Part shown: positions 1 through 44,965 of the stretch, piece by piece
How the letters are laid out: each line of letters opens with the position of its first letter
Position numbering within the stretch: the stretch's first letter is position 1
Virus record (IMG/VR): IMGVR_UViG_3300043445_000096
Span: 1 to 44,965 of that record
Source: a virus
Length of the DNA: 44,965 bases
Strand: one strand, 5' to 3'
Position numbers and translations under genes: made by a program
Notes under the pieces: model-generated
Seen by the model: the letters and a program-made list of their open reading frames with translations, nothing else
Database searches by the model: none
What the model was told of the DNA's origin: nothing

Positions 1-3
1 GGA

Positions 4-29
4 CACGGGGTCCACGGGGTTTCACGGGG
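4..29 (+). repeat. Left-end terminal inverted repeat (CACGGGG array)
   Basis: Three CACGGGG units stand at 9-10 bp spacing. The 26-bp block matches the reverse complement of 39,422-39,447 at 25 of 26 positions. By position it is the left prophage terminus, where MuA-type transposases cut and join. Confidence 0.8.
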
Positions 30-141
30 GTGGCGGAGGGTATCGGGTTGGGTTGCCGCGCGAAGCGCAATGGGACGTGATGCCTGCGGCGCTTGGCAGC
101 GAAGCCATTGGTGACCTTGGTGTTTGTGGGGTGGTGATCGG

Positions 142-320
142 TTTGATACCGGGAAGGCGATTGATACCAGGGGCGATGGCGGCCCGGGAAGCTAGGAAAT
201 CCGCGGCGAGTGGGGCGGCGGGGGCGGCGGGAGGTGTGGCGGGAGGTTTGATACCGACTGCGCAGAAATGAGCGATCGGGCGCCGCATTTTGCACATGCT
301 TTGATACCAGATTGATCAAA
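142..320 (+). promoter_or_regulatory. Left-end transposase-site cluster (TTTGATACC repeats)
   Basis: TTTGATACC occurs at 142-150, 247-255 and 300-308, with a variant ATTGATACC at 160-168. ATTGATCAAA follows at 311-320. The same words occur inverted near the right end. Direct repeats just inside a phage terminus are the expected form of MuA binding sites (attL). Assignment to the transposase rather than another protein is inferred from position and orientation. No gene is supported in 1-315. Confidence 0.7.
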
Positions 321-672
321 GGACCGACTGGCCATCCGCCTGCAGGGCGACCGCCCGGCTGAAGGCGTTGACCCGACAGGTGGCGAGGCCGACGCGAATC
401 CCGTCAGCGCGCACCACACTATCGGCGCCGGACCAGATGAACAGCATGTTCGGCCAGGCTGTGGTCCCGCCCTGAACGCGCGGCACCTCGGTCTCGGCCC
501 CGTAGGCGTGTCGCCAAGCCTCCGCACAGCGCTGGAAGCTGCCCCGCTCTGTCAGGTTGCCGTCCTTGTCGACAGCGTTACCGCCGAGAAGATCGCAGGC
601 GGCCAGTAACGGGATCATGGTGAGCAGCGCTGTGACGCAGCGCCGAGGCGTGGAGCGATCGGCAACGACCAT
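316..672 (-). CDS. Small predicted lipoprotein (possible moron)
   Basis: This 118-aa protein has a basic N-terminus, a hydrophobic stretch and a lipobox-like LAAC at residues 23-26, so it is probably exported and lipid-anchored at Cys26. The start at 672 is supported by a strong AGGAGG ribosome site 8-9 bases upstream. The rest resembles no family I can name; it has two further cysteines that could pair in the periplasm. It lies 11 bp downstream of the membrane-protein gene 684-965 and is transcribed with it, away from the lytic operon and on the repressor side. That position is typical of genes expressed in the lysogen, such as surface or exclusion functions; this role is inferred. Confidence 0.65.
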   Translation of the reverse strand: MVVADRSTPRRCVTALLTMIPLLAACDLLGGNAVDKDGNLTERGSFQRCAEAWRHAYGAETEVPRVQGGTTAWPNMLFIWSGADSVVRADGIRVGLATCRVNAFSRAVALQADGQSVL

Positions 673-683
673 GACGAGCCCTC

Positions 684-965
684 CTAATCATCCGTCTTCG
701 GCGCGGCTGGTTGTCCAGCAGGCTGCCAGCCGGCCCGGCAGCCGGAGAGTTCCGCCATCACCGCCATCCACCAGAAGACCAGACCGAGCAATAGAAGCAT
801 CGCTGCGGCAGAAAGGCTTAGCCAGACGGGCACAACATCCGCGCCGAGGCCAGGGATGAATGGCAACGCCACAACCCCTAGCGCTGCAAGAACAGCCAGC
901 ACTACGAGCCGCCGAAGTGTCCCGGTCAGGTTCTCCAACTCATTCGACAAGGCCGGTGTCATCAT
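684..965 (-). CDS. Small two-helix membrane protein
   Basis: From the tandem ATGs at 965/962 this gives a 93-aa protein (residues 1-93) with two strongly hydrophobic segments, about residues 20-42 and 48-72, and a short polar tail rich in Gly, Pro and Ala. A GGGGA ribosome site sits just upstream. The frame stays open to an ATG at 1058, but that extension (MDRKRW...) lacks a good ribosome site and looks like leader. The region upstream, 966-1060, is visibly richer in A+T than its surroundings and may hold a promoter. The gene ends 11 bp before the lipoprotein gene. Function unknown; it could be a superinfection-exclusion or holin-like protein, but nothing in the sequence decides this. Confidence 0.6.
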   Translation of the reverse strand: MMTPALSNELENLTGTLRRLVVLAVLAALGVVALPFIPGLGADVVPVWLSLSAAAMLLLLGLVFWWMAVMAELSGCRAGWQPAGQPAAPKTDD

Positions 966-1103
966 CGAAAATCCCCAATTTCTGTTTAGAACAAAACCAA
1001 GTTTGGCTGATTGAATGCAATCATCAGCGTATAGTTTGCACCACCGCTTTCGATCCAAAGATACGACTGCGGACGGCGAAGTCGGAGAGGGACTTAGCAG
1101 CCG

Positions 1104-1838
1104 TCATACACATCCCCCATGCCACACGACCTGACCCACGATACGGAGCTGCTGGGCTTGGCTGGCTGTAAGTTCCTGGCCTCTGTAACGGGGATTGTCG
1201 GATGAGATCAGGACACCGCCGGTGGCGAAGTTGCGCTCGATCCGTTTAACCACAAGCTCTCCATCCATCGACATCACATAGACGGCGAAATCCTTGAACG
1301 CCGTTATGGAGATATCGACCAAAAGCAGGTCGCCGTTGGCGATGGTCGGCTCCATGCTGTCGCCGTTGGCCTCGATCAGGATGAGGTCCTCCGGGTTCCG
1401 GCGCAGCGTCCGGCGAACCCACTGCGCCTTGAAGGCCAAATGGTCCACCACCTGCTCGCTGGTGACCACGGCCCCGCCACCGGCAGCAGCGCGGACTTCG
1501 TATCGGGGCAGCAGCACGAACTCTGGTCCAATTGCGGCCAACCCATCTTTTGCCGGAGGCGCGGCGCCCGATGCACGCTCACCTCCGGCGACCCAGTTGA
1601 GGTCGACGCCGATGGCAATAAGCGGCGCAAGGCTATCCAAGGAGGGACTGCGGTGGCCGGCCTCATAGGTACTGTACGTCCTGAGACCGACGCCCATCTG
1701 GTGCGCAAATTCCCGCTGCGTCAGCCCGAGTCGGCCCCTTTCTTCAGCCAGCCGCTCCGCGATCACGCCCTTTCGTTCGTCACTCGCTGACGAACGAAAG
1801 GGCGCTATGGGCTTTTTTGCACCTTCGTTCGTGCGCAT
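1104..1838 (-). CDS. Phage repressor, XRE HTH plus S24 (LexA-like) peptidase
   Basis: This 244-aa protein has an XRE-type helix-turn-helix at about residues 24-80 (motif LTQREFAHQMGVGLRTYSTYE) and a C-terminal S24/LexA-like domain. Visible hallmarks are a likely self-cleavage Ala-Gly at 119-120, the catalytic Ser161 in GDSMEPT and Lys198 in VVKR. Proteins of this type repress lytic promoters and cleave themselves when stimulated by RecA filaments. Prophage induction by DNA damage is therefore likely, unlike the classic Mu c repressor. The start at 1838 is chosen for the GGGGG ribosome site 5 bases upstream; ATGs at 1850 and 1868 are alternatives. It is divergent from the Ner-like gene. Its 5' coding part contains a striking inverted repeat (1766-1804). 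Confidence 0.9.
   Translation of the reverse strand: MRTNEGAKKPIAPFRSSASDERKGVIAERLAEERGRLGLTQREFAHQMGVGLRTYSTYEAGHRSPSLDSLAPLIAIGVDLNWVAGGERASGAAPPAKDGLAAIGPEFVLLPRYEVRAAAGGGAVVTSEQVVDHLAFKAQWVRRTLRRNPEDLILIEANGDSMEPTIANGDLLLVDISITAFKDFAVYVMSMDGELVVKRIERNFATGGVLISSDNPRYRGQELTASQAQQLRIVGQVVWHGGCV
1766..1833. promoter_or_regulatory. Inverted repeat and third half-site, putative repressor operator
   Basis: Perfect 16-bp arms at 1766-1781 and 1789-1804 flank a 7-bp centre (core CTTTCGTTCGTC / GACGAACGAAAG). A third half-site, CCTTCGTTCGTG, lies at 1822-1833. All of it falls inside the first codons of the repressor gene. It could be an autoregulatory operator, or a hairpin in the repressor mRNA. 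On the plus strand a T6 run follows at 1813-1818, but 8 bases after the stem, so it is a poor terminator. Confidence 0.55.
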
Positions 1839-1929
1839 TTTTACCCCCATAATCAACGGGTTAGGCATTTTTCAGCATTTTTCTGGGGCGCACTGCGCAC
1901 ATTTGACGAGCGAAGCGCGGCTATGTGCT

Positions 1930-1959
1930 TTGACACATGCGCACAAATGAGCGTAGTCT
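1930..1959 (+). promoter_or_regulatory. Predicted early lytic promoter
   Basis: TTGACA at 1930-1935, an 18-bp spacer and TAGTCT at 1954-1959 form a sigma70-like promoter pointing to the Ner-like gene at 1993. TGCGCACAAATG overlaps the spacer and a related TGCGCACATTTG lies at 1894-1905, so these are candidate operators for the repressor or Ner. 1869-1992 is the divergent control region of the phage. Confidence 0.55.
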
Positions 1960-1992
1960 ATTGTCATTGCACAGTTAGACAGTCGGGACGCC

Positions 1993-2343
1993 ATGCAACC
2001 CTCCCCCTTCGAGACCAGCCCCGATGATCCGCGGCTGGACGCCATTCCCACAGACCCGCGGGTCCGTCACATCTGGATCAAGGCGGAGCTGGAGTTGGCA
2101 GACTCCAGCTTTTCCAAGATCGCCCGTGAACTGGGTTGCGCGCCGCAGAATGTGCGGGCCGCCATGTTCACCAATCTTCGCCGGCCCCAGGAAGCGGTGG
2201 CGAATGCCCTCGGCCTGCCCGTCCACCGCCTTTTCCCCGAGTGGTTCGATGGGGATGTGCGTGTCCAGCGTGGCCGGAGAATGTGCGAAGACAATAGCGA
2301 AGGCACAATCGGGCGCAATGTCGAAGCTGGTCAGGCGGCCTAG
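1993..2343 (+). CDS. Ner-like early transcription regulator
   Basis: This 116-aa protein has a helix-turn-helix at about residues 28-85. Its pattern resembles the Ner/Nlp family: an N-terminal helix, SKIARELGCAPQNVRAA as the recognition unit, then the VANALGLPVHRLFPEWF ending, which matches the family's 'iA.aLg..p..lWP.ry' signature. In Mu, Ner turns down the early and repressor promoters after induction. Position immediately after the divergent control region and before the transposase genes fits this job. The tail after residue 88 is polar and not part of the domain. It is the first gene of the early operon. Confidence 0.8.
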   Translation: MQPSPFETSPDDPRLDAIPTDPRVRHIWIKAELELADSSFSKIARELGCAPQNVRAAMFTNLRRPQEAVANALGLPVHRLFPEWFDGDVRVQRGRRMCEDNSEGTIGRNVEAGQAA

Positions 2344-2345
2344 AC

Positions 2346-2798
2346 ATGAAGACCGAACGCCGCCTCCCCGCCCTTTCCGCCCCCCGGACCACAACCGATA
2401 CGGGATCAATCAACCCGGACGGAGCAAGCCTCGCGCACGCACGAGGCGGCGATGACGCGCCCGGCATGGGGCACAACATCCTGACGCCTGACCAGGCCGA
2501 CGTGATGCGAGCGAGCATCCGGCGCATCCAGTCCATCCAGCGCCAGATCGATGCGCTGAACCGGGACAAGGCCGCCGTTTATGACGCGCTGCGGAACACC
2601 GAGGTAGACCCGGCCTTGGTCCGGAAGGTGGTCTACCGCCTAGGGCTGTCCGGCGAAGAGATCGACGCCATCGCCCAGCGAGACGCGAAGCTGGCCGCCT
2701 ATTGGAGGGCCGTTGCCGACCTGCGCGAGGACGCGGATGGGGATCAGCCCAGTTCCTCTCCGGATGGGTCCCTGCCGTCGTCGAATGGCCGGGAGTAA
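2346..2798 (+). CDS. GapR-like DUF2312-type DNA-binding protein
   Basis: The protein has 150 aa. After a low-complexity N-terminal part of about 45 residues comes a helical region (48-125) with a long RIQSIQRQIDALNRDKAAVYDAL coiled segment, a 'VRKVVYRLG' turn and a final 'RDAKLAAYWRAV' helix. This is the pattern of DUF2312/GapR, nucleoid proteins that bind overtwisted AT-rich DNA in alphaproteobacteria. Phage copies are common. A role in early transcription or in shaping DNA for transposition is an inference. It starts 3 bp after the Ner-like gene stop, within the same operon. It could instead be an unrelated coiled-coil protein. Confidence 0.6.
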   Translation: MKTERRLPALSAPRTTTDTGSINPDGASLAHARGGDDAPGMGHNILTPDQADVMRASIRRIQSIQRQIDALNRDKAAVYDALRNTEVDPALVRKVVYRLGLSGEEIDAIAQRDAKLAAYWRAVADLREDADGDQPSSSPDGSLPSSNGRE

Positions 2799-2804
2799 CT
2801 GGCC

Positions 2805-3275
2805 ATGGTCCGCCGCCACTGCCCCTCCACCTTCGACCTGCTGAGCTGGGAGCCGCCCTTGGTGGAGCCCCGGTTCGAGCAGGCGCACATCACGAATGCC
2901 GCCCACCTGTATGGTCAGCTGTGCCTGGCGATGAGCCAGGTTCTGCGGGATGCGCAGGCGGCCGGGATGGACCGGGAAGCGGTGGCGGCCGCCATGAGCG
3001 CCTTCCTGGAGGAAGAGTACACGCTGGACCGGCTGAACGCGGACACAGCCCAGAGCAAGACCAGCCACGTCATCAACGCGGTCCGGCTGTTCGCCATGAT
3101 CCGGGCGACACGCGATCCCCGGATCATCCAGATGATCGCCGAGCCGATCGGATACGCGGTCATCGACAGGAAGTGGCTGCCAGCCGTCGAGGCGACAATC
3201 CTGGAGCTGCAGGAAGCGGAAATCGCCGAACGCAAGCGCATTGCCCGCGACAAGGCGCGGAGGGCTATGGGATGA
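2805..3275 (+). CDS. Conserved early protein of unknown function
   Basis: This 156-aa, mostly helical protein has no signal or membrane segment. The N-terminus has a short FDLLSWEPP motif. The C-terminal third is a long charged helix (LELQEAEIAERKRIARDKARRAMG). Its stop overlaps the transposase start by ATGA, so the two are probably translationally coupled. That makes an accessory role in transposition or its control plausible, but I recognise no domain. The 7-bp gap to the GapR-like gene puts it in the same transcript. Confidence 0.75.
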   Translation: MVRRHCPSTFDLLSWEPPLVEPRFEQAHITNAAHLYGQLCLAMSQVLRDAQAAGMDREAVAAAMSAFLEEEYTLDRLNADTAQSKTSHVINAVRLFAMIRATRDPRIIQMIAEPIGYAVIDRKWLPAVEATILELQEAEIAERKRIARDKARRAMG

Positions 3276-5335
3276 GCCCGCCGCCGAAGATGCAGGGCCT
3301 GACGGCCTCCGAGATCGCCACTGCGCTGAACCTTTCGACCCGGGCGGTGGAGTTGCGCGCCCAGAGGGAGAGCTGGGTCTATCGGGACGGCAAGAAGGGC
3401 CGGAACCGCTGCCGGATGTACCTGGTCATGCCGCTGCCCGGCGACGTGAAGGAACTGGTTGTCAATTGGATGGCCAGCCAGGCGGCGGTGGTGATGGACA
3501 GCCAGCCGCCCGCCGTCAACGGGAACACGCCGGGCCTGCCGGCGCCCACCCTACCGGATCTGCCCACCCACCAACTGGCGGACTGGCAGCGGCGCTGCCT
3601 GGAGGCGCGGGCGGCGCTGCTGATGGAGTTGCGGCGGCTGGCGGGGGAGGCGGGCCTGAATGCGGCCGTGGCGGCCATGGTCCGCCATGCGGCGGCAGGG
3701 ACATTGCGGTCCGACCTGCTGGCCCTGGTGCCGGCGGCCAATGCCCGCGGCGGCGCTGCGGGCGGCCGTACCCTGTCCGTCCCCACCCTGAAACGCTGGT
3801 GGGGGGTGTGGAAGAAGGCCGGCTATGACCCGGCGGTGCTGGCCCCGGTGGACGCCAAGCCGGCGCCGGAGATCCCGGCCTGGGGCCCCGCCTTCCTGGC
3901 CCAATACCGGCGGCCCAGCAACCCGTCCGTCACCGATGCGGTGGAGAAGATGACCCTGCCGGCACAGGTCCAGCGGCCGAGTGTGCATCAGGCCCGGCGG
4001 TTCCTGGCCACCCTGTCACCGGTGGACCGGGAGCGGGGGCGGCGCAGCCCCCAGGCCCTGCGGGCGCTGCGGCCTTTTGTACGGCGGACCACCGACCACC
4101 TGGAGCCGCTGGACGTGATCACGGCCGATGGCCACACGGCCAAGTTCGACGTGGCCCACCCCATCCATGGCCGCCCCTTCCGGCCGGAGATCACCGTGGT
4201 GATCGACGTGGCGACGCGGCGGGCCATCGGCTGGTCGGTGGGGTACGCCGAATCGACCTGGACCGTCATGGATGCCTATGGCCACGCCTATCGCAGCACC
4301 GGCAAGGCCGCCATCGCCTATACCGACAACGGGTCGGGGTTCGTGAACCAGATCAATGCCGGGCCCCTGATCGGCCTGATGGCACGGCTGGGCACCACCC
4401 ATGAAACCGGGCGCCCTGGCAACCCCCAGGGCCGCGGCCTGATCGAGCGCAGCTGGCAGAAGCTGTTCATCCAGCCGGCCAAGCGGCTGGCGGCGTTCGC
4501 CGGCAAGGACATGGACCGGGATGCCCGCAAGAAGGTGGTGAAGATCACCGAGCGGCATCTGCAGGACCATGGGGCGAGCCCGCTGCTGATGTCCTGGCCT
4601 GAGTTCATCGCCTGGGTCGGGGAGCGGGTGGCCGATTACAACGCCAAGGGCCACCGCGCGCTTGGCGGCAAAAGTCCCGACGCCGCATGGGCGGCGCACG
4701 AGAACCGGGGCTGGGAGCCCATCCGACTGACGGCGGAAGAGGCGGACAGCTTGTTCCGGCCCCACGAGATCCGCACGGCGCAGCGGGCCGAAATCAGCCT
4801 GCACGGGAACCGCTATTTCCACGCTGCCCTGGAACATCACCACGGCCAGCAGGTGCAGGTGGGGTTCGACATCCACGACCCCGCCCGCGTGTGGGTGCGG
4901 ACCATGGACGGCATCCTGATCTGCGTGGCGGAAGCGGACGGCAACGCACGTCCGTATTTCGACAAGGTGGCCATCGACCGAGCCAAGAACCGGCTGAAGC
5001 CGGTGGAACGGAAACGGGCGGAGATCCGGGCCGAGCTGGAGGGCAGCCTGGGCTCAGGCGCGGTGGATGCCGAGTGGACCCCGGCCCCGGAGGAGCTGGC
5101 CGCCGCAGAGGCCCGGCAGCAGCAGCTGGAGGGGCCGCGGCAGGCCCCCGCCGACCCGGATCCGGGGGCACGGCCGGTCTTCGGCGACGACATCGACTGG
5201 GGCGCCTGGGTCCTGGCGAACCCCGGCAAGGCCACGGAATTCGACAAACGCCGCTTCGACACGCTGGCCCGGACCAGCCTGTCATTCCGCCTGGCCCTGG
5301 GCCTGGAGGACGGCGTGGAGCAGAGCGCCGGGTGA
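3272..5335 (+). CDS. MuA-type DDE transposase
   Basis: The 687-aa protein is close to Mu A (663 aa). An N-terminal winged-helix-like DNA-binding part (about 1-60, with ASEIATALNLSTRAVELRAQ) precedes the integrase-core catalytic domain, followed by the beta-barrel-like Mu transposase C-terminal domain (about residues 500-580). The catalytic triad is visible as Asp286 (ITADGH), Asp352 (AYTDNGSG) and Glu392 (GLIERSW). It cuts the phage ends and joins them to target DNA during integration and lytic replicative transposition, helped by MuB. The start at 3272 overlaps the previous stop (ATGA); the open frame extends upstream to 2702 but that part only shadows other genes. Binding sites are probably the end repeats described at both termini. 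Confidence 0.95.
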   Translation: MSPPPKMQGLTASEIATALNLSTRAVELRAQRESWVYRDGKKGRNRCRMYLVMPLPGDVKELVVNWMASQAAVVMDSQPPAVNGNTPGLPAPTLPDLPTHQLADWQRRCLEARAALLMELRRLAGEAGLNAAVAAMVRHAAAGTLRSDLLALVPAANARGGAAGGRTLSVPTLKRWWGVWKKAGYDPAVLAPVDAKPAPEIPAWGPAFLAQYRRPSNPSVTDAVEKMTLPAQVQRPSVHQARRFLATLSPVDRERGRRSPQALRALRPFVRRTTDHLEPLDVITADGHTAKFDVAHPIHGRPFRPEITVVIDVATRRAIGWSVGYAESTWTVMDAYGHAYRSTGKAAIAYTDNGSGFVNQINAGPLIGLMARLGTTHETGRPGNPQGRGLIERSWQKLFIQPAKRLAAFAGKDMDRDARKKVVKITERHLQDHGASPLLMSWPEFIAWVGERVADYNAKGHRALGGKSPDAAWAAHENRGWEPIRLTAEEADSLFRPHEIRTAQRAEISLHGNRYFHAALEHHHGQQVQVGFDIHDPARVWVRTMDGILICVAEADGNARPYFDKVAIDRAKNRLKPVERKRAEIRAELEGSLGSGAVDAEWTPAPEELAAAEARQQQLEGPRQAPADPDPGARPVFGDDIDWGAWVLANPGKATEFDKRRFDTLARTSLSFRLALGLEDGVEQSAG

Positions 5336-5363
5336 GCCCGGCCGAGAGAGAGAGGGTGATCGG

Positions 5364-6086
5364 ATGCGTACAGAGTTTGTGCAGACCAGCGGGGTGAAGA
5401 CGCTGCTGGCCGGGGTGACCAAGGCCCAGCAGCGCGGAGCGCGGGAGGCCGGGTGGATCACGGTCCAGGGCGACCGCGGCGTGGGCAAGACCCGGGCGCT
5501 GCAATGGTGGTCGATGCGGCACCAGGCCGTGTATCTGCGCATGAAGGCCGAATGGACGCCCCGGTGGCTGCTGGAAGAGCTGGCGACGGAGCTGGGGCTG
5601 AGCGTCAACGAACGCAACAAGCAGGCCCTGTTCGGCAAGGTGGTCGCCGCGGTGCGGACCAGCGAAACCATCATCGTCCTGGACGAGGTCGAGCTGGAGA
5701 AGGTGCGCGGGAAGATCCGGCTGCTGGAGATCCTGCGCGATATCAGCGACCTGACCGAAACGGAGGTGATCATCGGCGGCGACAAGGACGGTATCCGCCA
5801 TGTCCTGCGCTACGACCAGTTCGCATCCCGCGTGGCGGTGGCTGTGCAGTTCCCGGCGGTGACGCTGGACGATGCCCGGCTGCTGGCGGAGCGGCTGGCC
5901 GAGGTGAAGATCGCGCCGGAGGTGGTGGCGGAGATCCACCGCCAGTCGGGCGGCTGGCTGCGGGAGGCGAAGAACGCTGTCGCCGAGGTGGAGCGGCTGG
6001 CCCGCATGAACGGGTTGGCGGAGGTGACGCTGGACCATGTTGCCGGCCGGCCGCTGTGCGCGGGCCGCACGGGCAAGGGGAAGTGA
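5364..6086 (+). CDS. MuB-type target-capture AAA+ ATPase
   Basis: This 240-aa ATPase has Walker A GDRGVGKT at residues 36-43 and a Walker B IIVLDE at 103-108. In the Mu family this protein forms ATP-dependent filaments on DNA, delivers target DNA to the MuA transpososome and protects the phage genome from self-insertion. It is shorter than Mu B (312 aa), mainly because the N-terminal helix-turn-helix part is absent; this is common in B3-like relatives. A purine-rich GAGAGAGAGAGGG ribosome site precedes the ATG. It lies 28 bp after the transposase stop and 3 bp before the next gene. Confidence 0.9.
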   Translation: MRTEFVQTSGVKTLLAGVTKAQQRGAREAGWITVQGDRGVGKTRALQWWSMRHQAVYLRMKAEWTPRWLLEELATELGLSVNERNKQALFGKVVAAVRTSETIIVLDEVELEKVRGKIRLLEILRDISDLTETEVIIGGDKDGIRHVLRYDQFASRVAVAVQFPAVTLDDARLLAERLAEVKIAPEVVAEIHRQSGGWLREAKNAVAEVERLARMNGLAEVTLDHVAGRPLCAGRTGKGK

Positions 6087-6089
6087 CCC

Positions 6090-6656
6090 ATGGTCAGCCC
6101 GTCGCGCACCGTCCTTGAGGCCCTGCGGGCCGCCGCCGGACCGATGACGATGGCGGAGATCCGGGAGGTGACCGGTCTGCACAATGACCAGGCCTCCTCC
6201 GCCATGCGCTCGCTCAACACCCACAACCTGGTCCGGAACTGCCGCCTGGGCACGTATGAGGTCACGGAGGAAGGCCGCGCCGCCGCCCTATCCAAGGTCG
6301 GCCAGGGCAAGCCCCTGGCGCCCCACAGCAAGGCCCAGGCCCTGCCCGCCCGGCTGTGGCGGGCGCTGCGGATGGTGCAGGCCTGGTCCACGATCCCGGA
6401 GCTGCTGGAGCTATTGGACCTGCCGCAGACGGAGGTACGGGTGCGGACCGCCCGGCGTTACCTGCGGGCCCTGACCAAGGTCGGGGTAACGGAGGTCAGC
6501 CGCTATCGGTCAGGCGCGCGCGAACTGCGCTACCGGCTGATCCAGGACCCGGGGCCGAAGGTCCCGGTGTACCGGGTACGGGCCAAAGCGGTCTGGGAAC
6601 CCAACAGCGGCCGGACTTTGCCCCTCCCCATCCAGGGAGGCCGCCGTGACGACTGA
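6090..6656 (+). CDS. Winged-helix DNA-binding protein
   Basis: This 188-aa protein contains two winged-helix-like halves. The first (about 5-70) reads MTMAEIREVTGLHNDQASSAM...YEVTEEGR, a MarR/DprA-type pattern. The second (about 88-150) has IPELLELLDL...ARRYLRALTKVG...RELRYRL. It is cytoplasmic and presumably a regulator, or an accessory DNA-binder for transposition. It follows muB by 3 bp and overlaps the next gene by 11 bp. Comparable genes sit after muB in other alphaproteobacterial Mu-like prophages, but I know no assigned function. Confidence 0.7.
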   Translation: MVSPSRTVLEALRAAAGPMTMAEIREVTGLHNDQASSAMRSLNTHNLVRNCRLGTYEVTEEGRAAALSKVGQGKPLAPHSKAQALPARLWRALRMVQAWSTIPELLELLDLPQTEVRVRTARRYLRALTKVGVTEVSRYRSGARELRYRLIQDPGPKVPVYRVRAKAVWEPNSGRTLPLPIQGGRRDD

Positions 6657-6987
6657 TGGGCAGGAAGAGGAATGGATCGCCCTGCTGCGTGACGCTGCCC
6701 GGCGGATGGGCAATGAGGCAGCAGGCAAGGCCATCGGAAAGAGCCGACCCTGGGTAAGCCGGGTGCTGAACGGCACGTATGACAAGGACCCGTCGGCCGG
6801 CGCCGAGGCTGTCTTGCGTGTCTTCAAGAAGGTGAGCTGCCCCTTCTTGGAGGTCGAGCTGTCCGGGGCAGCCTGCCTGACCCACCAGCGCCGGGAGGCC
6901 CCTGCGACGGCGGCCGATGAGGGCTACTGGCACGCACGGGCGTGCCGGGCCTGCCGCGTCGGGGTCGGCAAGGCAGGTGCGCCGTGA
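6646..6987 (+). CDS. Small HTH protein with cysteine-rich tail
   Basis: This 113-aa protein starts with GTG at 6646, supported by GGGAGG six bases upstream. Residues 15-50 form an XRE/LacI-like helix-turn-helix (NEAAGKAIGKSRPWVSRVLNG). The C-terminal half has Cys/His positions (CPFLEVELSGAACLTHQ, then ACRACR) that could hold a zinc ion. This HTH plus 'CPFL...C' arrangement recurs in early regions of Mu-like phages. It probably regulates early or middle transcription (inferred). It overlaps the preceding gene by 11 bp and the following one by GTGA. Confidence 0.72.
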   Translation: MTTDGQEEEWIALLRDAARRMGNEAAGKAIGKSRPWVSRVLNGTYDKDPSAGAEAVLRVFKKVSCPFLEVELSGAACLTHQRREAPATAADEGYWHARACRACRVGVGKAGAP

Positions 6988-7175
6988 CCTTCCGGGCCGA
7001 GAGCGAGATTGAGTTCCGGGCCGCCGACGGCCGCCGCCGGAAGGCAAGGCTCAACGCCTGGGTCGGCCCCCGGGAGGGCCTCTACCGCCTGTTTGTCACC
7101 GATAAGGGCTCCGGCCTGCACCTAACGCTTACCACCCCAGATCCCTCAACCACGCCCACGGAGGTAGTGCCATGA
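6984..7175 (+). CDS. Small hypothetical early protein
   Basis: The predicted product has 63 aa starting from a GTG whose codon overlaps the previous stop (GTGA). The frame is open further upstream (to 6942) but coupling favours 6984. It is predicted mostly beta, with a charged middle (EFRAADGRRRKARLNAWVG). No domain is recognised. It is tightly packed: its stop overlaps the next ATG by 4 bp. Confidence 0.55.
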   Translation: MTFRAESEIEFRAADGRRRKARLNAWVGPREGLYRLFVTDKGSGLHLTLTTPDPSTTPTEVVP

Positions 7176-7567
7176 CCCAGCGCGCGCCTGTCCGAGTGTT
7201 CCAGCCCCTTCCCGACCTGATCGGCCGGACCCACCCCGTCGACGGTGGGATGGCGATGGCGACCTGCCATGCCGCCTATGTGACCTATGGCGACACGGTG
7301 CTGGTCTGCACCCTGTCCACCGGGGAGCTGCACCTGGAGGTGCGTGCGGCCGAGGTGCTGCATGACCCGGTGGAGGTGACCAGCACCGCCCGTGCCGTCA
7401 TCGCCTGCGGCCGGTCCGGTCTGACGGCGGCCCAGGACCGGCGGGTGCTGGCACTGGCGCTGGCCGCGCTGGCCCAATGCTATGCCGACGGCCTGATGCT
7501 GGGGCCCATCCAGTGGGAGCCCTGGCCCGAGGTTACCCGCCCCCCGGCCCACCCGGTGCAGCCATGA
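7172..7567 (+). CDS. Hypothetical early protein
   Basis: The protein has 131 aa. An N-terminal beta-rich half (AYVTYGDTVLVCTLSTGELHLEVR) is followed by a helix ending in ALAALAQCYADGL. There is no signal or membrane segment, and I recognise no family. Start and stop overlap both neighbours by ATGA, so it is a bona fide member of the early operon. Confidence 0.65.
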   Translation: MTQRAPVRVFQPLPDLIGRTHPVDGGMAMATCHAAYVTYGDTVLVCTLSTGELHLEVRAAEVLHDPVEVTSTARAVIACGRSGLTAAQDRRVLALALAALAQCYADGLMLGPIQWEPWPEVTRPPAHPVQP

Positions 7568-7893
7568 GGGGCGTCTACCTGCCCCCCGGCACCCCGCCCG
7601 ACCTGGCGGCGGAGCACCCCCGGCGGGCCCGGCGCCCGCTGGCCCTGGGCCTGTGGTACCGGCGGCGCTGGCGGGTGACCTGCCGCCGCCTGCTGGCGGC
7701 TTGGCTGGCCTGGCTGGACCGCCGCGCGGGCTGGCAGCCCGGGCCGGACGGGCGGCTGCGCCCGCCGCCCAGGCCCCTGGTCCCGCCGGCTTACCTGCTG
7801 GCCCTTGGCCAGCGCTACGTCTCCCCCGCCCTGCCCCGCCGCCGCGGCCTGCTGCGCCGGGTTTGGGCAGCCCTTCTCGACCGCGACAACTGA
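7564..7893 (+). CDS. Arg/Pro-rich small hypothetical protein
   Basis: The protein has 109 aa, very basic (many RRR runs) and rich in Pro, Leu and Trp. The ATG at 7564 overlaps the previous stop (ATGA). The composition suggests nucleic-acid binding or an amphipathic, membrane-touching protein. It may also partly reflect the GC-rich coding style, so function is left open. It is followed after 16 bp by the DUF3164 gene. Confidence 0.55.
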   Translation: MRGVYLPPGTPPDLAAEHPRRARRPLALGLWYRRRWRVTCRRLLAAWLAWLDRRAGWQPGPDGRLRPPPRPLVPPAYLLALGQRYVSPALPRRRGLLRRVWAALLDRDN

Positions 7894-7909
7894 CCAACAG
7901 GAGCACCCG

Positions 7910-8560
7910 ATGACGACGATTCCCGTGCCCCCGGGCTACATGAAGGATGCGAAGGGCCGTCTGGTCCCCGACAGCCTGGTGAAGCCCGCCGACAAGCTGA
8001 TGGACCAGACGGTCCGGTCGCTGATCGGCCATGCCGAGGCCCTGTCGGCCCGGATCGGCCGGTTCAAGGGCCATTGCTTCGACGACGTGAACGCCCTCCT
8101 GGCCCTGCTCGCCGAGCAGTACGGGGAAACCCGCGGCGGGGCCAAGGGCAACGTATCCCTGACCAGCTTCGACGGCTGCCTGAAGGTGCAGGTGGCGGTA
8201 TCCGACCGCATCGCCTTCGGCCCCGAGCTGCAGATCGCCAAGTCGCTGGTCGACCAGTGCATCATCAGCTGGTCCGAGGGGGCGCGCGCCGAGATCTGCG
8301 CCCTGGTGGACGGCGCCTTCCAGGTGGACAAGGAGGGGACCGTCAACCGCGAAGCGCTGCTGCGCCTGCGCCGCCTGGATATCCGGGACGAGACCTGGAC
8401 CAAGGCCATGGAGGCGCTGACCGACAGCATCCGGGTCGAGGGGTCGAAGACCTACATGCGCTTCTACCGTCGCGTCACGCCCGAGGATGCCTGGAGCCCG
8501 ATTTCAATCGACCTCGCCGCCGTCAGCGCCCCGGCGCCGACCGCAGCCGCCGCCGAGTGA
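7910..8560 (+). CDS. DUF3164 family protein
   Basis: This 216-aa protein matches the DUF3164 pattern seen in nearly all Mu-like phages. It opens with PPGYMKDAKGRLVP, followed by helices ending KPADKLMDQTV, a FDGCLKVQVAVSDRI core, and a C-terminal RRLDIRDETWTKAMEALTDSIRVEGSKTYMRFY. The family is sometimes mislabelled a sulfate transporter, but there is no membrane segment. Its biochemical role is unknown; it is conserved in the early region near host-interaction and DNA-protection genes. AACAGGAGC gives a ribosome site 7 bp before the ATG. Confidence 0.85.
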   Translation: MTTIPVPPGYMKDAKGRLVPDSLVKPADKLMDQTVRSLIGHAEALSARIGRFKGHCFDDVNALLALLAEQYGETRGGAKGNVSLTSFDGCLKVQVAVSDRIAFGPELQIAKSLVDQCIISWSEGARAEICALVDGAFQVDKEGTVNREALLRLRRLDIRDETWTKAMEALTDSIRVEGSKTYMRFYRRVTPEDAWSPISIDLAAVSAPAPTAAAAE

Positions 8561-8568
8561 GGTGGGCG

Positions 8569-9180
8569 ATGGACCAGAACACCACCAACCTGGTGAAGGA
8601 CCAGTCTGCGGGCCTGGCCGACGCGCTGCGCGTCGCCGCGCGCCAGTTCGCCGATGCGAATGGCGGCAAGATGCGGCCCGACGTGCTGCTCTCCGGCATC
8701 CTGAACTTCTACATCGCATCGACGGCGGCCATGGCGGCGATGCAGGGCCCGGCAGCGCTGAAGGCCGCCAATGTCGGCCTGGACATCGCGCGGGATTCCA
8801 TCAAGTCCCTGGCCGACAAGGGCATGGTGAAGGAGACGACGGTCCTTCTGACGTCGCCGCCGGCGACCGACCATCGGCAGTCGATCCGCGAGCATGGCGG
8901 CGTGCCGGTCGATAGCCCATGGGGTGCTGCCCTGGACGGCTTCATCGCGGCGTTCGGCGCGGCGTGCGAGACGGCGCAGATGACCGAGTGGTCGGAAGCG
9001 GAATCGCTGCTGGTCACCGCCTGCGCCCATATCATGGCCCAGGAGGCCGGTATCGACGATGCCGCCCTCCGCGACCGGGCGCTCTACCTCGGCAAGTCCG
9101 TCGCCAGCCTGGCCGTTAAGCTGCGGGCTGAGTGCCGCGCCCAAGGCTGGGAACTCCTCCATCCGGCTGGGAGGGCGTGA
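8569..9180 (+). CDS. Hypothetical early protein
   Basis: The protein has 203 aa. The start at 8569 is preferred because GAGG lies about 7 bases upstream; an in-frame GTG at 8557 is an alternative. It is largely alpha-helical and Ala-rich, with a moderately hydrophobic segment around residues 43-65 (LLSGILNFYIASTAAMAAM) that is too weak to call a membrane anchor. The C-terminal half holds regular helices. It lies between DUF3164 and the ParB-like gene with gaps of 8 and 3 bp. No family recognised. Confidence 0.65.
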   Translation: MDQNTTNLVKDQSAGLADALRVAARQFADANGGKMRPDVLLSGILNFYIASTAAMAAMQGPAALKAANVGLDIARDSIKSLADKGMVKETTVLLTSPPATDHRQSIREHGGVPVDSPWGAALDGFIAAFGAACETAQMTEWSEAESLLVTACAHIMAQEAGIDDAALRDRALYLGKSVASLAVKLRAECRAQGWELLHPAGRA

Positions 9181-9183
9181 ACC

Positions 9184-10173
9184 ATGACTTACTCCCCCAT
9201 CATGTCCGGCGACACGGCGGCCGCGCTGCGCGCCGATGCAGCTCGCCGGGAGCGGTCCCAGTCCGGTTCCCAACCACCCGTGAAGACTGTGGTCGTGGCA
9301 CCACCGGTCGCAGCCCGTCCGGCCACGGCATCCACCTATGGCGCCGTGCCGGCATCACCGGAGCAGATGGGCCCGCCGCCGGAGCTGCGCTGGCTGCCCC
9401 TGTCCGCGCTTTACATCGACCACCGCTACCAGCGCGAGGTCAGTCAGGACGGCGGCCGCAATGTCGGGCACATCATCGAGCGGTTCCGGTGGCGCGACTT
9501 CGGCGTGCTTCTGGTAGCCGCGATGCCGGACGGGCGGTATGCCGTCATCGACGGGCAGCATCGTTACCTGGCCGCGAGCTGCCATCCCGCGGTAACGGAC
9601 GTGCCGTGCGCCATCGTTTCCGCGGAGGAGATGCCGGAGCAGGCCCGGACCTTTGTCGCGGTCAACCGGGACCGCAAGGCCCTGAACGCCTTCCAGCTGC
9701 ACCATGCCAATGTGGCCGCGGGTGACAAGGACGCCCGCCGTATCCAGGCCGTGGTGGACGCCGCGGGCATGGTGGTGCCGCGGAACAACCTGTCGGCCGA
9801 CCACTACCGCCTCTACCACCTGTGCTTTGTTTCCGGCCTGGCCAAGCAGATCTGGCTGCACGGGGACGAGGTAGTGATCGACGCGCTGAAGGTCGCCCGA
9901 GGCGCTGCGGAGAAGGTCGAGGGTGGGCGGGTGCGGGGACCGATCGTCGCCGCCGTTGCCGCCCTGCTGAAGCGCCATCCCGGTGCCGACCATGATCGCC
10001 TTGTCAAGCTGCTGGTCGACCGGCCGGGGGACGAACTGCAGGAGGCCGCCTCCGCCTATCGCAAGATGTTCGGCGGCACCACGGCCGCTGCCCTGGAGGC
10101 GGCTGTGGTCAAGGCCTACAACGCCAGCCTCCCCGCCGACCGGCGCCTGCCGGAAGGGGGCAGCCATGGGTGA
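9184..10173 (+). CDS. ParB/sulfiredoxin-fold protein (DUF6551-like)
   Basis: The protein has 329 aa. After about 65 disordered Ala/Pro-rich residues comes a ParB N-terminal-like domain. It opens with LRWLPLSALYIDHRYQREV, then the hallmark VIDGQHRYLAA at 121-131, and the nucleotide-binding-type FVAVNRDRKALN. Chromosomal ParB proteins of this fold are CTP switches. Phage relatives of the DUF6551 type are widespread and mostly uncharacterised; they may be nucleases or DNA-binding regulators. A helical C-terminal part (190-320) follows. No centromere-like parS array is evident, so plasmid-type partition is unlikely. It overlaps the next ATG by 8 bp. Confidence 0.75.
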   Translation: MTYSPIMSGDTAAALRADAARRERSQSGSQPPVKTVVVAPPVAARPATASTYGAVPASPEQMGPPPELRWLPLSALYIDHRYQREVSQDGGRNVGHIIERFRWRDFGVLLVAAMPDGRYAVIDGQHRYLAASCHPAVTDVPCAIVSAEEMPEQARTFVAVNRDRKALNAFQLHHANVAAGDKDARRIQAVVDAAGMVVPRNNLSADHYRLYHLCFVSGLAKQIWLHGDEVVIDALKVARGAAEKVEGGRVRGPIVAAVAALLKRHPGADHDRLVKLLVDRPGDELQEAASAYRKMFGGTTAAALEAAVVKAYNASLPADRRLPEGGSHG

Positions 10174-10426
10174 GTTGCTCTTCCAGGATGGGGCCGCCGC
10201 CGGCGGCCCGGCCAAGCGCCGAGGCCATGCTTGGACGCCTGGCAGCGGTCCGGTGGGGGAGACTTGCGGCACCTGTGGCCACCGCGTGCGCGTGGAGCTG
10301 TCGAAGACCTATCAGAAGTGCGGTCTCATGCATCGCCACTGGACCCGCGCCCGCGGGACCGACGTGCGCTGTCGAGATGCGGCCTGCCGGGAATGGACCC
10401 CCTGCCAAACGCAGGCGGAGAACTGA
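10166..10426 (+). CDS. Small zinc-binding-type protein
   Basis: The protein has 86 aa with CGTCGH at 34-39, CGLMHRHW in the middle and DVRCRDAACREW near the end. These Cys/His pairs suggest a zinc ribbon. The motif order (CGxCxHR, YxKCGLM, W, DxRxxDxAC) recurs in small early proteins of Mu-like phages. DNA or protein binding is likely but unproven. It is translated from an ATG inside the end of the ParB-like gene. Confidence 0.7.
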   Translation: MGELLFQDGAAAGGPAKRRGHAWTPGSGPVGETCGTCGHRVRVELSKTYQKCGLMHRHWTRARGTDVRCRDAACREWTPCQTQAEN

Positions 10427-10430
10427 GCCC

Positions 10431-10697
10431 ATGGCCCGGCCCGCCCGCTACCTGCCCCTGGCCCAGGTCCTCCGCCTGCTCGACAAGCCGCTCTCGGCCG
10501 ATGGGCGGGAGCGGTGCCGGCTGGCGGTGCGGCAGGTCCTGGTGGGCCCACTCGACCGCGGCCAGGCGGAGGCGGAGTTCCTGGCGGCGGCCGAGGTGCT
10601 GGCGGCCAGGGGCGCCACCGAAGCCGACCTCCGCGACCTCCTGTCCGAGGAGGACGCGGCCCTGCAACGCTCCCACAGGAGGCGGAGCCGACCATGA
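10431..10697 (+). CDS. Small hypothetical helical protein
   Basis: This 88-aa protein is Leu/Ala/Arg-rich and predicted as helical bundles, with a first helix YLPLAQVLRLLDKPL and a long central helix. No motif recognised. It lies 4 bp after the zinc-type protein and overlaps the next gene by ATGA, so it is part of the operon. Confidence 0.55.
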   Translation: MARPARYLPLAQVLRLLDKPLSADGRERCRLAVRQVLVGPLDRGQAEAEFLAAAEVLAARGATEADLRDLLSEEDAALQRSHRRRSRP

Positions 10698-10894
10698 CGA
10701 AGGCCCACCCTGTCCCTGCCCGCAGCAACCGCACCCGCAAGCCCCATGAGGCGCGGGAGCTGGCGGTCGGGCTGATCATCATGGGTACCAGCGCCGACAC
10801 CATCCGACTGCTGACCGACCTGTCGAAAGCCGAGTTGCGCGCCCTGGAGCGCCGCGTGCTGGGCCAATCCCCGTTCCGGAGCGCCGCCCCATGA
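10694..10894 (+). CDS. Small HTH-like protein
   Basis: The protein has 66 aa, with a basic N-terminal tail and a helical unit ELAVGLIIMGTSADTIRLLT followed by DLSKAELRALERRV. This resembles the small helix-turn-helix at the start of FlhC-type activators. It would be a DNA-binding regulator if that similarity holds. ATGA overlaps on both sides. Confidence 0.5.
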   Translation: MTKAHPVPARSNRTRKPHEARELAVGLIIMGTSADTIRLLTDLSKAELRALERRVLGQSPFRSAAP

Positions 10895-11400
10895 CAAACC
10901 CGATGAAGCGCAGCGCCAACCCCTCCACCCCCAAGGCCCCGCCCGCCCCCGGGGGGCAGGCTGCCGCCCTGAAACGGGTGCAGGCGACCCGCCGCCAGCT
11001 GCCCGCCCTGGCCGATGAGGCGACCTGGCGGGCCTTCCTGGGCCTGCATGCCGGGGGCGAGACGTCAACCCGGGCGATGACGGAGGCGCAGCTGATTTTG
11101 GTGCATAAGGCCATGATCGCGGCCGGCGCCCCGGACACCAGCGCCACCGCCCGCGCCGGCGCCGCCCGGGTGCCGCGCGATGATCGCCAAGCGCGGAAGC
11201 TCCAGGCCATGTGGATCACGATGGCCCAGGCCGGGGTGGTCCGCGACCGCCGGGACAAGGCTTTGCTGGCCTGGTGCGCCGGTGAACTGGGCATGCCGGA
11301 GCTGGCCAGTCTGAGGTGGGTCTCGACCGTCGAGAAATCCATGCTGATCGACCGGCTGAAAGCCTATGCCCGCCGGGAAGGGGTGGATGTCCATGGCTAA
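10891..11400 (+). CDS. GemA-like regulatory protein (Mu gp16, DUF1018)
   Basis: The protein has 169 aa. After a disordered start (1-35), residues 100-160 carry the GemA/DUF1018 signature: KLQAMWITMAQAGVVRDRRD, then LLAWCAGELG, a W at SLRWVS, and LIDRLKAYAR. GemA of Mu modulates host gene expression and DNA topology, and the family is found almost only in transposable phages. It sits just upstream of the Mor-like activator, as in Mu. It overlaps the gene before by 4 bp and the gene after by 8 bp. Confidence 0.85.
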   Translation: MTNPMKRSANPSTPKAPPAPGGQAAALKRVQATRRQLPALADEATWRAFLGLHAGGETSTRAMTEAQLILVHKAMIAAGAPDTSATARAGAARVPRDDRQARKLQAMWITMAQAGVVRDRRDKALLAWCAGELGMPELASLRWVSTVEKSMLIDRLKAYARREGVDVHG

Positions 11401-11704
11401 GCACCACCGCCCCATCCATCCCCTGTTTGTCACGGACCATGCCCGGCAGCGGCTTCAGCAGCGCCACGGTCTGACCTGGTCGGCAGGGCTGACCCAGGTC
11501 CTGCTGGCGCAGCTTCTGGCGGCCCAGCTGCCGCCGGCCAAGGGGCTGGCGCAGGCCGAGCTGATCGCCGTCTGCGGCAGGCGGTCGCGCGGGTGGTGGA
11601 AGATCGAGCTGGCCGGGCGGCCGCTGCTGGCCTGCATCGAGCTGGCGACCACGCCCACGGTCATCACGTTCCTCGGCCCCACCGACGACTTCCGGAGCTT
11701 CTGA
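11393..11704 (+). CDS. Hypothetical protein
   Basis: The protein has 103 aa from ATG 11393, with 11387 a close alternative. The body has HARQRLQQRHGL near the start, and a C-terminal beta-rich part ending TPTVITFLGPTDDFRSF. The order of helix, long helix and beta strands with conserved-looking basic and aromatic residues recalls small RelE/BrnT-like folds. No active-site pattern can be pointed to, so this is only an impression. It lies between gemA and the Mor-like gene. Confidence 0.55.
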   Translation: MAKHHRPIHPLFVTDHARQRLQQRHGLTWSAGLTQVLLAQLLAAQLPPAKGLAQAELIAVCGRRSRGWWKIELAGRPLLACIELATTPTVITFLGPTDDFRSF

Positions 11705-11705
11705 G

Positions 11706-12002
11706 ATGTATCGGGCGGACGGTCACAGCCTGTACCACCCCGACGGGCGCCTGATCCTGGGTGGCCCCGCGACGGAGATCGCCGCCTTCGCGGCCGCCTT
11801 GTCCGCCGCCATGCCCGCGACGGACCGTCTGCTGCGCGCGGCCCTGCTGGACCTGATCGAAGCCACCAGCGACTGTTCCTTTGCGCCCTACATCCCCCTG
11901 TCGGAGGGGGAGGCGGCCGAGTTGGAGCAGGTGCGGCGTGACAGCGGCCGCCGGGCGCAGGAGGCCGATGCCCTGTTCGCGCAGGGGAGGCTTGCCCTGT
12001 GA
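11706..12002 (+). CDS. Small hypothetical protein
   Basis: The protein has 98 aa. A beta-hairpin-like start (MYRADGHSLYHPDGRLILGG) is followed by helices rich in Ala and Leu. It is not recognised. It begins 1 bp after the previous stop and overlaps the GTG start of the Mor-like gene by 4 bp, suggesting coupled expression with that activator. Confidence 0.6.
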   Translation: MYRADGHSLYHPDGRLILGGPATEIAAFAAALSAAMPATDRLLRAALLDLIEATSDCSFAPYIPLSEGEAAELEQVRRDSGRRAQEADALFAQGRLAL

Positions 12003-12502
12003 GCGCGCCGCCCCGCCACAGCCTGACCGATGAAGAGGCGGAGCGGCTGCGCCGCCGGGACAGCCTGCCCATGTGGCCGGAAGTCTATTTGACCATCGTG
12101 CGGGTGGCGGGGGAGGAGCGGACGCGGCGGCTGGCGCGGGAGCTGGGGGGCGAGCGGGTGGAGTTCCCGGCCAACCCCCGGCCGGACAACCGGCTGGTGG
12201 CCATCCTTGGCCGCCGGGCGGTGCAACTGCTGCACCAGGAGTTCGGGGCCGCCCGGGTCAAGCTGCCCGGGGCGGTCAACTACCTGACCCTGTGCCGGGC
12301 GAGAGAGCTGCGGGCCAAGGGCAAAACCCTGCGCCAGATCGCAGGCCTGCTGAACCGGGATGTGGATACCATCAGCCGGTACTGCATGGGCGTGGAGCCG
12401 ATTTGCGCAAACCTGCAAATCGGCCCGAAATCCGCCCCCCGGCCGGAGCCGCCGCCCCTGCCCCTGTTCGCGTGGCGGCGCGGGAGACGCACCGATGGCT
12501 GA
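11999..12502 (+). CDS. Mor-family middle/late transcription activator
   Basis: The protein has 167 aa from a GTG start. Residues 45-130 show the Mor/C family layout: LARELGGERVEFPA, a GRRAVQLLHQEFGAARVKLP dimerisation block, then RARELRAKGKTLRQIAGLLNRDVDTISRY as the helix-turn-helix. In Mu, Mor activates the middle promoter and its relative C the late ones. Only one such gene is visible here, so it probably switches on the late genes from 14,543 onward (inferred). The tail after residue 135 is Pro-rich. Confidence 0.82.
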   Translation: MSAPPRHSLTDEEAERLRRRDSLPMWPEVYLTIVRVAGEERTRRLARELGGERVEFPANPRPDNRLVAILGRRAVQLLHQEFGAARVKLPGAVNYLTLCRARELRAKGKTLRQIAGLLNRDVDTISRYCMGVEPICANLQIGPKSAPRPEPPPLPLFAWRRGRRTDG

Positions 12503-12575
12503 CTCTCCCCTCCTGGCTATGCAACCCTGCCCATTACCGCCCGCCATCCCGGCGGGCCTGGGTAACGGAGGCAGC

Positions 12576-13358
12576 ATGTCGTTCGGCAAGGATGTCGCGA
12601 CCGATCCGGAGACGATCTTGATCGGATTCGACCGGGTCATGGAGACGGTGGAAGGGGTGCCGGCCTGGGTGCTGGGCCATCTGCGCAGCGGCTATGTCAT
12701 CGCCAACAGATCCGGTGACACGCGATTAGAGGAACGCTACATCGCGGCGGGTCTCAGCGAAGCGGACTGGCGTTGGCCCTGGCTGGAAAACTGGATCGCG
12801 CGGTTCACGGAGGAAAATCTGTGGCCCGTAACCTACAAGGACTATCAGCACATCGCGGCCGGTCGGCCGGCGCCGGTGTCCGTTGCAGACGCCCTGCGCT
12901 GGCTGACAGTGGACGATCTGCGTGCGGTGGCTGGAACGGTATGCCCCACCGCGAAGGTGCCGCGTGCCAAGGCCGGGATCATCACGCTCTTGGAGCAGCA
13001 CCTTGACCTGCCTGCGGCTTTGGCCCTCCTGCCCGAAGATCAGCGGGTCTCCTCCCCCCCGAACCCCAAGCACCTGAGCCACGAGCGGGCGCGGCTGCTG
13101 GCGCACACGATTTCGCATTCCGTTTTCGAGATACGCCGCTACCAGCAGGGTTCGGACATGGAGGATTGGGAGATCGACTTCGAGTTGGCGGAAGACTTCG
13201 ATCCGGTCGGCGCCGCCTTTGCCCGCCCCATTGTCGAGCGGATCAGGCAGACAAAGGAAGGATCCCTCCCACCCTACTTCCCCGGCGACATGACCCGTGT
13301 CGATTGGATCACCCCCTCCCTGCGCCGTATGCGAGAGCGGAAGGTAGGTGAGGCATGA
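12576..13358 (+). CDS. Uncharacterised protein, possible moron
   Basis: The protein has 260 aa from ATG 12576, which has ACGGAGG 4-5 bases upstream. An in-frame ATG at 12495 would add a low-complexity stretch without a ribosome site. It is less Ala/Gly-rich than its neighbours, with many Trp (DWRWPWLENW) and acidic residues. Residues 106-150 (LRWLTVDDLRAVAG...RAKAGIITLLEQHL) resemble a SAP-like helix-turn-helix. The C-terminus reads DWEIDFELAEDFD. It lies between the Mor-like gene and the C4/antirepressor module, a position where phages often carry cargo. Function unknown. Confidence 0.65.
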   Translation: MSFGKDVATDPETILIGFDRVMETVEGVPAWVLGHLRSGYVIANRSGDTRLEERYIAAGLSEADWRWPWLENWIARFTEENLWPVTYKDYQHIAAGRPAPVSVADALRWLTVDDLRAVAGTVCPTAKVPRAKAGIITLLEQHLDLPAALALLPEDQRVSSPPNPKHLSHERARLLAHTISHSVFEIRRYQQGSDMEDWEIDFELAEDFDPVGAAFARPIVERIRQTKEGSLPPYFPGDMTRVDWITPSLRRMRERKVGEA

Positions 13359-13372
13359 CCGGCGCATCTGAT

Positions 13373-13401
13373 TTGACACCATCGCGCCATCGGCGTTACC
13401 G
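13373..13401 (+). promoter_or_regulatory. Predicted promoter of the C4 RNA
   Basis: TTGACA lies at 13,373-13,378 and TTACCG at 13,396-13,401, with a 17-bp spacer. The expected transcription start near 13,408-13,411 coincides with the beginning of the structured RNA. The -35 box is consensus and the -10 is poor. Confidence 0.5.
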
Positions 13402-13410
13402 TCCTGCCAC

Positions 13411-13559
13411 GGGCCTCGAAAACCCGATGATCACAGGCGGTGACGCCACCCGAGAGCTTGGCGCGGACCAATCCGCTTCAGCCCAGGGTCCCCATGCGCA
13501 TGTCCAGGGCGCAAGCCTAAAGGCATGGGGGCACGCTCCTGTGACGTGTTTTCGAGCCC
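13411..13559 (+). ncRNA. C4-type antisense RNA controlling the antirepressor
   Basis: The outer arms GGGCCTCGAAAAC...ATCACAGG (13,411-13,437) and CCTGTGACGTGTTTTCGAG (13,538-13,556) pair over a long range. Inside are GGCG-GTGA-CGCC with a GNRA loop (13,436-13,447), GCGGA/TCCGC (13,463-13,476) and CCCCATGC/GCATGGGG (13,490-13,530). Two segments are complementary to the leader of the next gene. CTCCTGTGA (13,536-13,544) pairs with TCACAGGAG (13,612-13,620), covering its ribosome site. GTTTTCGAG (13,548-13,556) pairs with CTCGAAAAC (13,578-13,586). This two-site arrangement is that of the C4 antisense RNA, which blocks ant translation in phages P1/P7. A covariance search was not possible here. 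Confidence 0.75.
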
Positions 13560-13577
13560 TGGGTGCGGACTGATCGC

Positions 13578-13623
13578 CTCGAAAACGTAAGGCCGCACTC
13601 CTCATCTATGATCACAGGAGTGC
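13578..13623 (+). promoter_or_regulatory. C4 target sites and RBS-sequestering hairpin of the antirepressor
   Basis: a' (CTCGAAAAC, 13,578-13,586) and b' (TCACAGGAG, 13,612-13,620) match the C4 RNA segments. In addition GCACTCCT (13,595-13,602) and AGGAGTGC (13,616-13,623) form a perfect 8-bp stem that hides the AGGAG ribosome site. Translation of the antirepressor thus looks doubly gated, by its own fold and by the antisense RNA. Confidence 0.7.
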
Positions 13624-13628
13624 CGATC

Positions 13629-14270
13629 ATGTTGTTGAAGCCCACTTCCGTCGCGGAGTACGACGGCCACCCAATCGACATTTACGATGCATCAGGTATC
13701 CGCTGGATAAGGGGGGGACAGGTTTGTCACTCCCTTGGGGTCACCGACAGAACCCTGAAGCGGATTGTGCGGCAGCACCGCAAAGAGTTCACCGCCGAGC
13801 TGACGCAGATCGTCACCGTTCCAACGTCCGGCGGGTCGCAGCAGGCCCGCGTGTTCAGCCCGCGCGGGGCGGCGCTGGTGGCGATGCTGACCAATTCGCC
13901 GCGCGCCGCCGCCTTCCGCGTGTGGGTGCTGGACACGCTGGAGGCCAGGGTGGCCGATCCGGCGCCCAGCCCCGCCCTGCCGCCGCCGGACATGGTGGCG
14001 GTGCCGAAGGCCCTGGTCTCCACCCTGGCCCGGCTGACGCTGCACCAGAAGCCGGAACTGCGCCGGGTGCTGGCCTATCGCCGCCGGGGCTTCAGCGTGG
14101 CGGAGACGGCGAAGATGCTGGACCGGCATCCGCGCACGGTGACCAAGGATCTGCGGGTGTTGGAGGTGCTGGGCCTGATCGACCCGGCCCCGGCGGAGGT
14201 GCGGGCGCGGGCGGTGGCCAGCGCCGCCGCCATGCGCACCCGGCTGCAGGGTGGGGGCGCCCATGGCTGA
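13629..14270 (+). CDS. BRO-N family phage antirepressor
   Basis: The protein has 213 aa. Residues 1-105 form a BRO-N domain: HPIDIYDASGIRWIRGGQVCHSLGV, then RTLKRIVRQHRKEF, ending in FSPRGAALVAMLTNSPRAAAFRVWVLDTLE. The C-terminal part (130-190) has a helix-turn-helix RRRGFSVAETAKMLDRHPRTVTKDLRVLE. Antirepressors of this type inactivate phage repressors or act as DNA-binding regulators. The start at 13,629 uses AGGAG 8 bases upstream; the open frame extends to 13,563 but that part is the RNA leader. A second, P1-like immunity switch next to the S24 repressor is unusual for a Mu-like phage. Its target is unknown. Confidence 0.82.
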   Translation: MLLKPTSVAEYDGHPIDIYDASGIRWIRGGQVCHSLGVTDRTLKRIVRQHRKEFTAELTQIVTVPTSGGSQQARVFSPRGAALVAMLTNSPRAAAFRVWVLDTLEARVADPAPSPALPPPDMVAVPKALVSTLARLTLHQKPELRRVLAYRRRGFSVAETAKMLDRHPRTVTKDLRVLEVLGLIDPAPAEVRARAVASAAAMRTRLQGGGAHG

Positions 14271-14460
14271 CCTTCCTCTGGCCGTCAAAGACGCGGCCCA
14301 TGATGTGGAACTGGTGGGGCGGGCGCTGGAGGGGCTGTCCTATCTATTGAGCCTGGACCGGGAGGAGCGGTGCCAAGTGCGCCGCGACACCATGGCGGAT
14401 ATCGTGGCCCTGTCCGGCGATGTCCTGGTACGGCTGGCCGACCGCATTCGGACGGCCTGA
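14263..14460 (+). CDS. Small hypothetical protein, last gene before terminator
   Basis: The protein has 65 aa, predicted as two helices with a charged turn (VELVGRALEGLSYLLSLDREERC...). The ATG at 14,263 lies inside the end of the antirepressor gene (8-bp overlap), so it is probably co-translated with it. It could be a small partner of the antirepressor. No family recognised. Confidence 0.6.
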   Translation: MADLPLAVKDAAHDVELVGRALEGLSYLLSLDREERCQVRRDTMADIVALSGDVLVRLADRIRTA

Positions 14461-14508
14461 CACCCCCCGCCCGCCGGGGGTAACCCGGCACCCCGCGCAC
14501 GCGATACT

Positions 14509-14540
14509 GGCCGCCATCTCCCCCCAGATGGCGGCCTTTT
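14509..14540 (+). terminator. Intrinsic terminator ending the early operon
   Basis: A perfect 11-bp stem GGCCGCCATCT / AGATGGCGGCC with a C6-7 loop is followed directly by TTTT. It separates the early/antirepressor block from the late block; the late gene start at 14,543 lies only 2 bases after the T-run. Confidence 0.85.
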
Positions 14541-14542
14541 CC

Positions 14543-15037
14543 ATGCGGTCTATCCGGTACCTGCGCGGCACGATCATCGCCCCCGCCCTGGCGCGGGTCG
14601 CGGCCGTGCCCGGCATGGCGGCCTTCGCCAGCGAAGGCGCCATCGACCTGGTCCTTGGGACCGGGGCGGTGGAAAGCGGATACCGCGACATCCGCCAGCA
14701 CCCGACCGGCCCCGCCATCGGCTGGTGGCAGATCGAGCCCGCCACCCATGACGACATCTGGGACCGGTTCCTGGCCCACCGGCCGCCCCTGCGGGCGGCG
14801 GTGCAGGCGCTGCTGATCCCCGACATGCCGCGCCATGACCAGCTGGCGGCCAATGCCTATTACGGGGCCGTCATGGCGCGCCTGGTCTACTGGCGTTCGC
14901 CGCTGCCGGTGCCGCCCCAGGGCAATGTCCTGGCGGCCGCGGCCCTGTGGAAGCAGGTCTACAACACCCCCCTGGGCGCCGGGACCCCGGCCAAATACGC
15001 CCAAGCCTGGAACGCCATCATCGCCAACCGTCTGTAG
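14543..15037 (+). CDS. Lysozyme-like endolysin (transglycosylase fold)
   Basis: The protein has 164 aa. The likely catalytic Glu44 lies in GTGAVESGYRDIRQ, followed by GWWQIEPATHDDIW, the arrangement of lysozyme/SLT-type muramidases that cut the glycan strands of peptidoglycan. The C-terminal half is helical (YYGAVMARLVYWRS). The first 25 residues are hydrophobic and basic and may act as a signal-anchor. The start is uncertain: ATG 14,543 comes right after the terminator T-run and has no clear ribosome site, while ATG 14,528 lies inside the stem. It heads the late operon, next to the holin-like gene. Confidence 0.7.
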   Translation: MRSIRYLRGTIIAPALARVAAVPGMAAFASEGAIDLVLGTGAVESGYRDIRQHPTGPAIGWWQIEPATHDDIWDRFLAHRPPLRAAVQALLIPDMPRHDQLAANAYYGAVMARLVYWRSPLPVPPQGNVLAAAALWKQVYNTPLGAGTPAKYAQAWNAIIANRL

Positions 15038-15047
15038 GAGGCCCGCC

Positions 15048-15701
15048 ATGGCGGATGCCACGCCCAAACCGTTTTTCCTGTCGCGGACCTTCGCCGGGTT
15101 GCTGGTGGTCCTGCTGGCCCAGCTGCTGGAGCGCGCGCTGGGTGTGACGCTGACCGATGCGGAGGTGGCGGAGGTCACCGGCATCGTGTTGGACCTGTTC
15201 ACCGCGCTCGGACTGGGTATCGCCGCCTATGGCCGGGTCAAGGCCCGGCAGCCGATCGGCAGCGGGTTGCCCGTCCCGCGGCGCGACATGCTGCCGCTGT
15301 TCTTCGCGCCCTTCGCCCTGGTCCTGGTCCTTCTCGGCGGGCCGGTCGGCTGCGCCGCAACCGCCGTTACCCGGTCCGCGGTGGAGGGCGGGGCGGTAAC
15401 GCCGGCGCAGGCCCTGTATGCCGTCACGGCCGACTACCACGCGGCCCAGCTGGCCGTGCTGCCCCTGCTGGAGGCCGACGTGCTGCCCTCGGCCGTCAAG
15501 GCGGAGGTCAAGCGGCTGGACGCGGAGGCCTACAAGAACCTGCTGCATGTGCGGACCGCCCTGTTGGCGGCCGAATGGGCGGTGGACAAGCCGGGGGAGG
15601 TGGACCGCTACCTGGCCATGGCCCGCGCCGCGGTGGACGCCTTCGGCTGGTACATCGCCGATTCCGCCACCCCCGCCGCCGGCAAGGACGCCCCCCGATG
15701 A
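15048..15701 (+). CDS. Holin-like membrane protein with internal lipobox (possible fused spanin)
   Basis: The protein has 217 aa with TAGGAGG before the ATG. The N-terminal part (1-65) has one hydrophobic segment at about 14-30 and a second at 45-62 around an acidic loop, like small phage holins. Residues 81-102 read as a signal sequence ending in a lipobox-like GGPVGC, with Cys102 and a Met at 81 (ATG 15,288) available as an internal start. The remaining about 115 residues are a helical, soluble domain. The gene may encode a holin and, from the internal start, an outer-membrane lipoprotein similar to an o-spanin. That split reading is inference. Confidence 0.55.
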   Translation: MADATPKPFFLSRTFAGLLVVLLAQLLERALGVTLTDAEVAEVTGIVLDLFTALGLGIAAYGRVKARQPIGSGLPVPRRDMLPLFFAPFALVLVLLGGPVGCAATAVTRSAVEGGAVTPAQALYAVTADYHAAQLAVLPLLEADVLPSAVKAEVKRLDAEAYKNLLHVRTALLAAEWAVDKPGEVDRYLAMARAAVDAFGWYIADSATPAAGKDAPR

Positions 15702-15898
15702 ACCCGACCAGCATCGCCCGGGCCCTGCACCTGGGCCTGACCATCGCCGAAGCCGCCGCCGCGGGCGTCGCCGCCGCACAGGAGGGCCGCCGCCTGGTGC
15801 AGTCCCTGGCCGCCCAGGGACGCGACCCGACACCGGAGGAGTGGCAGCAGCTCCAGGCCGCCCTGGCCGACGCGCACCGCCGCATCCAGGACGCTTGA
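15698..15898 (+). CDS. Small helical lysis-region protein
   Basis: The protein has 66 aa, Ala-rich, with a first helix LHLGLTIAEAAAAGVAAAQEG and an amphipathic second helix (EEWQQLQAALADAHRRIQDA). ATGA overlap with the preceding gene, and 1 bp before the DUF2730 gene. A role in lysis timing is possible from position only. Confidence 0.6.
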   Translation: MNPTSIARALHLGLTIAEAAAAGVAAAQEGRRLVQSLAAQGRDPTPEEWQQLQAALADAHRRIQDA

Positions 15899-15899
15899 G

Positions 15900-16313
15900 A
15901 TGCTGGCCTGGATCGAGAAGATCGGCCCGCTCCTGGGGCTGCTGGGCCTGGTGGGTCCGCTGTTCCTGTGGCTGTTCGCCCCGCGCCTGGCCCGGCACGA
16001 AGATGTTGCCGTGGCCGTGCAGGCTGAGCGGGAGGAGCGGGAAAGGCGGATTGGGCAGCTGGAGACGAACCAAGCCGCGATCACGGCCCGGCTGGCGGAG
16101 CTGCACCGGGACCACGAGGTGCTTCAGGAACGCCTGCGCCACATGCCGACACAGGACGGCCTGAACGCCGTGGTCAATCGACTGGAGCGCCTGACCGGCG
16201 TCCTGGAGGCCGAACTGGGCGGCCTTCACCGGCTGCGCGACGCGGTCGCCAGGCACGATGACATCATCGCCGATGCCGCCCGGGCATCAGCCGCCGAAAG
16301 GATCATCCGATGA
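15900..16313 (+). CDS. DUF2730 family protein (Mu gp25-like)
   Basis: The protein has 137 aa. One N-terminal membrane helix (about 7-27, GPLLGLLGLVGPLFLWLF) is followed by a long coiled coil (40-125) rich in Glu, Arg and Leu. This is the DUF2730 form, in the same place between lysis and terminase genes in Mu. An i-spanin-like role (inner-membrane anchor plus periplasmic coiled coil) fits the topology but is not proven for the family. It overlaps the next gene by ATGA. Confidence 0.75.
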   Translation: MLAWIEKIGPLLGLLGLVGPLFLWLFAPRLARHEDVAVAVQAEREERERRIGQLETNQAAITARLAELHRDHEVLQERLRHMPTQDGLNAVVNRLERLTGVLEAELGGLHRLRDAVARHDDIIADAARASAAERIIR

Positions 16314-16684
16314 ACCTGGAAGACATGGCCACGCCCTGGACGCAGCACCTGCGTCTGGCTTTGCTGCGGGCGCTGGCCAGCGGGGACGAGTGCCCGGGCG
16401 CCAAGGGGCATGAGAGTCTGCTGACCGACCTGGTCAACGCCGTGCACATCGCAGCCGAGCGCCCGCAGGTCCGCGATCAGCTGCTGTGGCTGCACAAGGA
16501 GGCCCTGGTGGCGGCCGACATCGTGTCGGGGGCCGTGGTGGCGACGCTGCTGCCCGGCGGCCGGGATGTGGCCGAGGGCCGGAGGGTCCATACGGGCGTG
16601 AAGCAGCCGAACATGGCCGACAGCCTGAAGAGCCTGACGACACTCCAGGCCGCCCTGCTGAAGCCCCTCCGTCCGGCGGACTGA
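16310..16684 (+). CDS. Winged-helix-like protein (Mu gp26-position)
   Basis: The protein has 124 aa, predicted winged helix: HLRLALLRALASGD, ESLLTDLVNAVHIAAERPQVRDQLLWLHKEALV, then short strands. Proteins like this lie between DUF2730 and the terminase genes in Mu-like phages, and may bind DNA for packaging. ATGA overlap with the gene before and 3 bp to the next. Confidence 0.65.
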   Translation: MNLEDMATPWTQHLRLALLRALASGDECPGAKGHESLLTDLVNAVHIAAERPQVRDQLLWLHKEALVAADIVSGAVVATLLPGGRDVAEGRRVHTGVKQPNMADSLKSLTTLQAALLKPLRPAD

Positions 16685-16687
16685 GCC

Positions 16688-17188
16688 ATGGCCCACACGC
16701 CTGAGAAGCGCGACGCCCTCCGCCGCCGCTACGTCTACGACCGGATGGATCTGGCCCAGGCGGCAGAGACCGAGGGGGTCGGCTATGCGACGGCAAGGCG
16801 CTGGAAGGCGGCGGCCGAGGACGCGGGCGACGACTGGGAGCGCGCGCGTTCGGTGGTGCGGCTGACCAGCGAGGGCCAGGCCAACCTCGGGCAGATAATG
16901 CTGGAAGACTACATGACCCTGCACGCCGCCACGGTGCAGGGGCTGATGGCGGCCCAGGACGTAGACCCCTTGGACAAGGCCGAGGCGATGTCGCGCCTTG
17001 CCGACGCGATGAACAAGACGATGAGCGCGGTGGCCAAGGCAGCGCCGCAGCTGAACAAGCAGGCGATCGCGGCCGATGTGCTGCACCGGCTGGTCAAGTT
17101 TGCGAAAGCGCACCACCGTGACAGCCTGCCCATTCTGGCAGCCCTGCTGGAGCCGTTCGGCGATTACCTCGCGAAGGAGCTGCGCTGA
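16688..17188 (+). CDS. DUF1804 family protein, probable small terminase
   Basis: The protein has 166 aa. The start matches DUF1804 well: HTPEKRDALRRRYVYDRMDL, then a helix-turn-helix GVGYATARRWK, AGDDWERAR, and a C-terminal helical part. In B3-like phages this gene lies immediately before the large terminase and is taken to be the DNA-recognising small subunit. The family assignment is from pattern; the packaging role is from position. The stop shares its last base with the terminase ATG. Confidence 0.8.
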   Translation: MAHTPEKRDALRRRYVYDRMDLAQAAETEGVGYATARRWKAAAEDAGDDWERARSVVRLTSEGQANLGQIMLEDYMTLHAATVQGLMAAQDVDPLDKAEAMSRLADAMNKTMSAVAKAAPQLNKQAIAADVLHRLVKFAKAHHRDSLPILAALLEPFGDYLAKELR

Positions 17189-18996
17189 TGGCCGCCCCCT
17201 TCGGCCTGGACGAACCCCTTGATGATGAGGTCGATGGCTGGGTGCTGCGGCCGCAAGGCTATGCCTGGGCCGACCTCCAGAAGGAGCTGAAGGAGCTGGG
17301 CTCCTCCATCCGCCAGACAATTGAGGCGGAGGTGACGGGCCTGGACGACGGGAAGTCTGCCATCGAGGAGCGCCGCGCCAAGGCCCTGGCGCCGGATGGG
17401 TTCCGGTTCTTCTGCGAGACCTACTTCCCCCACTACATCCGGGATCCGGACAAGCCCTCCCACTTGCACCTCTACCTCTACGATCGGCTGCCGGCGATCG
17501 CCAACGGCCCGGGCGGAATCAACCAGGTCATCAAGGCGCCCCGGGGCGAGGCGAAGTCGACCTACTGCTCCCAGCTCTATGTCCTGTGGTGCTTCGCGCG
17601 AAAGATCCGGCGCTACGTCATCGTCGTCATGGATGTCTTCGCCCAGGCCTGCGGGATGATCGAGTCCATCAAGGCGGAGCTGGAGGCGAACCCGCGGCTG
17701 CGCCTAGACTTCCCGGAGCTTTGCGGCAAGACCAAGCTGTGGCGCGAGGGCGAGGCGATCACGGCCAATGGCTGCAAGTTTGAGGGCGTGGGCGGCGGGA
17801 TGAAGCTGCGCGGCCGGCGCCAGGGCGCGCGCCGGCCCGACTTGGTCGTGCTGGACGATCTGGAGAACGACGAGAACGTCCAGTCGAAGGAGCTGCGCGA
17901 TAAGCTGGACAAGTGGATCGATCGAGCGGTCCTGAACCTGGGTGACGCCGCCGGTCGGCTGGACGTCGTCTATGTAGGGACCGTGCTGCACCCCGACGCC
18001 GTGATCGTCCGCAAGGCCAAGAACCCCATGTGGCGGTCGGCGCACTTCAAGTCGTTCCGGAAATGGCCTGACCGCATGGATCTGTGGGACCGGTACGAGG
18101 AGATCGTGCGGTCGGCCGATCCTGGCGACGACACCGACAAGGACCGGGCCCAGGTGGAGGCCGACGCTTTCTACCAGGCGAACCGGGAGGAGATGGAGCG
18201 CGGCGCAGTGGTCAGCTGGCCGGGCGTGCGCACCGTCCTCGTCCTGATGAAGCTGCGCATCAAGATCGGCACCCGGTCCTTCAACAGCGAGCAGCAGAAC
18301 GAGCCGAACGACAATGAGGATGCGCCCTTCCAGAACCTGACGTTCTGGGTCGTGCGCCTGGCCGAGTGGATCTTCGGCGCCGCCTGCGACCCCTCCCTCG
18401 GCAAGGAAAGCAAGAAGTCGGACCCCAGCGCGCTGATCGTCCTGGGCCTGAACCGGGAGACCGGAATCGTCGACGTCGTCGAGGCGGCGATCCGGCGCCG
18501 GGTGCCGGACATCATCATCAGCGACATCATCGACCTGCAGCGGCAGTACCGGTGCCTGATGTGGGGGATCGAGGCGGTCCAGTTCCAAGCGTTCCTGTTC
18601 AGCGAGCTGATCAAGCGATCCGCGATTGCGGGGGTGCCGGTGCCGGCGGTCGAGCTGCTGCATCAGTACCCCAAGGATCTCCGGATCATGAGCCTTCAGC
18701 CGCATGTGAAGCACGGGCTGCTCCGCTTCCACCCGGGGCATACCGCGCTGCGCGAGCAGCTGGAGCAGTACCCGCTGGCGGACCATGACGACGGCCCGGA
18801 TGCGCTGGAGATGGCGTGGCGTGTGGTGGGGATGCTGCGCGGCGGGCGGGACATCCTTGTCGGGGGTACCCGTGCATTGACGGGACAGGCCGGGCGCTTC
18901 GCCGAGTCCGGGCGGTCGGAGCGCGGCATGGGCTTCGGCGCGGACGAGGATCCCGTCACCGGGTGGACCCGGGACATCGACGGCTTCATCAGGTAG
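17188..18996 (+). CDS. Large terminase subunit (TerL)
   Basis: This 602-aa packaging motor has an N-terminal ATPase and C-terminal RNase H-like nuclease. APRGEAKST at 117-125 is the Walker A variant and LVVLDDLE at 219-226 the Walker B with catalytic acid. In the nuclease half, Asp401 (GAACDPSLG) and the DHDDGPDAL acidic cluster near 532-540 are the likely metal ligands. It pumps phage DNA into the prohead and makes the headful cut, in transposable phages also taking flanking host DNA. The last 55 residues are Gly-rich and disordered. It is preceded by DUF1804 and followed by the portal after 12 bp. Confidence 0.9.
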   Translation: MAAPFGLDEPLDDEVDGWVLRPQGYAWADLQKELKELGSSIRQTIEAEVTGLDDGKSAIEERRAKALAPDGFRFFCETYFPHYIRDPDKPSHLHLYLYDRLPAIANGPGGINQVIKAPRGEAKSTYCSQLYVLWCFARKIRRYVIVVMDVFAQACGMIESIKAELEANPRLRLDFPELCGKTKLWREGEAITANGCKFEGVGGGMKLRGRRQGARRPDLVVLDDLENDENVQSKELRDKLDKWIDRAVLNLGDAAGRLDVVYVGTVLHPDAVIVRKAKNPMWRSAHFKSFRKWPDRMDLWDRYEEIVRSADPGDDTDKDRAQVEADAFYQANREEMERGAVVSWPGVRTVLVLMKLRIKIGTRSFNSEQQNEPNDNEDAPFQNLTFWVVRLAEWIFGAACDPSLGKESKKSDPSALIVLGLNRETGIVDVVEAAIRRRVPDIIISDIIDLQRQYRCLMWGIEAVQFQAFLFSELIKRSAIAGVPVPAVELLHQYPKDLRIMSLQPHVKHGLLRFHPGHTALREQLEQYPLADHDDGPDALEMAWRVVGMLRGGRDILVGGTRALTGQAGRFAESGRSERGMGFGADEDPVTGWTRDIDGFIR

Positions 18997-19008
18997 GCGG
19001 GCAGCGAC

Positions 19009-20520
19009 ATGGCAAGAACATCAGCCATCTTCACGGAATTCGCGGGCATCGCCGATGGCCGCGACATCACCCGCGGCTTCATCCCGGCGCAATCCCTGGA
19101 GCCGCAGGACGCCATCCTGCTGGCCAAGGGCGGGGACTATCGGACCTATGAATGGGTGCTGCAGGACGACCAGGTCCAGAGCTGCCTGCAGCAGCGACGC
19201 CTGGCGGTCGTTGCCTGCGAATGGGAGGTGGAGCCGGGGGGGCCGTCCCGTCGCGACCGCAAGGCGGCGGAGAGCCTGAAAGCCCAGCTGGCAGCGATCG
19301 AGTGGGACCGCACGACAGCCAAGATGCATTACGGCGTCTTCTACGGCTATGCGGTCGGCGAATGCATCTGGGCGCGCGACGGCGCGGAGATCGTGCTGGA
19401 TCGGATCAAGGTCCGGAAGCAGCGCCGCTTCCGCTTCGACGACCAGGGCCGTCTGCGCCTGCGTCTGCCGGACCATCCCTTCGACGGGGTGCCGGTACCG
19501 GATCGGAAGTTCTGGTGGTTCAACACTGGCGCCGACAACGACGATGACCCGTACGGCCTTGGCCTGGCGCACTGGCTGTACTGGCCTGTCTTCTTCAAGC
19601 GCAATGGCATCAAGCTCTGGCTGCGCTTCCTGGACAAGTTCAGCACACCCACCGTGGTCGGCAAGCACCCCCAGGGCATGTCCGAGGCGGAGCGGCAGGA
19701 GCTGCTGCGGACGGCGATGTCCGTCAGCTCGGCCTCGGCCGTCGTCGTCCCGCAGGATACAGTCCTGGAACTGCTGGAGGCGACCCGCAGCGGGTCTGTG
19801 GACGCCGGATCCTTCCATCAGTCCATGGATGCGGCGATCGCCAAGATCATCCTGTCCCAGACGATGACCACCGACAACGGATCATCGCGCTCGCAGGCTG
19901 AGGTCCACGCAGGCGTGGCCAAGGATGTCATAAAGTCGGATGCCGACCTCCTGTGCCAGAGCTTCAACGCCGGTCCCGCGCGTTGGCTGACCGAGTGGAA
20001 CTACCCCGGCGCTGCCCCACCCCGGGTATGGCGCCGGAACGATGACGAACCGGACCTGAAGCCGCAGGCAGACCGCGATGCCGTGCTGTTCGCGATGGGG
20101 TACAAGCCGACCCCGGATTACATCCGGACAACCTACGGCGACGGGTTCGAGCCGCGCGAGACGGGCTCTCGCCCGCCGGCTCAGGCCCCCCTTGGACCGG
20201 GGGCAGATCAGCCGGCGGCTGTTGCCACTGGGGACGATGGGCGGGCCGATCCGTCATTTGCCGAGCCGGAGGAGACCGCTGTCCGGATCATCGCCGAGAA
20301 GCTGGCCGCCGTGGCGGACACGCAGATCGAGGTGATGGTGGCGGCCGTGCGCGCGGCCCTGGATGAGGTCGAGCGCATCGAGGATCTGCCGGAACGGCTG
20401 TTGGCCCTGTTGGAGGGTGTGGACACCAACGGGCTTGGGCAGGTCCTTGCCGACGCTCTGGTCCTGGCCGAGCTGGCAGGGCGCGGGGAGGTGATGGACC
20501 AGACCCGGGGGACGCCGTGA
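19009..20520 (+). CDS. Portal protein (DUF935, Mu gp29-like)
   Basis: The protein has 503 aa. Features of the DUF935 portal family are visible: SLEPQDAILLAKGGDYRTYEW near the start, DDQVQSCLQQRRLAVVACEWEVEPGG, HYGVFYGYAVGECIW, and WWFNTGADNDDDPYGLGLAHWLYWPVFFKRNGIKLW. The portal is the 12-fold ring through which DNA enters and leaves the head. The C-terminal 120 residues are acidic and helical. It overlaps the gpF-like gene by GTGA. Confidence 0.92.
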   Translation: MARTSAIFTEFAGIADGRDITRGFIPAQSLEPQDAILLAKGGDYRTYEWVLQDDQVQSCLQQRRLAVVACEWEVEPGGPSRRDRKAAESLKAQLAAIEWDRTTAKMHYGVFYGYAVGECIWARDGAEIVLDRIKVRKQRRFRFDDQGRLRLRLPDHPFDGVPVPDRKFWWFNTGADNDDDPYGLGLAHWLYWPVFFKRNGIKLWLRFLDKFSTPTVVGKHPQGMSEAERQELLRTAMSVSSASAVVVPQDTVLELLEATRSGSVDAGSFHQSMDAAIAKIILSQTMTTDNGSSRSQAEVHAGVAKDVIKSDADLLCQSFNAGPARWLTEWNYPGAAPPRVWRRNDDEPDLKPQADRDAVLFAMGYKPTPDYIRTTYGDGFEPRETGSRPPAQAPLGPGADQPAAVATGDDGRADPSFAEPEETAVRIIAEKLAAVADTQIEVMVAAVRAALDEVERIEDLPERLLALLEGVDTNGLGQVLADALVLAELAGRGEVMDQTRGTP

Positions 20521-21797
20521 CGGTCGAATGGGGCAGCCTTTCCTTCGCGGAGGCCATCGACTACCTGCGGCAGAAGGTGAACCTGCCCACCGAGCGCTGG
20601 ACCGATCTGCGCGAAGGACAGCACGCCCGCGCCTTCACCATCGCAGGTGCCACCCGGGACGAGCTTTTGGCCGATTTCCGGGCGACCGTCGAGCGTGTGG
20701 TCCGGGGAGAGCTGACGCTGGAGGACTTCCGCAAGGAGTTCGACCGGATCGTCGCGGCCCATGGCTGGACCTACAAGGGTGGGCGCGGGTGGCGCAGCAA
20801 GGTGATCTACGAGACGAACCTGAACACCGCCTACCAGGCCGGCCGGTACAAGCAGATGACCGACCCCGACGTCCTGGCTGTCCGACCGTTCTGGCAGTAC
20901 GACCATTCTGACTGGGTGCGACACCCGCGGCTGCAGCACAAGGCATGGGACGGCATGGTGCTGCACTGGGACGATCCGTTCTGGGATACCCACTATCCGC
21001 CGAACGGCTGGGGGTGCCAGTGCAGGATCCAGCCGCTGAGCGCACGCGAGCTGGCCGCCCTGGGCAAGGACGGGCCCGACCCGTCACCGCCGGTGAAGGA
21101 AGTGGCGCACCGGCTGCGCACCTCCAGCGGCGATGTGACGGTCAGGGTGCCGGAGGGGCTGGACCCCGGTTGGGCCTACAATGTCGGCGAAGCCGCCTGG
21201 GGCCGGCCGGAGCATGCCAAGCGGATCGTCGACGGGAACGAGTCCGTCTGGGAGCCGCTGCCCACCTGGGGCCAGGTGGACGTTGATCCCGCGACGCTGC
21301 CCCGGGTGCCCGCCGACCTTCCGGTGGCGAGGCTGGGGCCCACTGCCCGAGAGGGAGACGAGATCGCGCTGCGGGGAAACCTGCGGGCCGCGATCGGCGG
21401 CGATGAGGCGGTGTTCGTCGATCCGACCGGCACGCACATCCGGCTGACCCAAGCCATCGCCGACCACGTGTTGGAGGCGCCGAAGCGTTGGACCGGGCGG
21501 GATGCCTGGTGGCCCTTCATGCCCGAGACGATAGCCGATCCGGCGGAGGTCTGGGTCGAGTTCAGCCGAAACCGGGAGACCGGCCGCATCGGACTGGTCC
21601 GCCGCTACGTCAAGCTGGTGACAGTGGGGAAGGACAAGTCCATACCCGTGATCGTCCATGCCGAGGGAGGCTTCTGGATCGGTGTCACCGCGTTCTTCGG
21701 GAAGGCCGACTACCTGGCCAAGCTGCGGCGGGGCCGCCTGGTCTGGCGCCGCGGGGACCTGCGGACAAGGGCAGCGGGACCCGTGGCTGTGGGCTAG
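20517..21797 (+). CDS. gpF-like head morphogenesis protein with C-terminal PBECR2-like nuclease domain
   Basis: The protein has 426 aa from a GTG start. Residues 60-175 form the Mu F-like/SPP1 gp7-type minor head domain, with RSKVIYETNLNTAYQAGRY and HYPPNGWGCQCR at the zinc-like end. Residues about 280-412 resemble the PBECR2 nuclease domain of the barnase-EndoU-colicin-RelE group: VFVDPTGTHIRLTQ, a WWPFMPETIADPAEVW block, then VRRYVKLV...IPVIVHAEGGFW. Minor head proteins of this type are packaged in the virion, so the nuclease-like tail could be ejected with DNA. That is inference; catalytic residues cannot be assigned from sequence alone. Confidence 0.85.
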   Translation: MTVEWGSLSFAEAIDYLRQKVNLPTERWTDLREGQHARAFTIAGATRDELLADFRATVERVVRGELTLEDFRKEFDRIVAAHGWTYKGGRGWRSKVIYETNLNTAYQAGRYKQMTDPDVLAVRPFWQYDHSDWVRHPRLQHKAWDGMVLHWDDPFWDTHYPPNGWGCQCRIQPLSARELAALGKDGPDPSPPVKEVAHRLRTSSGDVTVRVPEGLDPGWAYNVGEAAWGRPEHAKRIVDGNESVWEPLPTWGQVDVDPATLPRVPADLPVARLGPTAREGDEIALRGNLRAAIGGDEAVFVDPTGTHIRLTQAIADHVLEAPKRWTGRDAWWPFMPETIADPAEVWVEFSRNRETGRIGLVRRYVKLVTVGKDKSIPVIVHAEGGFWIGVTAFFGKADYLAKLRRGRLVWRRGDLRTRAAGPVAVG

Positions 21798-22132
21798 CGT
21801 CGCCCGCATGCGCGCCCCCGCTCGGGGGCCGGTCATCGGCATGCGGACCTACCGTCCCCCTGCATGTCCAATATGGCCCCATATCCCGCCGTCGGCAAGA
21901 AGGCCCATCAGACGGCCGCTGAATGGGGGCAGCGGTGGGAGCCCCGGAGAAGTACCCCCAAGGTGCCCCACCCCTATCCAGGGGGCGTTACCGGTGCGTT
22001 ACCGGCGCTATCGTTCGGCCCGCCCGGAAACGTCCCGCGGAGTGGCCTTCCACCCCTCCGCTCCGGGGGGGTAACCCGTGGCATGGGATGGTTCATTCTG
22101 CCGGCCTGATCCAACCGAGGCCGTGCCGAGAC
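21798..22132 (+). other. Non-coding gap between gpF and protease genes
   Basis: This 335-bp stretch has no convincing gene. An 81-codon frame (21,864-22,109) has poor coding character and no ribosome site. It contains a CCCCCG/CGGGGG hairpin near 21,816-21,829, two GCGTTACCGG words at 21,986-22,006 and a GGGGGGTAACCCG at 22,066-22,078. In an otherwise packed late operon it may hold a promoter or a processing site for the capsid genes, or be the remnant of a lost gene. Confidence 0.5.
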
Positions 22133-23215
22133 ATGTCCAGGAAGACCATCGAGATCTTCGCCGCCGGATCGCATACGGCGATCGACGGCAAGACCTACGA
22201 CTTCAGCGAGGCCGATCTTGCGACCGCAGCGGCGGCCTATGATCCGGCCGTGCATGAGGCCCCGATCGTCGTAGGGCACCCCAAGACCGACTTGCCCGCC
22301 TATGGCTGGGTTGCAGGGCTGCGCGCCGATGGCGGGCGCCTGCTGGCCGATGTGGACCAGGTCGACCCCAGCTTCGCGGAACTGGTGGCCCAGGGGCGGT
22401 TCAAGAAGGTGAGCGCCAGCTTCTACCTGCCGGGGGCGGCGGGCAACCCCACACCCGGCAAGCTGCACCTGCGGCACGTCGGCTTCCTTGGCGCCCAGCC
22501 ACCGGCCGTGAAGGGCCTGAAGCAGGCCAGCTTCGCCGAGGCGGGGGAGGGTGTGGTCGAGTTCGGCGACTGGGGTGAACGGAGTCTCGCCCGTCTGCTC
22601 CGGAGCATGCGTGAGTGGTTGATCGGCCGCTACGGCCAGGAGGAGGCCGACAAGGCGCTGCCCACCTGGGAGCTGGACATGGTCACCGAGGCGGCCCTGT
22701 CGGACGATGCGCGGCACGTCGGCTTCTCCGAGCCGGCCGCCGATCCGGCCGGAAACGCCGACGCCAAGGCGGCCGAGCTGGCGCAGCGCGAGGCCGACCT
22801 GGCCGCCCGTGAGGCGCGGATGGTCGCCCGGGAGGCGGATGCCGCCGCGGCCCGGGCCACCCAGCGGGCAGCCGAGAATGGAGCCTTTCTGGAGGAGCAG
22901 ATCGGCGCCGGCCGGGTCCTGCCCGGCGAAAAGGCGGAACTGGTCGGCTTCATGTCCGCGCTGGATGAGGCCGGTGTCGTCAGTTTCGCGGAGGGTGGCG
23001 TCAAGCGCCCGATCGACATCTTCAAGGGCTTCGTCGCCGCGCTGCCCGCCCGTGTCCCCATGGGCGAGGTCGCCGGGGGTGAGACGGTCGATTTCGCCGA
23101 CCCGGACGCCATCACCGCCGCCGCGGAGAGGCACCAGGCCGAGCAGGAGAAAGCCGGCCGGACGGTCACCTTCCAGGCCGCCATCCGCCATGTCATGAAG
23201 GGAGCAAGCGCGTGA
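22133..23215 (+). CDS. Prohead protease/scaffold (Mu gpI-like)
   Basis: The protein has 360 aa from ATG 22,133 (weak ribosome site; the frame runs open to 21,923). The N-terminal part (EIFAAGSHTAIDGKTYDFSE...APIVVGHPKTDLPAYGWV...FKKVSASFYLPG) matches the protease domain of Mu I-type proteins. Residues 205-265 form an Ala/Glu/Arg coiled coil typical of the fused scaffold. It would shape and then clear the prohead before DNA packaging. It is followed directly, by GTGA overlap, by DUF2190 and then the capsid gene, the usual order. Confidence 0.72.
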   Translation: MSRKTIEIFAAGSHTAIDGKTYDFSEADLATAAAAYDPAVHEAPIVVGHPKTDLPAYGWVAGLRADGGRLLADVDQVDPSFAELVAQGRFKKVSASFYLPGAAGNPTPGKLHLRHVGFLGAQPPAVKGLKQASFAEAGEGVVEFGDWGERSLARLLRSMREWLIGRYGQEEADKALPTWELDMVTEAALSDDARHVGFSEPAADPAGNADAKAAELAQREADLAAREARMVAREADAAAARATQRAAENGAFLEEQIGAGRVLPGEKAELVGFMSALDEAGVVSFAEGGVKRPIDIFKGFVAALPARVPMGEVAGGETVDFADPDAITAAAERHQAEQEKAGRTVTFQAAIRHVMKGASA

Positions 23216-23628
23216 AGCACATCGTGAAAACCTACCGGGCGGGCGGCGCCGTCGGCGAGAACCGCATCGTCACCTTCGGTTCCGGTGACCAGGTGGTGGT
23301 GCAGGCCGCCGCCGCGGCCGCAGCCCTGATCGGCATCTGCTGCCATCCCGGCGGCGCCGCTGTCGGCGAGCGTCTGGACGTGGTCCGGGCCGGCATCGCC
23401 GATGTCGTCTACGGCGGCAACGTCACCCGCGGCGATCTTCTGACCGCTGACGCGGAAGGCCGGGCCGTGGCCGCCACGCGGCATGCCCACGCCGAGAACG
23501 CGGCCGCGGCCTATGCCCAGAACGCCACTACCGCGGCCGCGTCTGTCGTCCGCGTCATCGGCACGGCCGAGGTCTCCGGCGTTGCCGGCGACATCGGCCA
23601 AGTCCTGATCGCGCCCGGCCTGGCGTAA
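23212..23628 (+). CDS. DUF2190 family protein, probable capsid decoration
   Basis: The protein has 138 aa, GTG start overlapping the protease stop. It is Ala/Gly/Val-rich and beta-predicted: RIVTFGSGDQVVVQAAAAAAALIGICC, GERLDVVRAGIADVVYGGNVTRGDLLTAD. This is the DUF2190 pattern of small beta-barrel proteins encoded beside major capsid genes and thought to stabilise the head. It is separated by 62 bp from the capsid gene. Confidence 0.78.
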   Translation: MKHIVKTYRAGGAVGENRIVTFGSGDQVVVQAAAAAAALIGICCHPGGAAVGERLDVVRAGIADVVYGGNVTRGDLLTADAEGRAVAATRHAHAENAAAAYAQNATTAAASVVRVIGTAEVSGVAGDIGQVLIAPGLA

Positions 23629-23690
23629 CCACCAGACACCCCGGTGACCGCGATCGCGGCGGGGACACGACAAGCTGAAGGATCACGCCC

Positions 23691-24650
23691 ATGAGCGGCA
23701 CGCCCTTTTCCGTCAACCCGAGCCTGGTCGCCCTCTCCGTCAAGTACCGCAACCCGGCGGTCAGTCTGATCGCGGACCTGGTCCTTCCCCGGGTGCCGGT
23801 GAACGTCAAGGAGTTCAAGTACAAGGAGTACGACCTGGCCCAGGGCATCACCGTGCCCAATACCTTCGTCGGCCGCCGCGGCCAGCCGAACGAGGTCAGC
23901 TTCGCGTCGACCGAGCGCACGGATCTGGCCGAGGATTACGGCCTGGACGATCCCGTGCCGCAGGATGACATCGACCAGGCGGCGGCAAGCGAGACCAACG
24001 GCGGCATCGTGGTCGACCCGCTGATGGACAGCACCGAGTACCTGACCGACCTGATCCTGCTGGATCGCGAGATCCGGACCGCCGGGTTGATCTTCAACCC
24101 CGCCACCTACAAGGCCGGCTACAAGGTCCAGCTGGCCGGCACCGACCAGTTCAGCCACAAGGACAGCGATGCCCTGGGCGTTTTGAACGACGCGCTGGAC
24201 GCCACCTTGATCTACCGGCCGAACACGCTGGTCATCGGCCAGGCCGCCTGGACCAAGCTGCGGGCCAACCGGTCGATGCTGGCCGCGCTCCAGCCCAACG
24301 TGGCCGATCCGAAGGGCCTTCTGACCCGCGAGCAGGTGGCGGAGCTGCTGGAGATCGACCGCGTCATCGTCGGCAGCAGCTTCGTCAACCAGGCGAAGAA
24401 GGGTCAGAACCCCGTGGCCCTGCGTACCTGGGGCAAGCACATCGCCCTGCTGCACATCAATCCGCAGGCGAACAACAACCGGGGAATCACCTTCGGCTTC
24501 ACCGCCCAGTACGGCACCCGCATCGCCGGCAGCCAGCCCGACAGCAAGATCGGCCTGCGTGGCGGCCAGCGCGTGCGTGTCGGCGAGACGGTGAAGGAGA
24601 AGGTGATCGCGCCCGAGCTGGGCTACTTCATCCAGGACGCGGTGGCCTGA
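23691..24650 (+). CDS. Major capsid protein
   Basis: The protein has 319 aa, with the size and position of the HK97-type major head protein. Visible features are an N-terminal VSLIADLVLPRVPVNVKEFKYKEYD arm (family-typical 'Y...D...P.' opening), a PDW-like central region with LVIGQAAWTKLRANRSM, and a beta-rich C-terminus with GKHIALLHINPQ. It is of the kind found in B3-like and alphaproteobacterial Mu-like phages rather than close to Mu T. It has no cleavage prodomain, consistent with a separate scaffold. Confidence 0.85.
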   Translation: MSGTPFSVNPSLVALSVKYRNPAVSLIADLVLPRVPVNVKEFKYKEYDLAQGITVPNTFVGRRGQPNEVSFASTERTDLAEDYGLDDPVPQDDIDQAAASETNGGIVVDPLMDSTEYLTDLILLDREIRTAGLIFNPATYKAGYKVQLAGTDQFSHKDSDALGVLNDALDATLIYRPNTLVIGQAAWTKLRANRSMLAALQPNVADPKGLLTREQVAELLEIDRVIVGSSFVNQAKKGQNPVALRTWGKHIALLHINPQANNNRGITFGFTAQYGTRIAGSQPDSKIGLRGGQRVRVGETVKEKVIAPELGYFIQDAVA

Positions 24651-24651
24651 C

Positions 24652-25119
24652 ATGCGGATCCGCGCCACATCCGACATCCGCTGCGATGGCGTGCAGATCC
24701 GGCCCGGCGACGAGCTGGAGCTGGACGACGCCATCGCCGTCAAGCTGATCGCCGGCGGTTCCGCCCAGCCGGTCTTGGACGGTCGGGCGGAACCGAGCGA
24801 GGTCAAGGTCAACCGCGCGATCGACACGCTGGCCAAGTTCGTGGGCTGCACGATCGACGACATATGGCGGGCCTTGGCCCCGCTGCACGGACCCGCCGGC
24901 GCTCTCTCCGCCGCCCCGCCGGCGGCAGGAGGGGGCGGCCATCCGGGTCTGGCTGCCCCCTTCACCCCCGATACGCCTGAGCTGGCAGGACCGGAGGCCA
25001 CAGGGGCCGAAGGCAACGCCGGGGCCGGGGAGCAGGGTGAGCCTGCCCCCGGTGCCCCGCCGAAGGGCCGGCGGGGCGCCAAGGCCGTTACCGGCGCCGC
25101 CGGGGAGGCGAAGCAGTAA
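24652..25119 (+). CDS. Head-region protein with disordered tail
   Basis: The protein has 155 aa. The first about 80 residues look folded (RIRATSDIRCDGVQIRPGDELELDDAIAVKLIAGGSA), a small beta/alpha unit like proteins encoded after capsid genes in siphophages. The rest is Gly/Pro/Ala-rich and probably disordered. It starts 1 bp after the capsid stop. A head-completion or decoration role is possible from position. Confidence 0.6.
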   Translation: MRIRATSDIRCDGVQIRPGDELELDDAIAVKLIAGGSAQPVLDGRAEPSEVKVNRAIDTLAKFVGCTIDDIWRALAPLHGPAGALSAAPPAAGGGGHPGLAAPFTPDTPELAGPEATGAEGNAGAGEQGEPAPGAPPKGRRGAKAVTGAAGEAKQ

Positions 25120-25197
25120 CGAGATACCCGCGGCCGGTCTGGTACGCCTCGCAAGGGCCCCAGCACCCAATGGGAACGCGAAGCAGCCGCTTCAGAC

Positions 25198-25229
25198 GTA
25201 GGGGTTCAGCCCGCCGGCCTACCTTTTTT
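25198..25229 (+). terminator. Possible terminator after the head genes
   Basis: GTAGG (25,198-25,202) and CCTAC (25,218-25,222) bracket a GGG...CCC inner pairing and are followed by T6 at 25,224-25,229. The stem is moderate. The rest of 25,120-25,395 holds a second fold, AAGCCCC (25,233-25,239) with GGGGCTT (25,262-25,268) and inner CCCGG/CCGGG. It looks like a structured leader for the next gene; no clear promoter is visible. Confidence 0.5.
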
Positions 25230-25395
25230 CCCAAGCCCCTTACCCGGACTGACCGCCGGGTGGGGCTTGGGGCCGTGGAGGAGACGGCCACTGCCCCGGC
25301 GCCACTCCAGATAGGGAACAGGGGGTGGAGGTGCGGAGCGGCCTGCTGGCCTGGGAACCAGCGAAGAAAGCGCCCGATAGACCCAGGAGAATGTC

Positions 25396-25596
25396 GTGCA
25401 GATCCAGGACAAGGGCCAGCCCCTCACCGACGAAGAGCGCCAGGTCGCGCTGGAGACGCTGGAGAGCCTGAGCGCCATGGTGCGCGGCTTCTTCGGCGTC
25501 CTGCCGCCGTCGCGTGAGATCTCCGTCGCCCAGACCCAGTTCGAGACCGCCTTCCTTTGGGGCGCGCACGCCGTGCGGCAGGCACCCGGGGCATGA
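25396..25596 (+). CDS. Acb2/Tad1-like anti-CBASS small protein
   Basis: The protein has 66 aa from GTG 25,396 with AGGAG six bases upstream; a TAG at 25,378 closes the frame above. The sequence follows the Acb2/Tad1 domain pattern: a helix ALETLESLSAMVRGFFGV, then the signature PPSRE at 37-41 leading into a second helix SVAQTQFETAFLWGAHAV (family consensus PPSREkSLAlTkLEEAmfWa). Acb2 proteins of transposable and other phages bind cyclic di- and trinucleotides and so silence CBASS and Thoeris-like immunity. That function is by family; nucleotide-binding residues are not verified here. It sits in the late operon before DUF1320, overlapping it by ATGA. Confidence 0.72.
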   Translation: MQIQDKGQPLTDEERQVALETLESLSAMVRGFFGVLPPSREISVAQTQFETAFLWGAHAVRQAPGA

Positions 25597-26027
25597 CCTA
25601 CGCCACGCTCCAGGACTTGGTCGATCGCTTCGGGACCGCCGAGGTCATGAAGTTCTGCGACCGCGACCGGGACCAGGTCGCCGACCCGGACCTTGTCGCG
25701 CGCCTGCTGGAGGACGCCGGGGCCATCGTCGACGGCTATGTGGGCGGGCGGTACAGCTTGCCCCTGGCCGAGGCCGACCCGCTGCTGAAGCGCCTGGTCT
25801 GCGACCTGGTGCGGGCCGATTACCATGGGTCCAGCCTGGAATCGGGTGGCCCGATCGACGCGGCCAAGCGGCAGGCCCTGGCCACCCTGCGCGACATCGC
25901 CGACGGGCGGGTGGAGTTGACCCGGACGACGTCTGCCGACGGTGCCGCCGTCCGACCGGGTGGCGGCGGTTTGTCCGCTGGTCCTGCTCCGGTCTTCGGC
26001 GACCATGCTCTCGGGGGGTTCGTCTGA
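25593..26027 (+). CDS. DUF1320 family head-tail protein (Mu gp36-like)
   Basis: The protein has 144 aa from ATG 25,593, overlapping the Acb2-like stop. The N-terminus (TYATLQDLVDRFGTAEVMKFCDRD, then ARLLEDAGAIVDGYVGGRYSLPL and LVCDLVRADYH) is a good DUF1320 match. This family is the head-tail connector (gp36) of Mu-like phages. The last 35 residues are Gly/Pro-rich. Confidence 0.88.
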   Translation: MTYATLQDLVDRFGTAEVMKFCDRDRDQVADPDLVARLLEDAGAIVDGYVGGRYSLPLAEADPLLKRLVCDLVRADYHGSSLESGGPIDAAKRQALATLRDIADGRVELTRTTSADGAAVRPGGGGLSAGPAPVFGDHALGGFV

Positions 26028-26638
26028 TGGCCGGCGCAGCCGTGGAGTTCCGGGCCGATGATGCCGAGGTGCAGCGGGCGCTGAATGACCTGGCTGTCGC
26101 GGTCGGCGACCTGCGCCCCGCCCTGAAGAACGTCGGCGAGGTCCTGATGCGATCCACCAGTGACCGGTTCGGCCGCTCCATTGCGCCGGACGGTACCGCC
26201 TGGGCGCCGCTGAAGCCTGCCACGCTGCGCCGCAAGGCGCGCATGGGCGCACCGGCGGCCATCCTGGTCATGCGCGGTTACCTGGCCCGGACGATCCGGT
26301 ACCAGCTGGAAGGCAGCGACACCGTGCATGTCGGCACTGACCGCCCCTATGGCGCGATCCACCAGTTCGGGGGTGAGATCAAGCGCGGCGCCCGCACCCA
26401 GAAGATCTACAACACCATCCGCGGCAGCGGGCACGACGTCACGTTCAAGAAAGGCTTCGCGCGCCGCAAGACGGCCAACCTGGAACGCGAGGTGCAGGTC
26501 GGCGCCCATGTCATCCGGATCCCGGCGCGCCCCTTCCTGGGCATTTCGACCGAGGATCGGGTCGCGATCGTGGCCGAGCTTTCCGAGCACCTGGCGCGCA
26601 CGGTCGCCCTGACCGCAGGGGGAAGCGATGCTGGATGA
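26027..26638 (+). CDS. gpG-like virion morphogenesis protein
   Basis: The protein has 203 aa. The pattern is LKNVGEVLMRSTSDRFGRSIAPDGTAWAPL, then AILVMRGYLARTIRYQ, VHVGTDRPYGAIHQFGG and, near the end, IPARPFLGIS. It matches the phage virion morphogenesis (Mu G) family, involved in head-tail joining. A basic insert (residues 120-150) precedes the RPFLG motif. One-base overlap with DUF1320 and 11-bp overlap with the next gene. Confidence 0.88.
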   Translation: MAGAAVEFRADDAEVQRALNDLAVAVGDLRPALKNVGEVLMRSTSDRFGRSIAPDGTAWAPLKPATLRRKARMGAPAAILVMRGYLARTIRYQLEGSDTVHVGTDRPYGAIHQFGGEIKRGARTQKIYNTIRGSGHDVTFKKGFARRKTANLEREVQVGAHVIRIPARPFLGISTEDRVAIVAELSEHLARTVALTAGGSDAG

Positions 26639-27059
26639 GATTGAGGCGCGGCTACGCGAACAACTGGGGGCGGGACCTGCGCCCGTGCTGCGCGACATCG
26701 GTGGTGCGGCAGCATACGCCAGCGTCGACACCATGCCGCCGCTGCACCTGCTGCCTGCGGCCTACATCGTGCCGCTGACCGAGACGGCGATGCCGCGCCA
26801 GGCCGACGCCCTGCCCCAGGCTGTGCAGGTGACCTTCGGCATCATCATTGCGGTTTCGGCGGAGCGGGCCGACCCGACCGGCGGTCAGGCGGTCATCCGG
26901 ATCGAGCCCGTGCGGGCCGCACTGCGCGCAGCCCTGATGGGGTGGACGGCCCCCGGGGCACAGACCGCCTGCCAGTATGCCGGCGGCGATCTGATCCGCG
27001 TCGGAGCGGACGGGCTGTGGTGGCAGGACAGCTTTTCGATGGAGGTGACCTATGGCTGA
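26628..27059 (+). CDS. Gp37-like tail completion protein
   Basis: The protein has 143 aa: MLDEIEARLREQLG, a middle IVPLTETAMPRQADALPQAVQVTFGIIIAVS, then IRIEPVRAALRAALMGWTAP, ending FSMEVTYG. This is the layout of Mu gp37 (DUF1834-type) and other tail-terminator proteins. Its place between gpG and the tail tube supports this. It overlaps the next small gene by 8 bp. Confidence 0.75.
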   Translation: MLDEIEARLREQLGAGPAPVLRDIGGAAAYASVDTMPPLHLLPAAYIVPLTETAMPRQADALPQAVQVTFGIIIAVSAERADPTGGQAVIRIEPVRAALRAALMGWTAPGAQTACQYAGGDLIRVGADGLWWQDSFSMEVTYG

Positions 27060-27231
27060 TGCCAAGCGTACCCCGCCCGCCATGGGCGGCAGCTACATCC
27101 GCGACGCGGGTACCGGCGCGTTGCAGCCGGCCGGTGCAGCGTCCCGCGGCAAGTCCCAAGGCGCGCCCCTGGCGGCCGGCGGTGCCACCGACATCAATGC
27201 CGCCCCCCGGGCGGACAAGAGCAAGGAGTAA
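27052..27231 (+). CDS. 59-aa tail-region protein (DUF2635-like position)
   Basis: A short frame from ATG 27,052 to TAA 27,229-27,231 gives 59 aa, MADAKRTPPAMGGSYIRDAG and onward, ending basic (ADKSKE). It fills the space between gp37-like and the tail tube with an 8-bp overlap and 6-bp gap. Mu-like phages have a small DUF2635/gp38 protein here; the GGSYIRDAGTGAL stretch is reminiscent of such proteins but the match is weak. Confidence 0.65.
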   Translation: MADAKRTPPAMGGSYIRDAGTGALQPAGAASRGKSQGAPLAAGGATDINAAPRADKSKE

Positions 27232-27237
27232 GGCCCG

Positions 27238-28167
27238 ATGGCATTCACCTGGAAAGAGAAGCTGGTGCTGCTGAAGACGGAGGCCACGTACGGCACCAAC
27301 AGCACCCCCACGGCTGCGGCGAACGCGGTCAAGACCGTCAGCGCCCAGATCACGCCGGTGGAAGGCGACGAGGTGGTGCTGGAGATCGACAACCAGGCCA
27401 TGGGCGCGCCGAAGGCCGAGCTGGCGGGCATCCACGTCCAGGTCAGTTTTGACGTCCCGCTTTCCGGCAGCGGGACCGCCGGCACCGCCCCGTCCTGGGG
27501 CGCCGTCCTGCGGGCCTGCGGCTTCGCGGAGACCGTCACCGTCGGCACCGACGTGGCCTATACCCCCATCAACACCGGCCATGAGTCGGCGAGCCTGATC
27601 TTCCAGATGAAGGGGGTGATCCACACGATCGTCGGTTTCCGCGCCAAGGCGGCGCTGCGGGCGGCGGCGAAGAATTACCTGTTCCTGCAGGTTTCCGGGC
27701 GCGGGCTGCTGCGCCCCATCACCAGCGGTCCGGGCAGCCTGCCGGCGGCGACCTATACCGGCGCCCGTGAGCTGCTGGTCGGCAGCGCCAATACCGACTT
27801 CAGCCTGGACGCAGCGACGCCCGGGCTGCAGGAGTTGACGGTCGACCTGGGCAATGAGCCCCAGGGCCGCTTCCTGGTGGGCCAGGAATCGATCGAGCTG
27901 CCCGACCCGGTGCCCGTGGGCACCGCCAACTTCGAGGACCCCGGCATGGCTTCCAAGGACTGGTTCGCCATTGCTGCGGCCGCCACGCCCGTCGCGATGT
28001 CCCTGGTCCACGGCACGGTCGCCGGCAACATCGTGGAGATCGCGGCCGACGCCGTGCAGCTGGGCCCGAAACTGGGCTACCAGGAGCAGGACCGTTATCG
28101 GCACTTCCAGGCGCCGCTGCGCTTCCTGCCCCACGCAAACGGCCCGCTGACGATCACGGTCCGCTGA
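27238..28167 (+). CDS. Major tail (tube) protein
   Basis: The protein has 309 aa, beta-rich. It opens KEKLVLLKTEATYGTNSTPTAAANAVKT, typical of siphoviral tail tube proteins ('...E..yGt.p....'). It is followed by repeated beta segments (VQVSFDVPLSGSGTAGTAPSWGAVLRACGF; YTPINTGHESASLIFQ). No sheath gene is found, so the tail is long and non-contractile. It is upstream of the tail chaperone genes, as expected. Confidence 0.85.
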   Translation: MAFTWKEKLVLLKTEATYGTNSTPTAAANAVKTVSAQITPVEGDEVVLEIDNQAMGAPKAELAGIHVQVSFDVPLSGSGTAGTAPSWGAVLRACGFAETVTVGTDVAYTPINTGHESASLIFQMKGVIHTIVGFRAKAALRAAAKNYLFLQVSGRGLLRPITSGPGSLPAATYTGARELLVGSANTDFSLDAATPGLQELTVDLGNEPQGRFLVGQESIELPDPVPVGTANFEDPGMASKDWFAIAAAATPVAMSLVHGTVAGNIVEIAADAVQLGPKLGYQEQDRYRHFQAPLRFLPHANGPLTITVR

Positions 28168-28282
28168 CAGGTTACGCTCACACGGGCCGCTGACACGGCC
28201 CGCCGACCTGCCGGGGCGTTACCCGCGCCCCGGCCCATCCCGCCCGGTAACGGGCACCATTCCCTGACCCAGGAGTCCGAAC
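28168..28282 (+). other. Intergenic hairpin region before tail chaperones
   Basis: CCGGGGCG and CGCCCCGG (about 28,210-28,231) form a GC-rich stem with a TTACC-containing loop. A second GGTAACG follows at 28,245. No T-run follows, so it is not a standard terminator. It may tune expression between the abundant tube protein and the scarce chaperones. Confidence 0.45.
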
Positions 28283-28660
28283 ATGCCGTCGATCCGCAAG
28301 GGGCGTGAACAGACCTATTCCTTCCCCGTGGATGTGAAGTGCCCCAACCCGCGCCTTCCCGGGCAGTTCATCACCGAGACCTTCAAGGCCGAGTTCCGGG
28401 CCCTGCCGACGTCGGAGAGCCGCGAGCTGGTCGCCGAAGCCGACAAGGCGCGAGACCAGGGGCGCAGCGGCGAAGCGATGGACCTGGACAAGAACATCCT
28501 CCGTGAAGTCGTGGTCGGCTGGGAGGGATTGGAGGAGGAGTTCAGCGCCGACATGCTGGAGGAGGCCATGGACAATCCCTTCTACCTGAACGGCCTGATG
28601 ACGGCCTATCGCAAGAGCCTGTCAGGCGAAGCCGTGCAACGGCGCGCCGGAAAAAACTGA
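28283..28660 (+). CDS. Tail assembly chaperone (gpG-type, frame 0)
   Basis: The protein has 125 aa with the phage tail assembly chaperone pattern: an N-terminal beta unit (YSFPVDVKCPNP...FKAEFRALPTSESREL), then DKNILREVVVGWEGLEEEFS and ENPFY-like NPFYLNGLMTAYRKS. CAGGAGT precedes the ATG. The gene ends GGA AAA AAC TGA, with a slippery heptamer just before the stop, so a fraction of ribosomes should continue into the next frame. It helps tape-measure folding before the tail tube assembles. Confidence 0.85.
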   Translation: MPSIRKGREQTYSFPVDVKCPNPRLPGQFITETFKAEFRALPTSESRELVAEADKARDQGRSGEAMDLDKNILREVVVGWEGLEEEFSADMLEEAMDNPFYLNGLMTAYRKSLSGEAVQRRAGKN

Positions 28661-29013
28661 CGGACGCCGTCGCCGCCTGGGCGGGTGACCGGGGCGGCGG
28701 CGGTGGAGACCTGACGGAGGATGCGCGGGCGTTGGGAATCGACCCCGCCACCCTGCCCGAGGCGGAAGAGCGGGTCGTGTGGGTCTGGCCCGAGAACTGG
28801 GCCGTCTTCCGCCTCTTCGTCGCCCTGTCGACGCAATGGCGGTGGTTCGGGATCTCGGGCTTGGGCGGTGGGGTGGTTCGGCGCACCGGCCTTGATTATG
28901 CCGCGGTCCCGGCCCTCGCCCAGGCATTCGGTGTGAGCCTGACCGAAGAGACCTGGACCAAGCTACGCCTGTGCGAGGGCGCCGCCATGGAGGTCTGGGA
29001 CGCGCAGAACTGA
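28283..29013 (+). CDS. Tail chaperone -1 frameshift product (gpGT-type, DUF1799 part)
   Basis: Expected join is 28,283-28,657 with 28,657-29,013, giving 243 aa. The -1 frame is open through the slip site and continues LTDAVAAWAGDRGGGGG, then DUF1799-like ENWAVFRLFVALSTQWRWFG...YAAVPALAQAFGV. The downstream part has no ATG in frame and no well-spaced ribosome site; a TTG at 28,732 is the only upstream start. This mirrors lambda G/GT, where the ratio of short to long product sets tail assembly. The frameshift is predicted, not shown. Confidence 0.78.
28651..28657 (+). other. Programmed -1 frameshift slippery site A AAA AAC
   Basis: In frame 0 the heptamer reads A AAA AAC (X XXY YYZ), followed at once by the TGA stop of the chaperone gene. 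The -1 frame is open on both sides. Downstream sequence is GC-rich (GGGGCGGCGGCGG) and could form the stimulating structure, and the adjacent stop adds a pause. Confidence 0.78.
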
Positions 29014-29027
29014 CGAAGGAGCGGGAC

Positions 29028-32000
29028 GTGGCCGGCGACATGAAGCTGAGCATCCGGGTATCGGCGGACGCCAAGCCGGCGGCTGCCGAGCTGGGGCGGC
29101 TGCGGGACGAGGCCAATTCCGCGGCCCGCGAGATCGCGCAATCGGGCGCGACGGCAGCGCGGGGCCTGACGGAGATCTCCGCCTCCGCCCGGTCGGTGGC
29201 CGCGGCGACAAACGACGTGGCTGGGCGGATTGACCGGGCGACCGGGGTGCTGCGGGACGCCACCGGCCGGGATCGGGCGGCCGACAGCGCGGCCTATGGC
29301 CGGCAGATGAACGAGCTGCGCAGCGCCATAGACCCGTTGTTCGCAGCCGGGCAGCGCTACAAGGAAGGCTTGCGCCAGATCGCGGAGGCCGAGCGCCTTG
29401 GCGCCGTCACAGCCACCCAGGCCGGTGCCGCCAGGGCACGGCTGAAGGAGGCCTTCGCAGCCCATGCCGCCGTGTTGTCCGGCCATGCCGCCCGCACCCG
29501 GGAAGCAGCACTGGCGGAACAAGCGGGCGCCCGGGCAGCAGCCGAGGCCGCCGCCGCCCAGGCCCAGGCCGCGGCAGCCGCCCAGGCGCTGCGGGAGCGC
29601 TATGTGCCCCTGGAGGCGACCAAGCGGCAATATGTGGCCGCGATCAAAGAGGTGGCCGCCGCAGAGCGTGCCGGTACCCTGACCGCCGCGGAGGCGGCCG
29701 CGGCACGGCAGCGGCTGAAGGAGGGGTTCGCGGCCGCGGCACAGCAGGCCCGGGGTGCGGCCGGCGGGTTCCAGCTGGCGGGGCATCAGGCGGCCAACCT
29801 TTCCTACCAGATCCAGGACATCGGCGTGCAGCTGAGCATGGGGACCTCGCCCTTCATCATCCTCGCCCAACAGGGGCCCCAGATCGTCAGCGCCCTGGGC
29901 GGGGTGAAGGAGACGATCGAGGCGGTGAAGGCAGGGTTGGCCAGCCTTTGGGCGACGATAATCGCGAATCCGATCACTGCACTGGCGGCTTTAGCGGGGG
30001 CGGCGGCGCTGACAATGCTGTTGTTCCGTGACAGCGCCTTCGACGTCGAGAAGGCGCTGACCGATGCTTCGGATGCCATGGACCGGTACACCCGGTTCAT
30101 GCGCTTGGCCAACGTGCTGTCCGGAGAGGCCGCGCGGCTGGCGCGGGCCAGGGCGGAGGATGAGCGCAAGGTCTCCATCGAGAAGGCGCGCCAGGCTGTG
30201 CAAGAAACGTCAGCTCAGCTGGCGGCGGCGCGCCGGGCAGCCGCAGGCGCGGCGATGGTGGCATCCAGGCCCATCTTCCTGCCTGGGGGGGGCCGGATCG
30301 GGGGTCCTGGCACAGGTAAAGGGCCGTCGGAGGAGGAGCTTAAGAGGCTACAGCAGGCGGCCGACGACGCAAAGATCAAGCTTGCGGAGTTGGAACAGCA
30401 GGCCCGGTCTCTCGCCGGTGGGATGCAATTCGCCGCCATTTCGGCCCGCCCCCTGTCGGAGGTGATCGCGGGCATTGCGGCCGATCAGGCATGGATCCAG
30501 GCGGCACGCCAAGGTGAGGCCGCGCTCCGCGACCTGGCGCGCCAGCAGGCCATCAATACCGCCGAAACGGAGGCGTTCCGGGCGGCTTATGCTGCGGCTG
30601 CCCGTGACGGCATGGTCTCAGCCCGGGAACTGGCCGATATCACGCGCTTGGTGGCCGAAGCCGGAGATCTCGCCGCCGAGCGGTTCGACCTTACCATCCT
30701 GGCCAACGGCATGAATCAAGCGGAAGCTGCCGCCGCGGCCTTCGCCGATCGGATGGAGGATGTGGACCGGTTCCTGGCAGAAGCTGCGGGCGGTGTAACG
30801 GCGGCCGAACGGGCGCTGCGGCCCTATGCCACGCAGATCGAAGCGTTGGAGGACCTGAAAAAGCGGGAGGGGCTGACGACAGATCAGCTTGCCTCGGTCG
30901 AAGCGAAGCTAAACCAGGTCCGCCTCGCCGGCGTGGTCGCCATGGAGGATGCCGAGGCGGCCCTGCGCCTTCAGAACGCGGAGCGGCAGCGGGAGATCGA
31001 GTTGTTGGAGCGGCGCAACGGGCTGCTGGAACGGCAGGCGGCCGGCGGCCGTCAGGGAGCCGTTGCGGCTGTGCAGCTGGCCCGTCTGGACGTGCAGACC
31101 CGCATCGATGACCAGGTGCGCCGGCGGGAGCGTGAGCTGCAGGAGGTCCGCCGGCAGACAGCCGATCTGACGGAAGAGCAGATCACGGTCGAGCTGGCGC
31201 GGTACCGGGCGGCGCTGGAGACCAATGCGGCGCTGGAGGAGGAGATCCGGCTGCGCGCCCGCGCAGCCCGGGCGGCGGACAGCTTCGGCGCCCTGACGGC
31301 GTCCCTGGTCGAGGGGGACATCACCGACATCTCCGCAGCCCTTGGGTCCTTCACTACCGACTTGGCGGACCTGCGCGCCGAGACCGGCAGCTGGGGCGAG
31401 GCCATAGCGAAGCTCGGCGAGGAGATGCTGAACAGTGCCGAGGCTGGTAACGCCCTGGGCAACATCCTGGGTAAAGTGTTCGGCCGGTCGGCCGCCCAGC
31501 AGCGCAACGCTCAGATTGGCGCCAGCATCGGCTCCACCGCCGCCACCCTCCTGGGACTGCCGCCCGGGCTCGGCAGCTTCTTCGGCAACATCGTCGGCGG
31601 GCTGTTCGGACGCGGGCGGGCCGGCGAGCGGGCTGATCGCTTGGCCGTGCAGCGTGCCGAGGACCTGAACCGGCTGGCGCAGTCCATGGACGCCTTCATC
31701 GGCGCGGCCGGTGGGGCCGATTCCGCGGTGCGCGCGTTGGACCAGGAATTCGCCTCCCTTTCCGCCGAGGCCCGCCGCCTGGGCCGCGATACGGCGGATC
31801 TGGAGGATGCGTACCGCCGGCGGCGGCAGCAGGCGGTCGCAGACGCCAACAACGCCCTGTCGGCCGAGCTGGGTCGATTGACAGGCGATGTCAGCCTGCT
31901 TTGGCAGGCCTTGCGCCGGGAGAACACGGCTCTGATCGACCAGGCCCGGGCGGATGAGGCCGACCTGGCCCTGGCCCGGCGGGTCGCGGCGGAACGGGAG

Positions 32001-34586
32001 CGCGAGTGGCTGGATCAGCGCACGACCGCTGAGTTGGAGGCCCTGGGCGCCGTCGTTGACGCGGCGACGCTGATCCGCGCCCGCATGCGCGACGCGGTCG
32101 CCGCCATCTCCACCCTACTGGACCGGCAGCTGGACCAGGTGCGCGATGCCGCCCAGGTGGTGCGCCAGTCCGCCCGTGACTGGCGGGACCTTCAGCGGAG
32201 CTTGCGCGATGCCGCGGCCGCGCTGCGCCTGAACGAGGCGGTATCGACCCTCACCCCCCAGCAGCGCCTGGCGGAAAGCAGGACGCAGTATGAGACGGCA
32301 CGTGCCGCCGCCGCCCGGGGGGACCTTGGGGCGGGGCGGCAAGTAGCGGGGGCAGCGCAGTCCTACCTGGAGGCGCTGCGCGCCTGGACAGGCGGCAGCC
32401 AGTACGAGGCTGTGTTCAGCCAGGTGCAGAACGACCTGCTGGACCTGGGTGTCAGCGCAGGGGCACTCGCCGGTGCCGCCGAGTACCAGGCCGAGCTGCT
32501 GGAGCAACAGGTCCGGCTTTTGGAGGCGATCCGGGACAATCTGGCAGGCCAGGTGGATGAGGAGCTGCTGCAACAGCAGCTGGCCGCGCTCTCTGTCGTG
32601 CAGGGGCTTCTGGCCGAAAGCAACGATCTGTCGCTCGGGCTGGGGACGTCCCTGACCGGTGATCAGCAGCGCCTGCGTGACGCGGTGACATCCGTCATCC
32701 GGGAGGTGCGGACCAGCCTCGACTCTGGGCTCAACATCGTCGATGCGCCTGCGATCACTCGGGACCTGGCGATCCTGGAGGCCGGTCTGGTCGGGAACAA
32801 TTCCGCCGAGGCGGAGCGGTACCGCGCCGCTATCGCGGTGCTGCGGCAAACGACGGCCGACGGCCTGATCACCGCGGCCGAGGCCGGGCCGACCCGGGAG
32901 GCCCTTTCGGTGCTGGGCGGAATCTTCGCCGGCGGCGCCGCGCAAAACACAGACGCGGTGACATCGGTCATCCGCGAGGTCAGGGCGAGCCTGGACGCGG
33001 GTCTGAACATTGTGGATGCCCCCGGGATCACCCGAGACCTGGCGATCCTGGAGGCCGGTCTGGTCGGGAACAATTCCGCCGAGGCGGAGCGGTACCGCGC
33101 CGCTATCGCGGTGCTGCGGCAGACGACGGCCGACGGGCTGATCACCGCGGCGGAGGCGGGGCCGACGCGGGATGCCCTGGCAGTGCTGGGTGGCCTGCTG
33201 GCCAGCGTCGGCGGCGGCACGACGGCGGCGGTCAATAGCCAGACCGGGCAGATCATCCGTCTGGGTGACCTGTCGGCCGAGCAGCGGGACGCCGTCCTGG
33301 CCGGGCTTGGGCTGTCCCAGACAACGGCGCAGCTGGTCGCCACGCAGACGGGGGCGATCCTGACCGGAACCGCCCTGACCGACACCTTGACGCGGATATC
33401 GGCACAAGACGTCCAGCTGTCGCAGCGGATGATGGAGATCCTGCAAGGCTCGACCGGGCTGCAGGTCGATATGATCCGGGCCATCGTGGAGACCGGGGCG
33501 GATATCGAGAACGCCCTACGCGAGTATCTGGAACAGGCCCGGGTCCGTGCGGAGGAGGAGGCGCGCCAGCGCGCCGAACAGGCCGCCCGGGCGGCAGGGC
33601 AGGCGCAGGTGGACGCAGCGGGAGCCGCCGCGCGGTCGACCGCCAACGACCTGAGCCAGCGCAGTCGGTCGATCCGCACGCAGGAGACGACGCGCAACGA
33701 TCAGGCCCTGGATCAGCTGGTCAGCCTGGCGACGGGTGCTGTGCGGGCGGAGTATTCCGACCGGGGCGAGGGACAGCGCGATCGGGCCGACGCCCTGCGT
33801 GGCGTCGTTTCCGGCTATGCCCAGCAGCTGCAGAGCGTGCTGGGTGGCCAGGTCACAGGCGACCTGCGCATGATTGTCTCATCCAAGTATGGACTGCGTG
33901 GAGAGCTGGGGGGCGAGCGCTGGCAGGGCGGCGTGAACGACACCGCGGCCTTCGTCGCCTGGGCGGTCCGTACCATGGCAGGCCAGATGACCGGCTTGTC
34001 TGATGTAGCCCGCAACGCGGTCGGGCGCGCCAACTGGTCGGACATCCCCTCCGCCATGGACGGGCTGGCCAGGGCGGTTCGCGGCGCCCAGCTCGGCCTG
34101 CCGGCCTATGCCGGCGGCGGTCGGGTAGTCGGGCCCGGCGGCGGGACCAGCGACGACGTGCTCGCCTGGCTGAGCAACGGCGAGCATGTAATGCGCGCCG
34201 CTGTCGCCAATCGGTACGGCCACGACGTGCTGGACCAGCTCAACGCCGGCGACCTTCGGGCGGCCTACGTCCTGGCGGAGCGCAAGGGTCTGGTCCCCGC
34301 CGCGCCGGCCTTCGCCGATGGCGGAGCGGTGACCGCGCCGCCGATGAGCGTTCCTGCACCGCCACCGGTGCCGCGCATCAGGCTGGCGGCTCGCGGCGGC
34401 ACCGACGATGCCCGGCTGGTGGATGTGCTGCGCCAGGAGCTGCGGGAGCTGGTCCGTGAGGCGGCGGAGGGCAACGACGACCAGGCCGAGCGCGACCGCA
34501 GGTCCCAGCGTCTGCTGACCCGGATCGCCGAGCTGCTGGAGCGGATGGACGCCAGGGCGGGCCGGACGGAGGCCACCGGGACATGA
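29028..34586 (+). CDS. Tail tape measure protein
   Basis: The protein has 1,852 aa from GTG 29,028, with AAGGAG six bases upstream; ATG 29,040 is the alternative. It has long Ala/Glu/Arg coiled coils and the tape-measure motif AYQIQDIG-like SYQIQDIGVQLSMGTSPFII at about 258-277. Hydrophobic helices follow at about 304-333, and a C-terminal YAGGGRVVGPGGGTSDDVL...SNGEHVMR motif. It sets tail length and probably forms the channel for DNA entry. Residues about 1,218-1,308 and 1,309-1,399 are a 91-aa tandem duplication. Its stop overlaps the next ATG. Confidence 0.93.
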   Translation: MAGDMKLSIRVSADAKPAAAELGRLRDEANSAAREIAQSGATAARGLTEISASARSVAAATNDVAGRIDRATGVLRDATGRDRAADSAAYGRQMNELRSAIDPLFAAGQRYKEGLRQIAEAERLGAVTATQAGAARARLKEAFAAHAAVLSGHAARTREAALAEQAGARAAAEAAAAQAQAAAAAQALRERYVPLEATKRQYVAAIKEVAAAERAGTLTAAEAAAARQRLKEGFAAAAQQARGAAGGFQLAGHQAANLSYQIQDIGVQLSMGTSPFIILAQQGPQIVSALGGVKETIEAVKAGLASLWATIIANPITALAALAGAAALTMLLFRDSAFDVEKALTDASDAMDRYTRFMRLANVLSGEAARLARARAEDERKVSIEKARQAVQETSAQLAAARRAAAGAAMVASRPIFLPGGGRIGGPGTGKGPSEEELKRLQQAADDAKIKLAELEQQARSLAGGMQFAAISARPLSEVIAGIAADQAWIQAARQGEAALRDLARQQAINTAETEAFRAAYAAAARDGMVSARELADITRLVAEAGDLAAERFDLTILANGMNQAEAAAAAFADRMEDVDRFLAEAAGGVTAAERALRPYATQIEALEDLKKREGLTTDQLASVEAKLNQVRLAGVVAMEDAEAALRLQNAERQREIELLERRNGLLERQAAGGRQGAVAAVQLARLDVQTRIDDQVRRRERELQEVRRQTADLTEEQITVELARYRAALETNAALEEEIRLRARAARAADSFGALTASLVEGDITDISAALGSFTTDLADLRAETGSWGEAIAKLGEEMLNSAEAGNALGNILGKVFGRSAAQQRNAQIGASIGSTAATLLGLPPGLGSFFGNIVGGLFGRGRAGERADRLAVQRAEDLNRLAQSMDAFIGAAGGADSAVRALDQEFASLSAEARRLGRDTADLEDAYRRRRQQAVADANNALSAELGRLTGDVSLLWQALRRENTALIDQARADEADLALARRVAAEREREWLDQRTTAELEALGAVVDAATLIRARMRDAVAAISTLLDRQLDQVRDAAQVVRQSARDWRDLQRSLRDAAAALRLNEAVSTLTPQQRLAESRTQYETARAAAARGDLGAGRQVAGAAQSYLEALRAWTGGSQYEAVFSQVQNDLLDLGVSAGALAGAAEYQAELLEQQVRLLEAIRDNLAGQVDEELLQQQLAALSVVQGLLAESNDLSLGLGTSLTGDQQRLRDAVTSVIREVRTSLDSGLNIVDAPAITRDLAILEAGLVGNNSAEAERYRAAIAVLRQTTADGLITAAEAGPTREALSVLGGIFAGGAAQNTDAVTSVIREVRASLDAGLNIVDAPGITRDLAILEAGLVGNNSAEAERYRAAIAVLRQTTADGLITAAEAGPTRDALAVLGGLLASVGGGTTAAVNSQTGQIIRLGDLSAEQRDAVLAGLGLSQTTAQLVATQTGAILTGTALTDTLTRISAQDVQLSQRMMEILQGSTGLQVDMIRAIVETGADIENALREYLEQARVRAEEEARQRAEQAARAAGQAQVDAAGAAARSTANDLSQRSRSIRTQETTRNDQALDQLVSLATGAVRAEYSDRGEGQRDRADALRGVVSGYAQQLQSVLGGQVTGDLRMIVSSKYGLRGELGGERWQGGVNDTAAFVAWAVRTMAGQMTGLSDVARNAVGRANWSDIPSAMDGLARAVRGAQLGLPAYAGGGRVVGPGGGTSDDVLAWLSNGEHVMRAAVANRYGHDVLDQLNAGDLRAAYVLAERKGLVPAAPAFADGGAVTAPPMSVPAPPPVPRIRLAARGGTDDARLVDVLRQELRELVREAAEGNDDQAERDRRSQRLLTRIAELLERMDARAGRTEATGT
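32679..33224 (+). repeat. Tandem 273-bp duplication inside the tape measure gene
   Basis: Two in-frame copies, each 273 bp (91 codons), start at 32,679 and 32,952 (both from GACGCGGTGACATC). Bases 32,763-32,848 are identical to 33,036-33,121 over 86 nt. The flanks differ at scattered, often third-codon, positions. This suggests a recent duplication or continuing gene conversion. Confidence 0.85.
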
Positions 34587-36109
34587 GCCGCATCCGGACC
34601 ATCGCCCACATCACCCTGCGATCCACCAGCGGCACCGTGGATATCCTCAGGCTCACCGAGGAGGGGAGCGGCTCCTGGGAGACCCTGCCGACGGACACGG
34701 CGCCGAAGGCGTGGTACCGCCCGCACGCGGCGCGCCTTGGCAACTATGCCGCCAGCCTGTTCAGCGGGGGGCGGGTCAGCGGGTCCAGCAGCTCCGGCCG
34801 GGCCGAGCTGCTGTTGAACAACGGCGACGGCTGGCTTGACGGGTATGAGGATTGGACCTGGCAGCGCGTCACGATCCTCCAGGGTCCGTTGGCGCGCTTC
34901 GCCTCGCTCAATCAATTCGCACCCACCTACGCCGGACAGATCGAATCCGTCAGCTATGACGGCCGGGAGGTAGCAGTGCGGCTTCGTGAAGGCCAAGCTG
35001 CGTGGGAGGCGGAGGTGCCGCGCCGCCTGTACCGAGGCGACAATGTCGGCCCGGTGGGCCTGGAAGGCGGGCCGGAGCTGGCCGATACCCCGGCCCCACT
35101 GCTGCTGGGGCGGGTCTTCAACGCGGGCCTGGTGTGGGTTAACAAGGCCCTTCTGATCGCCCAGGCCCATGACGGCGCGGTGACGGAGCTGCTGCCGCGG
35201 GAGCGGGGGCAGCTGGTCCCCGTCGCTGCTGACGTGGGCGCGGCGATCGGCCAGCAGGGACTGTCCATCCCGGCGGGCCAAGCCGTGACTGACCGGGCGC
35301 GCGGCCTGGTGCGCTTCGGCTTCAGCCCGCAGGAGCCGGTGACGGCCGATGTGACGGTGGCCGGGGGCGCCACGGCGGCCGACCTGTTGACGCGCGTCGC
35401 CGGTTGGCTGGGGCTGTCGGCGACACTCGACACCGCGTCCATGGGTGCGCTGCGCGACGCGGCGCCGGCCCCCTTGGGTATGGTGGTGGATGCCCAGGCT
35501 ACGGGCCTGTCGCTGGCCGATGCGGCGATGGCCAGCGCCGGCGGCTGGTGGCTGGTCGGGCCGGACGAAAAGGTCCGTGCGGGCCTCCTCCTCCCGCCGC
35601 AGGGCCTGCCTGGGCCCCTGATGACCGTGACGGCCGCCGACCGTGACGTGAGCGTCGACCGCGTCCCGTCCAGCGACAGCTGGGGCGACGGGCCTGTCTG
35701 GCGGGTCGAGGTGCGCTATGGCCGAAATCCGACGAGGCTGTCCGAGGGGCAGATCTTCGGCGCGGTCAGCGGGGCTATCCGCGACCGCCTGATGCGCGAG
35801 TGGCCGGATACGGCCACCGCTGAGGATCTGGCCGTCAAGGCGGCCTGGCCCGAGGCGGGGGTTCTGTCTGTGCAGACGCAGCTGGCCGAGGTCGCAGACG
35901 CCCAGGCCCTGGCCGACCGCTTGCTGGCCCTGCATGGGACCTGGCGGCGACGCCTGTCCATCACCCTGCCGCAGCGGCTGTACCTGACGACCGCTTCCCT
36001 CGGCGGCAGGGTCGATGTGGTCCGCCCCGATCGCGGGGCCGGCGGCCCCATGGTGGTGACGGCACTGACCCGTGAGCCCGGTCGCCAGCTGCTGCGGGTG
36101 TGGGGGTGA
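34583..36109 (+). CDS. Distal tail protein
   Basis: The protein has 508 aa, ATGA overlap with the tape measure. It opens RTIAHITLRSTSGTVDILRL and carries a conserved-looking SSSSGRAELLLNNGDGWLDGYEDWTWQRVTILQGPLA, typical of tail-tip proteins that come after the tape measure in alphaproteobacterial siphophage-like prophages. The middle and end are beta-rich. A role in the tail tip or hub is inferred from order; no catalytic motif seen. Confidence 0.7.
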   Translation: MSRIRTIAHITLRSTSGTVDILRLTEEGSGSWETLPTDTAPKAWYRPHAARLGNYAASLFSGGRVSGSSSSGRAELLLNNGDGWLDGYEDWTWQRVTILQGPLARFASLNQFAPTYAGQIESVSYDGREVAVRLREGQAAWEAEVPRRLYRGDNVGPVGLEGGPELADTPAPLLLGRVFNAGLVWVNKALLIAQAHDGAVTELLPRERGQLVPVAADVGAAIGQQGLSIPAGQAVTDRARGLVRFGFSPQEPVTADVTVAGGATAADLLTRVAGWLGLSATLDTASMGALRDAAPAPLGMVVDAQATGLSLADAAMASAGGWWLVGPDEKVRAGLLLPPQGLPGPLMTVTAADRDVSVDRVPSSDSWGDGPVWRVEVRYGRNPTRLSEGQIFGAVSGAIRDRLMREWPDTATAEDLAVKAAWPEAGVLSVQTQLAEVADAQALADRLLALHGTWRRRLSITLPQRLYLTTASLGGRVDVVRPDRGAGGPMVVTALTREPGRQLLRVWG

Positions 36110-36111
36110 GC

Positions 36112-36963
36112 ATGAGCATTGCGAGCAACTTCACCTTCGCCTGGCGCAACCGGGTCCAGACCGCCGCCGCCATCACCGGGCCGGGCTGGGCTTCCCTCGA
36201 AAACCTGCGCACCTGGAACAGGGGCCAGAGCGCCAGCTATGTCGGGGTGCAGCCGACGACGGTGACGCTCACCTGGTCGGCCCCAGAGACGGTCGACCTG
36301 GGCGCGGTGAGCCGGCACAACGCGGCCCCTCTCGATACGCTGCGGATGGACTGGTACCTGCGCGACGTGCTGGTAGCCAGCAGCGGCGACCAGCCCATGT
36401 GGCCCCGCTTCCCGTTCGGCACGGTGGCGTTCGGCGACCCCCGCTGGTGGGGCCACGCCGTCCTGCCGGAGGACGTGGGGGAATGGGACGGCTTCTGGTG
36501 CTGGAAGCTGCCCTCTACGATCCTCTGCGACCGGCTGGAGGTGACCTGGACCGCCCGCCAGAGCGTGCCGGACGACCATCGGTCCATGCCGGTACTGTTT
36601 ACCGGCCCCTGCTACCAGGTGCCGGTGAACTGCGACTGGGGGATAGCCGAGGGCTGGCTGGGCGAAAGCGACCTGCCGGGGGCGGAACGGGGCGTGCCGC
36701 TTGGTGAGGATGGCGAGGATCCGCGCCGGCTGGGCATGACCTTCGCCCACCTGCCCGACCAGGAGGCGCTGACCAAGCTTGGGGACATGTTCAGGCAGTG
36801 CCGTCGCGGCCGTCACCCGCTGCTGGCGATCCCCGACCCCACCGACCGCGACAACCTGCACCGGCGGGCCATGGTGGGCTTTCTGCGCGACCTGCCTGAC
36901 TTGGAGCTGGTCCGCCGGGGGCGGCGGCGGGTCCGGATCGAACTGCTGGAGTGGATGGCATGA
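36112..36963 (+). CDS. Tail-tip protein
   Basis: The protein has 283 aa from ATG 36,112, with GGGGGTGA just before. GTGs at 36,100 and 36,106 are alternatives. It is beta-rich with many Trp (WDGFWCWKLPS, DPRWWGHAVLP). VTLTWSAPETVDLGAVSRHN looks like a carbohydrate-binding or discoidin-like segment. The end (MVGFLRDLPDLELVRRGRRRVRIELLEW) resembles a closing beta-hairpin of tail-hub modules. It lies between the distal tail gene and the fibre. Confidence 0.65.
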   Translation: MSIASNFTFAWRNRVQTAAAITGPGWASLENLRTWNRGQSASYVGVQPTTVTLTWSAPETVDLGAVSRHNAAPLDTLRMDWYLRDVLVASSGDQPMWPRFPFGTVAFGDPRWWGHAVLPEDVGEWDGFWCWKLPSTILCDRLEVTWTARQSVPDDHRSMPVLFTGPCYQVPVNCDWGIAEGWLGESDLPGAERGVPLGEDGEDPRRLGMTFAHLPDQEALTKLGDMFRQCRRGRHPLLAIPDPTDRDNLHRRAMVGFLRDLPDLELVRRGRRRVRIELLEWMA

Positions 36964-38651
36964 CGATTGAAACCGGGTTTCCCGGCGATAACTGGCTGTT
37001 GAACGGACACCTGTACGGGGTCACCCCGCAGGATCTGCCCGTCGGTAGTCTCAACTACATGGCCGGCAACCAGGTCTGGGAGATCTGGGGCGACATGATG
37101 CGCGACCTCGGCGTGGAGCTGCGCGGCGTGGTCGACGTCCGTGACCAGACCACCCAGGCGGCGGCGGACGCCGAAGCGGCGGCAGCCGCAGCCCAGGCAT
37201 CGGTCACTGCTGCACAGCAGGCCGCTACCCTGGCGCAGCAGGCAGCCGACCGGGTCGAAGATATTGAGGCGGGAATCATCGCGGCGGCGACCGAGACACA
37301 AGCCGGCGTCGTGGAACTTAGCACCGTCCAAGAAGCTCAGGCCGGGGTCGATGCGCTGCGGGCCTTGACCCCCGCAGCGCTGGCAGGTGTGACGGCGACA
37401 GAGACGCGACGGGGTCTGGCGGCGGTGGCGACGACGGCGCAGATTTCCGCCGGCACCGACGACGACGCCTTCGTGACGCCCCTGAAGCTGGCTGTGGCGC
37501 TCGGCAACATCAAAGCCGTCCCGGACTTACCAACGGTCCCCCGATCCGCCAACACCGCACTCGCCGCCGCAGACAAGGGTAAATTGATTGTCTTCACCTC
37601 GGGGAGCTTCACACAGACGTTTGTCGCTGCCGCGACCCTGGGGGTCGGGTGGTGGGTCTATGTCCGCAACGGCGCAGGTGGCGACGTCCTACTCGACCCT
37701 GCCGGCTCCGAGACTATCGACGGGGTCAGCAGCTTTGTCCTCTACCCGGGAGAGACGAGGCTGCTCTACAGCGACGGTTCAGCGCTCAGATCGGTGCTGC
37801 TGTCGCCGGGGAGCCGTGCGTTTACCGGCTCTGGCAGTTTCGTGGTGCCGCCGGGAGTGACGTCCATCCGCTGCCAGATCATCGGGGCCGGCGGAGCTGG
37901 AGCGCAGGGCGCTTCGGGCAGTACGTCGCATTCCGGCGGGGGCGGCGGGGGCGGGGCTCTGCTGGACGTGCAGATACCCGCCCCCGCAGCGGGTACGATC
38001 GTGCCTGTACAGGTGGGCGCGGGTGGGTCATCTGGATCTGCTGGCGGCAGCAGCGGTGCCTTCGGCTTTGTGGCCGGAGGCGGGGGCGCGGGCGCGACAG
38101 GCCAATCGGAATCGTCTGGCGGCGGTGGAGGCGGCGGGGGCATCGGCGATGATGGCCGCAACGCGGCCGGAAACAGCAACGGCGCCGGGGGCGGCCCCTC
38201 GACAGGTAACCAGGGCACGGTCAGCAGCCCCAGCAATACGGCCGGCGGAGCGGCTGGGGGGTCGCCCGGGGGGGCAGCTGTTTACGGCGGAGGCGGGGGC
38301 TCCCGAAGCGGCGATGGCGGCAGCTCGGTTTTCGGGGCCGGCGGCGGCGCGGGCGGCGGCGGTGGCCGGGGCGGATCCTCCGGCCGGTGGGAACCCGGCG
38401 GCGGCGGCATTGGGGGGGTGAACGAGGGGTCTCATGGAGCAGCCGGGCCCGATGCCGCTGCAGCTCAGGGGCGGCTGTGCGGCGGCGGGGGCGGCGGCGG
38501 ACGTGGTGCAGGCGGGGGAGCTACAGGCGGCAACGGCGGCAGCGGCGGTATCCCCGGCGGCGGCGGCGGCGGCGGCGGCGGTAGCTCGTTCGGCGCCCCG
38601 GGCGCGGGTGGCCCCGGCGGCCGCGGCGAAGTGAGGATCTGGTGGTGGTGA
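36960..38651 (+). CDS. Tail fibre with glycine-rich C-terminal domain
   Basis: The protein has 563 aa from ATG 36,960. The N-terminal 75 residues attach to the tail; residues about 65-110 are an Ala-rich coiled coil. Residues 110-180 have fibre repeats (GVVELSTVQEAQAGVDALRALTP, RRGLAAVATTAQISAGTDD). From about 280 the tip reads AFTGSGSFVVPPGVTSI and becomes a long Gly-rich domain ending RIWWW. Such domains form polyglycine II bundles with exposed loops that recognise host receptors. Codon use in the tip is dominated by GGC/GGG. It is likely the host-range determinant. Confidence 0.85.
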   Translation: MTIETGFPGDNWLLNGHLYGVTPQDLPVGSLNYMAGNQVWEIWGDMMRDLGVELRGVVDVRDQTTQAAADAEAAAAAAQASVTAAQQAATLAQQAADRVEDIEAGIIAAATETQAGVVELSTVQEAQAGVDALRALTPAALAGVTATETRRGLAAVATTAQISAGTDDDAFVTPLKLAVALGNIKAVPDLPTVPRSANTALAAADKGKLIVFTSGSFTQTFVAAATLGVGWWVYVRNGAGGDVLLDPAGSETIDGVSSFVLYPGETRLLYSDGSALRSVLLSPGSRAFTGSGSFVVPPGVTSIRCQIIGAGGAGAQGASGSTSHSGGGGGGGALLDVQIPAPAAGTIVPVQVGAGGSSGSAGGSSGAFGFVAGGGGAGATGQSESSGGGGGGGGIGDDGRNAAGNSNGAGGGPSTGNQGTVSSPSNTAGGAAGGSPGGAAVYGGGGGSRSGDGGSSVFGAGGGAGGGGGRGGSSGRWEPGGGGIGGVNEGSHGAAGPDAAAAQGRLCGGGGGGGRGAGGGATGGNGGSGGIPGGGGGGGGGSSFGAPGAGGPGGRGEVRIWWW

Positions 38652-38669
38652 GGAGGTGAGGAGGCGAGG

Positions 38670-39089
38670 ATGAAGTACGCAATCGTCAACGGGTCACGGG
38701 TGCTCAATGTGGTGCTCGCTGACCCCCAGTATGCAGCCGCTCAAGGCTGGCTGCCGTGTCCTGATAACGCGGCGCCAGGCTGGAGTTTCCAGAGCGGTGT
38801 GTTCAGCCCGCCCGACCCCGCGCCAGAGCCGGTGCCGCCAGAGGTCACCCGGACCCAGCTGCGCTTGTCCATGCTGGAGGATCCGGGCGAGACCGGCGGG
38901 CCCGCCGCAGACACGCTGCTCGACTGGGTCGACCGCTATGTCGCCGCCAGCGGCGACCGCGCCCTCCAGGAACGGTGGGCCGCCAGTACGATGGAGCGGC
39001 ACAGTCCCATGCTGACCGCCATGGCCCCGGTCTTCGGGCTGTCCGCCGCGGACGTCGACCGCATCTTCATCAGAGCCGCGGGGAAGTGA
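38670..39089 (+). CDS. Small tail-fibre-associated protein
   Basis: The protein has 139 aa with GGAGGCGAGG before the ATG. It opens MKYAIVNGSRVLNVVLADPQ, a start common to tail fibre assembly chaperones and adhesin caps. A Pro-rich linker follows, then helices (VTRTQLRLSMLEDPG; ALQERWAASTMERHSP; FGLSAADVDRIF). Directly after the fibre gene, so a chaperone or tip role is likely. Confidence 0.7.
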   Translation: MKYAIVNGSRVLNVVLADPQYAAAQGWLPCPDNAAPGWSFQSGVFSPPDPAPEPVPPEVTRTQLRLSMLEDPGETGGPAADTLLDWVDRYVAASGDRALQERWAASTMERHSPMLTAMAPVFGLSAADVDRIFIRAAGK

Positions 39090-39199
39090 TGGACCGCTAT
39101 CACCAGGGCCTGGTCGACCGGCTGACCGCCCGCGGCACCCCCGAGGCCTCGACCGCGGCGGATGAGGTCCTGCGCCCCGCGGAGTACGGCGTTACCTGA
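39089..39199 (+). CDS. 36-aa protein at the right end
   Basis: A short frame from ATG 39,089, overlapping the previous stop (TGATG), with GGGGAAG before it: MDRYHQGLVDRLTARGTPEA and onward. It is the last possible gene before the right end. It is small, so translation is only supported by the coupling. Confidence 0.4.
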   Translation: MDRYHQGLVDRLTARGTPEASTAADEVLRPAEYGVT

Positions 39200-39277
39200 C
39201 GCCTTCGCGGGACGCGGTGGTAACGGTCTTGGACAAGTGCATCAGCTGTTTCGGGGGTGGCCGGACGCCACCCCCAT

Positions 39278-39337
39278 GGTATCAAAGCCGCCGCGATCTG
39301 GTATCAAAGCGTTCGCGCCGTTACATGTTTGATCAAT
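39278..39337 (-). promoter_or_regulatory. Right-end transposase sites
   Basis: GGTATCAAA at 39,278-39,286 and 39,300-39,308 is the reverse complement of the left-end TTTGATACC. TTTGATCAAT at 39,328-39,337 is the exact reverse complement of ATTGATCAAA at 311-320. The sites face inward, as transposase sites at both ends should. 39,200-39,460 carries no gene. Confidence 0.7.
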
Positions 39338-39421
39338 ATTCCAGCGCCGCCCCCTGTCGGGCCGCGCTATCACTCGCCCGGCCTACGTCGTGCATGCCGC
39401 TCCCCCCACCTACACCGAACA

Positions 39422-39455
39422 CCCCGTGAAACCCCGTGGCCCCCGTGCCCCCGTG
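39422..39455 (-). repeat. Right-end terminal inverted repeat (CCCCGTG array)
   Basis: Four CCCCGTG units stand at 39,422, 39,432, 39,441 and 39,449. Bases 39,422-39,447 match the inverted left end at 25 of 26 positions. The phage/host junction should lie just beyond, near 39,456-39,465. The stretch 39,461-39,694 is host leader of the next operon, with no further feature I can support. Confidence 0.78.
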
Positions 39456-39694
39456 GTGACCGGAAGCGGCGCCGCAAGTCTTGCCCCCCGCCATGACATC
39501 CGTCCCCCGTCCGCATGACGAACGTCACTTGTGGCGGGGATTGATCCGGTAAATCATTTCAGGCGTAAAAGCGACCGCGACACACCGCGGGGTATGCGGC
39601 AGACTTGCCCTGGCAGGCACCCGCCATACCTTCGGACCGGGTCGATCGGGTAGCCCCGCGGGTGGGGTTGCCCCGTGTCACGTCGAGGATCGGG

Positions 39695-40813
39695 ATGCAG
39701 GACGACAAATCCGAACTGTTGCGCTCACTGTCCATCAGCGGGAGCGACCGGGGCACGAGCGGCGGCAACGGCGGCGGGGCCGGGCGCCGCGGCTCTGGCC
39801 GGTTGGTCGCCGGGATGGCCTTGGCCGGGTTCGTGGTCGGGGGGGCGGCGACGGCGTATTACCTGTTCGGGGTGCAGGGGCCGGGTGAACCGACCGCCCC
39901 TACTCCTGTTGCCGCCGCCGTGGCGCAGACGGCACCCGCCACCGCCGCGTCAAGCCCGGCCCCGGCCAATACAAGCCAGACTGCCCAGGCCCCGCCGGCT
40001 CCCGCTCCGGCACCCGCCGCTGCCCGCAATCCGGGCGCGCTTGTCGCTTCCGGCTATGTCGTCGCCCGGCGCATGGCCACCGTCTCCGCCGAGACCTTCG
40101 GCCGGGTGACGGAGGTGCTGGTGGAGGAGGGGATGCGGGTGGAACAGGGGCAGGTCCTGGCCCGGCTGGATGACACCCTGGCGAAGGTGGATCTGGGACT
40201 GGCCCAGGCCCGGGTCGGCACCGTGGAAGCACAGCTGGCCGGCACCCGTGCCGAACTGGCGGAGGCGCGGCGGGTGCTAGAGCGGGCCCGCACCCTGCGT
40301 ACCCGCGATTTCCAGACCGAAGCCGCCCTGACCAGTGCAGAGTCCCGCGTGGCCGTCCTGGCGGCGGAGGTGCAGCGGCTGGATGCCAGCGTCGCCGTCG
40401 CCCGGTTGGAGGTGCAGCGGGAGGCGGAGCGGCTGGACAAACTGACCATCCGCGCCCCCTTCGCCGGCATGGTCGTGGATAAGAACGCCCAGCCGGGGGA
40501 AATCATCTCCCCCAATTCCGCGGGCGGTGGCTTCACCAGAACCGGTATCTGCACCATCGTCGACCAGGAAAGCCTGGAAATCGAGGTGGACGTGAACGAG
40601 GCCTTCATCAACCGCGTCTCCCCCGGCCAGCGGGCGGAGGCGGTGCTGGATGCCTGGCCCGATTGGAAGATCCCCGCCCGGGTCATCGCCGTCATCCCGA
40701 CGGCGAACCGGGAAAAGGCGACGATCAAGGTCCGGATCGGGCTGGATGTGAAGGATGGCCGGGTCCTGCGGGACATGGCCGCCAAGGTGACATTCCTGGA
40801 CGGCGCCGCCTGA
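39695..40813 (+). CDS. Membrane fusion (HlyD/MacA-type) adaptor of an ABC exporter
   Basis: The protein has 372 aa from ATG 39,695, preceded by GAGG at 39,684-39,687; the frame is open to 39,605. One N-terminal membrane helix (about 37-59) is followed by a Pro/Ala linker, then the biotinyl-lipoyl-like unit (VASGYVVARRMATVSAETFGRVTEV...VEQGQVLARLDD). A coiled coil and a beta-barrel part follow (APFAGMVVDKNAQPGEIISP). Such adaptors bridge inner-membrane transporters to the outer membrane or envelope. The prophage inserted about 235 bp upstream, so its promoter region may be altered. Confidence 0.88.
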   Translation: MQDDKSELLRSLSISGSDRGTSGGNGGGAGRRGSGRLVAGMALAGFVVGGAATAYYLFGVQGPGEPTAPTPVAAAVAQTAPATAASSPAPANTSQTAQAPPAPAPAPAAARNPGALVASGYVVARRMATVSAETFGRVTEVLVEEGMRVEQGQVLARLDDTLAKVDLGLAQARVGTVEAQLAGTRAELAEARRVLERARTLRTRDFQTEAALTSAESRVAVLAAEVQRLDASVAVARLEVQREAERLDKLTIRAPFAGMVVDKNAQPGEIISPNSAGGGFTRTGICTIVDQESLEIEVDVNEAFINRVSPGQRAEAVLDAWPDWKIPARVIAVIPTANREKATIKVRIGLDVKDGRVLRDMAAKVTFLDGAA

Positions 40814-40894
40814 CCGGCAGGCCCGGGGTATACATTGGGGGGCGCGACGCTTCCTTTTATCGACGATCGATGGAATGACGGGGGAATGGGTGGG

Positions 40895-41587
40895 ATGACG
40901 CGCAACCTGATCCGGCTGGCGGATGTTTCCAAGCGGTTCGTGAAGGGCCGGGAAACGATCACCATCTTCGAAAAGCTGAACCTGACGATCCCGGAGGGCG
41001 ATTTCGTCGCCATCATGGGTCCGTCCGGGTCGGGCAAGACCACCCTGCTGAACCTGCTGGGCGGCATCGACCGCGCCACCGGCGGCACGGTCGAATTCGC
41101 GGGCCAGCGCATCGACGCGATGAGCGAGGGCCAGATGGCCGGCTGGCGGGCCGCCAATGTGGGCTTCATCTTCCAGTTCTACAACCTGATGCCCATGCTG
41201 ACGGCGGCGAAGAACGTGGAACTGCCCCTGCTGCTGACCAAACTGTCATCGGCGGACCGGATGAAGCGGGTGGAAACCGCGCTGAAGATCGTGGAACTGC
41301 CCGACCGGGCGAAGCATTACCCGCGGGAAATGTCCGGCGGGCAGATGCAGCGCGTGGCCATCGCCCGGGCCATTGTCTCCGACCCCAAGCTGCTGCTGGC
41401 GGATGAGCCGACGGGCGACCTGGACCGTACCACCGCCGACCAGATCCTGCGCATGCTCCAGCAGTTGAACCGGCAATTGGGCAAGACCATCGTCATGGTC
41501 ACCCACGATCCGGAGGCGGCGAAATACGCCAACCGGACGCTCCACCTGGACAAGGGCGTCTTCACCGAACGCATCATGGCGGCCTGA
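40895..41587 (+). CDS. ABC transporter ATPase (MacB/LolD type)
   Basis: The protein has 230 aa. Walker A GPSGSGKT is at 42-49, signature MSGGQ at 146-150 and Walker B LLLADE at 166-171, followed by PTGDLD. The sequence and size fit the LolD/MacB-type ATPases that drive FtsX-like permeases (mechanotransmission rather than classic transport). ATG 40,895 is chosen; ATG 40,886 is nine bases upstream. It is followed after 13 bp by two permease genes. Confidence 0.93.
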   Translation: MTRNLIRLADVSKRFVKGRETITIFEKLNLTIPEGDFVAIMGPSGSGKTTLLNLLGGIDRATGGTVEFAGQRIDAMSEGQMAGWRAANVGFIFQFYNLMPMLTAAKNVELPLLLTKLSSADRMKRVETALKIVELPDRAKHYPREMSGGQMQRVAIARAIVSDPKLLLADEPTGDLDRTTADQILRMLQQLNRQLGKTIVMVTHDPEAAKYANRTLHLDKGVFTERIMAA

Positions 41588-41600
41588 CGGGGGGGTGGAG

Positions 41601-42764
41601 ATGGGTGATTTCTATCTGGTCCGGAAAAACCTGTTCCGGAAGAAGCTGCGCGCCATCCTGATGATGGTCTGCATCTTCGTCGCCTTCCTGCTGTTCGGCG
41701 TGCTGGCCAGTTTCGAGCGGGCGTTCAACGCCGGGGAGAATGTGGCCGCCGTCAACCGGCTGGTCGTCAACAACAAGATCAACTTCACCCAACCGCTGCC
41801 GCTGGCCTATCTGAACCGGGTGCGCGGGGTGGAAGGGGTGGCCCTGGCCAGTCACTGGAACTGGTTCGGCGGTTATTTCCAGGAGCAGCGGAACTTCCTG
41901 ATCGCCTTCGCGGTGGAGCCGGACACCTATCTCCAGCTCTACCGGGAGGATTTCCGGTTTGCCGAGGCGGAGAAGGCAACCTTCCTGGCCGACCGGGGCG
42001 CCATCGCCATCGGCCGCGCCGTGGCCAACACCTATGGCTGGAAGGTCGGGGACCGGATTCCCCTGTCCAGCAACATCTTTTCCAACCGCACCACCGGTAC
42101 CCAGACCTGGGATTTCACCGTGGCGGCGATCTTCGATGCAGCGAAGGAACAGGTGGATACCAACCAGGTCTTTTTCCATTACGACTACTTCAACGAATCC
42201 CGCACCTTCGGGAAGGACATGGTCGGTTCCATCATCGTCGAGACGACGGACCCCACCCGGAACGAGGCGGTGATCCAGGCGATCGACAGCATGTTCGCCA
42301 ATTCCCCGGCCGAAACCGCCACCGTGACCGAAGCGGCCTTCAGCAAGCAGTTCGCGGCCCAGATCGGCAACATCGCACTGATTGTCACCCTGGTGGTGGG
42401 GGCGGCCTTCATCACCATCCTGATGATCGTCGGCAACACCATGGTGATGGCAATCCGGGAACGCACGCGGGAGATCGGGGTGCTGAAGACCCTGGGCTTC
42501 CCCAGCCCGCGCATCTTCCGCATGGTGCTGGGGGAAAGCATGCTTCTGGCCTTCGCTGGTGGCATTCCGGGCCTGGTGGTGGCGGCCGTCCTGTGCGCGC
42601 TGCTTGCCCCTGGTCTGGCCGGCTTTGCCCCCGGCCTGGCCCTGGCACCCCAGACGGCGGCCCTGGGTGTCGGCCTGCTGCTGCTGCTGGGTCTGGTCAC
42701 CGGCCTGGTCCCGGCGGTGAACGCGCTCCGGCTCAACATCGTTTCCGCGCTGGGAAGGGACTGA
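41601..42764 (+). CDS. FtsX-like ABC permease, first
   Basis: The protein has 387 aa. An N-terminal helix (about 18-37, AILMMVCIFVAFLLFGVL), a large periplasmic MacB-PCD-like domain and a C-terminal FtsX block with three helices (about 255-285, 305-340, 350-375) around RERTREIGVLKTLGFPS. An in-frame GTG at 41,595 is an alternative start. It should pair with the second permease and the ATPase as a heterodimeric type VII-like exporter; substrate unknown. Confidence 0.9.
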   Translation: MGDFYLVRKNLFRKKLRAILMMVCIFVAFLLFGVLASFERAFNAGENVAAVNRLVVNNKINFTQPLPLAYLNRVRGVEGVALASHWNWFGGYFQEQRNFLIAFAVEPDTYLQLYREDFRFAEAEKATFLADRGAIAIGRAVANTYGWKVGDRIPLSSNIFSNRTTGTQTWDFTVAAIFDAAKEQVDTNQVFFHYDYFNESRTFGKDMVGSIIVETTDPTRNEAVIQAIDSMFANSPAETATVTEAAFSKQFAAQIGNIALIVTLVVGAAFITILMIVGNTMVMAIRERTREIGVLKTLGFPSPRIFRMVLGESMLLAFAGGIPGLVVAAVLCALLAPGLAGFAPGLALAPQTAALGVGLLLLLGLVTGLVPAVNALRLNIVSALGRD

Positions 42765-42768
42765 CCCC

Positions 42769-43947
42769 ATGAAACAGATCATCGCGGTCACCGCCATCAA
42801 TCTGAGAAGCATTCCCCAGCGGCTTTGGGTCTCCCTCTCCACCATCATCGCCGTTGCGCTGACCGTGGCGGTGCTGCTGGGCTTCCTTGCCATGGCGAAC
42901 GGGTTCCAGCAGACATTGAAGGGCACCGGCTCCGACGATGTCGCCATCCTGCTGCGCGGCGGGGCGGGGGCGGAGATCAACAGCGGCGTCAGCCGCGACC
43001 AGATGCGCCTTGTGGAGGAAGCGCCGGGCGTCGCCCGAACGGCGGAAGGCGCACCGCGGGTGTCGGGCGAGTTGTACATCGTCGTCGACGCGATCAAGCG
43101 CGCCACCGATACCAAGGCCAACATCGCCTTCCGCGGCATCGGGGCGGAGGGGATGGGCCTGCGCCAGGGTGTCTCCATCGTGCAGGGGCGGATGTTCGAG
43201 CCCGGGGCGGCGGAGATCGTCGTCGGGCGCAGCCTGATCCAGGAATTCGCCGGATTCGACCTGGGCAGCACGGTCAAGCTGGGCACAGCCACCTGGACCG
43301 TGGTCGGCGTGTTCGAGATGGACGGTTCGGTCTTCGAATCGGAGATCTGGGGCGATATCGGCGCGGTGCAGAGCCTGTTCCGCCGCACCAACAGCTTCCA
43401 GTCCATCCGCGTCGCCCTGGACGGGCCGGAGGCCTTCGCCGCCCTGAAGGCCTATCTGGCGGCGGACAGCCGGCTGAAACTGGATATCAAGACGGAGCGC
43501 CAGTACTTCTCCGAACAGGCGGCGGGGACCGGCGGGCTGATCCAGTCCCTGGGTTGGCCGCTGGCCATTCTGATGTCGGTGGGGGCGCTGGCCGGGGCAC
43601 TGAACACCATGTACAGCTCCGTCTCCTCCCGCACGGCGGAGATCGCGACCCTGCGCGCCATCGGCTTCGGCGGGTTCCCGGCCTTCGTCGGCACCCTGGT
43701 GGAAAGCCTGGTCCTGTCTGTGATCGGCGGGTTGGTGGGGGCGGGGCTGACCTGGGCGCTGTTCGACGGCTTCACCGCCAGCACCTTCGGCGGCAGCTTC
43801 ACCCAGGTGGTCTTCGCCTTCCAGCTCACCCCTGCCCTGGTGGTGACGGGCATGGTGCTGGCCGTGGTGGTCGGCCTGATCGGCGGCTTCTTCCCCGCTC
43901 TGCGCGCAGCAAGGGTGCCCCTGGTCGCGGCGTTCCAGAAGGTGTGA
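42769..43947 (+). CDS. FtsX-like ABC permease, second
   Basis: The protein has 392 aa with the same architecture: N-terminal helix (about 20-42), periplasmic domain with GVSRDQMRLVEEAPGVART, and C-terminal helices with SSRTAEIATLRAIGFGGFPAF. It begins 4 bp after the first permease. Two different permeases with one ATPase and one adaptor suggest an asymmetric complex exporting a peptide, lipid or other envelope molecule; the sequence does not reveal which. Confidence 0.9.
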   Translation: MKQIIAVTAINLRSIPQRLWVSLSTIIAVALTVAVLLGFLAMANGFQQTLKGTGSDDVAILLRGGAGAEINSGVSRDQMRLVEEAPGVARTAEGAPRVSGELYIVVDAIKRATDTKANIAFRGIGAEGMGLRQGVSIVQGRMFEPGAAEIVVGRSLIQEFAGFDLGSTVKLGTATWTVVGVFEMDGSVFESEIWGDIGAVQSLFRRTNSFQSIRVALDGPEAFAALKAYLAADSRLKLDIKTERQYFSEQAAGTGGLIQSLGWPLAILMSVGALAGALNTMYSSVSSRTAEIATLRAIGFGGFPAFVGTLVESLVLSVIGGLVGAGLTWALFDGFTASTFGGSFTQVVFAFQLTPALVVTGMVLAVVVGLIGGFFPALRAARVPLVAAFQKV

Positions 43948-43983
43948 TGCGGGCGGGCAGGCGGGGCGGGCATACCGCCCTCG

Positions 43984-44086
43984 CGTAGGTCGCAAGGAGC
44001 GGAGCGGATTGCGACGGGGCTGCGGCGGCAGACTGATCGGGTCCCCGGCCGTCGCATTGCGGCCTTTGGCCTTCATGCGACCTACG
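43984..44086. repeat. REP-like imperfect palindrome
   Basis: CGTAGGTCGCA (43,984-43,994) pairs with TGCGACCTACG (44,076-44,086), and ATTGCGACGG (44,008-44,017) with CCGTCGCATT (44,049-44,058). It is a 103-bp cruciform-type element between convergent genes. Similar elements are dispersed in many GC-rich proteobacterial chromosomes; copy number cannot be judged here. Confidence 0.7.
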
Positions 44087-44103
44087 GAATTCCCCCCAAC
44101 GAA

Positions 44104-44135
44104 AAACGGCCGCCGGATCGCTCCGGCGGCCGTTT
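44104..44135. terminator. Bidirectional intrinsic terminator
   Basis: A perfect 14-bp stem AAACGGCCGCCGGA / TCCGGCGGCCGTTT has a 4-base loop. On the minus strand it is followed by a T5 run, so it serves dnaN best. On the plus strand the T-tract is only three bases. It sits between the exporter operon and dnaN. Confidence 0.88.
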
Positions 44136-44166
44136 CGGCATGGGGGGCAGGGGATGGCGCTGCAAA

Positions 44167-44965
44167 TCAGACGCGCATGGGCATCAGAACGTAGAGCGCG
44201 TTCTCATCCTTGATGTCCTGCACCACGGTGGGGCTGCCGGCATCGGCCATCCTGAAGCGGGCGCCCTCTCCCTCGATCTGCTGGGTGATGTCCAGCAGGT
44301 AGCGGGAGTTGAAGCCGATTTCCAGGGCGGCCGCATCGTACATCACCTCCAGCTCCTCCGTCGCGGAGCCGGCCTCCGGCGAGGAGGCGGAGAGGGTCAG
44401 AACGCCGCGGTCCAGCGACAGCTTCACCGCCCGGCTCTTCTCCGTGCTGATGGTGGCGACACGGTCGACGGCAGCGGCAAACGTCTTCGGGTCCACCTCC
44501 AACGACTTGTCATTGCCGACCGGGATCACCCTCTCATAATCGGGGAAGGTGCCATCGATCAGCTTGCTGGTCAGGGTGATGTTGTCGAAGGTGAAGCGCA
44601 CCTTGGTGTCGGACAGTTGGATTTCGATCGCGTCCGCCGCCTCATCCAGCAGTTTCCGCACCTCCATCACCGTCTTGCGCGGGATGATGACGCCGGGGAT
44701 ACCCGCGGCCCCGTCGGGAAGGTCCATCTGAACCCGGGCCAGACGGTGGCCGTCGGTGGCGACTGCGCGCAGCATCGGCGGCTCCCCCGCCGTCCGCGAC
44801 TTGGCGGCGTGCAGATAAATGCCGTTCAGGTAATAGCGCGTCTCCTCCGTGGAGATGGCGAACTTTGTCCGGTCGATCAGCATCCGGGCGGCGGAGGCGG
44901 TCAGGTGGAAGCGGTGGGCAAGGTCGCCGCCCGCCATCTGCGGGAAATCCTCCACCGGCAGGGTA
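44167..44965 (-). CDS. dnaN: DNA polymerase III beta clamp, C-terminal part (partial)
   Basis: About 265 of the usual about 370 residues are visible; the 5' end lies beyond the window. Domains 2 and 3 of the sliding clamp are recognisable: LPVEDFP, RMLIDRTKFAIS, YLNGIYLH, ATDGHRLA, IPRKTV, then TSKLIDGTFPDYERVIP and the C-terminal YVLMPMRV. The clamp encircles DNA and holds the replicative polymerase; the hydrophobic pocket residues are formed by domains 2/3 and the C-terminal MPMR. It is a host core gene, convergent to the exporter operon. Confidence 0.97.
   Translation of the reverse strand, partial: TLPVEDFPQMAGGDLAHRFHLTASAARMLIDRTKFAISTEETRYYLNGIYLHAAKSRTAGEPPMLRAVATDGHRLARVQMDLPDGAAGIPGVIIPRKTVMEVRKLLDEAADAIEIQLSDTKVRFTFDNITLTSKLIDGTFPDYERVIPVGNDKSLEVDPKTFAAAVDRVATISTEKSRAVKLSLDRGVLTLSASSPEAGSATEELEVMYDAAALEIGFNSRYLLDITQQIEGEGARFRMADAGSPTVVQDIKDENALYVLMPMRV

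Follow-up and report, generated by a model that had tools for sequence, protein, structure and literature searches.

The C4 RNA of phages P1 and P7 carries a bipartite antisense, made of the segments a' and b', and sits in an antirepressor operon in which one copy of its targets lies upstream, a1 occupying the loop of a hairpin, and another over the ribosome site. It folds into a closing stem (P1), a structural helix capped by UUCG (P2) and a helix P3 that holds b' in its loop, with a' in the linker, and it is processed by RNase P from a longer transcript to about 77 nt (PMC5320573). The b' loop occludes the ribosome site, and a' adds specificity (PMC5320573; PMC12197685). According to the account in PMC12197685, Citron and Schuster proposed C4 as the prototype of a regulatory RNA class with possible further members. 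In phage P22, the small RNA sar blocks translation of ant (PMC12197685). Another RNA, sRNA-Xcc1 (RF02221), is known from Xanthomonas as a trans-acting sRNA linked to an integron and to virulence; its ends have been mapped, giving 88 nt, and a band was seen near 100 nt (PMC2996969); it is encoded by an integron and controlled by HrpG/HrpX (Chen et al. 2011, as cited in PMC12189769).

The locus described here lies in a 44,965-nt stretch of viral DNA (IMG/VR record IMGVR_UViG_3300043445_000096), called the window below, and is very probably an RNA-controlled antirepressor cassette, C4-like in action, whose RNA forms a separate family. The RNA is flanked by a gene of unknown function (12453-13358) on its 5' side and by a gene encoding a 213-aa protein on its 3' side. 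The features are as follows:

1104-1868, minus strand: S24/HTH phage repressor (Pfam Peptidase_S24, E = 2.5e-22; PHROG repressor, E = 1.7e-45)
13373-13378 and 13396-13401, plus strand: promoter-like TTGACA and TTACCG, spacer 17 nt
13410-13437, plus strand: upstream target copy, direct repeats of a2/b2
13415-13423, plus strand: a1, CTCGAAAAC, in the loop of a CGGG/CCCG hairpin
13431-13437, plus strand: b1, TCACAGG, 3' of a1
13481-13564, plus strand: antisense RNA, 84 nt, with helices P1, P2 and P3
13481-13488 and 13557-13564, plus strand: P1, GCCCAGGG and CCCTGGGT
13490-13497 and 13523-13530, plus strand: P2, CCCCATGC and GCATGGGG, with the core UGUCCAGGGCGCAAGCCUAAAG
13532-13535 and 13545-13548, plus strand: P3, CACG and CGTG, with the b' sequence as loop
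13536-13544, plus strand: b', CTCCTGTGA, in the P3 loop, complementary to the ribosome site
13548-13556, plus strand: a', GTTTTCGAG, in the linker from P3 to P1
13578-13586, plus strand: a2, CTCGAAAAC, in the leader of the BRO-N gene
13595-13623, plus strand: local leader hairpin, GCACTCCT and AGGAGTGC, predicted to cover the BRO-N Shine-Dalgarno sequence when the antisense RNA is absent
13612-13620, plus strand: b2, TCACAGGAG, containing the Shine-Dalgarno sequence AGGAG (13616-13620) of the BRO-N gene
13629-14270, plus strand: BRO-N and helix-turn-helix protein of 213 aa, predicted antirepressor
14509-14546, plus strand: terminator-like hairpin, after a small ORF (14263-14460) that itself lies 3' of the BRO-N gene

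The sequence-only reading of this DNA had proposed two complementary pairs between a structured RNA and the leader of the next gene, and both are exact, b' matching b2 and a' matching a2 at all nine positions. Such a nested double 9-nt match was obtained once in 20,000 dinucleotide shuffles of 13481-13640. In the window RNA, P2 encloses the core TGTCCAGGGCGCAAGCCTAAAG with an inner hairpin GGGC-GCAA-GCCT, and the linker TTTTCGAG precedes the 3' strand of P1. The stretch of about 150 nt that had been taken for the RNA is indeed structured, but the RNA proper accounts for 84 nt of it and the rest is the upstream copy of the targets (13413-13437), which that reading did not contain and in which both targets are repeated, as GCCTCGAAAAC (13413-13423) and ATGATCACAGG (13427-13437). 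The window thus shares with C4 the bipartite logic, the layout of the three helices, target copies on both sides of the RNA, with a1 in the loop of a hairpin and the downstream copy at the ribosome site, and the place in an antirepressor operon; it differs from P1 in that the RNA directly precedes the antirepressor gene, without an icd-like ORF. Sar is encoded opposite its target region, whereas the window RNA, though its proposed action is similar, lies upstream on the same strand and has two short, separate pairing segments.

The promoter-like boxes are likewise present, but they do not start at the RNA, as had been thought: the upstream target copy comes first, and the mature RNA begins only some 100 nt after TTGACA/TTACCG. 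The -10 box of the window is weak and a consensus promoter scan did not call this pair, whereas, of 59 family loci, 41 have a TTGACA-like box immediately before a1, against 11 in shuffled sequences. The search for an S24 operator common to 1869-1993 and 13331-13480 returned only a shared promoter box, TTTGACAC. As for the folds, the RNA alone reaches its minimum energy (-41.3) in a structure other than the one supported by covariation (-36.5), and the fold predicted for the precursor pairs a'/b' with a1/b1. Cofolding of the RNA with the leader did not predict intermolecular pairing at equilibrium, and equilibrium energies alone thus do not predict that the two associate. The leader hairpin at 13595-13623 has a pairing probability of about 0.98-1 in the window. 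An anti-Shine-Dalgarno hairpin exceeded 0.7 in 17 of 30 loci, a weak excess over shuffles, and it is therefore not claimed as a family-wide feature.

The product of 13629-14270 had been called a BRO-N antirepressor, and profile searches agree: its Bro-N domain scores just above the Pfam cut-off (E = 1.4e-5, 26.1 bits against 25.6) and it matches the PHROG "anti-repressor Ant" (E = 6e-20). Its C-terminus is a helix-turn-helix and contains no known antirepressor C-domain, and tblastn searches of phages and plasmids returned only distant matches to its N-terminal part. By homology (Bro-N, PHROG Ant), the operon under RNA control would be an antirepressor operon, and the BRO-N gene probably triggers prophage induction. 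The description of the phage as Mu-like, with an S24 repressor, also stands, as profiles identified MuA and MuB homologs, a Ner-like protein, a Mor-like late activator and the S24 repressor; terminase, portal, MuF-like and capsid proteins are encoded as well. Judged by this gene content, the phage is Mu-like (transposable). The S24 protein is presumed to be the main immunity repressor and the target of the antirepressor, and by analogy with P1 it is plausible that the phage has two immunity circuits, the S24 repressor and the antisense control of a presumed antirepressor, as had been suggested from the sequence. Among relatives sought for the neighboring genes, none was found for the gene at 12453-13358, 5' of the RNA, and one (L020) for the transposase; the 12.6-kb stretch of L020 contains neither the BRO-N gene nor the RNA.

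A distant blastn search with 13380-13640 matched two Manatee Spring phage genomes, and the 87 nt aligned correspond to the RNA. The next gene in these phages encodes another predicted regulator, and both a and b have changed without losing complementarity to their own leader. The same searches with other family members, against phages and plasmids, returned only these two phages. The closest relative of the BRO-N protein (L023, 59% identity) is preceded by the same RNA, in which a and b are both changed while complementarity is kept. From these three sequences we derived a core pattern, TGTCCNNGGNGNNAGCCTAAAG, which matched 57 IMG/VR contigs, all readable in the same fold. RNAalifold gave 22 base pairs on this pattern-found family, 17 of which showed pair-keeping changes on both sides. 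A covariance model built from 54 sequences, with the window left out, scored the window at 86.8 bits (E = 5e-23), a value that is not independent by itself because the core pattern was partly derived from the window. Among 98 BRO-N loci that had not been chosen by the pattern, the model placed the RNA as expected in L053/L054, L073 and L043. In a survey of 399 Pseudomonadota species genomes centered on a Psychrobacter genome (G003), it matched 49 (E ≤ 1e-3), about one in eight; C4 was found in 61 of these genomes and sRNA-Xcc1 in 58, 40 of them above the cut-off. In 35 independent RNAs found by the model, 97% of cells were standard pairs, 20 of the 22 pairs showed double changes and the covariation score was 0.68, while shuffles gave 0.18 and slid alignments no more than 0.11, although this alignment leans somewhat towards the model structure, to which it was fitted.

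For b' and a' in 56 loci, we then compared the longest stretch of perfect complementarity in their own leader with that in foreign leaders. Both segments matched their own leader (b', z = 13.5; a', z = 14.1) and their own upstream 100 nt (b', z = 16.0; a', z = 18.5) far better than foreign ones, and for each of these four tests 0 of 10,000 permutations reached the observed value; a distal control about 250 nt downstream gave z = 0.6 and -0.3 for b' and a', respectively. An independent genome set replicated this result (z = 10.1 for leaders, 11.7 upstream, 0.0 for the control). Compensatory changes of a/a' and b/b' are thus present in homologs. This covariation across dozens of homologs gives strong support to a C4-like antisense acting over the leader of the BRO-N antirepressor gene, the P1/P7 logic that had been read from the window.

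The scenario that we favor is the following. A transcript started at the TTGACA promoter would carry, in order, a1/b1, the 84-nt RNA, a2/b2 and the BRO-N gene. The structured RNA would expose b' in the P3 loop and a' in the linker, would be released by processing of the transcript and, once freed, would bind a2, and b2 over the ribosome site, blocking BRO-N translation in trans and possibly in cis. This block would result in stable lysogeny and would also silence any incoming phage whose a/b type is the same, while a joint change of a and b would create a new immunity type without altering the scaffold. Transcription, 5' processing, repression in trans and antagonism of the S24 repressor by BRO-N are steps that we infer by homology. 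Because the predicted precursor fold uses the upstream copy, modeling suggests that a1/b1 either holds the antisense inactive or is a second target.

The main rival is a switch that acts in cis only, in which an element never released from the leader would pair with either a1/b1 or a2/b2 and thereby set BRO-N expression. RNA and target do lie on the same strand in one transcript, and the two copies offer mutually exclusive pairings, one of which is that of the precursor fold. However, the three-helix fold is self-contained, ends sharply at P1 and is conserved alone; some loci keep the RNA and a1/b1 without a2/b2; and C4 and sRNA-Xcc1, alike in fold, exist as free RNAs (PMC5320573; PMC2996969). 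We therefore regard a purely cis-acting element as improbable.

It is still less probable that the RNA is a divergent member of Rfam C4, even though layout and gene slot are the same. The assignment to C4 made from the sequence did not hold at the level of the family: in an Rfam scan, the window gave no match at gathering score, and 13000-14500 gave none even at E ≤ 5, C4 (RF01695) included; the window was not matched at this threshold by the c4-a1b1 model (RF03163) either, and 18 family-bearing loci had no Rfam match. The C4 sequence differs, and its P2 lacks the core of the new family (UGUCC..GG..CCUAAAG). Moreover, weak matches of the new model fall on RF02221 loci, to within about 3 nt, not on C4. 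On sequence and covariation, the RNA is a member of a large separate family unlisted in Rfam, which we did not find in Rfam 15 or in the literature searched. Both known RNAs nevertheless occupy the same slot in relatives of the BRO-N gene, C4 in L001, L051, L055 and L084, and sRNA-Xcc1 in nine Psychrobacter-type loci as well as in L026, L039 and L041; in L001, weak isrK and c4-a1b1 matches lie 5' of C4, preceded by the same TTGACA box.

Finally, chance complementarity among coincidental hairpins, for which one could invoke the GC-richness of the region and the 72-aa ORF (13355-13573) that passes through the RNA, is excluded for practical purposes by the comparative data, given the shuffling result, the family-wide covariation and the fact that the sequence 5' of the RNA in L023 bears little relation to the gene that precedes the RNA in the window.

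Within the new family, 53 downstream genes were compared with Pfam, giving seven Rha, seven Bro-N, four ORF6N, three P22_AR_N and one AntA, and many of the downstream genes are PHROG anti-repressors. At some loci, a small ORF of unknown function comes first, and the gene after it encodes an antirepressor in L053, L137, L154 and L159 and an HTH regulator in L105, L111, L114, L153 and L156; the order of RNA, small ORF and antirepressor recalls c4-icd-ant of P1. The small ORFs directly under the RNA encode 60-95 aa in L105, L111, L114, L153, L156, L112, L158 and L144; the genes that follow are of the XRE-type HTH class in the first five and T5orf172/MUG113 genes in L158 and L144. These small-ORF loci are candidates for new icd-like or antirepressor operons. 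The RNA and BRO gene precede Mor in a related Mu-like phage (L126) and follow Mor and gene 12453 in the window, which suggests a cassette that moves as a whole.

Another group of copies, which we call orphans (L108, L113, L127, L135, L143, L152, L157), has a P1 made of GTCGGGGAG and CTCCCCGAC, keeps an upstream b1 match of 8-10 nt and mostly lacks the downstream target; some of the next genes resemble host membrane proteins or lipoproteins. The P1 of L171 and L185, from the genome set, is similar to theirs. Orphan copies are possibly retained as trans-acting RNAs.

The closest described relative of the new family seems to be sRNA-Xcc1. With a length of 87, RF02221 shares P1, a long P2 with an inner hairpin, P3 with b' in its loop and the a' linker, has target copies both up- and downstream and precedes antirepressor genes, as here. 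The P2 cores differ, AUACAAuACC..GGGGAA in RF02221 against AUGUCCARGGCG..AGCCUAAAG in the new family, where UGUCCARGGCGNRAGCCUAAAG takes the place of the absent RF02221 core. The RF02221 model did not match the window at E ≤ 5, nor the 18 family loci at gathering score, and two genome loci (G374:C16 and G120:C235) were matched by both models, with the RF02221 score below cut-off. New family and sRNA-Xcc1 thus appear to be sister families. In nine near-identical Psychrobacter-type RF02221 loci (L002, L003 and L011-L017; upstream copy 2736-2800, RNA 2862-2950, leader 2951-2990, with L012 shifted by -1049), five versions of b occur, b1, b' and b2 always being changed together, and a exists in two. 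Twenty further genome loci of RF02221 (L191-L210) gave own-versus-foreign z values of 6.1 for leaders, 8.6 upstream and 1.1 for the control, and the gene after the RNA is often an antirepressor. Because the same lockstep pairing is present, sRNA-Xcc1 also looks like a C4-type antisense. One key sRNA-Xcc1 paper aside, the literature searched contained no joint mention of sRNA-Xcc1 and antirepressors; one sRNA-Xcc1 paper that also contains the word "prophage" uses each word once.

It is tempting, though tentative and on balance doubtful, to view C4, sRNA-Xcc1 and the new family as three branches of one RNA superfamily, the general immunity switch of exchangeable specificity in Pseudomonadota prophages, whose orphan members silence the antirepressor of infecting phages; if so, the orphan copies would amount to RNA-based superinfection immunity. 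In the sampled genomes the new family is roughly as frequent as C4, and it is invisible to current annotation. Its natural covariation would predict which phages share immunity, the RNA marks candidate antirepressor operons, small unannotated neighbor genes included, and the comparison offers a testable function for sRNA-Xcc1, so far a virulence-linked integron sRNA without a clear target.

C4-type elements may also occur in groups. L072 contains an array of them, with two sRNA-Xcc1, AaHKsRNA82 and C4 within about 800 nt (1574-2384), 5' of a BRO-N gene; AaHKsRNA82 (RF02900) takes the isrK/a1b1 position before C4 both there and in L055. Three tandem C4 matches were also observed within 1.5 kb in one genome (G056:C237, 13851-15365), and they resemble clusters reported in Xylella and Acinetobacter.

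Follow-up and report, generated by a model that had tools for sequence, protein, structure and literature searches.

Introduction

How are two tail assembly chaperones obtained from two overlapping reading frames, and which role is played by a stop codon that directly adjoins the putative slip site between them? These questions are raised by a locus on the plus strand of the IMG/VR virus record IMGVR_UViG_3300043445_000096 (positions 1 to 44,965); the whole of this 44,965-nt DNA is referred to as the window in the following. The production of G and G-T by frameshifting has long been known. Phage lambda, as described in a review (PMC5009743), resembles the window in the order tail tube, G, T and tape measure, and in the use of a -1 shift, located close to the 3' end of G, to make two chaperones from one gene. 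However, the lambda slip site is G_GGA_AAG and the G stop follows 15 nt on, whereas the family represented by the window has RRRAAAC, an adjacent stop and a hairpin. Moreover, G and T of the window belong to the families Phage_TAC_4 and DUF1799, which sets them apart from lambda. Judged from the comparisons presented below and by analogy to lambda, the site very probably directs programmed -1 ribosomal frameshifting that yields G and G-T tail assembly chaperones.

Slip site and overlapping reading frames

The G ORF (28283..28660) has a zero-frame product of 125 aa, which matches the tail assembly chaperone family Phage_TAC_4 (Pfam PF08748; E 6.5e-7, 30 bits against a cut-off of 21.1) and phrog_569 (E 2.7e-19) and is accordingly predicted to be a tail assembly chaperone. 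Its 3' end reads ...CGG CGC GCC GGA AAA AAC TGA, in which the slippery heptamer A_AAA_AAC occupies positions 28651..28657 in the G frame and the zero-frame stop TGA (28658..28660), here in the context UGAC, follows at once. The -1 frame is open from 28507 to 29013; after a slip it would read ...AAA AAA CTG ACG GAC GCC... up to the TGA at 29011-29013, and the T part of the G-T fusion (28657..29013) would comprise 118 aa. These 118 residues match DUF1799 (E 5.8e-13), with the Pfam match (PF08809, E 2e-14) located at 28768..28992. A single PHROG, phrog_17368, covers G (weak match, E 0.021) and T (E 6.5e-4) in this order. Hence, two claims of the original prediction were confirmed, namely the in-frame A AAA AAC directly before the TGA and the -1 frame running open through it into a DUF1799-like region. 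Its placing of the stop within the slip complex is correct in so far as the stop adjoins the heptamer, but it does not lie inside it.

The surroundings correspond to the G/G-T layout. Upstream of the overlapping frames, a tail terminator and the tail tube protein gene (27238..28167; Pfam Phage_tube_2, E 9.8e-12) were found, and downstream the tape measure ORF (28971..34586, listed from a GTG as putative start; Pfam TMP_2, E 5.1e-13). The sequence AAAAAAC is unique in the 44,965 bases when both strands are considered (expected 0.49); at least one copy was present in 38 of 100 shuffles, so its presence alone is not significant. Hence, phase, position and conservation of the heptamer represent the relevant test.

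Conservation of the heptamer

Homologues were gathered exclusively with the T protein, i.e. from the DUF1799 side, and the heptamer played no role in their retrieval. The collection comprises 125 rows (30 + 7 + the best 80 of 112 relatives + 7 + the window), some of which share a contig; a query with the T alignment led to no contigs other than the 30 obtained with the single protein, and such duplicates were left uncounted. Dereplication at 80% T identity resulted in 75 representatives. A peptide-pattern scan for relatives of G found none.

An in-frame A_AAA_AAC or G_GGA_AAC, with the zero frame open upstream and T as the -1 continuation, is present in 123 of the 125 loci. Both exceptions (L096 and L136) begin inside T at a contig start, thus lack the upstream sequence, and were excluded from the counts. 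One further locus (L114) has only 19 zero-frame codons ahead of the heptamer, where its contig begins, and another (L030) carries two heptamers. Among the 75 dereplicated loci, we counted 45 A_AAA_AAC and 30 G_GGA_AAC without any intermediates, and both types permit the re-pairing of both tRNAs. The remaining 7,418 G-frame codons of these loci contain no other in-frame copy of either (0/7,418). On the T tree, parsimony required approximately 14 switches between the heptamer types, compared to approximately 24 with shuffled labels. An in-frame X_XXY_YYZ heptamer is thus conserved within the overlap, also in 24 of 26 named phages. The original prediction had proposed a check of homologues for a conserved A AAA AAC/G, and the outcome is in its favour; a -1 frameshift by which the tail chaperones are connected is thereby supported, as a prediction from sequence. 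Neither the alternation of A_AAA_AAC and G_GGA_AAC nor the hairpin itself nor the strictness of the stop position had been recognised in it.

The two heptamer types also bear on the assumption that RNA polymerase, instead of the ribosome, slips on the A6 run and generates a mixed mRNA population encoding the fusion. The window has indeed six consecutive A, but six bases are a short run for polymerase slippage. Furthermore, GGGAAAC, found in 30 of the 75 homologues, has no run longer than three within the heptamer, and the phase is strict relative to the frame. Since G_GGA_AAC accounts for 30/75 loci, polymerase slippage is excluded as a general mechanism, and we regard its contribution at this locus as extremely improbable.

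Upstream stimulation of the kind known from dnaX and IS elements was considered as well and rejected. Shine-Dalgarno-like 4-mers upstream of the slip site were not enriched, with a fraction of 0.24-0.25 of the 75 loci compared to 0.08-0.28 in control windows.

Start of the T frame

T could also be translated from its own start, perhaps coupled to the termination of G, in which case the heptamer would be incidental. In the window, a TTG (28732-28734) is preceded at a distance of 11 nt by GGAGG (28716-28720), so that a possible start region can be read from the sequence at 28716..28734, and a GTG is found at 28777. The earlier statement that the second frame has no start of its own thus holds for ATG, which is absent before the domain, but not for these alternative codons. 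A start codon together with a Shine-Dalgarno-like 4-mer precedes the domain in 11 of 74 loci (L127, which has no QWR motif, was excluded from this analysis), and a separate T ORF is annotated in 20 of 25 annotated named phages. However, 13 of the 74 loci have no ATG, GTG or TTG before the domain, 47 of the 74 no ATG, and the heptamer class is kept in every locus with upstream sequence. Moreover, the first residue after the slip is an invariant leucine (75/75).

The predicted structure of T also argues against an internal start. In the AlphaFold2 prediction for T, whose mean pLDDT is 85.7, residues 2-13 form a helix immediately behind the slip position, and residues 1-10 have a mean pLDDT of 93. 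The TTG at 28732 corresponds to residue 26 of T, hence the predicted helix would be lost with this start. Taken together, independent initiation is a very improbable explanation. The original prediction had named such initiation, combined with an unconserved heptamer, as the outcome that would speak against frameshifting; we found a conserved heptamer class and 13/74 loci without any of the three start codons. The best matches of the T model in a viral structure library are tape measure chaperones (E about 1e-3), while a comparison with solved folds resulted in none at E<=0.001, and solved structures compared with G or T by sequence gave no match at E<=1.

The adjacent stop codon

In 67 of the 75 dereplicated loci, the heptamer is followed immediately by a zero-frame stop codon (41 TGA, 15 TAA and 11 TAG). 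In the remaining eight loci, which run counter to the frameshift reading, the stop lies further downstream, by 3, 3, 9, 9, 21, 39, 60 and 75 nt. The first -1 codon encodes leucine in 75/75 loci, including the eight without adjacent stop, in which it is CTC seven times and CTT once. Hence, the leucine is conserved independently of the stop, and conservation of the stop exceeds what the leucine alone would account for. Internal leucine codons of the T frame are able to create a stop in the same register in only 99 of 792 cases (12.5%); compared to this proportion, the adjacency in 67/75 loci gives a naive binomial P of 2e-51, which, as another binomial P of 2e-16, assumes independent loci and is therefore too small. 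After clustering at 60%, adjacency was found in 56/64 (L030 included; P 4e-42). The codon choice points in the same direction. CTA, which gives TAA or TAG, is used at the site in 26/75 loci compared to 71 of 1,533 leucine codons elsewhere, i.e. it is approximately sevenfold over-used, and in the 51 loci with more than 60% GC it was found 11 times at the site (11/51) compared to 34/1,051 elsewhere.

Changes on the T tree were counted by parsimony. Among the stop-bearing loci, the identity of the stop changed approximately 20 times while a stop was retained. Changes between stop and non-stop numbered seven compared to approximately eight with shuffled labels, hence the losses of the stop are scattered and not clustered. 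When treated as a four-state character, the stop showed 26 changes compared to approximately 31 with shuffled labels, which equals the lowest of 200 shuffles. All in all, a stop directly 3' of the slip site, as it characterizes shifty stops, occurs far beyond chance, and the sequence data indicate that it is clearly under selection in the Phage_TAC_4/DUF1799 family. In the DUF1799 family, slip site and stop are placed side by side with unusual strictness.

Downstream RNA structure

The sequence following the site had been noted as GC-rich, and it is indeed predicted to fold. The segment 28663-28722 has an MFE of -38.0 kcal/mol compared to a shuffle mean of -26.5 (z -3.6; 1 of 200 shuffles was as stable), and z was -2.2 when only synonymous codons were shuffled. 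The predicted hairpin (28665..28705) begins at 28665, leaving a 7-nt spacer from the heptamer, which falls into the range of a 3' stimulator (approximately 5-9 nt); such an element is found in part of the family only.

Among the 75 loci, the region from +12 to +62 showed a mean z of -1.32 +/- 0.21 compared to -0.07 to -0.31 in four control windows. Synonymous shuffling, which keeps the protein, gave a mean z of -1.06 +/- 0.18 in 74 loci (one was excluded from this analysis) compared to -0.08, -0.37 and -0.12 in the controls. When one arm was swapped with that of another locus, folding energy was lost at the site (z -0.82 to -0.85) but hardly in four controls (z +0.02 to -0.18). Stems of at least 10 bp were found at 50 of the 75 sites compared to 33-43 of 74-75 control windows; since such stem counts discriminate poorly, we relied on the z-scores and the arm-swap analysis. 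In 65/75 loci, the main stem has 7 bp or more; 44 of these 65 stems begin 3-8 nt past the heptamer. Hence, there is statistical support, based on predicted folding, that downstream structure is selected family-wide, but it is not universal, because a synonymous z below -1.5 was reached in 39% of the 74 loci.

A search for known RNA families in 28200-29100 gave a single chance-level match (mir-2968; 21.9 bits compared to a gathering threshold of 70, E 0.31). Likewise, one terminator-like match on the minus strand, at chance level, was returned by a scan for promoters and terminators.

Proposed mechanism

By analogy to lambda, most ribosomes would read GGA AAA AAC TGA and release the 125-residue G. 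A few would slip back by one base at A_AAA_AAC, with tRNA-Lys and tRNA-Asn re-pairing one base upstream and the hairpin at the mRNA entry assisting the slip. The shifted ribosomes would then read CTG ACG GAC ... into the 118-residue T part, producing the G-T fusion. Many G and few G-T molecules could coat the tape measure protein, with T recruiting the tail tube subunit, as in lambda. The slippage, its rate (1-10% would be expected) and the functions proposed for G and T are assumed here from lambda and reviews. A measured example is the 6-7% frameshifting reported for an HK97-like chaperone cluster (PMC3711429); HK97 itself has no in-frame RRRAAAC. In E. coli, A_AAA_AAC is reported to be much less shift-prone than A_AAA_AAG (PMC5009743), hence the frameshift rate may be low.

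Regarding the function of the adjacent stop, it appears likelier that it ends G at once, leaving the hairpin to be opened by shifted ribosomes only, than that it offers a second opportunity to slip. The latter may nevertheless be its role, if slippage occurs before release, with the stop in the A site. In its strict form, this alternative assumes that most slips follow translocation, when tRNA-Asn has reached the P site and the stop has entered the A site, and it makes the G to G-T ratio dependent on the supply of release factor. It is consistent with the finding that adjacency is selected for TGA, TAA and TAG alike. Moreover, the review mentioned above describes shifty stops and also some bacterial dnaX genes in which a zero-frame stop immediately follows the site, and the UGAC of the window corresponds to a context disfavouring strong termination in RF2 (PMC5009743). 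However, weak-termination contexts are not favoured across the family, since TGAC occurs at only 8 of the 41 TGA sites, and eight of the 75 loci manage without an adjacent stop. Furthermore, when the P and A sites are occupied by the heptamer, the stem of the window begins 13 nt past the first P-site base, which by the geometry of the ribosome fits the classical, earlier step for this locus. We thus consider slippage mainly at the waiting stop as possible but rather unlikely.

An extended version, in which RRR-AAC-stop is the selected unit, the waiting stop enhances slippage on the heptamer, which is weak in E. coli, and the chaperone ratio senses the release-factor supply, seems to us unlikely and more speculative still. 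In known systems, the stop directly 3' of the slip site has its counterpart in the +1 shifty stop of prfB and in the dnaX variants (PMC5009743). In contrast to prfB, where a +1 shift autoregulates RF2, the shift at the window site is -1 and its output a predicted structural chaperone. If the stop affects slippage, phage T1 in laboratory E. coli would represent a simple natural system to study the competition between termination and -1 frameshifting.

Named phages and prior reports

For comparison, 26 named phages including T1 were hand-picked for diversity, 25 of them with annotation. RRRAAAC was found in 24/26, and in 23 of these 24 the stop is adjacent, whereas MT836303 has it 3 nt later. 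The two other phages, phiEB49 (GCA AAG GTC TAA) and phiKp_14 (CAA AAG AGT TAA), have no such heptamer; both show in its place an A_AAG tetramer one codon ahead of the stop, with leucine again on the T side (L177 near 1084, L180 near 1153). Escherichia phage T1 (genes 40/39) has A_AAA_AAC directly followed by TAA at 19180 and a T part related to DUF1799, but its record contains two separate ORFs and its hairpin is weaker (-15.9 kcal/mol for 50 nt). The same heptamer directly followed by TAA and a DUF1799-related T part are found in TLS (tfmA/tfmS), where the frames are annotated as joined.

Single cases of stop adjacency are already in print. The heptamer was reported immediately beside the stop for gp18/gp19 of Burkholderia phage KL1 (PMC3483164), and AAAAAAC directly abutting the stop of gp12 for gp12/gp13 of Acinetobacter phage Loki (PMC5313236). 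As far as covered by the consulted parts of these two reports, these are single-genome predictions, with no family-wide test of stop, codon choice or structure described. AAAAAAC and GGGAAAC were furthermore reported for phiCbK and Colossus (PMC3556154). For the SEA-PHAGES data on which PRFect was trained, the mean distance from slip to stop is given as 26 nt (PMC10885494). New in the present analysis is the family-wide heptamer-stop rule, phage T1 included, together with its statistics, which was not found in the open-licence PMC literature searched.

This rule represents a firm guide for annotation in a large phage family, since one T query matches 645 of 50,697 phage records. The second chaperone had been expected to be missed by standard gene calling. 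This is partly borne out: two of the 25 annotated records (HK639 and YP10S2) omit T, the frames are joined in three (Smarc2, TLS and Silvanus), and the majority, 20 records, list T as an ORF of its own, nearly always with a start downstream of the slip. G and T ORFs are often labelled as tail length tape measure protein (phrog_569, phrog_680, RefSeq), apparently by neighbourhood.

Genome context

Matches to Mu-type transposase, portal, protein F and Gp36 at 2702-5335 and 19009-26027 make the record look like a Mu-like transposable phage, and its tail is probably of the long non-contractile type. Here, a Mu-like head module is combined with a tail module whose chaperones are of the Phage_TAC_4/DUF1799 type. 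The tape measure gene contains a 273-bp tandem duplication at 32679-33190 (1.9 copies, 88% match, units of approximately 91 residues), possibly the trace of a recent alteration in tail length. A Mu protein F-like head protein encoded at 20517-21797 carries a PBECR2 nuclease-like domain (E 3.9e-18) fused at its C-terminus. Near the right end, a MacB/FtsX-like permease is encoded at 42769-43947, possibly as part of flanking host DNA or as a cargo gene.
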